From Isoetes taiwanensis (taxonomy: Eukaryota; Streptophyta; Lycopodiopsida; Isoetales; Isoetaceae): 64,000 nt of DNA. This document shows positions 1 to 64,000 of this stretch, one piece after another. Below the pieces are notes generated by a model. The model was given only the letters and a program-made list of their open reading frames with translations. It was not told the origin of the DNA and did not search any database. The stretch covers positions 186,001 through 250,000 of the forward strand of contig JAJEKV010000063.1 of assembly GCA_021234155.1 (NCBI GenBank). The letters run 5' to 3'. The position numbers and the translations under genes are program-made. Numbering within the stretch: the stretch's first letter is position 1; the number at the start of each line of letters is the position of its first letter.

Positions 1-1022
1 TAGGCTAACCATCAAATATCAACAAAGCAAGTAGAAGAATGCAATGAATCATGCACTGCATCTAGGGCCATTGTGAAAAACAGCCAATCTTCCTTTGTAC
101 CCTGAGCAAAATGCTGGCTTGGCTGGATGAGATGGATACATAAAAGAATAATGATTGGTTTAGATGAACTTTTGGTTTGCATGGCTCCATAGCATGACAG
201 AGGTCCTCCATGTCAGCCTCAACTTAAAACACCAATGGGACCGAACTTCAAATCTGGTGCTCCATCCTCATCCCCCATAACCATTAATTCTAATTCAACG
301 ATTTTTAGGAAGGCTGATATTTTTAGGCGGATGAATGCTAAACTGCAAAACATAAGAGAAAAAAAATCCAAGAAAACTTTTTGGTCAATGTTTTTCAGTT
401 AGTTTTAGTTGAGCCATCGGAAATGGTCCCATAGAGACACATTGAATAATCTAGACATCTGGCTGTGTCCCCATTACACTATTCTTACACTATTCTTGCG
501 GTTTCCTATGGCTACCTTCCCTTACCACGTCATCAAAGCTCGGGACACATTTCAGCAGCCATTCCCACTGACTCAATTTTGAACCGAAAGCACCAATCAA
601 GAATAAGATTATCGCAAGAAGATAAAGAAGCACAGGTAAGCAGGTCACCTGTGCCATATAGATAAAAACTCAGTCCATCCAAGGCAATAGGAACAACCAA
701 TTTTCTGTCTGGATTTGCCACGAGGCACAGCGAAGCCCTTGAATCCGGTAATGGGAATACGCCCCAAAGAAAACTTGTACTCATTTCCATATGTGATGAG
801 TATACATTCTATTTTCTTGGCATGGTCCCCTGTTTGTGTTTGCTATACATTACATTTGAAAACTTCTTTTCAGTAATGTATTTTCATCATGAATTTGAAT
901 GCAGAATCTTCTGGGGCTTGTCTAACAGGTTAATTTATGCCGCCTGCCTATTGGGGCAACAAGACCAGAAATCAAATCTTCAATGTGGTCTTGCAGAGGC
1001 AGGGGCTTGCATGCAAATCAAA
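1..1022. other. 3' flank of PPR gene copy A, no gene seen
   Basis: Lies downstream of the minus-strand PPR gene and is duplicated at 17,041-18,060. Short open frames here occur in both copies but show no family motif and differ between copies by indels. It may include the 3' untranslated region of the PPR transcript. Confidence 0.5.
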
Positions 1023-4000
1023 TTACCACATATCCCCACAAGAGCACAAGCCATCTCTGAAATGATGGGTCCACTTGCTCTCTCGAAGAACGATCTCCCT
1101 TCTTTCGATCCTCGATATTACTTTACTTGCACTATGACAGTCAGTGCACATTCTCAAGTTTTTTTGCTCATACGTAGTGTTTGTCCTTAGGGTGTATGAA
1201 GGGCCCAAAGGCTATGGCCAATTCTCAGCATGTCCACACAATGCTATTTCTTTTCGGAATCAGAAACTGGTTTCAAAACAACATCCAGATTTGGCAGGTA
1301 CCCTTCTCCTTCATCGTGAAGCCAAACTTTCTAACATGGCAGAGATTTCATCAGTTTGGCGGTCACCAACCACAAACTCCATATCTCCTTATTCACCTCT
1401 ATTAAAACTCTCCCAGGTTTCTTCTTTTGCCCCTGCAAGTTTTCTCAGCTCTTCCATTCTATTTGCATCAACCCACATACCAGCTCCTGCATAAATGTTT
1501 GCCATAAGGACATATGGAGCAGCATTTCCAGAGTTCATTTGAACTAGTTTCTGAAAGCATCTTAATCTTAGGTCCACTTCCCATAACTTCTGCAAGCACT
1601 AAGAAATGCAGTCCATGCTTCCCTCGCATGGACGATATATGGTATTGTTTGTAGCAATTTCTCTGCCTCACACAAGCACCCAGAACGAGAGAAGATGTCA
1701 ACCATGCTATTATAGTGATCTCTTGTTGGTTCTATGTGATAATCTCCTCTCATCATTTCAAAGTATTCCTGACCTTGGGCAACCAGGCCAGCCGACTACA
1801 CGCAGTAAGGAGACACATAAAAGTAACATCATCTGGCTTTATACCATGTACTTGCATGCCAGAAAACATTCTATTGCCATGTCGGTCTCATCATTCATGC
1901 TATATCCTCCTATCATTGCATTCCATGTCACAATATTCGATGGGGTAACCTGTCAAAGACGCCCCGTGCCTCTGGAAGAAAACCACTTTTGGCATACATA
2001 TCAACCAAAGCAGTGCCAACAAAAGACTCCTTGGCCATGCCCTTTTTTATAACCTGATAATGCAGCTCTAGACCCTTTTCTATGGCCCCTATACTTCCAC
2101 AAGCTTTCAAACAGGAAGCAAAAGTAAAAAGGATCTGGGGACAATCCTTCCTAATTGCATCTGTTCAAAGAGCTGCAACGCTTTTTAGCCATAACCATGT
2201 TCAGCATATCCTACAATCATCGTGGTCCATGATACAGCATCTCGATTTGGCAGATATCCAAACATCCTCTGACCCTCTGCAAGTGATGCACATTTGGCAT
2301 AAACGTCTATCAAAGCATTAACAACCAAGACATCTCTCCAGACCTCTTTTGTAATGCTTTCGCATGTATTTCCCGGGCTTTGTCAATGGCATTTAAAATA
2401 CCACAAGCTTTCAAGCTACAAACAAATGTTACAGCATTTGGAGACACGGCACACAATTTCATGCGATCAAAGTACTCCAGTGCCCTCGAACAAAATCCCT
2501 GTTCTACATATCCTGCAATGAGTGCATTCCATGACACAACATCACGAACCGGCAGACTCTCAAACACCTCTAGTGCCTCTACAAGTGAGCCAGATTTAGC
2601 ATACATGTCAATCAATGTGTTAGCAACAAACAGATCACTTTCTATCGCCAACTTCTTAATTTCAATGTGCATCTCACGGCCCTTATCTATAGCTCCTATG
2701 CAGGAACAAGCTTTCAGGACACAGACAAATGTGATGGCATTTGGTGAGTTACCTGCCATCCGCATGCAGTCAAAACATTCTAACGCTTCCCTCCCAAGGC
2801 CATTTTCAGCATAAGCTGCAAGTATTGTATTCCAGGATATAACATCTCGCTTTGGCAGTTTGTCAAATACTTCCCGTGCCTGTACAAGATAGCCACATCT
2901 GGCATACATGTCGATCAAAGTATTCCCCAGAATTAAATCATACTCAAATTTGTCTTGTTCAAGTTTGATGTGTATTTTGTGGCCCTTGTCTATTGCACCT
3001 ATGCTCCCGCAAGCTTTTAAACTGCAAATAAAGGTGACAATATTTGGAGACACTCCCTCAAATTGCATTAGCTCAAAGCATTCCAATGCTTCTAAAGCAT
3101 GCTCATTTTCGGCATAGCCTGCAATCAGCGCATTCCATGACACAACATCTCGAACTGGAAGCATATTGAACACTTCCCTTGCCTCTACTATTGACCCACA
3201 TTTGGCATACATATCAATTAGAGTGTTACCAATCGAAATAGCACCTTGAAATCCTTTTTTTATAACCTCAGAGTGTATTTCCCGGCCTTTATGAACTCCC
3301 AGGCTATTACAAGCCTTCAAACAGCAAATAAATGTGACTGTATTTGGGGAAATGCCTTCCAGATGCATCTCTTCATAACATTTCAGTGCATCTTGATCAA
3401 GCCCATTTTCAGCATATCCTGAGATCATTGTAGTCCAAGTGACAACCCCACGACATGGTAGCCTGTCAAATGTCATTCGCGCATCATCAAGTGAGCCACA
3501 TTTAATGTACATGTCAATCAAAGCACTGCCAACAAAAACATCTTTTTCGTAACCTTTCTCTTGTACCTTCTTTCGTATATTTCTACCCTCGTCAATGGAT
3601 CTTATACTGCTACAAGCTTTTAAGCTATAAATAAATGTGACAGGATTTGGAGAAATGCCGTCTGTTTGCATCTCTTCAAAGCATTTCAATGCTTCAAAAC
3701 CAAGTCCATTTTCAACATATCCTGCAATTAGTGTAGTCCATGAGACAACATTTCGGACAGGCAACAACATGAGAACCTCTCGGGCTTCTGAAAGTAACCC
3801 ATGTTTCGCATACATGTCAATTAGGACATTACCAACAAGAACATCTCTATCAAGTCCCTTTTCGGCAATTTCCACGTGCATTTCACGGCCTTTGTCTATG
3901 GCCCCCATGCTGCTGCAAGCTTTCAAGACACAAACAAAAGTTGCAGCATTTGGGAACACACCTCCAAGTCGCATCTGTTCAAAACACTTCAGTGCATCCT

Positions 4001-4584
4001 GTCCTGATCCGTAGTTAGCATATCCATTGATTAATGCTGTCCATGAAACCACATTTCTATGGGGCAACTTGTCAAAAACTTCTTGTGCCTCAACGAGTGA
4101 TGCACATAGCATACATGTCTACTAAGGCGCTGCCAATGAAGACATCGGATTCAAGCCCAGTTTCTTGAATCTTAGCATGAAATTTCCGACCTCTTTCAAT
4201 GTCATTTGTCCTAGCACATGCCCCAGTAAAGCTGTAAAAAGTATAACAACTGGGATGCACATCATCTTCTTGCATTTTCTGATACAGATTGAATGCATCC
4301 CGTAATTGTCCAGTTTCCATGTATCCTTTTATAAGAGAAGTCCAAGAGTGTTCATCCCGATAAACTAAACTGTGAAAAGCCTCATGAGCATTGGAGATGT
4401 TCCCACATGCAACAAGCATAGGCACAATGTGATTTCCTATAGTTTGATGGGCGTCCAGCCCATTCTCGCAAATGTGTCCATGTAAGCTGCTTGCACATTC
4501 TAAGCTTCTTTTCTTACCATATTTCTGCAAGGTGCATACAATGTCCGGAACACAAGACTGCATCGAAACCCGTATTCCAGCCAT
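1023..4584 (-). pseudogene. PPR-DYW editing factor, copy A, frameshifted
   Basis: Encodes a PLS-class PPR protein, a family that binds organelle RNA and edits C to U. Reading starts at the ATG at 4,584 (MAGIRVSMQS). A 2-base deletion near 4,105, just after the motif SALVDMYA, breaks the first frame. The next frame, 4,112-2,310, is 600 codons of PLS repeats (recurring SWNALIAGYAENG, NTLIDMYAKCGS). From about 2,340 to 1,023 several indels scatter the last repeats and the E and DYW parts over different frames, ending in CSCGDMW at 1,023. Intronless. Copy B (18,061-21,626) is intact exactly where copy A is broken at the C-terminal end. Either a decaying duplicate or a real gene with residual consensus errors in homopolymers; I cannot tell which. 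Confidence 0.85.
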
Positions 4585-5914
4585 GAAATTCCACCCAGGA
4601 ACCTAATTTAGACATACTTCACGACCATTATTTAGTCTGCTTCGAATCACACAATTAAAATTGCTATCGGAGTTGCCAGTCTGCATAAGATGTCCACATC
4701 GATGGTTCCATGCGAAGAGAATATGCATCCTAAAAAAATGGGTGTCAAACAACGAGATTGAACGAAAGTTACAACCATTCTGAGTCTGAAAGTACCGTTG
4801 GATCTTTGCTTGGAAAAAAATTTCTTCGTGACCATCATGCCTGTGCAGATCAACCTTCGCTTATAATAAGCTAATCTTGGCATGCCCTTCGGCATAGCTC
4901 TGCTGCTACCCTGGGGTTATATACGGAAGGTAACAAGGACCTAGAGACCACTTCAATACCTCTAGTCCCAAGCATACTTCCCTTAAACACATTCAAACAG
5001 GATGGCTTCAATACCTGTTACCAGGTCTAAAATTTGTTTTGTGGTTTAGAGTGGACGTTCTTCCATGGCTGTTATAAGTAGGTGAGGACCTTGCATGTTG
5101 TTTTAGGTTTTTTTTATTTTTATAGCATAATGTTACTCCAACATGGAGATGCTTTGGTTGGGAAGAAAAAACAAAAAAGTTAAAAAACATTGGAACTTCA
5201 GAAATAACATCCCATTAAGTATACCACAAATCCCCATGACAACAAATTTTCAAAAAAAAAAATTCATTACAAAATGCGGCCGACAAGACGCGACCTCCAA
5301 ACACCCGGTCGACAAAGACATGGGTGCGGCTTCAAACCCTAAAACTATGCGGTCATAAGAGCTTGCAGACCTATCCTTGCAGATCTATCCTCTGAGCAGA
5401 AAGCCCATCAAGCAAATCTTGTTCTTCAAATTTTGGGGCAGCTCTGGCATTATCTGAAACGTGTTGCTTGCATTTTCTAAATCACTGCACCGGCTACATA
5501 TTTAGTATGGCATTGCAAATAAATAAAATAATTCTTCAACTGTATTCGGGGGATAATATCAGAATGGATAATTCTATGCAGCTTTAGTTTCTGAACCTCG
5601 GGATAATTAATTCCTCTCAACACCTTGCAAAAAGAAATGATCACTTTTCTCTTCTTGCTTTATGCCTCCGGTTTGCCTCTACGTTTGTATATGCTCTCTA
5701 CTTTGTTTTTCAGCCACATATACCATATAAATTTTCTTATTTCCTTGCCAAAAAGTCTACAATGTTTTTAATTTGTTTCAACCGTCACCATTTACATGTC
5801 GTCATTATTTACATCAACAGCATCTTAGTGGCATATAAAGATTGCAGCATCTTGCTTCCATAATTACATAATCCGCAATTCCATAAAAGATCTGAACCGC
5901 GCTCTGATATCAAT
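4585..5914. other. 5' flank of PPR copy A; primer-binding-site-like motif at its end
   Basis: Upstream side of the minus-strand PPR gene, duplicated at 21,627-22,947. No protein family motif is visible. At 5,900-5,914 the minus strand reads like a retrotransposon primer binding site (TTGATATCAGAGC, close to the initiator-Met tRNA complement), directly next to the LTR that follows. The promoter of the PPR gene should lie here but no convincing TATA box was identified. Confidence 0.5.
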
Positions 5915-6377
5915 TGGTATGATTTATGGATTTGGATTTTTGAACATCCTTAGATTATTGAATATACATATAAACAATAGATCTTTGACCAATCTAAAAC
6001 ACAATACAGAACAATTGCTATGATACAGTACTTAACTACCCAACCGGATCCACCTCCGAAAGGCTATACTGGCAAAGCTACACATTGGCTTAACTGGCTC
6101 CTGATCACCACTGCTAAACCGCAGTCTCCGATCAGAAGGGAAAATTACTAGGCTTCTGGATAAGAAAGGCTTATAGAGAATAATCTGTGTGCAAGCTCTT
6201 TTTTTCATCTCCAAAGCGGTTCTTTGCTACATTGGATCACCGGTTCGGGCCTCTCCGTCTCGATCAGATCTACAACGATAATCGCTTCCTTTAAACATTT
6301 GGTTGGCTACTATCCCCACCTTCTCTATGGCCGTTAGTCTGTAGTGAATAGGCTGCTGGTCCCAGGTGTTCCCAACA
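5915..6377 (-). mobile_element. Copia-type LTR remnant, copy A
   Basis: On the minus strand this 463-bp block begins TGTTGGGAACACC, ends in CATACCA and is followed by a Met-tRNA-like primer binding site (TTGATATCAGAGC). That is the usual layout of a plant copia 5' LTR. No gag or pol and no second LTR were found nearby, so only an LTR and the start of the leader remain. The same block is duplicated at 22,948-23,411. Confidence 0.65.
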
Positions 6378-6410
6378 ATTAGTAGTCTCCCCCATTTATA
6401 GTCTTAATTC

Positions 6411-6886
6411 GGTGACAACCATATGGATATTCATATCATACGAACATTATACTTGTATATACAAAAGATGGTCGTCACATGGATGCAAAAGGGTAGTTGC
6501 ACAGGACAAGGTTTGAACTTGCAATCTTCTAGTTGCAAACCACACACCTTTGCCAAGTACGCTACCAATACTTGTTAAAGACATTTCCTCATAATTCTAG
6601 AACATACATGCATGTGCGACACTTGGCGTGATCTCATATATTGGAGTGGCACGATCCTGACCATTGGCCTAGATATATAAGGAGGCACCTCCTTCTTGTA
6701 GAACTATTCCAGTTCAACGCTAGGCTTGAGCCTTCTAGGCATATGTCTCGTGTTCCTGCTTGCCTTCGAGCCATTGTACCCTTGATTCCTGTTCATATAT
6801 TAGATTTTTGCCGATCTTGGCGTATTTCTTTCGTATTTCTTGCATATTTTCGATATTTTCCCTTGTTTTTGTGTAGGTTCATGACA
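6411..6886 (+). mobile_element. Gypsy LTR, copy A
   Basis: Matches, in reverse orientation, the two LTRs of the full gypsy element at 38,782-39,286 and 49,465-49,984. It ends in GTTCATGACA. A TATATAAGG box followed by AGGCACCTCC lies at about 6,674-6,690. A tRNA-like segment with A- and B-box-like motifs sits at about 6,505-6,575 on the minus strand. Its gag follows on the same strand. Duplicated at 23,445-23,921. Confidence 0.8.
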
Positions 6887-6968
6887 ATTTGAACTGGAAT
6901 CCCTTACCAGTTCTTGCCTGCTCTGATCCTAAGCATTGCTTTATACATATTGGGTTGTTCTTGTCTCT

Positions 6969-8063
6969 ATGGAGGAAGTTTCATCCTTATTACACCAGGT
7001 CCATCAACTTGTTCAAGTATGCCAGCAGTTATAGTTGGATAACATGGAGCTCTAGGAATGGGTAGCTTCTCGTGAGGCAGCCTCTAGCTCAGGGAGGGGA
7101 TCATCAGAGCCTAAGATTAGCCTGGCAAAAAAATTTGATGGCACTAGATCCAAGCTCCGAGGTTTTTTCAATCAGATTTGGCTCGTTATTCGGCTCCACC
7201 CTCACAGGTACCCTACAGATCAGGAACAGGTCGGACTAGTTGACTCTCCTCTTTCTGGGTCAGCCTTGAGTTGGTTTGTTCCCCTACTAGAGAAAGGGGC
7301 TCCCGAGTTGCAAAATTTTGCTGCGTTTACTGCTGAACTTAAGGCATGTTTTGGAGACACCGATGGCAATGCACAGCAGTAACCAAGCTTGGCAACCTCA
7401 GGCAAGGTTCTTGTCCACCTTTAGTTTATGCTTCTGAGTTTTGACAGATTGCCATAGATACAGTCTGGGAAGATGCGGCTCTTCGGGACTGTTTTCGAAG
7501 AGGGCTCCATGAGGATGTAAACGATATGTTATCTTCTTATCGTGATACGAAGATAAATTCAATTCTCAAAACCAGCAAGCAAAAGAGAAACACTAAAAGA
7601 AAGCCCCATCTGGGTGTCTCCACTAAACAACACAATATACAATAAGGTCGCTTGAAGAAAGAACCGACAAGTGGAGAAACACAGAGATGAGCTGATGAAG
7701 ATGAAAAGGAAGAAATGTAGTATATATGCGAGAAAAACCTAACTACCAAGGGAGTCTAACTAACTAAAGGTAGCAATGGTTTCGAGAATTACATTTGTTG
7801 ACTATGGAGGATCCCAGAACCTTAGACGAAGCTATAAAGTTTGTGGTTCGTTGTGATAACTGACTTTTTGAGCGTAGGCAAGAAAGACGAAATTAGCACA
7901 TTTCTATACTTCCCCAAGCTCCAAAGAATCACAAAGAATTTTTGCACCACCCATCGTCCTCCTCGAATCGGTTGGCCCAAAGGCCTATGCAAATTGATGG
8001 TGTGGTTCGAGGGCCCTTGTCTATCATCTCGAGAAGCAATGCCAAGACCAACGGCCAACTGCC
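6969..8063 (+). pseudogene. Gypsy gag remnant, copy A, with inserted block
   Basis: Begins at ATG 6,969 with MEEVSSLLHQVHQL, matching the gag start of the full gypsy element (minus strand from 49,390). Gag-typical stretches follow (KFDGTRSKLRGFFNQ, LSWFVPLLEKG), interrupted by in-frame stops (for example after VCQQL). About 265 bp of unrelated, A-rich sequence (roughly 7,533-7,798) is inserted where the intact gag runs straight through. Gag then resumes with MEDPRTLDEAIKF and stops just before the zinc knuckle, where the inverted-repeat locus begins. No protease or polymerase remains. Confidence 0.8.
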
Positions 8064-8065
8064 TC

Positions 8066-9822
8066 TGAGGGATTTTTATAGCCAATACTTTAGAAATTTT
8101 CTAGGTCCTATGAGGGAAACCAAGTATGTATCCCCGTTTTCCATTGATTTCTAATAAAGGAAGGGATCTTTATAGCTGATGTGTTAGAAATTTTTTATGC
8201 TCTATGTATCCCTATTTTCGATTGATTTTTAATAAACGACAATTTCAATTTGTAAACGGCCAAGCTCAACGGTATATCTCCAATGAACAGTGGCTTTAAT
8301 TCAATGAAGAGCATTGAATTTTTTCCATGAGGCATCTGGACAGGCAAAAGTAGAAGTCGTTGCCTTGGTAGATCTGGATTTAGGATTATACTTATCAAGA
8401 CACATTCCAACCATGACCATAGGAAGCTCTATCACCGCAAATCTCATTGTGAAACTACATTTTGAAGATTGGAGCTAAGGATGAATACCATATAGATGAA
8501 TGTAGAATTATAAATTCATAGACTTTGTAGAGGCTTTGTAATGAATTTTTTCCAATTTGTTTCCCTGCTGCTGTATACATGATGCCAATAATTGTGCAGT
8601 AAATTTGTCAAAAGTTTTTACAATTATGAAACTACTTGTGAAGCAATTCGGGGCAGATGTCGATAAGAACAAAGGACAGAATATTGAGAAACCGAAAATG
8701 GTTATTTATATATGAAAGGAATGGTTACATATGGAGCCTGGATTTTGGATTTTGGATGATTTAGACGGAAACCACAAACGATTATATAGACCTTTATCTA
8801 TGAAATACCAGTAAACATCGGGGAAAACATCGTCTGATTATGAGCAGCTAAATTCGATGAGCCAGTTTAGAGATCTTCTTATATTTTACCAGTAGCTTTT
8901 GCACTTTCTATTGTGCTATCAATGTCGAGAATCTGTAAGAGTCGTTGAAGCTTGCATAGGTCGATGGATAGCTTACTCAAATAATACCAAACATCTAAGA
9001 GTTCTTTTGTGTTCTCCGATGCGTGGTTTCTAAGCTCTCGTATTGGCGTTGTTCTTTGGGCGGGTGGAGTGACAATGATATGGATGGCATCTTCTTGAGG
9101 AGTTCCCCCTTTTCTCTTGGCCATTTAGCCCGCAGCGGAGTGCGGTATGATCTTATTATGGAGCCATCTACATTTACGTGAAGATTTGTTGGTGTAACCC
9201 GCAACCGCGATTTTGGCTCGAAAAGCATGTGGACGATTAGGGGGCAAGCGGAATATTTAGATTAAAAAATAAAATGAAACAGTGTATTAGGAATGCTACC
9301 TGCAGCGAATGACATTCTGTTGAGTATCGTGCTTGTACGCTGGCCGTTGTTGATTTAGATGGAGTCATTTTATGGAGAGACCATGTTATAGATAGACTAG
9401 TTTTGGTTAACTGTTTGTTATCTGTCAGCTCATTATTACATTTTTGGCAATGGATACACGTATACACGAGAATTGTGTGTTTGTTTGGACGCATGGACAC
9501 ATGTGAGTGTTTACAACACGTATCGGTCATAGTTTGTTGGTTGTTATTCATGTAGAAACATTTGTAGTTGTTTAGAACATGTGTCATCCATGAACTATTT
9601 GTCGTCATGGCATACTTAATGAACATGTGGTAGTAAAGTGAGCTTGGAACTCGTGTTAGATTTGATTGGAAAGTGGCTTTGGCATTAAGTAAAGTAGAGA
9701 AACTGGTTGGTAAGTATTGTGATGCAAAGGGAAGGTTACGCGGAAAAGGTGATAGTATACATAGTGAAAATAAAGGCGGGAGGGAAAGAGGAGTGCACGA
9801 GCAAAAAAATGCAAAAAAACGA
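8066..9822. repeat. Left arm of a large inverted repeat
   Basis: This 1.76 kb arm is the reverse complement of 13,117-14,821, nearly identical at the outer ends (roughly 97 percent over the first 250 bases, estimated by eye). It starts TGAGGGATTTTTATAGCC and ends near GCACGAGCAAAAAAATGC. It carries a conserved reading frame (see 8,879-9,124). No target-site duplication was found outside the arms, so whether these are transposon termini is open. Confidence 0.9.
8879..9124 (-). CDS. Unknown small protein segment in the left inverted-repeat arm
   Basis: An 81-residue frame (MAKRKGGTPQEDAIHII to STIESAKATGKI). The same protein text, with a few substitutions, is encoded in the right arm (13,647-13,970). 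The segment from ATTPIRELRN through SKLSIDLCKLQRL looks like a helical region. I do not recognise the family. Matching frames in both arms may simply reflect recent arm duplication, but the codon-like appearance suggests an exon captured from a host gene. Function unknown. Confidence 0.35.
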   Translation of the reverse strand: MAKRKGGTPQEDAIHIIVTPPAQRTTPIRELRNHASENTKELLDVWYYLSKLSIDLCKLQRLLQILDIDSTIESAKATGKI

Positions 9823-9823
9823 G

Positions 9824-10283
9824 TGAAAATGGCCTTGGGAGGGAAGCATTAGAATGTTTTGACTACATACAGATGGCAGGTAACTCACCAAATGCCATCA
9901 CATTTGTCTGTGTCACGAAAAGCTTGTTCTGCATAGGAGCTATAGATAAGGGCGTGAGATGCACATTGAAATTAAGAAGTTGGCGATAGAAAGTGATCAG
10001 TTTGTTGCTAACACATTGATTGACATGTATGCTAAATCTGGCTCATTTGTAGAGGCACTAGAGGTGTTTGAGATTCTGCCAGTTCGTGATGTTGTGTCAT
10101 GGAATGCTCTCATTGCAGGATATGTAGAACATGGATTTTTTTCGAGAACCTTTGAGTACTTTGATCGCATGAAATTGTGTGTCGTGTCTCCAAATGCTGT
10201 AACATTTGTTTGTAGCTTGAAAGCTTGTGGTACCTTAAATGCCATTGACAAAGCCCGGGAAATACATGCGAGCATCACGAAGG
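9824..10283 (+). pseudogene. PPR gene fragment between the inverted-repeat arms
   Basis: About 460 bp equal, in reverse orientation, to an internal part of the PPR-DYW genes (about 19,390-19,850 of copy B). It begins inside a repeat at GAAAATGGCCTTGGGA and ends within the sequence for REIHASITK. The frame MHIEIKKLAIESDQF to DKAREIHASITK is open from 9,959; upstream the frame is broken by a stop and small indels. It touches the inner end of the left arm. No promoter or start of its own. This is a captured or duplicated fragment, not a gene. Confidence 0.92.
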
Positions 10284-13116
10284 ACTCATGTAAAAGAAGC
10301 TTTTGAAATGAAAATGGAATAAGCATGAACTAATTTACTTGTTGCATGCTTCTTGTATTCTCGCATAAGAGAGAATACAGGAATGTTTGGAAAGAAATGG
10401 AACAAACATAAGTAATCGTTGAAGCCCAAAAATGTGCTAGATTTTGTGTAAGTGGAATCAACTATCTAATATGCTCTATCAAAGTTCAAACTGTGTTATT
10501 AAAGAATACAATGACCAATGAATGTATTGTTAAGAATGGACTCATTCTTGAGATTGAAACTAATCAATTCCTTGCTTTCTATAGTAGCCCTTTTAGAAAA
10601 GACCCGTAAAAATATCCATTGAAGAAAGGGCATCTTGAGAAATATGAAATTCTTGGAGGAAAGAAAAAGCACAAATTTTTACAAGGCTAATACATTGATC
10701 AAGGGCTTCTCATGATTTTAAAAGAACTCGTGGGCATTTGGTAAACTATAACATTAAGGGCATGGGAGTTTTTTCCAAAGAAGAAGGGAGATGAGATGAT
10801 ACCAAAAGAATAATGTGAGCATCTACATTTGAAGACTTTGTTTTGTCTTGTAGCACATTTTAGAGTCGACTTTGACTCTTCAGAACATTCCCTAAGATTC
10901 CAACCTGGTACGCAATAGGAAACTGTTGATTGCCCAATGATTGGCCAATGCTATTTTAAAAAGACCCAATGGTTCAGATTGAAAGAATAAGGATACACAA
11001 ACTGGATAGAAACACTATTATTTTACTATTTGAAACTAAACAATGGACAAACAATATAAGTACAAACAAACCGGATATATTAACAATTGAAGCATCTGCA
11101 TATCACCTCCACATTGAGACATGCAGGTGGATTTAGGAGGTATACGAGGATAGGCTCTATCAGTGTTGCCAACTAGAAGTCATTGATGATGAAAATATCA
11201 TGCCCTTTAGAATTGTTTGGCGTCCAATCATATCGGGGCACGCTATGTGAGTTGGTTCCACCTAACTAGCTGCTACATCTGCTGCTCAATGGGGTTACTG
11301 GGATCATATCTTCAAGAGATCGTGGATATGTGCACTTAGATGTGTCCTTCGGTATGGCATTGAAATGTATCCTCATACATCATTGTACAATTTGTCAGCA
11401 TGCTTATTATTGTAACGTTCCTAACCGACATGCCCTTAGCCAACTGGGCAAAACCGTTTAGACGTTTATGAGTAGTAGCTGGTGTCTCGAGAATGCGAGA
11501 CAAAGGTCTACTTCCGGGCGGTCTTCATGGGTCCGTTACAACAATCTCCCCACTAGAACTATGCTCATCCTCGAGCATCACAAACCATCCCATGGTGTCC
11601 AAGACCAAGTCATGATCTACTGTCCAACGGTATTCTAGATCATACTTGCCCCCATGGAGACTCGAACTCGAGCCTTGCTCTGATATCAAATGTAAAGTTC
11701 CTAATCAAGCACAATTTCATTATATATGGACTTTCTCTAAGTCCATATGCCTCCAAAATGAGCCCAAACTTTTAGAATATTGTGGTTTTTTTATTAGAAT
11801 GGCGCTTAAAATTCCGAAATCGTCTGCGAGATAGGTGAGACGGCAAGCGTTGTGTCCCGGAAAAGCGCCTTCATTATAGGTGGTGTTGCTAGTGAAGCCG
11901 GGTTTTGCAAATCTGCGCAGCCTAGATTCATATCGGGACACTCAGAATGGTTGAAACGAGGCATAGATATGGATTCACAATGGCCAGAAATCTTGAGTCC
12001 CATATTAGTGAGCCAATCTTAGCCCATGTGAATCGGTTGCGACTTGAGGTGCAAAAGCGAGATAAACGAAATGGAATAGAAGAAATCGATTACCCAAGTC
12101 ACGATGTTCCTCCATGGGGAAGGGTTGTCAAAGGAAAGCAATGAGGAAGATCACCTCAATAGAGTGGAGCTGGAGGCCTGCCTCATATCATTGAAACGCC
12201 ATATTCTGGGACGGACAGAGCTTCAAGAGGCTGCTGAAAATGCAGGATGTTTGGCTGCACAACACGTTCAGACCGTTATTATAAGAAGGAAAAAAGGCAG
12301 CGTGAAGCTTTGGCAACCAAGCTCATCGTCAACACTCCTCACTCTCGGTCCAAGAATTGGATGACTGGCTGGATCTGTATAGCCGAAGTTACATTGATGA
12401 GTTCGATCTGGGGGATCTTATTCAGGTAGAACTGGGCATTGACTAAAACCTCGCTCTCTAGTATTATCTATTATCTATTCTGTTTGTGTTGAACTAACTG
12501 TGTCGAGGCATGATGTTTTCTTGGTTTTATCATCTATGTACTCCATCTATGTTCTCCATATATTTTGTTTATAAAATAATATTATTATATAGCATTATTA
12601 TGTATACAGAACTTCTAATAGATGGATAATAAAATCACTGATTCCGTATATCCATTCATCCTTTTTTCCTAATGAGATTTAAGATCCATTTTTTTATATT
12701 TTTCTACCGCACATATGCTAACGAAGCTTGGAAACATACGCATATAGCATAGATCTAATCAACGTCAACAACTAACTCACACACACATAAGAATTTTTCA
12801 TTATAGCATTATGTATACAGAACTTCTAATAGATGGATAATAAATTCACTAATTTCATATATCCATTCATCCTTATTTCCTAATGAGATTTAAGATCCAT
12901 TTTCTCATATTTTTCTATGTCATTTATCTGCACAAGTCAACAACTAACTCACACACACATAAGACAAATAATATTAACCTTCATTACTCGCTATACAATA
13001 GTTCACTATTTTATTCAAACAACATCGCTCAAGTATTATTCTCACTATCGAATTCAAAACTCTGCTAACAACAAAGGCAACCACATGTCATCATCGACAA
13101 CCGTATGTGTCACGTT
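10284..13116. other. Spacer of the inverted repeat, no gene seen
   Basis: A 2.8 kb spacer without a recognisable coding region. At about 11,640-11,720 it holds a primer-binding-site/LTR junction (GCTCTGATATCAAATGTAAAG), read on the minus strand as LTR end plus Met-tRNA-type primer site. A related string TGTAACGTTCCTAAC occurs at 11,414. At 12,590-12,960 a segment is directly duplicated (see separate entry). Short frames at 11,947-12,429 show no motif. Confidence 0.5.
12590..12962. repeat. Direct duplication of about 120 bp in the spacer
   Basis: The string TATGTATACAGAACTTCTAA and the following 100 or so bases occur at about 12,598 and again at about 12,808. The string CAACAACTAACTCACACACA occurs near 12,767 and 12,938. 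The two units are close but not identical. Confidence 0.75.
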
Positions 13117-14821
13117 CTCGTTTGCATTTTTTTGCTCGTGCACTCCTCTTTCCCTCCCGCCTTTTTTCACTATCACCTTTCCGTACAACCTTCCCTTTGC
13201 ATCACAATACTTACCAACCCGGTTTCTCTACTTTACGTTATGCCAAAGCCACTTTCCAATCAAATCTAACACGAGTTCCAAGCTCACTTTACTACCACCG
13301 TTCATTAAGTATGCCATGGCGACAAATAGTTCATGGATGACACATGTTTTAAACAACTACAAATGTTTCCACATGAATAACAACCAACAAACTATGGCCG
13401 ATCGTAACAAACACCACGGTTCTGGGTGTATCACGTGTATCCATTGCCAAAAATGTAATAATGAGCAGACAGATAACAAACAGTTAACCAAAACTAGTCT
13501 ATCTATAACATGGTCTCTCCATAAAATGACTCCATCTAAATCAACAACGGCCGGTGATAAAACACGATACTCAACGAGAATATCATTATTTGCGGTAGCA
13601 TTCCTAATACCTTTGTTTCATTTTATTTTTAATCTAAATATTACGCTTGCCCGGGGAATCGTCCACATGCTTTACGAGCCAAAATCATTGCGGGTTACAC
13701 CAACAAATCTTCCGAAATAGAGATGGCTCAAGTAATAAGATCATCTCTTTCTTGGTGGCTAAATGGCCAAGAGAAACAGGGGTAACTCCTGAAGAAGATG
13801 CCATCCATGTCATTGTCACTCCACCAGTTCCAGCAACAACGCCAATACGAGAGCTTAGAAACCAAGCATCGGAGATCACAAAAGAACTCTTAGATGTTTG
13901 GTATTATTTGAGTAAGCTATCCATCGACCTATGCAAGCTTCAACGGCTCTTCTGGGATTATCGACATTGATAGCACAATAGAAAGTGCAAAAACTCTTGG
14001 TAAAATATAAGAAGATCTCTAAAAAGCGGCTCATCGATTTTAGCTGCTCATACTGTATCGATGTTTTCCTGATGTTTACTGGTATTTCATAGATAAAGGT
14101 CTATATAATCGTTTGTGGTTTCCGTCTAAATCATCCAAAATCCAAAATCCAGGCTCCATATGTAACCATTCCTTTCATATATAAATAACCATTTTAGGTT
14201 TCTCAATATTACGTCCTTTGTTCTTATCGACATCACTTACGAATTGCTTCACAAGTAGTTTCATAATTGTAAAAACTTTTGACAAATTTACTGCACAATT
14301 ATTGGCGTCATGTATACGGCAGCAGGGAAACAAATTGGAAAAAATTCATTACAAAGCCTCTACAAAGTCTATGAATTTATAATTCTCTGTTCATCTATAT
14401 GGTATTCATCCTTAGCTCAATCTTCAAAATGTAGTTTAGAATGAGATTTGCCGTGATAGAGCTTCCTATGGTCATGGTTGGAATGTGTACTGATAAGTAT
14501 AATCCTAAATCCAGGACGACCAAGGCAACGACTTCTACTTTGCCTGTCTGTATGCCTCATGGAAAAAATTCAACGCTCTTCATTGAATTAAAGCCCTTTG
14601 TTCATTGGAGATATCACGCTTGAGCTTGGTTTTACAAATTGAAATTGTCGTTTATTAAAAATCAATCGAAAATAGGGATACATAGAGCATAAAAAATTTC
14701 TAACACATCAGCTATAAAGATCCCTTCCTTTATTAGAAATCAATGGAAAACGGGGATACATACTCGGTTTCCCTCATAGGACCTAGAAAATTTCTAAAGT
14801 ATTGGCTATAAAAATCCCTCA
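13117..14821. repeat. Right arm of the large inverted repeat
   Basis: Reverse complement of the left arm 8,066-9,822. The outermost bases read ...GGCTATAAAAATCCCTCA, mirroring the left edge. Small indels separate the arms. The arm contains the counterpart of the left-arm reading frame and a second shared frame (14,441-14,623, MRFAVIELPMVMVGMC), both of unknown identity. Confidence 0.9.
13647..13970 (+). CDS. Unknown protein segment in the right inverted-repeat arm
   Basis: A 107-residue frame whose part TPEEDAIHVIVTPP through SKLSIDLCKLQRL parallels the left-arm frame. A 2-base length difference just upstream changes the frame of the beginning, so the first 30 residues are not comparable. 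The shared region may be a captured exon. I do not recognise it. Confidence 0.35.
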   Translation: MPGESSTCFTSQNHCGLHQQIFRNRDGSSNKIISFLVAKWPRETGVTPEEDAIHVIVTPPVPATTPIRELRNQASEITKELLDVWYYLSKLSIDLCKLQRLFWDYRH

Positions 14822-15064
14822 GGAGCAGAAAGCGGCAACTAAATATATAATCTGATAAGAAGGATAGATCCTTTTAGTTCTCCCCCGCCACCATAGTTTC
14901 TGCATCAACCCACAACAAACATTAGCACAATAGAGATCAATCCAGATATTACTGCAGTGCACGAACTACGTTCCTGGTAACATAACCCTCACTTTTTACA
15001 TATACATGAAAGCACTATCGTACTGATATCAATTGCACTTTAAATGTACGATAACCAACGAAGA
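14822..15064. other. Gap between two inverted-repeat elements
   Basis: About 240 bases with no gene and no repeat that I can see. It is not present at the right end of duplication copy B. Confidence 0.4.
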
Positions 15065-16714
15065 GATAGATAGATAGATAGTAGTTTTAACGTCACGCCA
15101 CTAGGCAGCATCCAACTGGACACGAAGAGAAGCAACATACACATCCGCAGGAACCAAACTACCACGTCGCCATATAGGCTCCACATCCGACACCACTCAT
15201 CACATGTATACATTCCTATCGGATATTAATGCACTCTCAATCGACGACAATAAGATATTCTATTTCCATAATATTGCACGCCTAAATTTCTTTCCCGCAT
15301 GCTTATTCAATCTTCTTCATTTTCATAAAGCCTATAAACTTCAATTTGTGAGCCTGCATAAGTCACATCAACCCAGAACAGACTATGTGGTATCAGGCTT
15401 GCACTTCATGCAACAAGAAGGCAATAGAAAAAGGCTCGCACTTTTGCTGTGAAACATGCCACGTGAACACCAAAACAGCAAAAAGGTATCGCTGAAAAGT
15501 TTATATCTAATTTCACTATTTAATTCTACATCAAAAGATATTCTTTGAAAAGTTTATATCTCATTACATTATTTAACTCCATTCTTTTGTTACAATATTA
15601 CGAGATATATTGTCCAAGAAAAATTGACAGATTCAACCAAAGAGGCTTGGGTATCAATCTTCAACGAACAAGTTGAGCAAATATTTGGTCATACTGCTGG
15701 ATAGATGTCAAGTCCTGAGCGCAAAGATTGCAATTTATCTATAAACTTCTTGTCTAATGTGTATGACGCAATGGACCTTTGGTATTCTAGCCTCCCCATT
15801 GATCCAAGGTTTGCATCCTTAGGAAAGGCTTTAATGATGTATTTGACTGGCCACATAGTTGGATACAAGATCAATTCGTTTGACCCAGAACTTCCAGAAG
15901 ATAAAGGAGTAATGGTTGCTTCTAAATAAGCATCCCTCTTTTGGTCCAACGAACAAAGAAGTTTCAAATCCAAGCAAAATTGGGAAAGTTCACACAATTA
16001 AAAGTTCATGAAACCCTCTAGCAATAACAGATTTTGGCACATCAAATATGTCATAAAATATGACATTATGCTCCAACAAGCAAATTAATGCGGCCAGATT
16101 TGCACCAAAGTACAAACCCGGTTGTCAAACGAGAAATTCAGTAGTCCTTGATGACTTCTAAAGGTGCCCCAGCCATGAAAATGGGAAAGAAAAACAATGC
16201 ATTGAGAACGCCAGCTTGTGATCCTCAAGCACAGGCCTAATAATTTTATGACTGGAATGCACAACTTGATCTAGACTGGACCTTAGCAGCAAAATTTAGT
16301 GTGATTGTATGAAGAAAATCTATGCTTAAGGAAGACATGGATGGCTCAAAGTACTTGTAAGCCATCTTAGAAAAACCACAATATAGCAAGGAACAAAAAA
16401 ATCTATTTAGCATGCAAGACTAAAACCAAGATCGTATTACAAAGCGAGACTGAGTCCCTTAGTTGAGTCTTTGGCAACTTCGGAATGCAAAAACTTCAGC
16501 AAATGATTCAATCAAAGCCTACAACATTATTTCTTTGCAGGGCATGGCTATCAGAGGTTTAAGCTTATTAGAAACTTACTAATATCAAATTCAACTTGGA
16601 CCCCATGGAAATTACACAAATATATGCATAAAATGGAATCATTTACATCATTGTCACATGTCCAGTTGGATGCTGCCTAGTGGCGTGACGTTAAAATACT
16701 ATCTATCTATCTAT
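15065..16714. mobile_element. Element with about 60-bp terminal inverted repeats
   Basis: The left end (TAGATAGATAG followed by TTTTAACGTCACGCCACTAG and on to CATCCAACTGGACA, to about 15,122) is repeated inverted at about 16,657-16,714. That is the layout of a non-autonomous DNA transposon of 1.65 kb. No transposase is present. Inside is a fragment of a replication protein A gene. Just inside and just outside the right end, an 80-bp sequence (AATATCAAATTCAACTTGG to AAAATGGAATCATT) occurs twice, at about 16,578 and 16,716. Confidence 0.65.
15603..15701 (+). pseudogene. Replication protein A large-subunit (RPA1) C-terminal fragment
   Basis: The frame RYIVQEKLTDSTKEAW followed by VSIFNEQVEQIFGHTAG fits the C-terminal DNA-binding region of RPA1 (Rep_fac-A_C domain; the family pattern includes W-x-x-x-F-N-E-x-A-E-x-I-x-G-x-x-A). 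A TAG stop follows at 15,702. The open frame after it (MSSPERKDCN, to 15,929) does not look like RPA. No other RPA exon is seen, so this is a fragment carried in the element around it. Confidence 0.65.
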
Positions 16715-17040
16715 TAATATCAAATTCAACTTGGCCCCCCATGGAAATCAAACATATAATTCAGTCTGCAATCATGCATAAAATGGAATCATTCACACTA
16801 CAAGGCAAAACTCATGGATGCATCGTAACGCTCCTCATGTACTCATCAAATCAAGCTCCTTCCTCTCTAATAATGAAAATTTTCCAGCTTCAATCTATGA
16901 ACAAAATGCCCACATAGCATCTACCCCCATGAATTTATAAATCATAAACATCAAGCTATACATAGCTTCGCTTAATAACTTAATGCATTTGCTCCTACTT
17001 TCCTCGTCTTCAAAAATGGCCAACCTGCAGCATCTGAGCT
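16715..17040. other. Short unique stretch before duplication copy B
   Basis: About 330 bases, beginning with a second copy of the 80-bp sequence found inside the preceding element. No gene seen. It ends where similarity to base 1 of the window begins. Confidence 0.4.
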
Positions 17041-18060
17041 AGGCTAACCATCAAATATCAGCAAAGCAAGCAGTAGAAGAATGCAATGAATCATGCACTG
17101 CATCTAGGGCCATTGTGAAAACGGCCAATCTTCCTTTGTACCCTGAGCAAAATGCTGGCTTGGCTGGATGAGATGGATACATAAAAGAATAATGATTGGT
17201 TTAGATGAACTTTTGGTTTGCATGGCTCCATAGCATGACAGAGGTCCTCCATGTCAGCCTCAACTTAAAACACCAATGGGACCGAACTTCAAATCTGGTG
17301 CTCCATCCTCATCCCCCATAACCATTAATTCTAATTCAACGATTTTCGGAAGGCTGATATTTTTACAGGCGGATGAATGCTAAACTGCAAACATAAGAGA
17401 AAAAATCCAAGAAAACTTTTTGGTCAATGTTTTTCAGTTAGTTTTAGTTGAGCCATCGGAAATGGTCCCATAGAGACACATTGAATAATCTAGACATCTG
17501 GCTGTGTCCCCATTACACTATTCTTACACTATTCTTGCGGTTTCCTATGGCTACCTTCCCTTACCACGTCATCAAAGCTCGGGACACATTTCAGCAGCCA
17601 TTCCCACTGACTCAATTTTGAACCGAAAGCACCAATCAAGAATAAGATTATCGCAAGAAGATAAAGAAGCACAGGTAAGCAGGTCACCTGTGCCATATAG
17701 ACAAAACTCAGTCCATCCAAGGCAATAGGAACAACCAATTTTCTGTCTGGATTTGCCCGAGGCACTGTGAAGCCCTTGAATCGGTAATGGGAATACGCCC
17801 CAAAGAAAACTTGTACTCATTTCCATATGTGATGAGTATACATTCTATTTTCTTGGCATGGTCCCCTGTTTGTGTTTGCTATACATTACATTTGAAAACT
17901 TCTTTTCAGTAATGTATTTTTCATCATGAATTTGAATGCAGAATCTTCTGGGGCTTGTCTAACCGAAGTTAATTTATGCCGCCCGGCTATTGGGGCAACA
18001 AGACCAGAAATCAAATCTTCAATGTGGTCTTGCAGAGGCAGGGCTTGCATGCAAATCAAA
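17041..18060. other. 3' flank of PPR gene copy B
   Basis: Duplicate of 1-1,022. No gene recognised. Frames differ between copies through indels, which argues against a protein here. Confidence 0.5.
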
Positions 18061-21000
18061 TTACCACATATCCCCACAAGAGCACAAGCCATCTCTGAAA
18101 TGATGGGTCCACTTGCTCTCTCGAAGAACGATCTCCCTTCTTTCGATCCTCGATATTACTTTACTTGCACTATGACAGTCAGTGCACATTCTCAAGTTTT
18201 TGCTCATACGTAGTGTTTGTCCTTGGGGTGTATGAAGGAGCCCAAAGGCTATGGCCAATTTCTCAGCATGTCCACACAATGCTATTTCTTTTTCGGAATC
18301 AGAAACTGGTTTCAAAACAACATCCAGATTTGGCAGGTACCCTTCCTCCTTCATGCGTGAAGCCAAACTTTCTAACATGGCAGAGATTTCATCAGTTTGA
18401 CGGTCACCAACCACAAACTCGTGCATCTCCTTATTCACCTCTATTAAAACTCTCCCAGGTTTCTTCTTTGCCCCTGCAAGTTTTCTCAGCTCTTCCATTC
18501 TATTTGCATCAACCCACATACCAGCTCCTGCATAAATGTTTGCCATAAGGACATATGGAGCAGCATTTCCAGAGTTCATTTGAACTAGTTTCTGAAAGCA
18601 TCTTAATCCTAGGTCCACTTCCCCATAACTTCTGCAAGCACTAAGAAATGCAGTCCATGCTTCCTCGCATGGACGATATGGTATTGTTTGTAGCAATTTC
18701 TCTGCCTCACACAAGCACCCAGAACGAGAGAAGATGTCAACCATGCTATTATAGTGATCTCTTGTTGGTTCTATGTGATAATCTCCTCTCATCATTTCAA
18801 AGTATTCCTGACCTTGGGCAACCAGGCCAGCCCGACTACACGCAGTAAGGAGACACATAAAAGTAACATCATCTGGCTTTATACCATGTACTTGCATGCC
18901 AGAAAAACATTCTATTGCCATGTCGGTCTCATCATTCATGCTATATCCTCCTATCATTGCATTCCATGTCACAATATTCCGATGGGGTAACCTGTCAAAG
19001 ACGCCCCGTGCCTCTGGAAGAAAACCACTTTTGGCATACATATCAACCAAAGCAGTGCCAACAAAAGACTCCTTGGCCATGCCCTTTTTTATAACCTGAT
19101 AATGCAGCTCTCGACCCTTTTCTATGGCCCCTATACTTCCACAAGCTTTCAAACAGGAAGCAAAAGTAAAAGGATCTGGGGACAATCCTTCTAATTGCAT
19201 CTGTTCAAAGAGCTGCAACGCTTTTTGGCCATAACCATGTTCAGCATATCCTACAATCATCGTGGTCCATGATACAGCATCTCGATTTGGCAGATATCCA
19301 AACATCCTCTGACCCTCTGCAAGTGATGCACATTTGGCATAAACGTCTATCAAAGCATTAGCAACCAAGACATCTCTCTCCAGACCTCTTTTTGTAATGC
19401 TCGCATGTATTTCCCGGGCTTTGTCAATGGCATTTAAGGTACCACAAGCTTTCAAGCTACAAACAAATGTTACAGCATTTGGAGACACGGCACACAATTT
19501 CATGCGATCAAAGTACTCCAGTGCCCTCGAACAAAATCCCTGTTCTACATATCCTGCAATGAGTGCATTCCATGACACAACATCACGAACCGGCAGACTC
19601 TCAAACACCTCTAGTGCCTCTACAAGTGAGCCAGATTTAGCATACATGTCAATCAATGTGTTAGCAACAAACAGATCACTTTCTATCGCCAACTTCTTAA
19701 TTTCAATGTGCATCTCACGGCCCTTATCTATAGCTCCTATGCAGGAACAAGCTTTCAGGACACAGACAAATGTGATGGCATTTGGTGAGTTACCTGCCAT
19801 CCGCATGCAGTCAAAACATTCTAAACGCTTCCCTCCAAGGCCATTTTCAGCATAAGCTGCAAGTATTGTATTCAGGATATAACATCTAAACTTTGGCAGT
19901 TTGTCAAATACTTCCCGTGCCTGTACAAGATAGCCACATCTGGCATACATGTCGATCAAAGTATTCCCCAGAATTAAATCATACTCAAATTTGTCTTGTT
20001 CAAGTTTGATGTGTATTTTGTGGCCCTTGTCTATTGCACCTATGCTCCCGCAAGCTTTTAAACTGCAAATAAAGGTGACAATATTTGGAGACACTCCCTC
20101 AAATTGCATTAGCTCAAAGCATTCCAATGCTTCTAAAGCATGCTCATTTTCGGCATAGCCTGCAATCAGCGCATTCCATGACACAACATCTCGAACTGGA
20201 AGCATATTGAACACTTCCCTTGCCTCTACTATTGACCCACATTTGGCATACATATCAATTAGAGTGTTACCAATCGAAATAGCACCTTGAAATCCTTTTT
20301 TTATAACCTCAGAGTGTATTTCCCGGCCTTTATGAACTCCCAGGCTATTACAAGCCTTCAAACAGCAAATAAATGTGACTGTATTTGGGAAATGCCTTCC
20401 AGATGCATCTCTTCATAACATTTCAGTGCATCTTGATCAAAGCCCATTTTCAGCATATCCTGAGATCATTGTAGTCCAAGTGACAACCCCACGACATGGT
20501 AGCCTGTCAAATGTCATTCGCGCATCATCAAGTGAGCCACATTTAATGTACATGTCAATCAAAGCACTGCCAACAAAAACATCTTTTTCGTAACCTTTCT
20601 CTTGTACCTTCTTTCGTATATTTCTACCCTCATCAATGGATCTTATACTGCTACAAGCTTTTAAGCTATAAATAAATGTGACAGGATTTGGAGAAATGCC
20701 GTCTGTTTGCATCTCTTCAAAGCATTTCAATGCTTCAAAACCAAGTCCATTTTCAACATATCCTGCAATTAGTGTAGTCCATGAGACAACATTTCGGACA
20801 GGCAACAACATGAGAACCTCTCGGGCTTCTGAAAGTAACCCATGTTTCGCATACATGTCAATTAGGACATTACCAACAAGAACATCTCTATCAAGTCCCT
20901 TTTCGGCAATTTCCACGTGCATTTCACGGCCTTTGTCTATGGCCCCATGCTGCTGCAAGCTTTCAAGACACAAAACAAAAGTTGCAGCATTTGGGAACAC

Positions 21001-21626
21001 ACCTCAAAGTCGCATCTGTTCAAAACACTTCAGTGCATCCTGTCCTGATCCGTAGTTAGCATATCCATTGATTAATGCTGTCCATGAAACCACATTTCTA
21101 TGGGGCAACTTGTCAAAAACTTCTTGTGCCTCAACGAGTGATGCACACTTAGCATACATGTCTACTAAGGCGCTGCCAATGAAGACATCAGTTCAAGCCC
21201 AGTTTCTTGAATCTTAGCATGAAATTTCCGACCTCTTTCAATGTCATTTGTCCTAGCACATGCCCCCAGTAAAGCTGTAAAAGTATAACAACTGGGATGC
21301 ACATCATCTTCTTGCATTTTCTGATACAGATTGAATGCATCCCGTAATTGTCCAGTTTCCATGTATCCTTTTATAAGAGAAGTCCAAGAGTGTTCATCCC
21401 GATAAACTAAACTGTGAAAAGCCTCATGAGCATTGGAGATGTTCCCACATGCAACAAGCATAGGCACAATGTGATTTCCTATAGTTTGATGGGCGTCCAG
21501 CCCATTCTCGCAAATGTGTCCATGTAAGCTGCTTGCACATTCTAAGCTTCTTTTCTTACCATATTTCTGCAAGGTGCATACAATGTCCGGAACACAAGAC
21601 TGCATCGAAACCCGTATTCCAGCCAT
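18061..21626 (-). CDS. PPR-DYW RNA editing factor, copy B (frame broken in the N-terminal third)
   Basis: About 1,188 codons without introns. The frame 20,361-18,061 is open for 766 residues and holds five or so PLS triplets, E-type motifs and a full DYW cytidine deaminase domain. The domain has a PG-box-like start (KKPGRVLIEVNKEMHEF), the HAE catalytic motif in CGHAEKLAIAFG, the zinc pair CTDCH, then [14 protein letters not shown]. The last three residues are DMW rather than DYW. Members edit C to U in plastid or mitochondrial RNA; the PLS tract selects the target. Upstream, compared with copy A, there are single-base indels near 20,387, 20,440, 20,943 and 20,975, a TGA near 21,005 and a 2-base loss near 21,187, so the ATG at 21,626 is not joined to the long frame as written. 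About nine PLS triplets in total. Possibly functional if these are sequence errors. Confidence 0.8.
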
Positions 21627-22947
21627 GAAATTCCACCCAGGAACCTAATTTAGACATACTTCACGACCATTATTTAGTCTGCTTCGAATCACACAATTAA
21701 AATTGCTATCGGGTTGCCAGTCTGCATAAGATGTCCACATCGATGGTTCCATGCGAAGAGAATATGCATCCTAAAAAATGGGTGTCAAACAACGAGATTG
21801 AACGAAAGTTACAACCATTCTGAGTCTGAAAGTACCCGTTGGATCTTTGCTTGGAAAAAATTTCTTCGTGACCATCATGCCTGTGCAGATCAACCTTCGC
21901 TTATAATAAGCTAATCTTGGCATGCCCTTCGGCATAGCTCTGCTGCTACCCTGGGGTTATATACGGAAGGTAACAAGGACCTAGAGACCACTTCAATACC
22001 TCTAGTCCCAAGCATACTTCCCTTAAACACATTCAAACAGGATGGCTTCAATACCTGTTACCAGGTCTAAAATTTGTTTTGTGGTTTAGAGTGGACGTTC
22101 TTCCATGGCTGTTATAAGTAGGTGAGGACCTTGCATGTTGTTTTAGGTTTTTATTTTTATAGCATAATGTTACTCCAACATGGAGATGCTTTGGTTGGGA
22201 AGAAAAACAAAAAGTTAAAAACATTGGAACTTCAGAAATAACATCCCATTAAGTATACCACAAATCCCCATGACAACAAATTTTCAAAAAAAAAATTCAT
22301 TACAAAATGCGGCCGACAAGACGCGACCTCCAAACACTTCTGACAGTACATGGGTGCGGCTTCAAACCCTAAAACTATGCGGTCATAAGAGCTTGCAGAC
22401 CTATCCTTGCAGATCTATCCTCTGAGCAGAAAGCCCATCAAGCAAATCTTGTTCTTCAAATTTTGGGGCAGCTCTGGCATTATCTGAAACGTGTTGCTTG
22501 CATTTTCTAAATCACTGCACTGGCTACATATTTAGTATGGCATTGCAAATAAATAAAATAATTCTTCAACTGTATTCGGGGGATAATATCAGAATGGATA
22601 ATTCTATGCAGCTTTAGTTTCTGAACCTCGGGATAATTAATTCCTCTCCAACACCTTGCAAAAGAAATGATCACTTTTCTCTTCTTGCTTTATGCCTCCA
22701 GATTTGCCTCTACACGTTTGTATATGCTCTGCGGCTGTTTTCAGGCCACATATACCATATAAATTTTTCTTATTTCCTTGCCAAAAAGTCTACAATGTTT
22801 TTAATTTGTTTCAACCGTCACCATTTACATGTCGTCATTATTTACATCAACAGCATCTTAGTGGCATATAAAGATTGCAGCATCTTGCTTCCATAATTAC
22901 ATAATCCGCAATTCCATAAAAGATCTGAACCGCGCTCTGATATCAAT
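21627..22947. other. 5' flank of PPR copy B
   Basis: Duplicate of 4,585-5,914 with small indels, ending in the same primer-binding-site-like motif next to the copia LTR. No gene seen; it should contain the PPR promoter if the gene is expressed. Confidence 0.5.
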
Positions 22948-23411
22948 TGGTATGATTTATGGATTTGGATTTTTGAACATCCTTAGATTATTGAATATAC
23001 ATATAAACAATAGATCTTTGACCAATCTAAAAACACAATCTGAGAACAATTGCTATGATCTGATGCCAACTACCCAACCGGGATCCACCTCAGAAGGCTA
23101 TCTTGGCAAAGCTACACATTGGCTTAGCGGCTCTCGATCACCACTTTGCTAAACCGCTAGGTCTCCGTCGAAGGGGAAAATTACTAGGCTTCTGGATAAG
23201 AAAGGCTTATAGAGAATAATCTGTGTGCAAGCTCTTTTTTTCATCTCCAAAGCGGTTGCTGCTACATTGGATCACTGGTCTGGCCTCTCTGTCCGACTGT
23301 ATCTACAACAGCTAATCGCTTCCTTTAAACATTTGGTTGGCTACTATCCCCACCTTCTCTATGGCCGTTAGTCTGTAGTGAATAGGCTGCTGGTCCCAGG
23401 TGTTCCCAACA
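22948..23411 (-). mobile_element. Copia-type LTR remnant, copy B
   Basis: Duplicate of the LTR at 5,915-6,377, with the same TG...CA ends on the minus strand and the same adjoining primer-site motif. Several clustered base differences lie in its middle (23,035-23,170). Confidence 0.65.
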
Positions 23412-23444
23412 ATTAGTAGTCTCCCCCATTTATAGTCTTAATTC

Positions 23445-23921
23445 GGTGACAACCATATGGATATTCATATCATACGAACATTATACTTGTATATACAAAA
23501 GATGGTCGTCACATGGATGCAAAAGGGTAGTTGCACAGGACAAGGTTTGAACTTGCAATCTTCTAGTTGCAAACCACACACCTTTGCCAAGTACGCTACC
23601 AATACTTGTTAAAGACATTTCCTCATAATTCTAGAACATACATGCATGTGCGACACTTGGCGTGATCTCATATATTGGAGTGGCACGATCCTGACCATTG
23701 GCCTAGATATATAAGGAGGCACCTCCTTCTTGTAGAACTATTCCAGTTCAACGCTAGGCTTGAGCCTTCTAGGCATATGTCTCGTGTTCCTGCTTGCCTT
23801 CGAGCCATTGTACCCTTGATTCCTGTTCATATATTAGATTTTTGCCGATCTTGGCGTATTTCTTTCGTATTTCTTGCATATTTTCGACGTATTTCCCTTG
23901 TTTTTGTGTAGGTTCATGACA
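23445..23921 (+). mobile_element. Gypsy LTR, copy B
   Basis: Duplicate of 6,411-6,886, including the TATATAAGG box (about 23,708-23,716) and the tRNA-like segment near 23,530-23,600. It belongs to the same family as the full element at 38,782-49,984. Confidence 0.8.
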
Positions 23922-24003
23922 ATTTGAACTGGAATCCCTTACCAGTTCTTGCCTGCTCTGATCCTAAGCATTGCTTTATACATATTGGGTTGTTCTTGTC
24001 TCT

Positions 24004-25093
24004 ATGGAGGAGGTTTCATCCTTATTACACCAGGTCCATCAACTTGTTCAAGTATGCCAGCAGTTATAGTTGGATAACATGGAGCTCTAGGAATGGGTAG
24101 CTTCTCGTGAGGCAGCCTCTAGCTCAGGGAGGGGATCATCAGAGCCTAAGATTAGCCTGGCAAAAAAATTTGATGGCACTAGATCCAAGCTCCGAGGTTT
24201 TTTCAATCAGATTTGGCTCGTTATTCGGCTCCACCCTCACAGGTACCCTACAGATCAGGAACAGGTCGGACTAGTTGACTCTCCTCTTTCTGGGTCAGCC
24301 TTGAGTTGGTTTGTTCCCCTACTAGAGAAAGGGGCTCCCGAGTTGCAAAATTTTCTTTGCGTTCTTCTGGCGAACTTAAGGCATGTTTGGAGACACCGAT
24401 GGCAATGCCGCAGTAAACCAAGCTTGGCAACCTCGAGCAAGGTTCTTGTCCACCTTTAGTTTATGCTTCCGAGTTTTGACAGATTGCCATAGATCTGATC
24501 ACGGGAAGATCGCGCTCTTGAATTTGTTTTTGAAGAGGGCTCCATGAGGATGTAAGCGATATGTTATCTTCTTATCGTGATACGAAGATAAATTCAATTC
24601 TCAAAACCGGCAAGCAAAAGAGAAACACTAAAAAAAAGCCCCATCACGGGTGTCTCCACTAAACAACACAATATACAATAAGGTTAAAGCTGAAGAAAGA
24701 ACCGACAAGTGGAGAAACACAGAGATGAGTGATGAAGATGAAAAGGAAGAAATGTAGTATATATCGAGAAAAACCTAACTACCAAGGGAGTCTAACTAAC
24801 TAAAGGTAGCAATGGTTTCGAGAATTACATTTGTTGACTATGGAGGATCCCAGAACCTTAGACGAAGCTATAAAGTTTGTGGTTCGTTGTGATAACTGAC
24901 TTTTTGAGCGTAGGCAAGAAAGACGAAATTAGCACATTTCTATACTTCCCCAAGCTCCAGCAATCAACAGCATTTTTGCACCACCCACGTCCTCTGAATC
25001 AGTTGGCCCAGTGCCTATGCAAATTGATGGTGTGGTTCGAGGGCCCTTATCTATCATCTGAGAAGCAATGCCGAAGACCAACGGCCAATTCTT
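24004..25093 (+). pseudogene. Gypsy gag remnant, copy B
   Basis: Same structure as copy A: ATG at 24,004, in-frame stops, and an inserted A-rich block (about 24,565-24,830) inside gag. It is more degraded around 24,350-24,530, where several short patches differ. It ends before the zinc knuckle. Confidence 0.8.
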
Positions 25094-25737
25094 AGTACTT
25101 CTGCCATTCTTTCTAAGTATACCAACTTTTCTAAGTATATTTCTTTAACTTCATTCTAACTATGTTGTCGATATGGTGGATGTGATGGCAACATGGTGTA
25201 TCTTGTGATGCAAACTGTGTTGCCTTCTGTATAGTATGTGGTGCCAACATAGTGCATATGATGCTAATATGATACATGTGATGGCAACATGGTGCAAACA
25301 GTCAATTATAGGTGTATTTCTCTCCTTGCTGATTTTAAGAAGTCCAGAACTTCCTTGACCTCTATTTTGAGTTCATTACCCTCTGTTGTAACTTCCTTCC
25401 TTTGACACTTTAATGTTGCAATTCAAATGATGTCAACTAGGAGGTTTGAACTCAACCAGAGTCATACACATCTGGTCATTAGGTAGTGAATGTGTTGTAC
25501 TTTCATTACAATAAAGTTGTTCAAAATACAAACTTGAAAAATGCACTACAAATGTATGATTTCACAATCAGGACTTCAGTCCTGTAGTACATGATGTGTT
25601 ATAAGGTTCGTCCTGCCATCCTCATTGCCACTGCTAGTCAATATCAGAACTTCAGTCAAACATTCAATAATCATGGACAGCTCAGAATCAGAAATATCAA
25701 CTGCTTGCATCACAAATGGAAGGATCAGCATGCTTTG
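25094..25737. repeat. Intergenic stretch with degenerate ATGGTG/TGATGGCAAC repeats
   Basis: At 25,150-25,300, loosely repeated strings such as GTGATGGCAACATGGTG recur several times. The sequence 51,370-51,565 has a similar look in the opposite sense (CATCATACTTGCCATC). No gene seen; it may include the 3' end of the adjacent Ulp1-like gene. Confidence 0.5.
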
Positions 25738-26008
25738 TTAAAGTTTGAGTGCAATAGTACTGATATAACTCACTAGTTCTGCTATAATGTCTACTCCATT
25801 GTGTAGTCCTCTCAAAAAATTGCTTATAAAATAACAGACCACTGGCCCGCACGAGTATCCATCCACCTGTATTGGCCTTCTACAAATTTTCTTTACATCT
25901 AGTTGGTTGTCAATCTTTAGATATTTTTCTAGATTCTTCACAAACATGCAGAGGCAAACCAACATCCTTACGCATGCAAAAAATAATATGTTGGGCAAAT
26001 ATTAAGAC
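25738..26008 (-). pseudogene. Ulp1-like (C48) protease, C-terminal part with catalytic Cys
   Basis: The frame NILFFACVRMLVCLCMF through RRPIQVDGYSCGPVVCYFI to the stop at 25,738 carries the Gln and Cys motif of Ulp1/SENP SUMO proteases (Q-x-D-G-x-S-C-G). The His and Asp part of the same domain lies at 37,508-37,674 on the same strand, on the far side of a copia insertion. The target duplication ACAAC is at 26,009-26,013. If the element is removed the frames meet in the same phase but for one TAA just after the junction, which could be an intron or a later mutation. Ulp1 enzymes remove SUMO from proteins; related domains also occur in plant transposons. Confidence 0.7.
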
Positions 26009-26013
26009 ACAAC

Positions 26014-26472
26014 TGTTGGAATCAAACGCTTTGAGCCCGGGAATTGAACCCAGAAGAAAAACCAAACTCAATCTTCTCCCTTAGCACCTCCTTAAAATCC
26101 ACAAAGGATGTACCTGCTTAAAGCAAATCGAAAGACACAGAGAATTCCACACATGACTAGATTACAGTATCACACAGAACTGATAAACAGACAGCCTTCT
26201 ACTACAGAAAATATCATATCACAGATTATCACCTGTTCCACCCTGATCCAGCATCAAATCCGGCAGCATATAGAAGCTCCAAGGCCTGTTTCGGCAACAG
26301 ATGCCAAGTTCAACAAATCCGGCCCACAAACGATGACGTCGACTGTGTTCCTGTTAAAAAAAAAACTCCTGTTCTCTTCACTATTTAATTTCGGTCTGCT
26401 TTTCCCTTTTTATTTTCGCTCCATGCAAAACCCATTTGTAAACGCTAACCACTTAGGCATGTAATTCCAACA
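26014..26472 (-). repeat. 3' LTR of the copia element
   Basis: 459 bp, TG...CA ended, 3' side in minus-strand sense, preceded on that strand by a G-rich purine tract (26,473-26,485). It differs from the 5' LTR by several substitutions and indels, so the insertion is not very recent. Confidence 0.93.
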
Positions 26473-26487
26473 ATCTCCCCCTCATGC

Positions 26488-28150
26488 CTAAGTGCTGATG
26501 GTTCCAACATCTTCTATTCCTAAATCCTTTTGAAATACTTTAAATTTAGATTCTGCCAAAGCTTTTGTAAGAATGTCAACACACTGTACCTCAGTAGGTC
26601 TATACAAGATGTTTTTTTCTCCATTCTTTACTTGATCACGTATAAAGTGATTATGTAGCTCGACATGCTTTGTTCTTTCATGTAAGACTGGATTCTTAGT
26701 CATGGCAATACAACTTGTACTATCACAATATAATGGTGTTGGCCCCTTTTGAATGCAGACCCTCCTAGCAAGCAGACATATCCTGACCTTGATCTGCGAG
26801 TGTCCTGATCACCTCCCCAATCTGCATCTGCAAAACCTTCAAGTAATAGACTTTGCAATCTTACACCATGTTCACATCTGAATACAAGACCATAGTCCTG
26901 AGTGCCTTTCAGAAACCTTAAAATACGTTTTGCGCATTTCCAGTGACCTTCACCAGGATTATTTAGAAATTGGCTTAACACATTTACTCCATATGAAATA
27001 TCAGGACGTGTACAATTTGATACATATTGAAGACATCCAATAAGCTCTCTATAAGGTCGATTCATCATGATATGCTTTTCTTCTTTTGTTTTGGGACACA
27101 TCTCAGAGCTGATTTTCTGCCCAGCTGCTACTGGAGTACTTGCAGGCTTACACTCCATCATTCCAAATCTTTTAAGCATGCCTAGAATATTTCGTTTTTG
27201 AGTAATAGCTATAAATCCCTTCTCTTTATCTCTGTAAATTTCCATACCTAATAACTGTTTAAGCTTCCCCAAGTCTGTCATTTGAAATCTTTTCTTTGAA
27301 ATATCTTTGCAATAACTTAAGCAACCAATTATCATTAGCAGCCATTACGCAATCATCTATATAAACTGCAATTATGCAAAAGTATCCATCTTCCCTATAG
27401 ATATAGACATTTCCACTCCATATTTAATTTTTCAAACCCATGTGTTTTCAAATGATTGTCAATACATACATACCACTGACGCGGAGCTTGTCTTAGGCCA
27501 TATACTGCCTTCTGCAATTTCCACACCTTATCTCCATCAACTTCGTATCTAGGAGGCTGCTCCATATAAATTTCTTCATCCAAGTCTGCATTGAGAAATG
27601 CCGTGCAAACATCCATATGATGCAACTCTAAGTTGTGCATGTTAGCAGTAGCCATAATTGCCCTGACACTTATTAATTCAACAATTGGAGAGAACGTTTC
27701 ATCATAATCAATACCTTCTTTTTGAGTAAACCCTTTCGCCACCAGTCTAGCTTTAAATTTCTGAGTTTGCCCATCTGGTCCCTGTTTAATTCTAAAAATC
27801 CATTTATTTCCAACAATATTTCTGTTAGTAGGTCTGTCAACCAGTTTATACGTTCCTGTACGTTCAAAAGAGCTTAGTTCTGCATTCATTGCATCCTTCC
27901 ATTTCTCGGAATCTAGACTTTCTATGGCTTCATTATAGTTGCTTGGTGTATCAATTTCTAATATAGACATAAGAGCAGGAATTACCTGTTCGCCTTCCTC
28001 TCTCTCTTCTGTTTGCTCAGTAACACTTCTCCTAGTACTTCTTCCGGTCTCATCCCTTCCATATTGTGAAGTATCAAAAGATATCCCCTCTTTAAGCAAT
28101 TCAGCTTCAGTTCTTCTTCTACGTCTTATTGGCTCTGGAGCTGGTTCCAT
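26488..28150 (-). pseudogene. Copia reverse transcriptase and RNase H
   Basis: Reverse transcriptase from 28,150 (ELSSFERTGTYKLVDRP, NIVGNKWIFRIKQGPDG, GFTQKEGIDYDETFSP, VYGLRQAPRQWY). A frame change near 27,330-27,400 falls at the expected Y-x-D-D box. It then continues (DLGKLKQLLGMEIYRD, CTRPDISYGVNVLSQF) to the RNase H motif ADADWGGDQDTRRSRSGYV. A further frame change at about 26,700 leads to the C-terminal TKHVELHNHFIRDQV. At least two frameshifts, so not functional as written. Confidence 0.92.
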
Positions 28151-29165
28151 TTCGTTATCAATGACCCTTCCTGATCAGCTTCTTCATCTGCTTGATTGAC
28201 AATGGCTCTTTTTTCATCAAAATAATCTATCGGTTCCCAGTTAATATCTTTATCTGCATCTCGATTTTCTTTATTAGTACTTAAAAACCGATCTTTGTAT
28301 AATATATTTTCAAAGAAAATGACATCTCGACTTATAATCACTGTCTTTTTATTTAGATCATAGAGCCTATACCCTTTTGATTCCGTATTGTATCCAGCAA
28401 AATATGTTTCCTTACTTCTATCATCCAATTTTGATATCTTATCATCTATTACCTTTGAATATGCCAAACAACCAAAAGTTTTAGTCTTTTACCGATTGAC
28501 GCTTGCCGGTCCATAACTCATCTGGAATCTGACCATTCAGGGCTCTGCCTGAGATCTTATTTTGAATATAGAACGCAGTATTTACAGCTTCTGCCCATAA
28601 GAAATTTGGAAGACACGATGCTTTAACATAGCCCGAAATTCTTCCATTACCGGATTCGATTCTTTCTTTCAGAGACACCGTTCTGCTGAGGAGTACCTCT
28701 GCAAGTCAATTGCCTTTTGATTCCTGTTTCTAAACAAAATCTTTTAAATTCATTTGATAAGTACTCTCCCCCTCTATCTGATCTTAAACATTTTAATTTA
28801 GCACATGTTTCATGTTCTACTTCTGCAAGATAGGCTTTAAATGAGTCGAACACCTGACTTTTATGAGTTAAGAAGTACCACTTAGCTTTTCTTGTATAGT
28901 CATCAATAAATGCACAAAATAGTATTTTCCACTAACACTTCTAACTCTTATAGGCCCACATACATCCGAATGCACTAGGGCTAATTTTTCATTTACCCGT
29001 TCACCCTTCATAGGAAAAGGCTTTCTACTTTGTTTGCCCAACATACATCCATGGCACAGAGCGCTTTCCTCACTATTATCTATAAAGTCCAAACCCTCCA
29101 ATAACTTGTGTTTTCTCATAAAAATTATATTTTTCAAGTTAGTAGCCTAATCTTTGATGCCACAA
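28126..29165 (-). pseudogene. Copia integrase region
   Basis: From the pre-integrase HKLLEGLDFI and CHGCMLGKQSRKPFP (zinc-binding part), through HSDVCGPIRVRSVSGKYYF, SDRGGEYLSNEFKRFC and GTPQQNGVSERKNR (catalytic-core D and E motifs), to the C-terminal FAGYNTESKGYRLYD. Split over several frames by small indels. The part just before, WHQRLG, is cut by the tandem-repeat insertion at about 29,168. Confidence 0.9.
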
Positions 29166-29167
29166 TT

Positions 29168-30637
29168 CTTGCCTTTGCGACTTCGCATGAAACCAACAAA
29201 GCCGCCCGGATAGGCTTCTCATTCATCTCGTGATTTCTACAATGGTGGATGCCAGGGATAGCCGCACACATCGCGAACTACCCACGAAAAAATAAAGGAA
29301 AATCCAATTATAACATTTGGACCCCAAAAACAAATACAATGCTAATAGATGAGTGGGCGATGTACTGCGCCAAAGCTTATCACGGGATTAAAAACCAGCC
29401 CTTTCGGGTTTCGAGGAAAAACCCTAGTGATAAGCCTTCCGACGAAGGGGCTTAGACAAACGTAAGGCATAGAATCGCTCCCAAAACCCGCCATGGATGG
29501 AGAAGTCAAAAAACGGATGGCGCCGCCAACCTGTACCTGCACGCACATCACCAACAACAAACGAAAACATACCAAAGAATAGCATCACCCGGTGGGTGGA
29601 AAAAAGCATCACCCACCGGGTGGAAAAACATGATAAAATGTAACTTGTACAAAATATAGTAAACAAAGAAGGGGGGGAGGGTGGGTTCAAAGAGAATAAG
29701 GTAATCACTGAGAGAAGAGGAAGCCGATGAAACGTCGATGAAGAACTCGCAATAAGTAGCAAACGCCCAACCCGACGAACGGCCCAAAACGCGCGATGCA
29801 TGTACGATGCATGCATGCGGCGATGCAATGCATGCATGCTCGCCTTGAGCAAGAATGCCGATTCGCTACGCCGAATCGACGACATTCTTGCACCGCGACT
29901 TCGCATGAAACCAACAAAGCGCCCGAATACCAAAGGACTTCCTTAACAAACTAGGATCGAGGGCCGGAGGTCACGGGATGAAGGCTAAAGGCCGAAAAAG
30001 GACAAAGAGAAAACAACGCCAAATTAGGCCAAACCAGGCAGAAGAAGCCCTCCCCGCCTGAAACAAATCAAAGAGAATAAGGTACTGGCCGAGAAAGAGG
30101 AAGCTGGGAGACGTTAATGCGTAACCAGCCTAAAATAGCGAAACCCTAACTTAAAGGGGCATGCGCCGCATGCATGCATGCAAGACATGCATGCTTCGCC
30201 CATTCTAGAATGTCGATCCAATGTCTCCGGATCGATGCGCGATTCTAGAATGGGCCTCGCATGAAACCAACAAACCGCCCGAATACCAGAGAACTTCCTT
30301 ATCAAACTAGAATCGAGGACGAAGGTCACAGGATGAAGGCTAAAGAAGGGCCGAGGCCGAGAAAGGACATGCCACAGCATGCCAGAAACGCCAAATGGGC
30401 CAAACCAAGCAGGAAGAAGCCCCTCCCCTGCCTGGAAACAATTCAAAGAGAATAAGGTACTGCTGAGAGAAGAGGAAGCGCCGATGAAACGTCGATGAAG
30501 AACTTTGCAATAAGTAGCAAACGCCCAACCTGACGAACGGCCCAAAATGCATGCGATGCATGCATGCGACGCATGCAATGCGTGCATGCTCGTCTTGAGC
30601 AAGAATGCCGATTCGCTACGCGAATCGACGACATTCC
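29168..30637. repeat. About 378-bp tandem-repeat block inserted in copia pol
   Basis: The string GAGAATAAGGTA recurs near 29,691, 30,070 and 30,448, a period of about 378. CGCATGAAACCAACAAA recurs near 29,186, 29,902 and 30,258. Each unit contains CATGCATGC runs and a foldback (GATTCG...CGAATC within GAATG...CATTC; a variant uses ATTCTAGAATG). On each side the copia coding sequence resumes (ENSME | LWHQRLG), and ATTC(C) is present at both borders as a likely short target duplication. Identity unknown: satellite-like or a non-autonomous element. Confidence 0.8.
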
Positions 30638-30760
30638 ATTGAGTTTTCCTTTCCAACTTCACTTGATAAAATATTTATACTTCTAGGATAAAGCTCAAAA
30701 CGATTTCCAATTCTTTTTGCATACAATACTATTTTTCCATTATCATGAACTATACACATA
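30638..30760 (-). pseudogene. Copia pre-integrase coding segment between two insertions
   Basis: The frame MCIVHDNGKIVLYAKRIG and NRFELYPRSINILSSEVG matches the segment that precedes the integrase zinc domain in copia polyproteins. It is an island of 120 bp between the tandem-repeat block and the Helitron-like insertion. Confidence 0.75.
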
Positions 30761-33674
30761 TTAGAAAAGTGCCCAGCGTTGCTGGGCTTTTTGTCGGGCA
30801 TAAAAATGTCGTAATTATATTTAAAGTGGCTTTAAGTCGATTATGCGAGGGCAAATATTCTCTTCTTAAATAATTCTGATTTGTAAATAGATTGCATCTT
30901 AATAAATATTATGGAGCTTGTCATTGCCAGTTACTTGTCAAGAAACAGGAAAATAAAAGTTGCCATGTCTTTGATAATACGATTGTGAAAGTTGTCATAT
31001 AAGTAGAGAAATGTGAAGGGTGTTTGACGTTGTGGCAATGAGTTGGTGTCTTCTAATTATATAAGTATTACATTTTGTAAATTGTGAATATAATAGTACA
31101 GAATTGAGTACTTAGTCTTATTTAGAGGAGAGGTGCAAGGACTTACTTATATTGGGGTTTTTAATTGGTGACGATAACTAAAGAATGTAAAAGCAATAAT
31201 GTTTGTTTCTCACCTATTCATTGCTTGTTTCTCATCTCATTCTTTTAACGTATTTAGAAAACAATTTTATAAGTAGAGGCTTGAATTGATTATGTAATTT
31301 GTGGTGCAAGGGAACATATTTTGAATAACGCCAAAAGATTTGTGGACACCCACATCTATAATTGTAGGCTAATGTTCAGTCCAAATGCAAGCATCTTGAT
31401 CAGTCTATTAATATAGAATTACATGAGGAAGCCTTGCATGAGGATATACTTGTTGAGCATTTTTGAAAAGCCAAATTCTTTCCCTCAAGAAAGATCATGT
31501 TGTGCACACCTTAAAATTGTTGCATTCCAAGACAAAACATCCTTGGATAACATTTTTGTGAAAATTATGCTTCATACCGTTATAGTCAATTGAATGGGCC
31601 CAAGCATTATCATGCAAAGCCACTTCACCTAACTCCTCGAAAGCACAAAAATTTTTTCACCATCAAAACTCTAACTAACATCTAACATAGAAAGAATCAT
31701 CTCAAACCCACATCACATATGACGTGTTAAATTACTTCTAATTTGAATGCAAATTACCTTCATTTGATCTCATCCAAATTGCCACGCATAGTATACAATG
31801 TTGTGAGGCATTCATTCCTTTGAACATGCCATGAAGCCAGCCGGACTACACCGGATCGTGATGTCTTAAAGTTGCATTGATCCATTTAAGGCTTTACTTG
31901 AGTCAGTATAGCATTGTATAGTAACTTCAAATGAAAGAGATGGAAAAACTATGGCAATTTTAGACAATGGTTTTAACATGCCATGCATTAATTTTGAAGG
32001 GCCAGAAACCTCATCATGCATGCCTTTCACATGAGAAGCCAACTCCAGGTACATGAGAGTACATGGTTTACTAAATGAAATTCAAAGTTTTGCTCTTATA
32101 AATGAGCTACTAAATGAAATTCACTGTGAAAAACAACAAATGGATGTGAGAGTAGCATTTTCTGTGAAGTGTCTACTTTTCTCTCAACCTAAGCTGTGAT
32201 GTTCATTAGCTTATGATCTATCTATCTATCTATGCAACAACATGGTAGTCTAGGGTATATTAGAATGGACAATGAGACGTTTAACACATGCTCTAAAAAA
32301 AAGGATTTATAGAAAGTTCAATTCCACGAAGATGCACTCTCTCTGCACGCTTAAGATAACCTTGACTACCGCAGAAGATAGGAATTGCCTAGATTAGTCA
32401 ATAGCAAGGACATTGAAAGACATGTGAGATTAAGCATACGTATCTGGGATTAAGCATACCTAGATCATAACCGGCCATATTTTAGAAGAGATGCATTCAT
32501 AGTTTCCGCATTCACTGATAGAATATAAAGGCCCGTAGTTTGAGATTATTTAATAATGATCTGTATAAATGGCCGTAATCTGCGAATACATGTTTCGCAC
32601 CAAGGGATATCTTATTCCTTCATCTACACAAAGAGGTCATATCCCTTTGATGTTTTATTCAAACCCCAAAGACTCTGCCGTAAAACAAAGTCAATGATAT
32701 GATGCTTGACGCTCATCGCAATACCTTTTGCAAAAATAATCGATACTTGAGAAAAATAAAACCGCACTTATAAAGTGCATGCATGCACGCTTACTTTGAA
32801 ATATAGCGATGGTTACCAAAATCTGGGGTTCAATGTCGACAAATGAATAGTAAACACTCTAGATGCCGGGTCCAACCTCTCCGGACCTCTTGGCTCAACT
32901 ATGGGAAGTCGTTAGTATCATCCGCTACACTTGAAGAAGGCATATGAAGACCCAAAAACAATGTGTCCTCTTGCTCATGCTCAGATTTAGCACTATTCCC
33001 AGCTCAAGAGCAAATTGCGTAAGCCGTGGTCGCTTTTTATGCAATCTAAAGCACCACAAAACATTAACTAATCCATCACATAAAATAGTCATTGATTGAT
33101 CATCTGCCGTTGGAAGATAGCAGAGCACCTATACATCCTTACAATGTAAATCTAGGCACTCACAATCAAGAATAACAAGTAAGGAAACCGGAAGAGTACT
33201 CCCCAACAATTTGGATGTTTATAAGAACAAATGATCGGTAACAAAAGTGCCCCGCAATGATGTGATAAATCTTACAGGATGATCATCATCGAAATTAAAT
33301 CTTTCCGGATGCCAACCGGTAGCTTTACGCTTCTTTGGATCTGATCGCTTCAAAGGAATTCTAGTCAATAGAAGAATAGATGGAAAAAGTCATTATACGC
33401 TATGATGTCATTCAATTTACATAAATTCATGGAACATGGAATGATCGATTCTGAAATCGGGTCCCGTGATGTCATTCAAAACATGTCAAGCACAATCAAA
33501 TGGAAGCAAATTCTCCCGTTGTTTATAATCGAGTAAATTTCAATTACTCACCTTGAGCGGACTAATACGATCCAAGAAGAAAGTCACCATCTATTTTTCG
33601 TAATTTTGTGTCTCTTAAATCTGAAAAATATTTGAGGAAAATTGCACATTGTCAAATTTTGAATACGTAATAAT

Positions 33675-34433
33675 CTACAATGCAATCAACCACCACTTGT
33701 AAGAAATCCTTGCCTCGCAAAGAACACCGGGTGTAATAACAGTGACCCTTTCACATGGGCAAAATAGAATAGTGTATAGAAATGTGGCAAGAGATGGTAT
33801 CTCCTCTTCATGGCCGATGGTGCTCTTTCTGTATGCCCCCGCAAAAAGGGAGTAGCGCACCAATTCCCATCCAACGGGCAAAAGTCTTGGAGTTGAGTCT
33901 CCCGCGAAATCCTCCAATATCGCATCTGAAAGCATAGATAACTTGAGCCAGTGGCAAGACCTATCCGAAAGCACAGTCCCATTTTTTTTCCATCTAACAA
34001 AACATAAAGAGGAGAAATCAAAGGGCATAAAATAACCGCCACATCCGGACGAAATAAAATAGCAAACTCAGCTTTATCCCCGGGCTGTTCCTAAGATCGA
34101 CAATCCGCATAGCTAACATTCTATAGTAGAGATCGTGCACCATTTCCTAATGCTTTTCAGATTTCACGAAAATATTCCCATAGGGGAAATAATAACTATC
34201 TTGTTTCACTGGGCTTGTTGTCGATGTTGCATCTTCACCGGACTGCATACCCCGAATTGGACCAGTAGAGATGGAGAAGATACCATAAGTAGGAGGCCGC
34301 AGCTGGCGTAATGTCGCCATAGCCACTCTTTTCTCCAAGAAAAGACTCGCGATATGAAAAAGAATCTGGATAAAATAACTGCGCATCTAATCGATCTAAA
34401 TAGAATAATAAAAAGCAGGGCGATTGATGTCAA
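33675..34433 (-). other. Coding-like segments inside the Helitron-like insertion
   Basis: Two minus-strand stretches read like protein: 34,386-34,147 (EKRVAMATLRQLRPPTYG, SYYFPYGNIFVKSEKH, then stop) and, in shifting frames, 34,130-33,675 (YRMLAMRIVDLRNSPGDK, LFRPDVAVILCPLISPLY). I do not recognise either. They could be captured host exons, which Helitrons often carry, or chance frames. Confidence 0.3.
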
Positions 34434-35355
34434 GGCGGGATGGCGGGAGCTTCATCTGTAGATTTGGTTCGACAGGGCAGGGCATTCACGTTGTTCTGGC
34501 ATGCATTAACCTAGTGAGGACAAAATAATAACTAATTATTTAACGGCTTAGAGGTTACAATAAGAATAGTCATGATGATCTGACGGTCCAAAATAAAAGT
34601 TGTGGGAAAAGAAATTGACGGTCGAGATGCTCTGCACACACTACATTTTGCTTTTATTACTATATATAGATATAGATATATATAGACAAGAGATTTAACA
34701 CGTCCTACGGCGCATTGTCGTGCTTTAGGTAACCAACGATTCTACTGAGATTCTCTTGTGATTCCTCTATATTCTTCAACATTCTATGTACTATATTTAG
34801 CATTCATGAATATTCCCCTAGATTCTCTTAGGAGGTGCTTACCCATGAGCATTTAGAACCTTCCAAAATAATCTATTTTGGATCTCAGGCAACATTTCTA
34901 AAACACTTTCTATTTTTTAGACCGAGGCGCTTTTACCCCGAAAGCATCTAGACCATTTTTTTTTCAAGATTTATATTGTACACCTTTATTATGAAACATT
35001 TTAGAACATTCTATTGTGGCTCTCTCGCAAAATCTTAAAAAACTCTAAGACTTCATCAAGATTTTCTTAGATTCAACTAGATTTTAAGAGATTCCCTAGA
35101 CTTGTAAATATCTTCCTAGATTCTCTTACAATTTATGAGATTTCCTTAGATTCCCTTTTTTATTCTCCCCGATTCCTTTACATTCTAGAAATTTCTAGAA
35201 CATTCTAGAACTTCCTGAACATTCTCAAACTTTCAAAACATCCTAGAACTTTCTCGAAGTATTTCCCTATTTCCTTACTAGAATGTTATATTCTATTTTA
35301 TCTTAATTAGACATTACCCTTAAGTATATTTGAAACATAAATCATTCATAGAATT

Positions 35356-35415
35356 AATGCTTGGTCTAGTGGTTAGAATGGGGGTTGGGGGTTAATGACC
35401 GTGGTTCAATTTCCC
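35356..35415 (+). other. tRNA-derived sequence (SINE-like head) in the Helitron-like insertion
   Basis: TGCTTGGTCTAGTGGTTAGA resembles a pol III A box and GTGGTTCAATTTCC, about 25 bases further on, a B box. The spacing is near that of a tRNA, but the arms do not pair into a clean cloverleaf, so I read it as a tRNA-derived repeat, not a tRNA gene. Confidence 0.45.
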
Positions 35416-35761
35416 TAATAACATAAAAAATTTTAAAAGCCTTTCCTAAAAAGTTGTTGAAAATACCAAGGCCCGAGCATGCAATGTGAGCCGTGAGGAT
35501 CTTGGACCAAGGATTATGATCAACTGACCGTAGGATCATGTAGGATATATCTAAAGCAACGGAGCCGTCGGATTCTGGACCGACGGTCGATCGATCAATC
35601 TGCACCGTAGGACCGCACACATATTTATATGTAAACTCCCAGTTTCATCTCGGCCGTAGGATACGCCCCAAAGCCACGTGAGCCGCTTCTGATCTCGAAT
35701 CCATCTGGTCGGATAAGCGCGACAAACATAAGAACATATATAGATCAGATATAGATATAGA

Positions 35762-36720
35762 TGCTTGTCAAACAAGACTTTATATCAACTAAATCGCTAC
35801 ATATATTAAGTTTTTATCATCCCCGTACACACAATACATTATTAATGGTAATAACATTTCCATCTTCTCCTATGCTCTAACACACCACAAGCTTGCTTTT
35901 CTCCATTAGCCATAATGCACACATCTGAGCTTACTAGTTTCAAGCTTTCTTAAAATTTGTGAACTTTGCATCACGGATTTTTCAGCTCCAGAATCTATAA
36001 CCACAGGGTTAGAAATATTTTCATCGCATAAATTTGACAAAGCATGTGACTTTACCTCCTCCTCAGGAATTTCTTCTGATACAGAACCTATAGTTGGCTT
36101 TGAAAAGGTAACACTTCTGGACGCACCTCTACTAGAAGATCCCCTAAAGTTTCCACGTCCTCTTCCCCTTTTTGTACACATATTGGCTAGATGACCAGCT
36201 CCTTCGCAAGCATAGCATGAACGGCCTCTGATTCTAGTGCAGTTTGGCTTAATGTGTCAAGTTTCTCCACAACCATAACACGTTACATCCTTACTTCTGC
36301 CTCTTCCTCTCCCAAAATACAATATATTATCTCCCCCTTGATCAGAATTTCTTCTTGCTTCTCTTTGCGTAATTTCAGTCCTTGCAATACTTATAGCTTC
36401 TTCTTTAGTTCTAGCCATCGTGCGAATTAAAGATGCAATATTTTCATCATATGCAGCAAATACATCTGAGATATAAAGAATTTTTGATTGGACAGAAAGA
36501 GGCGCAGCACCTTCTAAATCCATAAATATTCCATCCATTTTATCAAATAACTCAACCAGATCTTGACCACTTTCATATTTCAACATTCTTAACTTGTTCC
36601 AATTTATGTCTCTGAGATGCAGTTAACTGTTCATATTCATTTAACAAATACTGCCACATATCTCGTGGATCCATACTATGAATTGACGCTATAATACCAT
36701 AACCAAGCTTTGAAATGATA
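35762..36720 (-). pseudogene. Copia gag and start of protease
   Basis: From about 36,720 the frame reads DPRDMWQYLLNEYEQLTA, shifts at about 36,590, then KYESGQDLVELFDKMDG through RGRGRSKDVTCYGCGE. Two CCHC knuckles follow (CYGCGE..HIKPNC with a stop inside the first, and CYACEGAGHLANMC). The protease motif VVIDSGAEKSVM is at about 35,990. The expected ANGEKQACGV stretch appears in another frame at about 35,880 before the Helitron-like insert. Frameshifts and stops make it non-functional. Confidence 0.88.
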
Positions 36721-37026
36721 ATACCTTTTGCTTGGGCTAAATCTTTTGCAAAGATCCTTTGTCGCCTTTGCCGATTCCACGATATACCTCCAAATTTTGA
36801 CGACGATTCTCGGCTTCATTTCTTCATAGTTACCCGCCTTTGCTTCCGTTTACGTGAGAGGATCGACCAAAATCCCATGCCCCTCCGCTTCCAAAGCCTT
36901 CTCAACTTTCATCTTCCATGCCCGAAAACCGTGAGCCTCCTTTATACACCTTAACGCTACCTAAAATAGAGGCAAAGAACCTTATTAGATGCCATCTCCC
37001 TTTTAGACTCAAAAGCTCATACCACT

Positions 37027-37507
37027 TGTTGGAATCAAACGCTTTGAGCCCGTGAATTGAACCCGTAAGAAAAACCAAACTCAATCTTCTCCTTAGCACC
37101 TCCTTAAAATCCACAAAGGATGTACCAAGCTAAAGCAAATCGAAACACACAGAGAATTCCACACAGACTAGATTACAAGATCACACGTAACCGATAAAAC
37201 AAAATGACCTTCTACTACGAAAATATCATATCACAGATTATCACTGTTCCACCTCGCTCCAAAGACCGGCAAAGATATGGAAGTTCCAAGGCTGCTTTCG
37301 CAACAATGATGCCAAGTTCAACAAATCCGCCCACAAATGATGATGTCTACTGTGGTTCCCCAAGTAAAAAAAAAACCTTGTTCTCTTCACTATTTAATTT
37401 CGGTCCGCTTTTCCCTTTTATTTTCGCTCCATGCAAAACCTATATGTAAACGCTTAACCAGTGTCATTTGGGTCAAAATGCCACCACTTAGGCATGTAAT
37501 TCCAACA
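37027..37507 (-). repeat. 5' LTR of the copia element
   Basis: 481 bp, pair of 26,014-26,472. On its interior side the minus strand reads AGTGGTATGAGC, a slightly altered initiator-Met tRNA primer binding site. Confidence 0.93.
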
Positions 37508-38076
37508 ACAACTACAAACCTTTGCACCAACTCTATCTCTGCAAAGAGGCCCATGCTGTCAAAACAGTAGATGTCTGGCTCACATATTTCAGACCTTTCC
37601 CCAACATCAGCAATGAGATACATAGTCCAGTGGTGACCATGACATGCAGGAACGAAGACATTCACAGATTTCAAAATCTATATCCGATATGAATCCCACT
37701 ATTTTGTAACTTCTTTCCTCGCTCAAAACCAAGTAGAGGAGTGGATCGAAGAAGTAACAGAGAGCGGACACCTCATATGCCTCCATAAATTGATGCATGC
37801 ACTTGCAATTCTATACAAGTCAATGAACTCAAATGAAGAGCAATTAGCACTTGAGGACCTACTCTATGTAAAGATCGATCAGCTGATCATTGTACTAAGA
37901 ACCAACTTTGTCTAGAATGTTTGCTTCTGATGTTTCAATGGTAACAGGTTTCTTGTTACCATCAAAAACATCCAAAGGAAGCTTTCCCAGTGATGACAAC
38001 CTGCTCGGTGCCATCTTCTTGGATCGGTAGGCCAAAAACAAACATGTATTCGCAAATAGCATCCATAGCACAAGAA
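37508..38076 (-). pseudogene. Ulp1-like (C48) protease, part with catalytic His and Asp
   Basis: A possible 3' splice site (CTTCAAG) at 38,077 opens a frame that runs to KKPVTIETSEANILDKVG and a stop. YNDQLIDLYIE just after it fits the start of a Ulp1 domain (W-L-x-D-x-x-I-x-x-Y). Then FFDPLLYLVLSEERSYK, then SVNVFVPACHGHHWTMYL with the catalytic H-W, then IYCFDSMG with the catalytic Asp. The frame is interrupted by the copia LTR after QRFVVV. The Cys half is at 25,738-26,008. Several frame changes lie between these blocks; some may be introns. Mechanism: SUMO-type isopeptidase. Now split by 11.5 kb. Confidence 0.65.
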
Positions 38077-38163
38077 CTTGAAGACAACAGTACCAAAAAG
38101 TCAAAACTTAGTAACAAAGTTTTATTCATTGCAATCAATGTCAAATAATCATGTTTTGATCAC

Positions 38164-38781
38164 TTTTTTTCCTCAGATCTATCCAATGCCTTTAAAGCTT
38201 TCTCGAGACATTTCTATGTCGATACATTATACATTAGGTTACTCTCAACATAGCTAAATAAGTAGCCATGTCCAATTTTTAATGAAGTATTCAATATTTG
38301 ACCATCAACTGTACTTCAATCGAAGGTGTTTGGAAAAATAAATTTATTTTTCTCATTGTTGTATGACTTGTACCTATTGTCGTCAATGAGCAGGGTATTC
38401 TCAACCCCAAACCTTGGGAATGCAAGGTAGACCTTACTCAATTCCTTCAAGAAAATGGGCTTATTCTTGATCGACAACCCTGTCATCGTGCATTCATCTT
38501 GGTTCCATACAAATAGAAACTTTGAAGCAAATTTTGATGTGGCACGACTGCAAACTAGATGCATGTTTTGTGATGACGCATTTTTAGACCATAATGCAAC
38601 CACGGGTTATCGACAATAATAAAGATATAAACTCTAAAGCACGGCCTTTAAAATAATAGTCTTCTACTTGTTCACCGACAACATCAGGTTCCTTGACTGA
38701 TGATATGAGCTCCTTTTTATCATACAACTTACAAACAATACCATTGAAGTAAAAAATAATGAGAAATTCTGACCTTTTACT
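38164..38781 (-). pseudogene. FCP1/NIF-type HAD phosphatase-like domain, 3' exon of a disrupted gene
   Basis: From 38,781 the frame RSEFLIIFYFNGIVCKLYD leads, after a 1-base shift near 38,597, into LWSKNASSQNMHLV, FLFVWNQDECTMTG, KPIFLKELSKVYLAFPRFG, NTLLIDDNRYKSYNNEKNK and FIFPNTFD. These match the later motifs of FCP1-like HAD phosphatases (W-S-x-x-x-x-N, F-x-W-x-Q-x-x-C-T, K-x-L, L-I-D-D). The first motif, normally D-x-(D/N)-G with the nucleophilic Asp, reads IFYFNG here and has no Asp. A second shift after NTFD leads to a C-terminal KALDRSEEKK and a stop near 38,160. Likely inactive as a phosphatase. The rest of the exon lies beyond the gypsy element. Confidence 0.75.
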
Positions 38782-39286
38782 TGTCATGAACCTACTCGAA
38801 AACAAGGAAAAATACGTGGAAAATACGCAAGAAATACTAAGAAATATGCCAAGATCGCAAAGAATAATCAAGAATACAATGGCCCAAAGACAAGCCGAAC
38901 ACGAGATAGATGCCTAGAAGGCTCAAGACCGGCGTTGAACCGTAATGGTTCGCCAAGAAGGAGGTGCCTCCTTATATATCTAGGCCAATCTGTTAGGATC
39001 GCGCCACTCTAATGGATGAGATCTCGCCACGTGTCACACGATGCATTTAGGTTCTAGAATATTCTAGAACCTCCCGGAGATAGTCCCACATATGAGGGAG
39101 ACGTGAGATAATGTTTTCAACAAATATTGGTAGTGGACTTGGCAAAGGTGTATGACTCGAACTAGAAGATTGCGAAGTTCAAATCTTGTCTTGTGCAACT
39201 ACCCTTTGGCATCCGTGGTGATGATCATCTTTGTATATACGAGTATAATGTTCATATTATACTGAAATGTCCATATGATCGCCACA
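38782..39286 (-). repeat. 3' LTR of the gypsy element
   Basis: 505 bp. Contains the TATATAAGGAGG box in minus sense (about 38,970-38,980) and a tRNA-like segment on the plus strand at about 39,128-39,205 (A-box-like GGTAGTGGACTTGG, B-box-like GTTCAAATC). Confidence 0.92.
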
Positions 39287-39413
39287 CCATCTCCTTCCTA
39301 ATGACGGGACGCAGTCCCTCTGAGCCGGAGCCGAGTACTCAAACTTGGCTTGTCCCGCAACATTGCAATCTTATTAGAGCATTACTCGATTCTTGGCAGG
39401 CTCCCGTGTTCTA

Positions 39414-41072
39414 TCACTTGGCAGTAACCTTCCCAATCGAAAGTAATACAATCGCCGACTTTAAGAAACTTGGAGTCCGTAATCTCGAACCCTCGAACTC
39501 CTCATGATCATCAATTTCTACCGGTGGTGGCGGCGAGGAATGCGATCTAGGAAAGTAATCGACCGTGGTAGGCCTCCAATAGAGAAACATGAAATATCGG
39601 GTGAAGCCAACAACCGGAGGGAGCTCGAGCCGTAATGCCACATTGCCGATCCGAGCCGCGGATCCGTATGACCAAACCGACAATAGTCAAGCTTTATTAA
39701 GTGGACGCGAGGTAGGGAGGTTCCTACGATGAAGCCGCATAAAGTCACCCATGTGAAATTTAGAGCTTCCCTCGCCGATACAAATCAGATAATGCCGATA
39801 GCATTCCCCTGCGCTCGAAGATGATGTCAAGATCCGATTGAAGAACCCGAGTTTCTCAAGTCGAGACTTCATAATAGGATTGACGGTCACCGCCACGCAC
39901 TAAGGAACCAACGAGGATGCTGACCAGAGTTTAGAAAGAACGGAGTCTGGCCAGTGGAAGTATGTACTGAGTTGTTATAGGCAAACTCAGCTAGTGAAAG
40001 ATAATCAACCCAATCATCCTGCTGATAACTGATGAAGCACCTTAAATATTGCTCCAGAGTCTGATTAGTGCGCTCTGCTTGCCCATTACTTTCTGGATGA
40101 TGACCAGATGTAAGTGAGCGGTCGATATGCAATAACTCCAAAAGCCGCTTCCAAAAACCCGCGACGAACTGCGGGTCCACGATCGCCGACGATAGTATTA
40201 GTGCGCCGCGAAGTCCCACTACTTCAACTAAGAAGAAGATCCAATGTGCCCTCACCGGTGATGGTGACGCTAGTGCAGAATAAAATGAGCCATCTTAGAG
40301 AAACGATCAAGAACAACCATGATGGCATCATAATCCCGAGAGCCTGGCAACTAGAATAAAGTCTATAGAAATGCTCTTCCAAGGTCCACCTGGTACTCTG
40401 GCAGTAGCTGAAGAAGTCCATGAGGAAGATGCCTTTGAACCTTTGCTCGACAGCAAGATGTCACAGATCGAATAAAAGCTTCGACAGAGCGACGAAGCCT
40501 CCAGCCACCAATACTCTCGACTAATAAGTTCAAGAGTCTTGGGCTACTCCAAAGTGTCCGGCCATAGGTGAATCATGGCAAGCTTGGAGAACTCGAAGCC
40601 TAGAAGCACCATCTGGCACATACAGAAGCCCATCATGGAACAGGAGTCCATCTCGATCCTCAAAATAATCATAGTCAGATCATATTTGCTGAGAAGATGA
40701 TGCAGATCCAAGGTGTGAGAATACATCTTGAGCCAATGGATCGGAGCACAGAGGTGCTCGAATAGACTCCAATAAGGCCGTATCATGAGGCCTCTCGAAC
40801 AAAGTGAGGGCCATAAGTCGAAAACCGACAGCCCTAGAATAACCCGTGGATTGCCGGGTCAAATGCGTGATCACCTAGCTTGGGCTCAAGGTAGGAGCTG
40901 CCGAGACAAGGCATCGCTTCCCTTGGAGGGATCCAGGATGGTACTTGATCAAGAAATCAATCCAAGATAATACTTGAGTATGCCACCGGGCCTGGCAATG
41001 GTTGAGCACTCGAGCAGACTGAAAATATTCTAGATTTCGATGATCCGCGGTAGACCGTGGACCTTATAAGGA
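39414..41072 (-). pseudogene. Gypsy RNase H end, integrase and C-terminal region
   Basis: From 41,072 minus: the remainder of RNase H ([10 protein letters not shown] in a shifting frame, then [13 protein letters not shown]-type text). Poorly preserved integrase N-terminal part follows over several frames. At 40,255-39,887 a well preserved core, VDPQFVAGFWKRLLELL and SGHHPESNGQAERTNQTLEQ and FAYNNSVHTSTGQTPF, contains the catalytic Asp and Glu motifs. C-terminal frames continue to 39,414. Several frameshifts. Confidence 0.88.
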
Positions 41073-43002
41073 GACTAGAAATTGCTTCAACCGCTGGTGG
41101 GCTTTCTATGTGATTGTATATGAAATTCGTAAGAAGGAAATTCAAAAAGGTGGATTATCATTGAGAACCTGCCTCTCCTCGGGATGCATAGGCAAAATTG
41201 GTTTTTTGCTTTGATGTCTCTGATCGCCGGCCAGCTCTAGGACCGCAGCAGTATATGTATATACAAAGAGAAAAAAAGGGATGTTCTAGTAACTGTGAAG
41301 AAAATCAGACCCGAAAAAGCAAAATCTTGTGCATCCGCCGGCCGCCAAAAACATTTCTAGTAGCCGTGAAGAAAATCGACCTAGGATCCGAAAAAGAAAA
41401 ATCCTATGCATTTGCCAAAGTCAAAACATAAGCATACATTATGCTTGAGAACCCAAATCCAAAGTACTAAAGGCTTAAAGAGGCAACGATGGTCCGGAGC
41501 TTAAAACATTGCCCCGATACTTCTCCGATAGCAACAAATTAGCCGATCAAGGCCATATTTGCACCGGCAAAAGCGATTCCAACCCATTAGTACACATATT
41601 ATGCCCACTGAATTATGAAAATGGAAAGGCGGCCACAGAAGAAATCCTTTGCTGCGAAACAGGGTTTGGATTTGTAGGTGAAAGCAGGGGCGACAATGGC
41701 ACCGGAGCTATGGTCGTTGACGGGGAAGCCGATACCTCTACTTGTGAATTATTTAACCCATATGAGAAGTTTGGACGCATGGGCTGTGGAGGTAGCAGCG
41801 GCGGAGGCACTATTTTGTGTCAATGATGCCACAATATTTCAACAGTGGACTATACATGGTTTGTTTTCATGTTGACAAAAGCTTAGGTTGAAAACATAGT
41901 GAATTTGCATTATATGTTACATTGAGGCCTATTAATGAATCTTTTCCACATCGTCAAGTTATGCATGTTCTTATCATGCATGCATTATGCAATAGTTGCT
42001 TATGAAGCCACATCATGCATGCGATAGTTGCTTGTGAAGCCAAATATTTCTCCATGACATGGTGACCCTATATGTAGAGCAGATTGAAGAAGTATATCAT
42101 AAAGGTAAAACCTTGCGTATATTCAAATCCCATAATCAAATACCATCTTGAAATTTGTAATTGTAGAGCTATTACAATGTAAGACTTCACTCTTCTTGGA
42201 GCAGGACTTTTTTACTTCTTTAAGTTTGTAATTGTAGAGCTATTACAATCCAAGATAGCCTTACACTTTTTCGAGCAAGTTCTATCTTCTTGATTACAAT
42301 GGAATCCTAAATAGGATATTCAAAGAAGATATAATTCTGATCACTGACAGGAACCAATATGGACATTATGGGCACACTAATATGGACATTATGGGCACAC
42401 TAAGCCATCTTGGTGTATAAATTATGAAATTAACTTCTCCTCTTCCATCATGTTAGATACCTTCTGGAATATCAACAGCGATGACTGCAAACTCGGCAAA
42501 GATGCAAAGTATGAAGTTAATGTTGCTTGGATATTCTGCCCCACAATGCTCTGCTAAGTGTTTTCATGTGCATATCCAAGTCATATGTGTTGTGTGTGGG
42601 AGTTCTGGCGGTCCTTTATATAATGATCTATAATACATTTAAATTGAAAACGGCACAAATTATCTTTAACTCCGTAAGATTCACCTGTCACAACTCCTGG
42701 TTACCCGCAAGTGATTGCACAAATAGGGTTGCAATGGATGCGATAAGAATAATCCACAATAAATGCATTGCATAAGAGTTCAGGATGAGAATTGTTCAGG
42801 TCACTCTCAACTGTCCATTATACCAAAACCAAGACAAAAAGCATTGCTTGAATGTGGCAACAACGTTCACACTCGTTCACATTTTGTAAAAGACGACCCA
42901 GAGTTGTCTGGATCTACATCGGCAATGCAAACCATGAATCCTGGACCAAAAAAGGCAAGAAATTTTAAAATTTCCTAGAAAATTTGTTGTTGTCATGCTG
43001 TA

Positions 43003-43385
43003 ATCATAATGCCCTGAACGTTTTGACCCTAACATAATTCAAATCCCTATAAAGCGTTACATTTTGACTTTTGTGATGCCATCTTTCTTCCGACTTGAAG
43101 CAAAGCCAGAATTGAGAATGAAGCATTTGGGAACCGCTACCTGCAACGAACATGTATAAAAATTTAGAACACATTCACAATGTAGCATTGCGAAGTGGTT
43201 GAAAAGTGTATAGAAGTTCTAAAATTAACAGATAATTTGTCCAGAACCATAATGCCATGAACCATCAAGCTGAACTATAATCCCTAAAATGCCCTAAACA
43301 TTTTGACCGTGACGTAATTTAAAACCCCACAATTTAAAACCCCACCCTGAGCCAAACACATGATGTTTTTTGTGATGTGTACCGC
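43003..43385. repeat. Degenerate direct repeat
   Basis: AATGCCCTGAACGTTTTGACC with the following 60 bases (from about 43,008) recurs in changed form from about 43,289 (AATGCCCTAAACATTTTGACC). Both are followed by strings like GTTACATTTTGACTTTTGTGATG / CACATGATGTTTTTTGTGATG. Confidence 0.55.
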
Positions 43386-45004
43386 GGTTCATATCGCTTC
43401 ATAAGATTTTAGAAACCCTCGCCGCCATATCCGCAAGAAGCGCCAACAATTTTGGAACACAATGTGGATTTCTTTCCAATTGGCAAATGTAATCCGCAAA
43501 AAAGCCTCGATCTACACAATATATGAGATATATTTGTGTACATATGAGAAATGACCATACAATTTCACATTCAACTTGTAATATACATTTTAGCATACAA
43601 CAAAAAGAAGATGAAGAGCATAATACAGCTGCAAATGTCATAAACCAACAAATGAATAGAACAGAATAGAATGATTTTGCATTTCCAAAATATAAACTCA
43701 AAAACTAGCTGAATATGGACATGATCAAGTCGAGATTTTGGCCCAAGAAATAGCAAAGAAGTTGTACGATCATTATAGGCTACAGGTGCAAGCATGACAT
43801 CTTTATCAAGAGAATCATCACTTATGCTTTTAGCAAAGAATAACTCTACCGTGATCCCATAGCCCTGTTGAACTCCTCCTTAAACAACTTAACCGCATCA
43901 TTTCACTTTTCGACATCAAAAAGCACCTACAAAATGACAATGTTGAATAGTTTTGCCTTTTATAGAGTTTCGTACCTTATAAGATGGGCATTCGGTGTTG
44001 CTTTTAGAGCCAAGTGTGCCTACTGATATGTTGTAAAATCCTTCATGTGTGTTCTCTGCCCGTGATGGCCGAAAGCATACAAAATAGCATCAACCATCTT
44101 CTCCTTCCGCATCACCGTATGAATTCTTGGATCCGCAATTTAAATTCAAGTGCACTCGCTTCTATGATTTAGTGATTAAAGAAAAACAGAAAAGACATGC
44201 TTAAACCAATAATTTACTTCCCGTGCATCTTGAATTCCTTCAACCATCGTCACTCTCGTGAAACCATTCAAGAGACATGGAACAATCCTTGCATTGAAGT
44301 GTTTCATGACAATTTGAGCCTCAAAAAAGACATCAATATCTGTAGGATCCCTGACAACCATAAGCAGAAGACATAGGACGCATAAGTGCTTCATCTATTC
44401 CTGTATCCATAGTAGAGATAGCATTGTTCAATACTTCTCAATATATCCAAGCTTCATAAAACTACATTCAAAAGCACCCATAAATTTGCTCATCATTACC
44501 TGCAAGGGAAAAAAGCAAATGGAGTTATGCCCCACGTGAGCCATTCAATCAATCCTCCAGATCATTTATGCATCCTGATCCTTTGCACTCCCCCAATATG
44601 CATGGTTCTACAATGTATGTGCTTTCACTCGTTAGCAGAATCCTCTCCATATTCGATGTATGGTGCTGGATTTTGAAAGATTCCTGAACAAACATCTCAA
44701 GTTATTTGCAGTGGCATATAAAAGAAACACTTCAATGCATCAATGCAGAACAATTCAAAACATAGCTATGCATTCGTGTTGGATATATAGCTGCATCTCA
44801 TGGCCTAAACAAATATGTGTCACTTAATAAAACGTGAGCCACATAGAAGAAGGAATACTGTTCAGAAAATAGGCAAGAGAAAAAGAAAGCCATTCTACAT
44901 AATCAATTAGGATCTCAAAGATGTAGAGCTTAATATGACAGAAAACAATGAAGAAAAAAAATGACTCTTGTTTCCTTACCACAAACACATCATGAAAATA
45001 TCAT

Positions 45005-45300
45005 CGGTTTTTAAGTCATTGATGTTGGTTTCGAATCCTCCGTGTTTGATACCCGATCATACTAACCGTAAGAAGACCATAGAATTAGGCATTTCAGCTC
45101 AAAACATACCTCCGCCAGAAGAAACATGTTCCATTATTGCAACAAGAGGGATTTTCAAGCGAAAATTGCATCCAAAAGATGTTTCTTGGTGCGTTAGCCT
45201 TTCCGCACATGCCGGAAGCTTCTAACCGAGCAAGCGGGATTTAGGTCATTGACAAAGGGTTTAATCTCGAATCCTCCGTGTTTGGTACCGATCATAGAAA
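45005..45300. repeat. Direct repeat of about 60 bp
   Basis: AAGTCATTGATGTTGG...TCGAATCCTCCGTGTTTG at about 45,012-45,051 recurs as AGGTCATTGACAAAGG...TCGAATCCTCCGTGTTTG at about 45,242-45,284, both followed by a GATCATA string. Confidence 0.6.
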
Positions 45301-46456
45301 TCTAAATGATCATTTCTTTGTTCTAAATGTACTATCATTTCTCCGGGTGGAAGATCTCCTAGGTATTGTAGAACCTGCATATAAATTGAAGGTGAAAGCT
45401 CAGATCTCCCAAGCTCCCAAGCTGCCATATGAAAATTGTGATTGCCTCATAAGCATGGCCATCCACCTTTTGAAGGCCACAGGTGCACACCAGGATGTAG
45501 GATTTGCTTCGTGATGTGCTCGCAAACCACCATCGAGCATTAATTCTCAGCTCGCTAGCATCATCTGCTTAATTGCCCCTGTTTTTCTGCCATCGTATCT
45601 ATGCACATCCGTTGTATTAGCATAAAGCCGGTGCTATGAAAAGCAGTACTGGCCACGATTCACAGAATTTTTGTTCTGATCCACGATTTGTTCAAGATTT
45701 ACAAATCAAGATGAGACTCCCACTTACGGTCCCCCTTTCAAAAAAAACAATCAATCCGATCTATCAACAGTTTCGATCCTTTGGGCATCAAAATAAATAT
45801 TCGGCAGAAAGCTCCTTTAGTGCTCCAGCATTTTTCCAGCATTTTTTCGGCTGGAGCCCAATCCCATTTAGAAAGTTGTGCCATAGCTGAGTAAGAGCGA
45901 GAGGAAAAATTGACGAACTAAAGAAAGAAGGAAAGAACCTGCCATAGCTGAGTAAGAGCTAGAGGAAAAATTAACACGGCCTTCTGATGTCGTGGATCTC
46001 AGCCAATGCTGGGGCATCACATCAAAGTGGAGGATTGTTTGGTGAGAAAACCTGAAAAGCTAATAGAAAAGGAGGATAGGGAAGCCGAAGACAACAGAAA
46101 ATTTGGATCTGAAGCCAACATTCGCTATATCTAACGACTAATCCGAGGAGTGAAGGTGAATCCGTTGGCCGGACCCTTGTAAGGGGGCCTAAAAGACGGG
46201 CTTCTCTCCGCTCTGCCTCCCCAGAATAAAATAGAGGAACGGAAGCATGAGCCCGAGTTAAATTCGCAAACCCCAAACTATGCCACTTTAAAATCATGAA
46301 ACGACGCCTCCTTTCTCTTTGCCACGTAGCCAAATCTGGATCCTCCATAGCGACGGAGGGACAAACGAACAAATGAAGGCCATCCGGCAAGGCGTGGACA
46401 TTGACACAATCTTGGCCATCGATCGGGCGCACAGACCGATGCCACGGTTTTATAAT

Positions 46457-46701
46457 ATAGGATCCCTCCAGAAAACGTCTCCACTCCTCGAAAGAATCCA
46501 ATATCGCCAACAACTCCTTGTAATAAATGGGATAGTTGATTTCAAAGACCAAACTTCGTGGAGTGATAGGCGATTGATGCAATTCATGGTCATCCCTCCT
46601 CGACATGATTCCACCAAGCGCAAAATCAGAAGCATCTCCTTCGACAATATATGGGTGCAAAGGATCTGCATGAGCAAGAACTGGCGCCGTGGTGAAAGCA
46701 T
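46457..46701 (-). pseudogene. Gypsy RNase H, N-terminal part
   Basis: HPYIVEGDASDFALGGIM carries the first RNase H Asp in a D-A-S context, followed by YYKELLAILDSFEEWRRFLEG. It is cut by the 5.4 kb insertion and continues at 41,072. Confidence 0.85.
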
Positions 46702-46729
46702 GCTTCAGGGTAACGAAAGCATGTCAAAG

Positions 46730-47876
46730 GAAGGGCGATCTATGAATAATCCTGAATGAAGCGCCGATAGAAATTGGCAAACCCAAGAAAACACTGAACA
46801 TCTTGAACGGATGAAGGTGTTTGCCACTCCAGAACAGTGCTGACATTTTCGAGGTCTATAGAGGCTCCATGTAGAGTGATGCGATAGCCAAGGAACTCCA
46901 CATTATCCTGCTCGAACTGACATTTCTCAAGTTTGGCATATAACTCATGCTCACGGCTTCAAGAACTCATTTAACATGCCTCTCATGTTCTTCGAGAGCC
47001 TTAGAATAAATAAGAATATCATCCAAATAGATGATAACAAAAGTGTCTAAGAACTCTCGAAAAACATCATTGGCCATATGCTGGAATACTGCGGGAGCAT
47101 TGGTAAGTCCAAACGGCATAACTGTGTACTTAAAATGGCTATATCGAGTACGAAAAGTTGTTTTCCACTCATCACCCTCCCGGATCCGAATAAGATTGTA
47201 GGCACCCCTAAGATCAATCTTCGTAAAATAATGCGCACCTCGGAGTCGCTCCAACAACTCTGGGATCAGAGGAAGCGGATACCGATTCGGTACTGTTATT
47301 TTATTGAGGCCGCAATAGCGAATCATCCTTCTTTTTGACGAAGACGATAGGTGCTCCAGCAGGGGACTGAGAATGTCGAATGAAGCCAGTGGCTAAATTC
47401 TCTTCAATATAATCCCGCAAAACCTTCAACTCAGCGGGAGATAGACCATATATCGGACCATATGGCGGCGTTGTTCCCAGCTGCAAATCAATAGGACAAT
47501 CATATGTACGATGCTCTTGGAGTTTGCTGGCCTTGACTTTGTCAAAAACATCAGAGAAGTCGCCATATTTATCTGGGAGCATTGAAGCAGACTTCGCTGG
47601 TGCCGAGCTAGCCGACGGGTGAACCTGGATTGTAAACACTGAACTTGGATCTTGCCTTCTAGATTTATCGAACTCGCGAAGAGAAATCTTTGAGATATGA
47701 AACCGAGGGCATGGAGAAGCCTCTACAAAAGCAGGAGCAGGAACATGAGCGGGAACATGAATGTGAGCAGAGCAACCGAACATGAACCGGAGCATGAATT
47801 GATCAAGAACTGAGCGTAAAATGTGGACCGGAGCAAGAACCGAAAGGTGAGCGTAAACCGAATTGGAACAGAGCAA
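46730..47876 (-). pseudogene. Gypsy reverse transcriptase
   Basis: From DKYGDFSDVFDKVKASKL and HRTYDCPIDLQLG, through [53 protein letters not shown] and [17 protein letters not shown], to the catalytic [13 protein letters not shown]. It then continues in other frames to the connection region. A frame change occurs near 47,310. Confidence 0.93.
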
Positions 47877-48173
47877 AAATTGAGCCGGACATCATTAAGA
47901 ATATGGTCAATCCGGGGCATGAACCGGAGCAGGGCAAGAGTCGAATCGTAACATGGAACGTAAAACAGAACATCAAGGACGGAATCGAGCCCAATGATAC
48001 CGCACGGATCGGGTTGATGTTGGTGTAGAGACCGATATGCATGAACCGGAACTAGAAGAACCAAAGAAATCGAAATGATCTTGCACGCCAATCAACTGGG
48101 GTCATGTAGCTCGAGCCGTAGGCACTCCAAGACTATTGGCGCATGAGGGCTAGCAATGAGATTGAAGGAAATA

Positions 48174-48446
48174 CTACAAGAAACTCCCTCGAACAAAACT
48201 TGAAGAGGCACAAAGACATTCTGTGGATCGCACTCGAGGAAATCTCCGCCTATCAATCACTTTGACGTAACCGCAATGCTCAACCTTGCTTCTAAGGATG
48301 GCATGCTTATCGGCGAAACGACTATCCATAAAGCAGGCATTTGCACCACAATCAAGTTGCGCCAACACTTGCAATCCTCCAACCTCTGTTTTCAATGATA
48401 TAGGGATGAAGAATACCTTGCTGACCTTATCCGATGGAATAAACAT
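48174..48446 (-). pseudogene. Gypsy aspartic protease
   Basis: The motif VLAQLDCGANACFMDSRFADKH has the D-C-G-A form of a retropepsin-like active site (D-S/T-G-A in most families). Frames between here and the reverse transcriptase (about 48,170-47,880) are broken. Confidence 0.75.
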
Positions 48447-48485
48447 GTCAAGAAATGTGGACGGCCAGCTGACGAGAGACTCCTA

Positions 48486-49390
48486 CTACTCCGACCGGCC
48501 CCTGAAGTTTTCCGACTGATTTGGGCGCTTCACCGGGCATCCACGAGCAATATGGCCATCTCCTCCACAGCAGAGGCAAAGGTTAGTCTCTCTCCGACGC
48601 TGCTTCTCGGCGGCAGGTAAAGGTCCTCGAACTGCCCGATCAATCTGCATAGGCTCAGGTCCTGACCTCCTGGATTCTACTAGTGACACCGAGGAGGACG
48701 TAGCTACAGGCGCTTGTGTGATTGGGAAGACCTGACTACGTTTGTCTTTCCTACGTTCGAAGAGCCGATTATCACATCGAATGGCAAATCTGATGGCTTC
48801 TTCCAAACTCTGGGGATCCTCCATAGACAACAACATATCTTTGACATCCTCACGTAACCCTCTTCGGAAACAATCTCGAAGTGCAACATCATCCCAGGCA
48901 GTATCTACCGCAATTTGACGAAATTCTGATGCGTATACTGAAGCTGGGCAAGAGCCTTGCCTTAGATTGCAAAGTTTTGTGACTGTTGTGCGCTGACGAT
49001 CGGTGTCTCCAAAGCATGTCTCGAGCTCTGCAGTGAACGCAGCAAAATCTTGCAAATATGAGGCTCCTTTCTCCAATAATGGAGCCAACTTAGAGCTGGC
49101 CCTGTGAGGAGGAAATCAATCAGCCCAACTTGTTCCTAGGCCGTGGGATATCTATGAGGGTGGAGCTGGATCACAAGCCTGATCTGATTAAAAAAACCAC
49201 GGAGCTTGGACCGAGTGCCATCAAACTTCTCTGGCAGACTGATCTTAGGCTCTGATAGCCTCAATCCAGAACTAGAAGCAGATTCATGTGAAGCAACACG
49301 TTCCTTTAGTTCTTTATTGTCCAACTGCAACTGCTGGCATACCTGAACAAGCTGCTGGACTTGCTGTAATAACGTCGAAACCTCCTCCAT
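48486..49390 (-). pseudogene. Gypsy gag with zinc knuckle
   Basis: Starts MEEVSTLLQQVQQLVQVC at 49,390, then KFDGTRSKLRGFFNQIRL. After a frame change near 49,100 come LEKGASYLQDFAAFTAEL, VYASEFRQIAVDTAWDD, MEDPQSLEEAIRFAIR and the CCHC knuckle CLCCGGDGHIARGC at about 48,540. This is the intact counterpart used to read the gag remnants at 6,969 and 24,004. Confidence 0.9.
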
Positions 49391-49464
49391 ATATATAAAA
49401 TCACCAAGCAAAAAAATGCTTAGGATCAAGCAGGCAAGAATCGGTAAGGGATTCCGGTTCAAAC

Positions 49465-49984
49465 TGTCATGAACCTACTCGAAAACAAGGAAAAATACAT
49501 GGAAAATACGCAAGAAATACGGAAGAAATACGCCAAGATCGACAAAGAATCTGATATATGAACAAGAATCAAGAATAAGATGGCCCAAAGGCAAGCAGGA
49601 ACACGAGACAGATGCCTAGAAGGCTCAAGACTGGCGTTGAACCAGAATGGTTCGCCAAGAAGGAGGTGCCTCCTTATATATCTAGGCCAACGGTCAGGAT
49701 CGCGCCACTCCAATGGATGAGATCTAGCCAAGTGTCGCACATGCATTTAGGTTCTAGAATGTTCTAGAACCTCCTAGAAATAGTCCTACATATGAGGGAG
49801 ACGTGAGATAATGTCTTCAATAAATATTGGTAGCGCACTTGGCAAAGGTGTATGACTCGCAACTAGAAGGTTGCGAGTCCAAACCCTCTCTTGTGCAACT
49901 ACCTTTTTGCATCCATGTGACGACCATCTTTTGTACATACGAGTATAATATTCGTATGATACGAATGTCCGTATGGTCGTCACA
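49465..49984 (-). repeat. 5' LTR of the gypsy element
   Basis: 520 bp, pair of 38,782-39,286, with the TATA-like box TATATAAGGA at 49,682-49,673 (minus) and the tRNA-like segment at 49,828-49,908 (plus). Followed at 49,985 by the target copy GTACT and the coding text of the host exon. Confidence 0.92.
49673..49682 (-). promoter_or_regulatory. TATA-like box in the gypsy 5' LTR
   Basis: TATATAAGGA in the transcription sense of the element, followed by GGCACCTCC. It is conserved in all four LTRs of this family in the window, as expected for the U3 promoter. Confidence 0.5.
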
Positions 49985-51334
49985 GTACTCCTCCTAATGA
50001 GAGGAAAAGGCACAGGGCTCGATGATACTTCTGCTTCAGGAACTTGCATTTGTGAAGGAATGGTTATAGAGAAACAATTGGAAACTTTTAAATATTGAAA
50101 CAGTTACAGAAATTGATTGCCTGCACTCACAAACACCAACCTGATATTTTTACTCTCTGGTTTCATCAGCTTTGTTCTTTTCCTTCTATTTTCTCCCACC
50201 TTTTCACCCACTGCATGATCTTCAGATTCTGCAACCACTGTGTTACCCTTGGCAGCAACTGCACTTGCTTGAAAGCACCCAATATTACTTGACGAAAAAA
50301 ATGTGATGACAAGATTTATAAGCTAATATTCTTACCTGCCACTAGGGAGTCCTGATCTGGTTTATTATTCTCTCTCGTATTGCAGCATTCTACTGGTACA
50401 ACTGTATGAAACATATACATCATTTAGACATCATTACCACACAACATTAATCATGGATCGAAACAGTACCACCTTTAGATACGTGGCCATAAGTTGGTGC
50501 CTTCTCCTTCACATCAGCTTCTGTTGCTTCTGAGCCAACTGCAAATTCAACATTTATTAAACTAGTGTGTAAGTAAAATAACAAAGCTGTAACTTGAATG
50601 TTTTACCCCCTGGTTGTTCTTCCTTTTCTGTTGTTGTCACACATTTGGATACTTCTTCATAGTTTTTTTCATGTTCTTGTGCAAACTCGTTGCCACCAAA
50701 AGCACGCAACCATGGGGAGGATATCATGTGTTGACATATGCAATAACAACACTTCCTTGTATACCTGCAACATCACATGATAACTGTGGAATTCCTATAT
50801 TGAAAGGAGATCTTGAACTATAACAACCTAATGATTACCTCAAATGATAGCTCAAACATGGGATATGATACCGGTGGCTGCATTAAGCTAACACAACAAT
50901 AGGGACAGGATGTTTCTCCTGCTTCTATTGCTAGTGGTAGAGGTGGTAATGCTGGATCAAAAGGAAAAGAACTTTCATCCCCCGCCATGCACAGTTGAAA
51001 TGTCTGAAATCTGGACTCTAGCTCAGTTATGTTCTCAATGGCTAGCTTTGTTTCAAAGGCCACATCATCCATCTCCTTCTTCAAAGATCTAATGCCAGGT
51101 AAGATTCTTTCATTAAGATCCTTACATGATACCTGCGATAGTTTCAGGTTGCTTCTTCATGACATCTTCATTTTCCTTGATTTTCAAGCTTGACCTTTCC
51201 CTTTTTAAGATCAAGAAGTTCAATTTGCCTTTCGAGTTTTCGCTGATTCTCTTCTCCATACTGAAGTTTGGCTTTAATAGCTATTAAAGCCTGTTCTGTA
51301 GACTGATGCCATGTATTTAATAAATTGCGAAAGT
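49985..51334 (-). pseudogene. Upstream exons of the HAD-domain gene (Cys-rich and basic exons)
   Basis: Seven exons can be drawn with GT-AG borders: 51,334-51,133 (coiled-coil-like, NTWHQSTEQALIAIK), 51,088-50,839 (ETSCPYCCVSLMQPP), 50,766-50,607 (CCYCICQHMISSPWLRAFGG, QEHEKNYEEVSK), 50,538-50,473, 50,401-50,336, 50,258-50,154 (GENRRKRTKLMKP, nuclear-signal-like) and 50,042-49,985 (PEAEVSSSPVPFPLIRRS). The last four join in intron phase 1, each starting with TT after a G or A. The last is cut by the gypsy LTR and continues in frame at 38,781. The first exon has a 1-base frame break near 51,175. I do not recognise the N-terminal family; with the HAD domain it could be a nuclear protein. Confidence 0.6.
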
Positions 51335-51587
51335 CTGCAATCAGGGAGACATGTGTTAGTGAGTTGTCATAACACAGGTCGATATACATCACATTTGCCA
51401 TCATACAACATCACCACATATCAACACACAATGCACCACCACACCATATTTGTCATCACATTTTTCATCATACTAACCTTGCAACAACACACCATATTTG
51501 ACATCATACTTGCCATCCTATCTGCCTCGTAAAACAACTTATCATATTTGACATCATAAATTGCCACCATACTTGTTTTTTTTTTTT

Positions 51588-52840
51588 GAAGGACGACAAA
51601 CTTTATTGAAACTCCAAGCCAAAAAGCAAAATACAAATGCAGAGGCGGGAATAAAGTCTCAGAGGATAATCATGATCCACTGAGTAGAACCACTAGCCTA
51701 TGCATAAGACAACACACTCAAATAGGACTCAAATATCAACTGTCGCTTGGCAGGAGCAAGCGAAGAGCAATGGTAAGCCTTAACAATTCTAGCTTGTGCG
51801 TCTTGGAGGACAACTGCAGGAGGAATATCCAAACCCTGAAAGATAGACAGTCTTCTGTGCTTCCAGATGGACCATAACAACCATCCTGATGCTAAATAAA
51901 ATGCTTGGCTCCGCAACTTATTCCAAGTATCCGGATAGACAGCCCGGCACTTGCTGTCGACTTGTCAATGTCACATGAAAAGAGAAAGCAGCCAAGACCA
52001 AACAAAGCGGAGATGAACACATAAAAAGAAACAATGCTCAATAGTCTCGTCCCTTTGCTTGCACAGTGGGCAGAGTGCTGACACTCGAGGATCAAATCTG
52101 TGGACAAGCACGTTCACACGAGGACATCTGTGAAGAATCTGCCACCAAAGCACAGCCACCTTAGGATGGAGTAGTTTATCCCAAGCCCAAGTCCACATAC
52201 GTCTCCAATTAGGAGGTGAAAGCTGAAGGGACCACCTAGTGGATGGCGGAAGGATATCACTATTGACAAGCAGCCTATACATAGAATTCACAAGCCTATG
52301 CTCATGAATACTCTGGTGGGAAACCCACATGCACCCTTCAATAGCCTCTGGAGCAACCAATGGCAGAGTACTAGCAACCTTTTGCCAAATAGGTCTGTCC
52401 CATCGAGACAATGAGAATTTTGTTTGAAAGATTTGCCATGTTGCTAACTGGCCAGAATCATACCATGCCGCAACTGTCAAGATTCCTGCTAACCTCCAGC
52501 GCCGTTGAGTTAATGGATGAACCGAGGCACAAAGTGGAAGATTATTTTCCACAGGTATCCACCAACAAGGGGCATTCAACTGATGACATGCAACAAGATC
52601 AATCCGAAATAGGGTCCGTATTGTCTCCCATGACTCCAGCAAGCCTTTCAAAAAAGGAGAGGCATTAGGAAAAGGGCATAGTTGATAAAAGAGACTCCAA
52701 GGAAGAAGCGGTTTTAATGAAGCTTTCCCAAAAGGAACACAATGTGCAAGTGACTGCTTCACCAACCGCACTCCAGGTGAGTCAACCATATCCTTAAGGA
52801 TCCTCCAAATGAATTTAGAAATTAGAATCTTACTCTGCAA
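51588..52840 (-). pseudogene. LINE C-terminal part: zf-RVT domain and 3' end
   Basis: Frame 52,840-51,971 reads SKFIWRILKDMVDSPG, then WTWAWDKLLHPKVAVLWWQILHR and CPLCKQRDETIEHCFFLC. This is the reverse-transcriptase zinc-binding domain (zf-RVT) typical of plant LINEs (W-x-x-W-x-x-x-x-x-P-K-x-x-x-x-x-W; C-x-x-C...H-x-F-x-x-C). A later frame (51,916-51,698) continues GWLLWSIWKHRR. A 3' end and polyA tail follow. Confidence 0.9.
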
Positions 52841-52847
52841 ATGGAAG

Positions 52848-55193
52848 TTTTCAGCTTTTGAAATATGTTGTTTTCAGGAGCACAAGTGCCGTAAAGGCGA
52901 GGTTCAAAAGCTGGCCAACATTTTGGGGCGTGATTATAATGTGCTTGTGGCGGCTGCTGATTCTGCTAATGCAGGCGTTCTTACTGCATGGAAGCCCTCT
53001 TTGAATGTCACTTTCACTCAAGTGGACAGGTTTGGTCGTTGGATAATTGTTAAGTGGAAAGAGCGGGGGCAAGAATGTGGTTTAGTGAATGTTTATGCTC
53101 ACAATTATCCGCGTCAAAGGGGAGCTTTGTGGGCCTCTCTTCGTAGCAAAGTTCTCAGGCTAGGCAATAATGTGGCATGGTTGCTCATTGGAGATTTCAA
53201 TATGGTTGAGATTGAGGCAGACAGGTGTGGCAGGGGATCACAGGTGGTTCAGGGATTTGAGCGGGAGCAATGGCAACGCCTGCTGCATGATTGTGGCCTT
53301 GTGGAGATCGAGGGTGATGAATCCTTCACATGGTGCAATGGATGGACAGGCAATGGTAGAGCCTATGCCCGACATGATCATGGCTATTATAATGCAGTAG
53401 CTGCTGATTTTCTTCAGTTGCAGAGAACTAATCTGTTGGATAGTGCGCCTCGTGATCATAATCCACAATGGTTCTCTACCGGACAACCTCTACGGCGAAG
53501 AGCTACAAAAACTTATTTCAAGCTCAATACTAAACATCTGAAGGATAGTGAATTCATTGCAGGTTGTCGGAATGCATGGTCTCATGAATTCTCTCGTAGT
53601 GGTGGCATGGCTGGTATTGTTGCTGCTCTCAGGGCTGTTAAATCCTTTGCAAAGCAGTGGGGTCATGCGCAGGTGGTTCGGACTAGAGGTGAATTAACCG
53701 GGTTGTATCAGGAGTTACAGAGATGCCGTGCTCTTGCCCCTTCTTCTGGTATTAGAGAGAAAGAAATCTTGACAGAGATTAAAGCCATTGAGACGGCTCA
53801 TGTGAATCAGGTCAGGATAAAGGCAGGACTAGAATGGTTTAGATCTGGTGATAGATGCTCTCACTTCTTTTTTCGGGCCGCTAAGAGAAGGCGTATGATG
53901 GCATCTATTAACTCTCTTATTTTGCCTGATGGTTCTGAGTGTTCTGATCCGGTTCAATTGAAGCAGTATCTTCACGACCACTTTTCCTCATTTTTTTCCA
54001 GGCATCAGTTGCCCTTTCAGGAGGATATGCAATCTGCAGTCTTGTCGAAGGTTCACCCCATTGTGTCAACAGAGCAGCGTGCACACCTAGAGTCAGAGAT
54101 CACCATCAATAACTTACACTCAGCAGCTTCTCTTTTAAAGAAAGACAAGTGCCCTGGCCTGGATGGTTTCCCAGTGGAATTTTTTCAGGAATATTGGGAT
54201 TGGTTGGGTTGCGATCTTTACAATGCTTTCTGTGAGTTTCGTAGGTTCAGAAGTTTGGATAAGATCATTAATACTGGCTGTATTTCTCTTATTCCCAAGT
54301 GTAAAGAGCCGAAGACAATATCTGACTGGCGCCCTATCACATTATTGTCTTCCGTGTATAAAATATTTGCGAAGGCCCTTGCAGACAAAGTGCGTGATGT
54401 CTTGGCTGTATCAATCTCTCCTACTCAATCTGGATTCTTGCCAAGGAGGAGCATTTTAGACAATGTTGCTGCTGCTTATGAGGGTATGTATTGGGCCAGA
54501 TTGAAAGGTCAACGTATAGTCTATCTTAAGTTAGATTTTGCCAAAGCATATGACAGTGTAGATTGGGAATTTTTGGAAAAAAGCCTCTTAACATTGGGCT
54601 TTGGTCGCCAGCTTCACCGATGATGTTATGAAGCTCCATATCTCTCAAGACGATCTCATGTGTTGTTTCAGGGGGAACCCTCCACTGTTTTTTCGGTTGG
54701 GCGAGGTGTTCGCCAAGGTTGCCCATTAGCTCCACTTTTGTTCACAATAGTAGCTGAGGTCCTCTCACAGCTATTTGCTAAGGCCATGCAGGACGGGATA
54801 GTGCAGGGGTTGAGTATGGAGGATGGTTCACAGGAAATTTGTAACCAGTATGCTGATGACACGTTCCTCTTTCTTGTTGCTGACACAGACAATCTTCAGA
54901 ATGCAAAGCTTCTTCTTGATACTTTCTCTTTAGCATCTGGAGTTCTTGTTGGTTGGCCAAAGTGTTCTGCATTATGGACGCTTGATGGGGTTGTGCCTTC
55001 TTGTGTTGCGGATTTTCCTTGGAAGGTGCTTCCTCATGGGAAGGCTACTAAACTTCTTGGTATACCTGTGGGTATTCATATTTCTACCTCTGATGCTTGG
55101 GATATTATCATTGAAGGGTTACGTAAGCATTTGTTTTGGTGGAATACTGCTAAACTCTCTCTGGCAGCATACTTGTTGGCCAGAGAGAGTTGA
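52848..55193 (+). pseudogene. LINE endonuclease and reverse transcriptase, inverted segment
   Basis: Open from 52,809 to 54,623. APE-type endonuclease motifs are QEHKCRKGEV, LLIGDFNMVEIEADRCG and DSAPRDHNP. Reverse transcriptase follows: KCPGLDGFPVEFFQEYW, CISLIPKCKEPKTISDWRPI, LADKVRDVLAVSISPTQSGF, YLKLDFAKAYDSVDW. A short frame break at about 54,620-54,660 precedes VGRGVRQGCPLAPLLF and the catalytic YADDTFLF. It stops at LSLAAYLLARES, where the foldback junction begins. No start of ORF1; the 5' end is cut. Confidence 0.93.
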
Positions 55194-55194
55194 A

Positions 55195-55669
55195 AACTCT
55201 CTCTGGCCTGTCCATCCATTGCACCATGTGAAGGATTGATCACCCTCGATCTCCACAAGGCCACAATCATGCAGCAGGCGTTGCCATTGCTCCCGCTCAA
55301 ATCCCTGAACCACCTGTGATCCCCTGCCACACCTGTCTGCCTCAATCTCAACCATATTGAAATCTCCAATGAGCAACCATGCCACATTATTGCCTAGCCT
55401 GAGAACTTTGCTACGAAGAGAGGCCCACAAAGCTCCCCTTTGACGCGGATAATTGTGAGCATAAACATTCACTAAACCACATTCTTGCCCCCGCTCTTTC
55501 CACTTAACAATTATCCAACAACCAAACCTGTCCACTTGAGTGAAAGTGACATTCAAAGAGGGCTTCCATGTAGTAAGAACGCCTGCTTTAGCAGAATCAG
55601 CAGCCGCCACAAGCACATTATAATCACGCCCCAAAATGTTGGCCAGCTTTTGAACCTCGCCTTTACGGT
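55195..55669 (-). pseudogene. LINE endonuclease, second copy in opposite orientation
   Basis: Equal to 52,890-53,355 of the plus-strand copy with few changes (GRDYNVLVAAADSAKAGVL, WLLIGDFNMVEIEAD, EGDQSFTWCNGWTG). Its 5' end at 55,669 starts almost at the same codon (R-K-G-E) as the other copy minus its first 40 or so bases, and abuts the right target duplication. Confidence 0.92.
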
Positions 55670-55895
55670 GCTACCATACTTGTGATGCTATATAACATCA
55701 TATTCACCTTTACATAATACAAACGTGTCAATCCATCACATTAGTTTGTAATATATTCCAACTACATTAGACCAAGAGATTCTTTAGTCAACTTTGAAAT
55801 CATTAAAGCATCGAACTATAGCTCTTAGAATCAACAATTTATGACCACAAGAATTAGGCCAAAAATTATAATAGTATGAGAGAAATAATTCATAC

Positions 55896-56044
55896 CCTCA
55901 AACGGCTCTTTTGAGCAAAATTGGGTATGGCGACTTCATCTAATGTCATATAATAGTGAAAAAACTTGGGAACATACAAATCAATATGTTTTATCATAAG
56001 AAATCGTTTGCTTTTAATTTTAGCAAGATTTGGATCCCTTTGTA
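55896..56044 (-). other. Possible further upstream exon of the disrupted gene
   Basis: Between an acceptor-like TTTTCTAG and a donor-like GAGGGTATG the minus strand is open: RDPNLAKIKSKRFLMIK, VPKFFHYYMTLDEVAIPN, FAQKSRLR. No family is recognised. If it belongs to the HAD-domain gene, the rearranged LINE lies in the intron that follows. Confidence 0.3.
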
Positions 56045-56614
56045 CTAGAAAATATGAAGAATGCAGTTCTGGACTAGTACGAAAACTGCTAAATTGTATG
56101 AGGTTTGGACAATTACCACAAGATGTGGGTGAATCCATTGGTCATGAAATTCTTCTAGATCATAAAGAATCAAGTGAAGATTCAAAAGGTGGTGGTAGAT
56201 TGCAAAATGGAGAAGTTCCTCTCTAGATATATAGGTTTAAGTGGCAGAGGTACGATGGACAAATTCTGGTCCATGGACCACAGATGGTCCATTGGACAAC
56301 TCTAGTGTTAAAGTGTGATGTTATTCTTCATCACTTACAAAATACAACATGGATAAATAACCCTTCTATTATGTAGTTGCAGTGAACTGTTTAGACATAT
56401 AATTATATTTCATCTAATCTACAACTATTCACATAATCAATTCGCCACATACAAGCTAATTAAGAATTAGTTTTGATTCCAAATTATAGAAATCTAAAAA
56501 AAGCAACCCTCTCCTACCCCTTGCCCCAAGCATGCCCTATTACTAGCTAAACTGTTCTTTGCCGATTTGAATAAGGAAGGTCTCCTAGACTTTATGTTGT
56601 GCAGCAACAACATT
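56045..56614. other. No feature recognised
   Basis: AT-rich sequence without motif or repeat that I could support. The plus-strand frame that ends at 56,226 is largely antisense to the possible exon at 55,896-56,044. Confidence 0.4.
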
Positions 56615-57165
56615 GAAGGGGGGGTCTCACTCAAAGCCAATGGTCGAAATTGGGGGATTCCTCCCTAGAATTTCTGTTTAAAGTTGAAAAAAATGTGATT
56701 CGATAAAGTAAATGCTGGCAAATTTTTGATCGAAGTTCCTAAATATAGTGTAAAATCTGACAAATTAGAGCTTTTTTTTTCCCAAAAGTCCAGTAAGCAT
56801 AAACAAAGAGCATCATTTTTGCTGCAAAATCTAGATTTGAGATCTAAAGCTCAAAGTGTTCTCTTTGATTGAAAAAAATTGCATCTTGATTAGGCCCAAG
56901 TTTGAAATTTATAGGCCTTGCTCCAAATGTTTTCATGATTGGATCCAAGCCAAGGGTCAAAATTTGGGGGGTTCCTCTCCACAATTTTCGATTAAAGTTG
57001 GAAAATTTGGATTTGATGAAGTGGACGTTAGCAAATTTTCCTTTGAAATTTTTTAAAAATAATACAAAATCCAGCAAATTAGAGTTTTTTTCCTCAAAAA
57101 ACTGGTAAGCATAAATAAAGAGCAGCATTTTTGTTGATTAATACAAAATTCAGATTCGAGGATCC
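56615..57165. repeat. Diverged tandem duplication, unit about 300 bp
   Basis: The series CCAATGGTCGAAATTGGGGG ... AAAGTTG ... GGTGCTGGCAAATTTT-like ... AAGCATAAACAAAGAGCA (56,637-56,810) recurs as CCAAGGGTCAAAATTTGGGG ... AAAGTTGG ... AGCAAATTTTCC ... AAGCATAAATAAAGAGCA (56,950-57,125). Frames across it are shared by both units and show no protein motif. Confidence 0.7.
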
Positions 57166-58213
57166 AAGCTCGTAAAGGTAGAGGGGAGGTCATTTCCTCT
57201 TATATCAGGTCTATTTTAAAACAAGTAGTGTTTTGCCGGTGACTTCCTCCTCCATCGCTTCCTCTGCTCTGCTTCAGTGAGACTGATAGCATGATTGGAT
57301 TTCTATGGTCCCGATAGCGCCACATGGCAATGAAATGGTCCCCCGAAACTTTATGTGGGGAAATGGGCGTCCGCAGACCCTCATGCGAGATGCGGACCAG
57401 GGGGCTCACCAGGCCCTTATTCCGCGTAAGTGCCTACGGACCCAAGGATGCCTATTATCCCTAACGTAAAAATAGAATGCCCCATTTTCTGCCCTATCTG
57501 CCTATAGGTGTCTGCCACGTGGCAGACATTCTTTCTAGGAATCAATCAATTCTGAACTCCATTTTCAAAGAATCACTTATTCTCAAACAATTTCTAAGTG
57601 TATGTTTTTGCAGTGCAACTTTCATGATCAGACAAAAAAATCGAGAACATTATACAGATATTCATCAGCACAGATATGAAATTACAGATATTCATCAAAC
57701 TTATTTCATCACAGATATGAATTACAGATTCACACAGATGAGTTCACATAATCATAGACTTTTGCATTCATAAAAGATCCATTAAACAAGTGCCATAGCT
57801 GCTGCTTGACTGCAAAGAAAAAGGTACTAGAACCTTGGCAAAGAAATTTGACCATTTCCTTCTTCCATGTAACCGAGTTTCATAGAAAATAAAGACACTT
57901 TGGGGATGCTTCGAAATTCCAGATTAGAGTACAAAATGTCTTCAAAATCCCGTCCAAGCTTCATAAAACATATGACTGTCTTGTTCTTGCTCTCTACATG
58001 CATCTTGTTAAGCTACTCAGGAATAGTTATATATGTGAAGAGCCCAAAACTAACTCTGCTACAAAAAGAGTGAAGAAAAACCAAGATTTGCAACTAAAAA
58101 GCAAGGAAGTCCAACCTATCGCCTCTAAGCTGTCTGCATCCCTTGAACATCAGACCTACAAAGAATACAAGCAAACAAAGAAAAAATCATAAAACCTAAC
58201 CAAGAAATCATAA
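57166..58213. other. No gene recognised
   Basis: A repeated string (ATTACAGATATTCATCA and variants) occurs three times around 57,650-57,740. Otherwise nothing that I can identify on either strand. Confidence 0.4.
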
Positions 58214-58545
58214 TACAGTGGCGCTCCACCTAAAACCTATGCCAAAATGATGCCACGCCCAAGGCACCTCAGAAGAGCTCAAGAACGACGAAATCAGCAT
58301 TACCAAGCTGCCTGGCGCCATCACGATGCCATAGCTGGAGCTCGAGGCAAACAGAAAGAAAGCAAGAAAGTCCAAGGACTTCCAAAAACAGTGGCACTCC
58401 ACCTCAAACCTACGCCAAAATGACGCCACGCCCAAGGCGCCTCAGAAGAGCTCAAGAACGACACAACCGCCATAACCAAGCTGCCTGGTGCCACCACGGC
58501 GCCATAGCCGGTGCTCGAAGCAAACAGAAAGAAAGTAAGAAAAGA
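58214..58545. repeat. Tandem duplication, unit about 175 bp
   Basis: CAGTGGCGCTCCACCTAAAA and the following 150 bases (58,216-58,370) recur at 58,390-58,540 (CAGTGGCACTCCACCTCAAA), including CTCAGAAGAGCTCAAGAACG and CAAACAGAAAGAAAG. The minus strand stays open through both units, but the repeat explains that. Confidence 0.8.
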
Positions 58546-58558
58546 ATGCCACATCAGC

Positions 58559-58749
58559 CATAGTTATGAAAAACGGCCGTTTTTTCCGTTTTTTCCAGAA
58601 AAAACAGCCTTTTCTATGCTTGCTGTTGCGAAAACGGAAAACGGCATGGGATAAAATGGTCTTACTAAAAACGGACCGTTTTTACCATTTTCTAGAGAAA
58701 AATGACAAAAAAAACTGTCGTTTTCGGTATCGAAAGTTTCGCAACCCTG
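58559..58749. mobile_element. hAT-like MITE
   Basis: About 190 bp rich in AAAACGG/CCGTTTT. It starts CATAGTTATGAAAAACGG and ends CGAAAGTTTCGCAACCCTG, so the ends are imperfect inverted repeats of the CAGGGTTGCGAAA type common in hAT elements. No 8-bp target duplication could be confirmed. A related end lies at 63,430-63,502 in the opposite orientation. Confidence 0.5.
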
Positions 58750-59369
58750 TTCTTCTGTATCAGACCTAGTTAAACCCCCCAAAAAAAGCTCGAAGTGGAT
58801 TGTGGCGTTTCAAACAATGGATATAGCTTAAGGGATATGTTCCCATCTTTGTTTTTGTAGGCAACGGCATGGGATGCCTTTATTTTTGCTTTCAGAATGG
58901 CAAAGCTTTGTATTTCCACATATTTCTTGGCATTGGCTTAACTTGGCATGCATTTTCTAAAAGAATAAATCTATGAATAACGAATACTTTGTGGCAAACT
59001 TCTGAAATCTGAAGTATTCCAGAAGGTTTACACTCTGCTGGTTTCTTCTCTGCTCTAACTATCTAGTTTGCATTAAGTAATAACTAAAGCAATTTCTATC
59101 TTGATACATCAAGGGTATTAATCCGTCCAAATAACCCAATCTGGTTGAAGAGGATGAGAGTTTTGGGTGGCTCTTGTTCGACAAAATCCAGACAGAAAGC
59201 CTTTTATTTTGTGGCTATGGCAGACTTAGCAAGAAATCTACCCTTGTGCTTAAGCAAGAAATCAACAATCAGAAGCAAAAATCTTTCCTTGACGCTGTCC
59301 AGTGAGCTTGTCCTACCACAAAAACCATCCTTGCTCTTGCCGAAAACCATCTGTCAGGCACAGCATCTG
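58750..59369. other. No gene recognised
   Basis: No family motif on either strand. The 3' side of the PPR scrap that follows on the minus strand lies here, but shows no further repeat motif. Confidence 0.4.
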
Positions 59370-59499
59370 GAAAGCATCTTCCCTTCATCATCTCATCTAA
59401 AAGGATATGAACCTTATCTTTTTTCCCTATCCTACAAAGACTGACTATAATGAGAGATGTATAAGTGATAACGTCAGGCAAACATCCTCCTCTGATCAT
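59370..59499 (-). pseudogene. P-class PPR motif fragment
   Basis: GGCLPDVITYTSLI and SLCRIGKKDKVHILLDEMMK and GRCFPDAV match one 35-residue P-type PPR motif plus the start of the next (P-D-V-x-T-Y-x-x-L-I ... A-x-x-L-L-x-E-M-x-x-x-G-x-x-P-D). One extra residue lies between LI and SL. No further PPR motif follows. Unrelated in type to the PLS genes at the left of the window. Confidence 0.6.
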
Positions 59500-59717
59500 A
59501 TCTTATCTTTTAAAATGGGATTGTGTTGGTTTCTGTGCCGGGAACGCCGTAAGTAACGCCCCATGTGGCGTTCCCTTTTCCCCTTGCAGGACTTTTTTTT
59601 CCTTATGCGTTGGTATTCCTCTCATTTTCGTAGTTCAAATTATTTTGGCTAAGCGCGCTCACTGCTGGACTTGTCTATGGCCTCCACATCTCAGACTTTT
59701 CTCCAGCATACATTTAC

Positions 59718-60188
59718 ATGGGGGATTCCATGATTATAGAAACGGAGTTTAATCCGAGATGTGGGGTTGCGGAAAGTTTTTCGAACAATTTTTGTTTGGT
59801 TAGCAATGGAGTGATGTCCAGTAGTAGAGGGTACATTTTTCAAGGATCTCTAGCAGATTGCAGGACCGCTTCAAATTTGTTCAGGATGAGTCTGAAGGAG
59901 GAGGAGTTTTTCATTCTTGATGTTTGCTACATACTTTTTGTTGGTTTCTGGCATTATCTTTTTCCCCTATTTGGCAGGTGGAAAATGGGCAATGCAGCAT
60001 GGCTGCCGTTACTTTGGATATGGCAAGGGACGTTCTTCTGCTTATTATTACTTTTGGGGCTTTGCAAAAGACCGAGGTATGAACCAATCGTTAGTAGCAG
60101 ATTGCTCTCGCAAGTAGAATCTTGCAAATCACAGGAACAACATGTTAAATCTCCAAAGGAATCGTTGAAGCAGGTAAGACCCACCTAA
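59718..60188 (+). other. Open frame of unknown nature
   Basis: 156 codons (MGDSMIIETEFNPRCG...) with a hydrophobic stretch in the middle (ILDVCYILFVGFWHYLF, LLLLLGLCK). A second frame, 59,917-60,117, also looks protein-like (GGKWAMQHGCRYFGYGKG) and begins near an acceptor-like TTTGGCAG at 59,979. I cannot choose between them, and neither is recognised. Confidence 0.2.
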
Positions 60189-61425
60189 GCCTTTTACAGA
60201 TCTAATCACAGGGTTTTTAAACCGCAGGGTTGTAATCACAGGATCCATAGTGTTTTCAAATTACAGGGTCATAATCACGGATTTTTAGAGCAGGTACTAC
60301 ACTATAAATATTGGGATTGTTTACAATGGAAGATATGAAACTACTGCTTAGCTACAGAATAGGCCAAACATTGCGTTTTTACAAGCCATTCCTGTATGCT
60401 GCATGTAAGATATTGGTAAGTTTTTATTTTGGGACTATTTTTTTATCAATTGAATTTGAGTTCATTTTCTGTAGCCTTTTTCAGAAGCTCCAAGATTACT
60501 TTCAACATTTGTATTTGATTGGAGCATATTCGTTTAGACTGCATCAATCAATCATGCTGATTTAGAGCAGAGCAGTTGCTCCTTTTGCTTCTCATTGTTT
60601 TGTTTTGTTTTGTTTTCAAACTTTTACTACAGGCAGACATGTTTAATTGCAGATATTTTGAGCTATTTAAGTTACTACATCTAGATGCATAAATAACAAG
60701 TTTGTTCCAAATGCAGGTCCAGTTTTTCACGACAAGCACATTCTCTAGCTACTGGCTCTATCATCCAGGTCTGAATTGTTTTTTTTTTTTTTTATATGTT
60801 GAGATGTGGTCATGATATGGTCTCATGTGAATCCAGCATGGTAAATGCTTAATGTCTATGAGCGAATTTCAGAGAAATGTACGAAGGCCCAAGTCTATGT
60901 AGGATGCTACTGCAACTCTTAAGTTTACTCTTACGCGTGCTAAAAGGCCTATATGATTGTGGGTATTGAGTATCAGTTTATTCATGCTTTCAGAGTTTAT
61001 CTAATTCTGTACTATTCGCAGAGCACATTTTCTCACTATCCAAGGGTTTTCTTGCAGTAAAAATGATCATCCCAGAGCATACCTTCTCTAAATCAGTGAT
61101 AGACTGCTTTATTGGCATCTCAAATCATACACCCTTAACATAGGTAAGGTTGATTGTTTTCCTTTAATCCACATGCATTAATAGAAATTCTGCACTAACC
61201 GGCATTGCACAAAGTTTTATTTTTCATATGAGGTTTTAAAGAATGGAATAGCACATTGACTTGCGTCATATCTTCTAATACCTGCAATAAATGTCCAGCT
61301 TCTCAAATAGATTGTTTTATGCATTTTTATATTTAGTATATAATCTCCCTTTCCATAAAATAATTCACTTGAATGGAACTTTGATTCAAATAGTATTTTA
61401 GTAGTTTTCCAACGGACCCACACCA
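60189..61425. other. No gene recognised
   Basis: Contains TTTTG runs near 60,600 and a run of about 15 T near 60,780-60,793. Strings AATCACAGGGTTTTTAAACC, AATCACAGGATCC and AATCACGGATTTTT recur loosely at 60,205-60,285. Confidence 0.4.
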
Positions 61426-61660
61426 CTATTGCAAACCACCTTAGATCATCAAACCGGACATGTGACCACACACCACACTACATTGCTCCACACACCACCT
61501 ACATTGCCCAACCACCTTACATTGCATCCGTTGGGATTTGACCCCAACAAGCATCGAGCCACCACACACCACACACCACACACCACACTACATTGCTCGG
61601 TTGGGCCCTGCCCCCAACCACCTTACATTGCATCTGTTGGGATTTGACCCCCAACAGTAC
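61426..61660. repeat. CCACACACCA-type simple repeat with duplicated LTR- or SINE-like strings
   Basis: CACACACCACAC runs at 61,467-61,590 alternate with CTACATTGC. The string CTTACATTGCATCCGTTGGG with GATTTGACCCC occurs at about 61,519 and again (CATCTGTTGGG) at about 61,622. The second copy is continuous with the tRNA-derived sequence that follows. Confidence 0.6.
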
Positions 61661-61663
61661 CGA

Positions 61664-61740
61664 GTGCGATTCTGGACGGTCTCGAACTTGAGACCACATT
61701 GCTAAGGAACTAGTGTGTTACCACTAGACCAAACGCCCAG
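61664..61740 (-). other. tRNA-derived (SINE-like) sequence
   Basis: The minus strand reads GGCGTTTGGTCTAGTGGTAA (A-box-like, about 61,736-61,717) and GTTCGAGACC (B box, 61,688-61,679), followed by CGCACTCGGTACTGTTGGG. The A-B spacing is somewhat longer than in a simple tRNA and the acceptor arm does not pair, so I read it as a SINE head. Confidence 0.5.
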
Positions 61741-63429
61741 ACGTGCAAACATATCAATAAAAAGGTTATCTATTCGTTATTCTTGCATTTGCTATTCATT
61801 GAGGTAGTGCACTGAATATATGGTCTGTGGAAAGCATGCAGCCTCTGTCTCATGCTTCTTTACTTGCAGGTTGCACATGCATGAAATATTAGATGTCATT
61901 CGCATGGTTAATTTCTTAATTAATGGATTTAGACCCATGTCCAACATATACATTATTATTGTTCTTTGAAGGGGTCCTTATCAACATGATGGAATGCACC
62001 TATAGAACAAGGTACTACATTACTTTGGTGAATGGAAGGACCCACATGAAACTTTTCTTAGCTTGGAGCATTCACTAAATCTTCATAAAAAGAATATTCA
62101 TACCCTTGCACTTGCTATTCATTGGAGCGTTGTCGTGTACATATAATATGTAGAAAGCGTACCTCTAATAATCATTGATCTTTGTTGGAGATGGCTATGC
62201 TCAGTTGCAGCATTAAAGATTGAAGAATGTAAGACTTTAACTATCTAGCACAATTTATTCATTGGCTCAAACATGAAATACTATTTGATGTATTGTCCTT
62301 GCAGATTAGCAAGGGGGTGCCTTGCTCTATTGGGAATGGTGCTTAACAAATGGAATGGATATATGATGACACATGATGGATAATTCTATTTGAATGTGGC
62401 GCTCTCTTACTATGTGCTCTTTATCAAGTTGATGTACATTCTTATTGCTATACTTTCTTATATTTCTGTTGTCGCAGGTCCAACTTTACCACTTCCATAA
62501 CAGAGTTCGTCTCTAAAGAGTGTAGAGCAACATCTGCAGCTCGAGTAAATGGAATCCAATATCTATTGTCACGCTTTGAGTGCTAAAAAGCTCAAAAACC
62601 TTCATCTTCTCAAGGCCTCTGTATCACGGTCATTATTTTTGTCAAACAATAGACCTGCTGATGTCATGAAGTACAAGTTTTACTATGGTATAATAATGCA
62701 AGTTAACGTATGAAGCTCGATTCCATTTGCATAGGGAGTTAACCTTCAGCCTTGATTAGTAATGCAGTGAAGAAAGCATCACTTATTCAGAAGTTTAGGA
62801 AGGAAGGAAGGAAGTTTATTTTAACGTCCACGGAGGCCAGAGGCCTATGAGACGGCACAGAACAGGCAAAAAAGCCAAAAACCCCAACACCAAAAACAAA
62901 CAATGTAACTGTACAGTAGAAATTAGGCCTTGACTATAACGTGCTGCATGAAATTCTTAGTTGAGCCTATGACCAAGATAAACAAGGGTTTCTACAAGAG
63001 TCCTAAGAATAATAAATCCGTTATCTGATGTTTTGGGTAAAAAATGCCTCCGCGTATGGCTTCTGCAATGTTGGAAAGAAGCCCAAAGCAGAGACCTCTT
63101 GCATCTGAAGCCCAATATTGCTTATGGAGACCTACAACAAATGAAAAGATAATTCAGAGAATAAAGGCTTAAAGGCTCTGCTGGACTGCTTAAAAAGCAA
63201 TGTGGAGAGGGCTGATGAGTACAAGAGTTTGTATTCTTTATTGTCTTCAGGTTCTGTCATGAAGTTATTTCGAGTTCTTTCAGTCCAGTTTTGCACAATA
63301 TTTTGAAGCATATATTAATTGCAGATATGGTGCATTTGTAATGATTTTGTTGTATTTTAAAGGGAAGTGTGAACCAAGATATAGTTACAGAAGTAGATGA
63401 ATAATATTTTGACAATGTTTGAGTACTTT
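61741..63429. other. No gene recognised
   Basis: At 62,799-62,870 a GGAA repeat (AGGAAGGAAGGAAGG) is followed by TTTATTTTAACGTCCACGG and ACGGCACAGAACAGGC, which could be the 3' end of a minus-strand retroelement. No protein motif was seen on either strand. Confidence 0.4.
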
Positions 63430-63502
63430 ACCGTTTTATTGCCGTTTTCGTTTTCAAAAAATGACTCGCCGTTTTACTTTTGTTTTCGTTTTTGTTTTCC
63501 GT
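63430..63502. mobile_element. Second hAT-like MITE end
   Basis: The minus strand begins CATAGTTACGGAAAACAAAAA and carries further AAAACGG strings. It matches the end type of 58,559-58,749 in the opposite orientation. The other end was not found. Confidence 0.4.
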
Positions 63503-63552
63503 AACTATGATGTCAGCAGAAAATGGGACACCCTTATTTTCACGTTACAGCA

Positions 63553-63644
63553 ATGTCCGCGTGGAGCAAATTCTGGTTGGCCAGAGAAAATTGGCCTCCA
63601 CGCATCCACGCATCGGCCAACCGGAATTTGCTCCACGCGGACAT
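63553..63644. repeat. Palindrome with 30-bp arms
   Basis: The arm ATGTCCGCGTGGAGCAAATT (plus CTGGTTGGCC, 63,553-63,582) is inverted at 63,615-63,644 with one mismatch; the loop is 32 bp. The loop itself carries TTGGCCTCCACGCATCCACG. Transcripts would fold into a strong hairpin. Confidence 0.93.
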
Positions 63645-63646
63645 TC

Positions 63647-63692
63647 CTGTTGTATACAGAATATACTCCCTGTTGTATACAGAATATACTCC
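63647..63692. repeat. Two tandem copies of a 23-bp unit
   Basis: CTGTTGTATACAGAATATAC plus TCC occurs twice in direct succession, right beside the palindrome. GTATAC is itself a 6-bp palindrome. Confidence 0.9.
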
Positions 63693-64000
63693 CCGGACAC
63701 AGTCAATTTGACTACACAATAATTTCCTACACACGTGGCATGGCTTGCCACGTAACCAAAGGACACATATTTTAGATTTTGTGACGTTTCGTCCTTGCGG
63801 TGCTTGAAGACCTGAGCTTAAGATCGAGTAGAATCAATTCTTTGACAGGTTGGGTTTTCTCAGTTTTATTTCTTAGGTTGTGGAAAAAGGGATGAATGCT
63901 TGCAATTTTTGTATGCTGCATCATGATGCAATCGTGGATTTTGACGTTTTGGAAGCTCGGGCAGTCTGGATATAAGAAAAAAAATCTTATGTGATCATTA
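63693..64000. other. No gene recognised
   Basis: Nothing that I can identify before the right edge of the window. Confidence 0.4.

Follow-up and report, generated by a model that had tools for sequence, protein, structure and literature searches.

The window analysed here is the whole 64-kb stretch of DNA at G000:C1071:186001-250000, and a rearranged mobile element lies in it at 51566-55682. The element is a LINE (non-LTR retrotransposon). In Pfam comparisons of separate pieces, Exo_endo_phos and RVT_1 were found on the plus strand within 52689-54620, RVT_1 again on the plus strand within 54624-55190, and zf-RVT on the minus strand within 51974-52873. The core has matches to PF03372 and PF00078 that exceed the Pfam cut-off, and a further endonuclease copy outside it, on the minus strand, reaches 22.5 bits (E 1.1e-4), slightly below the cut-off of 24.5. 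At the 3′ end there is a polyA of 12 A, and the insertion is flanked by a pair of ACCATACTTG copies, a motif that is single in empty paralogs. The zf-RVT domain suggests membership of an L1-like plant clade. Blocks were placed by comparison with ten family loci from the same genome, each 8 kb long, with L005, in element sense, as reference:

51566-51575, plus strand: left copy of the target duplication, ACCATACTTG, single in empty paralogous target copies
51576-51587, minus strand: polyA of the LINE, read as 12 T on the plus strand
51588-52848, minus strand: sense 3′ part of the LINE with the zf-RVT domain, from about L005 position 5036
52849-52862, no strand assigned: filler of 14 nt at the inversion point, of which 11 nt (TTCAAAAGCTG on the minus strand) are an inverted repeat of 52903-52913
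52863-55168, plus strand: inverted core with endonuclease and reverse transcriptase, L005 positions 2527-4832
55152-55165, plus strand: last bases of the core (S1), AAACTCTCTCTGGC, present twice more in the hairpin and with two bases unlike the family
55168-55176, plus strand: internal third target-like copy, CATACTTGT, whose first 1-2 bases are common to the element
55178-55208, no strand assigned: perfect hairpin of 14 bp with a 3-nt loop, an inverted and then a direct copy of the core's end
55206-55668, minus strand: outer endonuclease copy, L005 positions 2553-3015, with GCC at 55206-55208 common to the hairpin
55669-55672, no strand assigned: TGCT, which may be filler or may continue the element beyond a loss of 6 nt
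55673-55682, plus strand: right-hand ACCATACTTG of the target duplication, beyond which the native target resumes with TGATGC

Read along the minus strand, a sense endonuclease (55668-55206) comes first, then the inverted endonuclease-reverse transcriptase (55168-52863), and last the sense zinc domain with polyA (52848-51576); all LINE blocks sit between the two ACCATACTTG copies. The sequence-only reading of this DNA had given the same order, which is borne out by the arms, the Pfam domains and the ACCATACTTG pair, and the compound inverted structure of the LINE is confirmed. Compared with family relatives, homology of the inverted segment begins at about 52863, versus 52848 in that reading, and the reading frame of the inverted core is disrupted near 54623. 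The third target-like copy (55168-55176) and the hairpin (55178-55208) are additions to what the sequence-only reading had described. Core and 3′ part are colinear in 9 of 9 relatives holding both, among 10 long relatives fetched; the alignment of L002 is limited to the 5′ half. At the inversion about 203 nt of the element are missing, between L005 4832 and 5036. The outer endonuclease would start at 2543 in place of 2553 if AGCA is taken as element, and the 5′ limits of the two endonuclease copies are 16-26 nt apart on the element. The junction of 161 nt spanning the switch aligned as a whole at this locus only, with 40 scored of 622 candidates. A family-wide 5′ break point was rejected, as the other copies continue upstream in 30 of 30 cases, with 65-80 of 80 bases matching.

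In the whole window ACCATACTTG occurs twice on the plus strand (51566 and 55673) and not at all on the minus strand. A dispersed repeat served as the target. Among 42 listed matches to it, six places besides L031 were fetched; these six paralogous copies (7 alignments) run across the site without insertion, and the exact GCCACCATACTTGTGATGC is present in 4 of the 7 empty-target alignments. The empty site, for which a search had been suggested, is represented by paralogous copies of the target repeat that are uninterrupted and have ACCATACTTG once. Given the pair around the element and these uninterrupted copies, the outer pair is a true target duplication. The target repeat at 51300-51575 and 55683-55775 has CATATTTG-like motifs, and in L032 two matching stretches stand side by side.

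L031 (G000:C1071:350500-358500), on the same contig, aligns along the whole locus (window 49051-57070), with fully identical stretches alternating with stretches rich in changes and indels. Two further window pieces recur 113-115 kb downstream on this contig, at 84% and 95%. L031 is probably a second and still unpolished version of this region, from the other haplotype or from false duplication. A simple LINE at this place would have spoken against the sequence-only reading, and L031, noisy as it is, keeps the same order of large blocks; it also carries the window base at all four positions that differ between the endonuclease copies, in both of them. The third target copy and the full hairpin were not seen in L031, which is garbled there, so both features are read from the window alone. 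We also considered an assembly artefact, with inverted reads falsely joined, and find it very improbable. In its favour are the noisy near-duplicate that this contig carries about 115 kb away and the clustered changes in the window that are missing from the second version; however, both versions have both endonuclease copies and agree at the four differing positions in each, and the outer copy terminates at an exact target duplication followed by native flank.

As observations on the region itself, pieces of window 40000-58000 recur in a patchy, noisy form at G000:C1071:338790-359405 (84-95%). Two stretches on the minus strand, 6412-7213 and 23446-24248, match at 78-84% the part of L031 from 1 to 928, which corresponds to about 49.1-50 kb of the window; this is a repeat occurring several times in the window. 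Window-only changes are clustered at 53448-53452, 53810-53812, 51947-51954 and 52006-52007, where L031 has the family base, and these are likely residual assembly errors in the window.

When the two endonuclease arms (52889-53351 and 55206-55668) were aligned, as had been proposed, 463 nt paired without a gap and with 4 mismatches, two rare bases falling on each side. For comparison, 30 of 38 other listed places were fetched, with 40 scored of 870 candidates. Two bases, 52970 T and 53319 G, are confined to the inner copy and are present in 0 of 30 relatives. The rare bases of the outer copy, opposite 52986 and 53037, are each present in one of the 30, but in different relatives (L018 and L012), so no single other source is indicated, and derivation of the outer copy from another source RNA was rejected. 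The two copies have 53210 G in common, a base seen in one relative of 30 (L003).

Private changes after filtering amount to 2/463 in the outer copy, 2/489 in the inner copy, 8/1817 in the core and 3/1261 in the 3′ part, counts that rest on 30, 10, 9 and 9 relatives, respectively. L002 was excluded from the core and tail counts because it is without those parts. Before filtering, window-only changes were 18/1817 in the core and 11/1261 in the 3′ part; the 18 sites dropped comprise 6 in the core and 8 in the tail at which L031 has the family base, and 4 in the core that are unclear there. Since the filtered values are similar in the four blocks, there is no sign of different ages. Endonuclease copies of unequal age, the other observation that would have contradicted the earlier reading, are therefore not seen in the private-change counts, which are small enough to accommodate a modest difference.

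The core and the 3′ part have the form of a twin-primed insertion: an inverted 5′ segment and a sense 3′ segment of one element within one target duplication, the gap at the inversion, and microhomology of 1-2 nt (CA), common to element and target copy, at the 5′ join, that is, the outer end of the core. Twin priming leaves two segments only, whereas here the outer endonuclease and the hairpin lie beyond the internal target-like copy. This copy, CATACTTGT, starts exactly where the core departs from the family sequence (55168) and stops where the polyT places the nick; the exact 9-mer is absent from the ten family relatives. A 9-nt match to the 31-nt target on either strand of a 38-nt piece arises by chance in 1.0% of random window pieces and in 0.4% of shuffled fillers; these rates are not negligible alone, and 1-2 of the 9 bases are the element's own. 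By an after-the-fact estimate, the edge position and target orientation lower the chance further, to about 4^-7 times a few starts.

At the inversion, 11 of the 14 nt of filler are copied in inverted form from 40 nt away, a match equalled by 1 of 20,000 random pieces compared with the 100 nt adjoining the join. At the outer join, the hairpin has the structure GGCCAGAGAGAGTT-GAA-AACTCTCTCTGGCC and repeats the last bases of the core, including two bases of this copy's own end that are unlike the relatives compared. The 18-mer with both unusual bases is single in the assembly, and the 31-nt hairpin, with up to 3 mismatches allowed, was found assembly-wide at this locus only. That the hairpin is a part of the LINE was rejected, as AACTCTCTCTGGCC is present in 0 of 10 relatives within 1 mismatch. 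From the hairpin, the sequence switches into the endonuclease via GCC. Microhomology, foldback and copied filler together form a footprint linked to alternative end joining of the polymerase theta type, and a footprint of this type, with all three components, is present at the locus. Judged from the junction sequences, the fillers, hairpin and GCC are marks of repeated template switching at short homology.

The sequence-only reading had suggested that twin priming and, after it, one more strand switch produced the locus, all within one target duplication. Twin priming stands, through the core, the 3′ part, the gap and the microhomology, but the account of the 5′ end is incomplete; the outer ACCATACTTG pair stands likewise, but the outer endonuclease is itself bracketed, by 55168-55176 and 55673-55683. 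Different target duplications for the parts, which that reading had named as evidence against itself, do not describe the locus, the same target motif being found at the outer endonuclease and at the whole insertion. Two independent nested LINE insertions were rejected on the same motif and on an outer piece without polyA. A single extra strand switch alone is insufficient for the third target copy. The target may have been used twice, or copied once without joining, and a second round at this site, closely coupled to the first, may be involved.

We consider it narrowly probable, from the arrangement of the junctions, that one coupled event engaged the target twice, through twin priming, an aborted join, foldback, a second endonuclease copy and a final join; prompt re-nicking of the restored site in place of the aborted join is included in this reading. 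It is favoured because CATACTTGT ends at the nick and the endonuclease limits nearly coincide. A nick after ACCATACTTG would prime a cDNA that starts at the polyA and reaches about position 5036, twin priming would yield antisense cDNA from 4832 to 2527, and both cDNAs would be joined via the short copied filler. The strand exiting the core at 4832 would then copy the target to the nick (CATACTTGT) without joining the right flank. The freed end would fold back twice onto the last bases of the core, switch via GCC into the endonuclease at 3015 and copy as far as about 2543-2553, close to where the first cDNA has its 5′ limit, as though both had reached the end of a single shortened RNA. The copied end would finally be joined to the right flank. 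For the steps from target copying onward, the LINE's reverse transcriptase and a host repair polymerase are candidates.

The main weakness of this coupled event is that one flank strand can hardly be both the primer of the inverted cDNA and an intact final flank. An aborted target copy or a re-nick would solve the flank problem, and a re-nick needs a chance AC before the right CATACTTG, which is expected 1 in 16. In its more specific form, offered tentatively as a possibility, the LINE strand would have jumped onto the target, copied it to the nick (CATACTTGT), come off again, made new copies of its own end and of the same shortened RNA, and then joined the same target.

The outer part could also postdate integration, with a complete twin-primed insertion followed by a template switch in replication or break repair at its 5′ edge, in which 463 nt of the inner endonuclease were copied in inverted orientation and 9 bp of target duplicated. 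The hairpin, the GCC microhomology and the inverted copy are typical of such switching, the hairpin holds this copy's own two unusual bases, and PMC12350158 attributes human inverted duplications (277 of them outside mobile insertions, with a median of 284 bp) to replication. Nevertheless, a later switch has no reason to depart exactly at the insertion's own nick, or to end 16-26 nt from the 5′ limit of the core. Moreover, the right target copy has ACC like the empty site, versus AGC in the middle copy, and both unique bases of the inner copy are absent from the outer one, so that we regard this course as unlikely.

The ACC is accounted for, with all three target copies and without chance bases, if the order is reversed: a short endonuclease fragment carrying the hairpin would have come first and made a target duplication of 11 bp, and a twin-primed LINE would then have entered the left copy of this duplication. 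Such a first piece, however, would be without polyA. The hairpin already has core-end bases unique in the assembly, and therefore one RNA would have had to serve both rounds. In a genome of 1.66 Gb, a second and independent hit on these same nucleotides is very unlikely. Two rounds in this order thus seem to us decidedly doubtful.

Twin-primed (5′-inverted) LINE insertions were reportedly described by Ostertag and Kazazian (2001). The following comparisons draw on portions of each source. Copies of L1 with a 5′ inversion are common (639/2068, PMC2912911), and the locus resembles them in the inverted 5′ beside the sense 3′ segment, the gap, the target duplication and the microhomology, and differs in the outer sense endonuclease, internal target copy and hairpin outside the inverted segment. 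Among somatic human L1 insertions, 5′ foldback (n = 3, 0.3%) and foldback with internal inversion (n = 1, 0.1%) are ascribed, in the combined form, to twin priming and extra DNA synthesis of about 52-220 bp (PMC10191854); there as here, both lie at the 5′ end of a single insertion, whereas the foldback there apparently copies upstream target DNA, and here 463 nt of the element itself. PMC12350158 counts 2,916 internally rearranged among 5,523 non-canonical mobile insertions, alike in having several internal breakpoints each, and finds microhomology at most human inverted duplications outside mobile insertions; in the portions covered its junctions are given in less detail, so these insertions could include an equal case. 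Double template jumps of LINEs (PMC2104539) also place two jumps in one insertion with a target duplication around it, but fuse different RNAs, while here the same element is copied, with inversion. The '4-way' intermediate of PMC6895275 has LINE cDNA jump onto target DNA, with proposed extension by target copying, and if aborted it would be expected to leave an internal target copy as here; that work is based on R2 in vitro, with another endonuclease type, and leaves open its use by the type at this locus. Twin-priming variants and rates (PMC2837659 and PMC12016303) and chimeric insertions (PMC13174262) have been reported, and no internal target copy was seen in the portions of these three sources covered. 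In the literature searched, at partial coverage, we found neither this exact structure nor twin priming of plant LINEs, and the term occurs 0 times in two plant reviews among the matches listed.

The locus combines known processes in a rare compound variant. The 5′ completion of LINE insertions is poorly known, and the three target copies, two copied fillers and near-equal 5′ limits of the endonuclease copies put some of the integration steps in order. They also suggest a screen for LINE insertions that contain, internally, a further copy of the target duplication flanking them. If the tentative jump onto the target is true, the proposed jump of cDNA onto target DNA would have left a natural trace here, in a LINE with this type of endonuclease.
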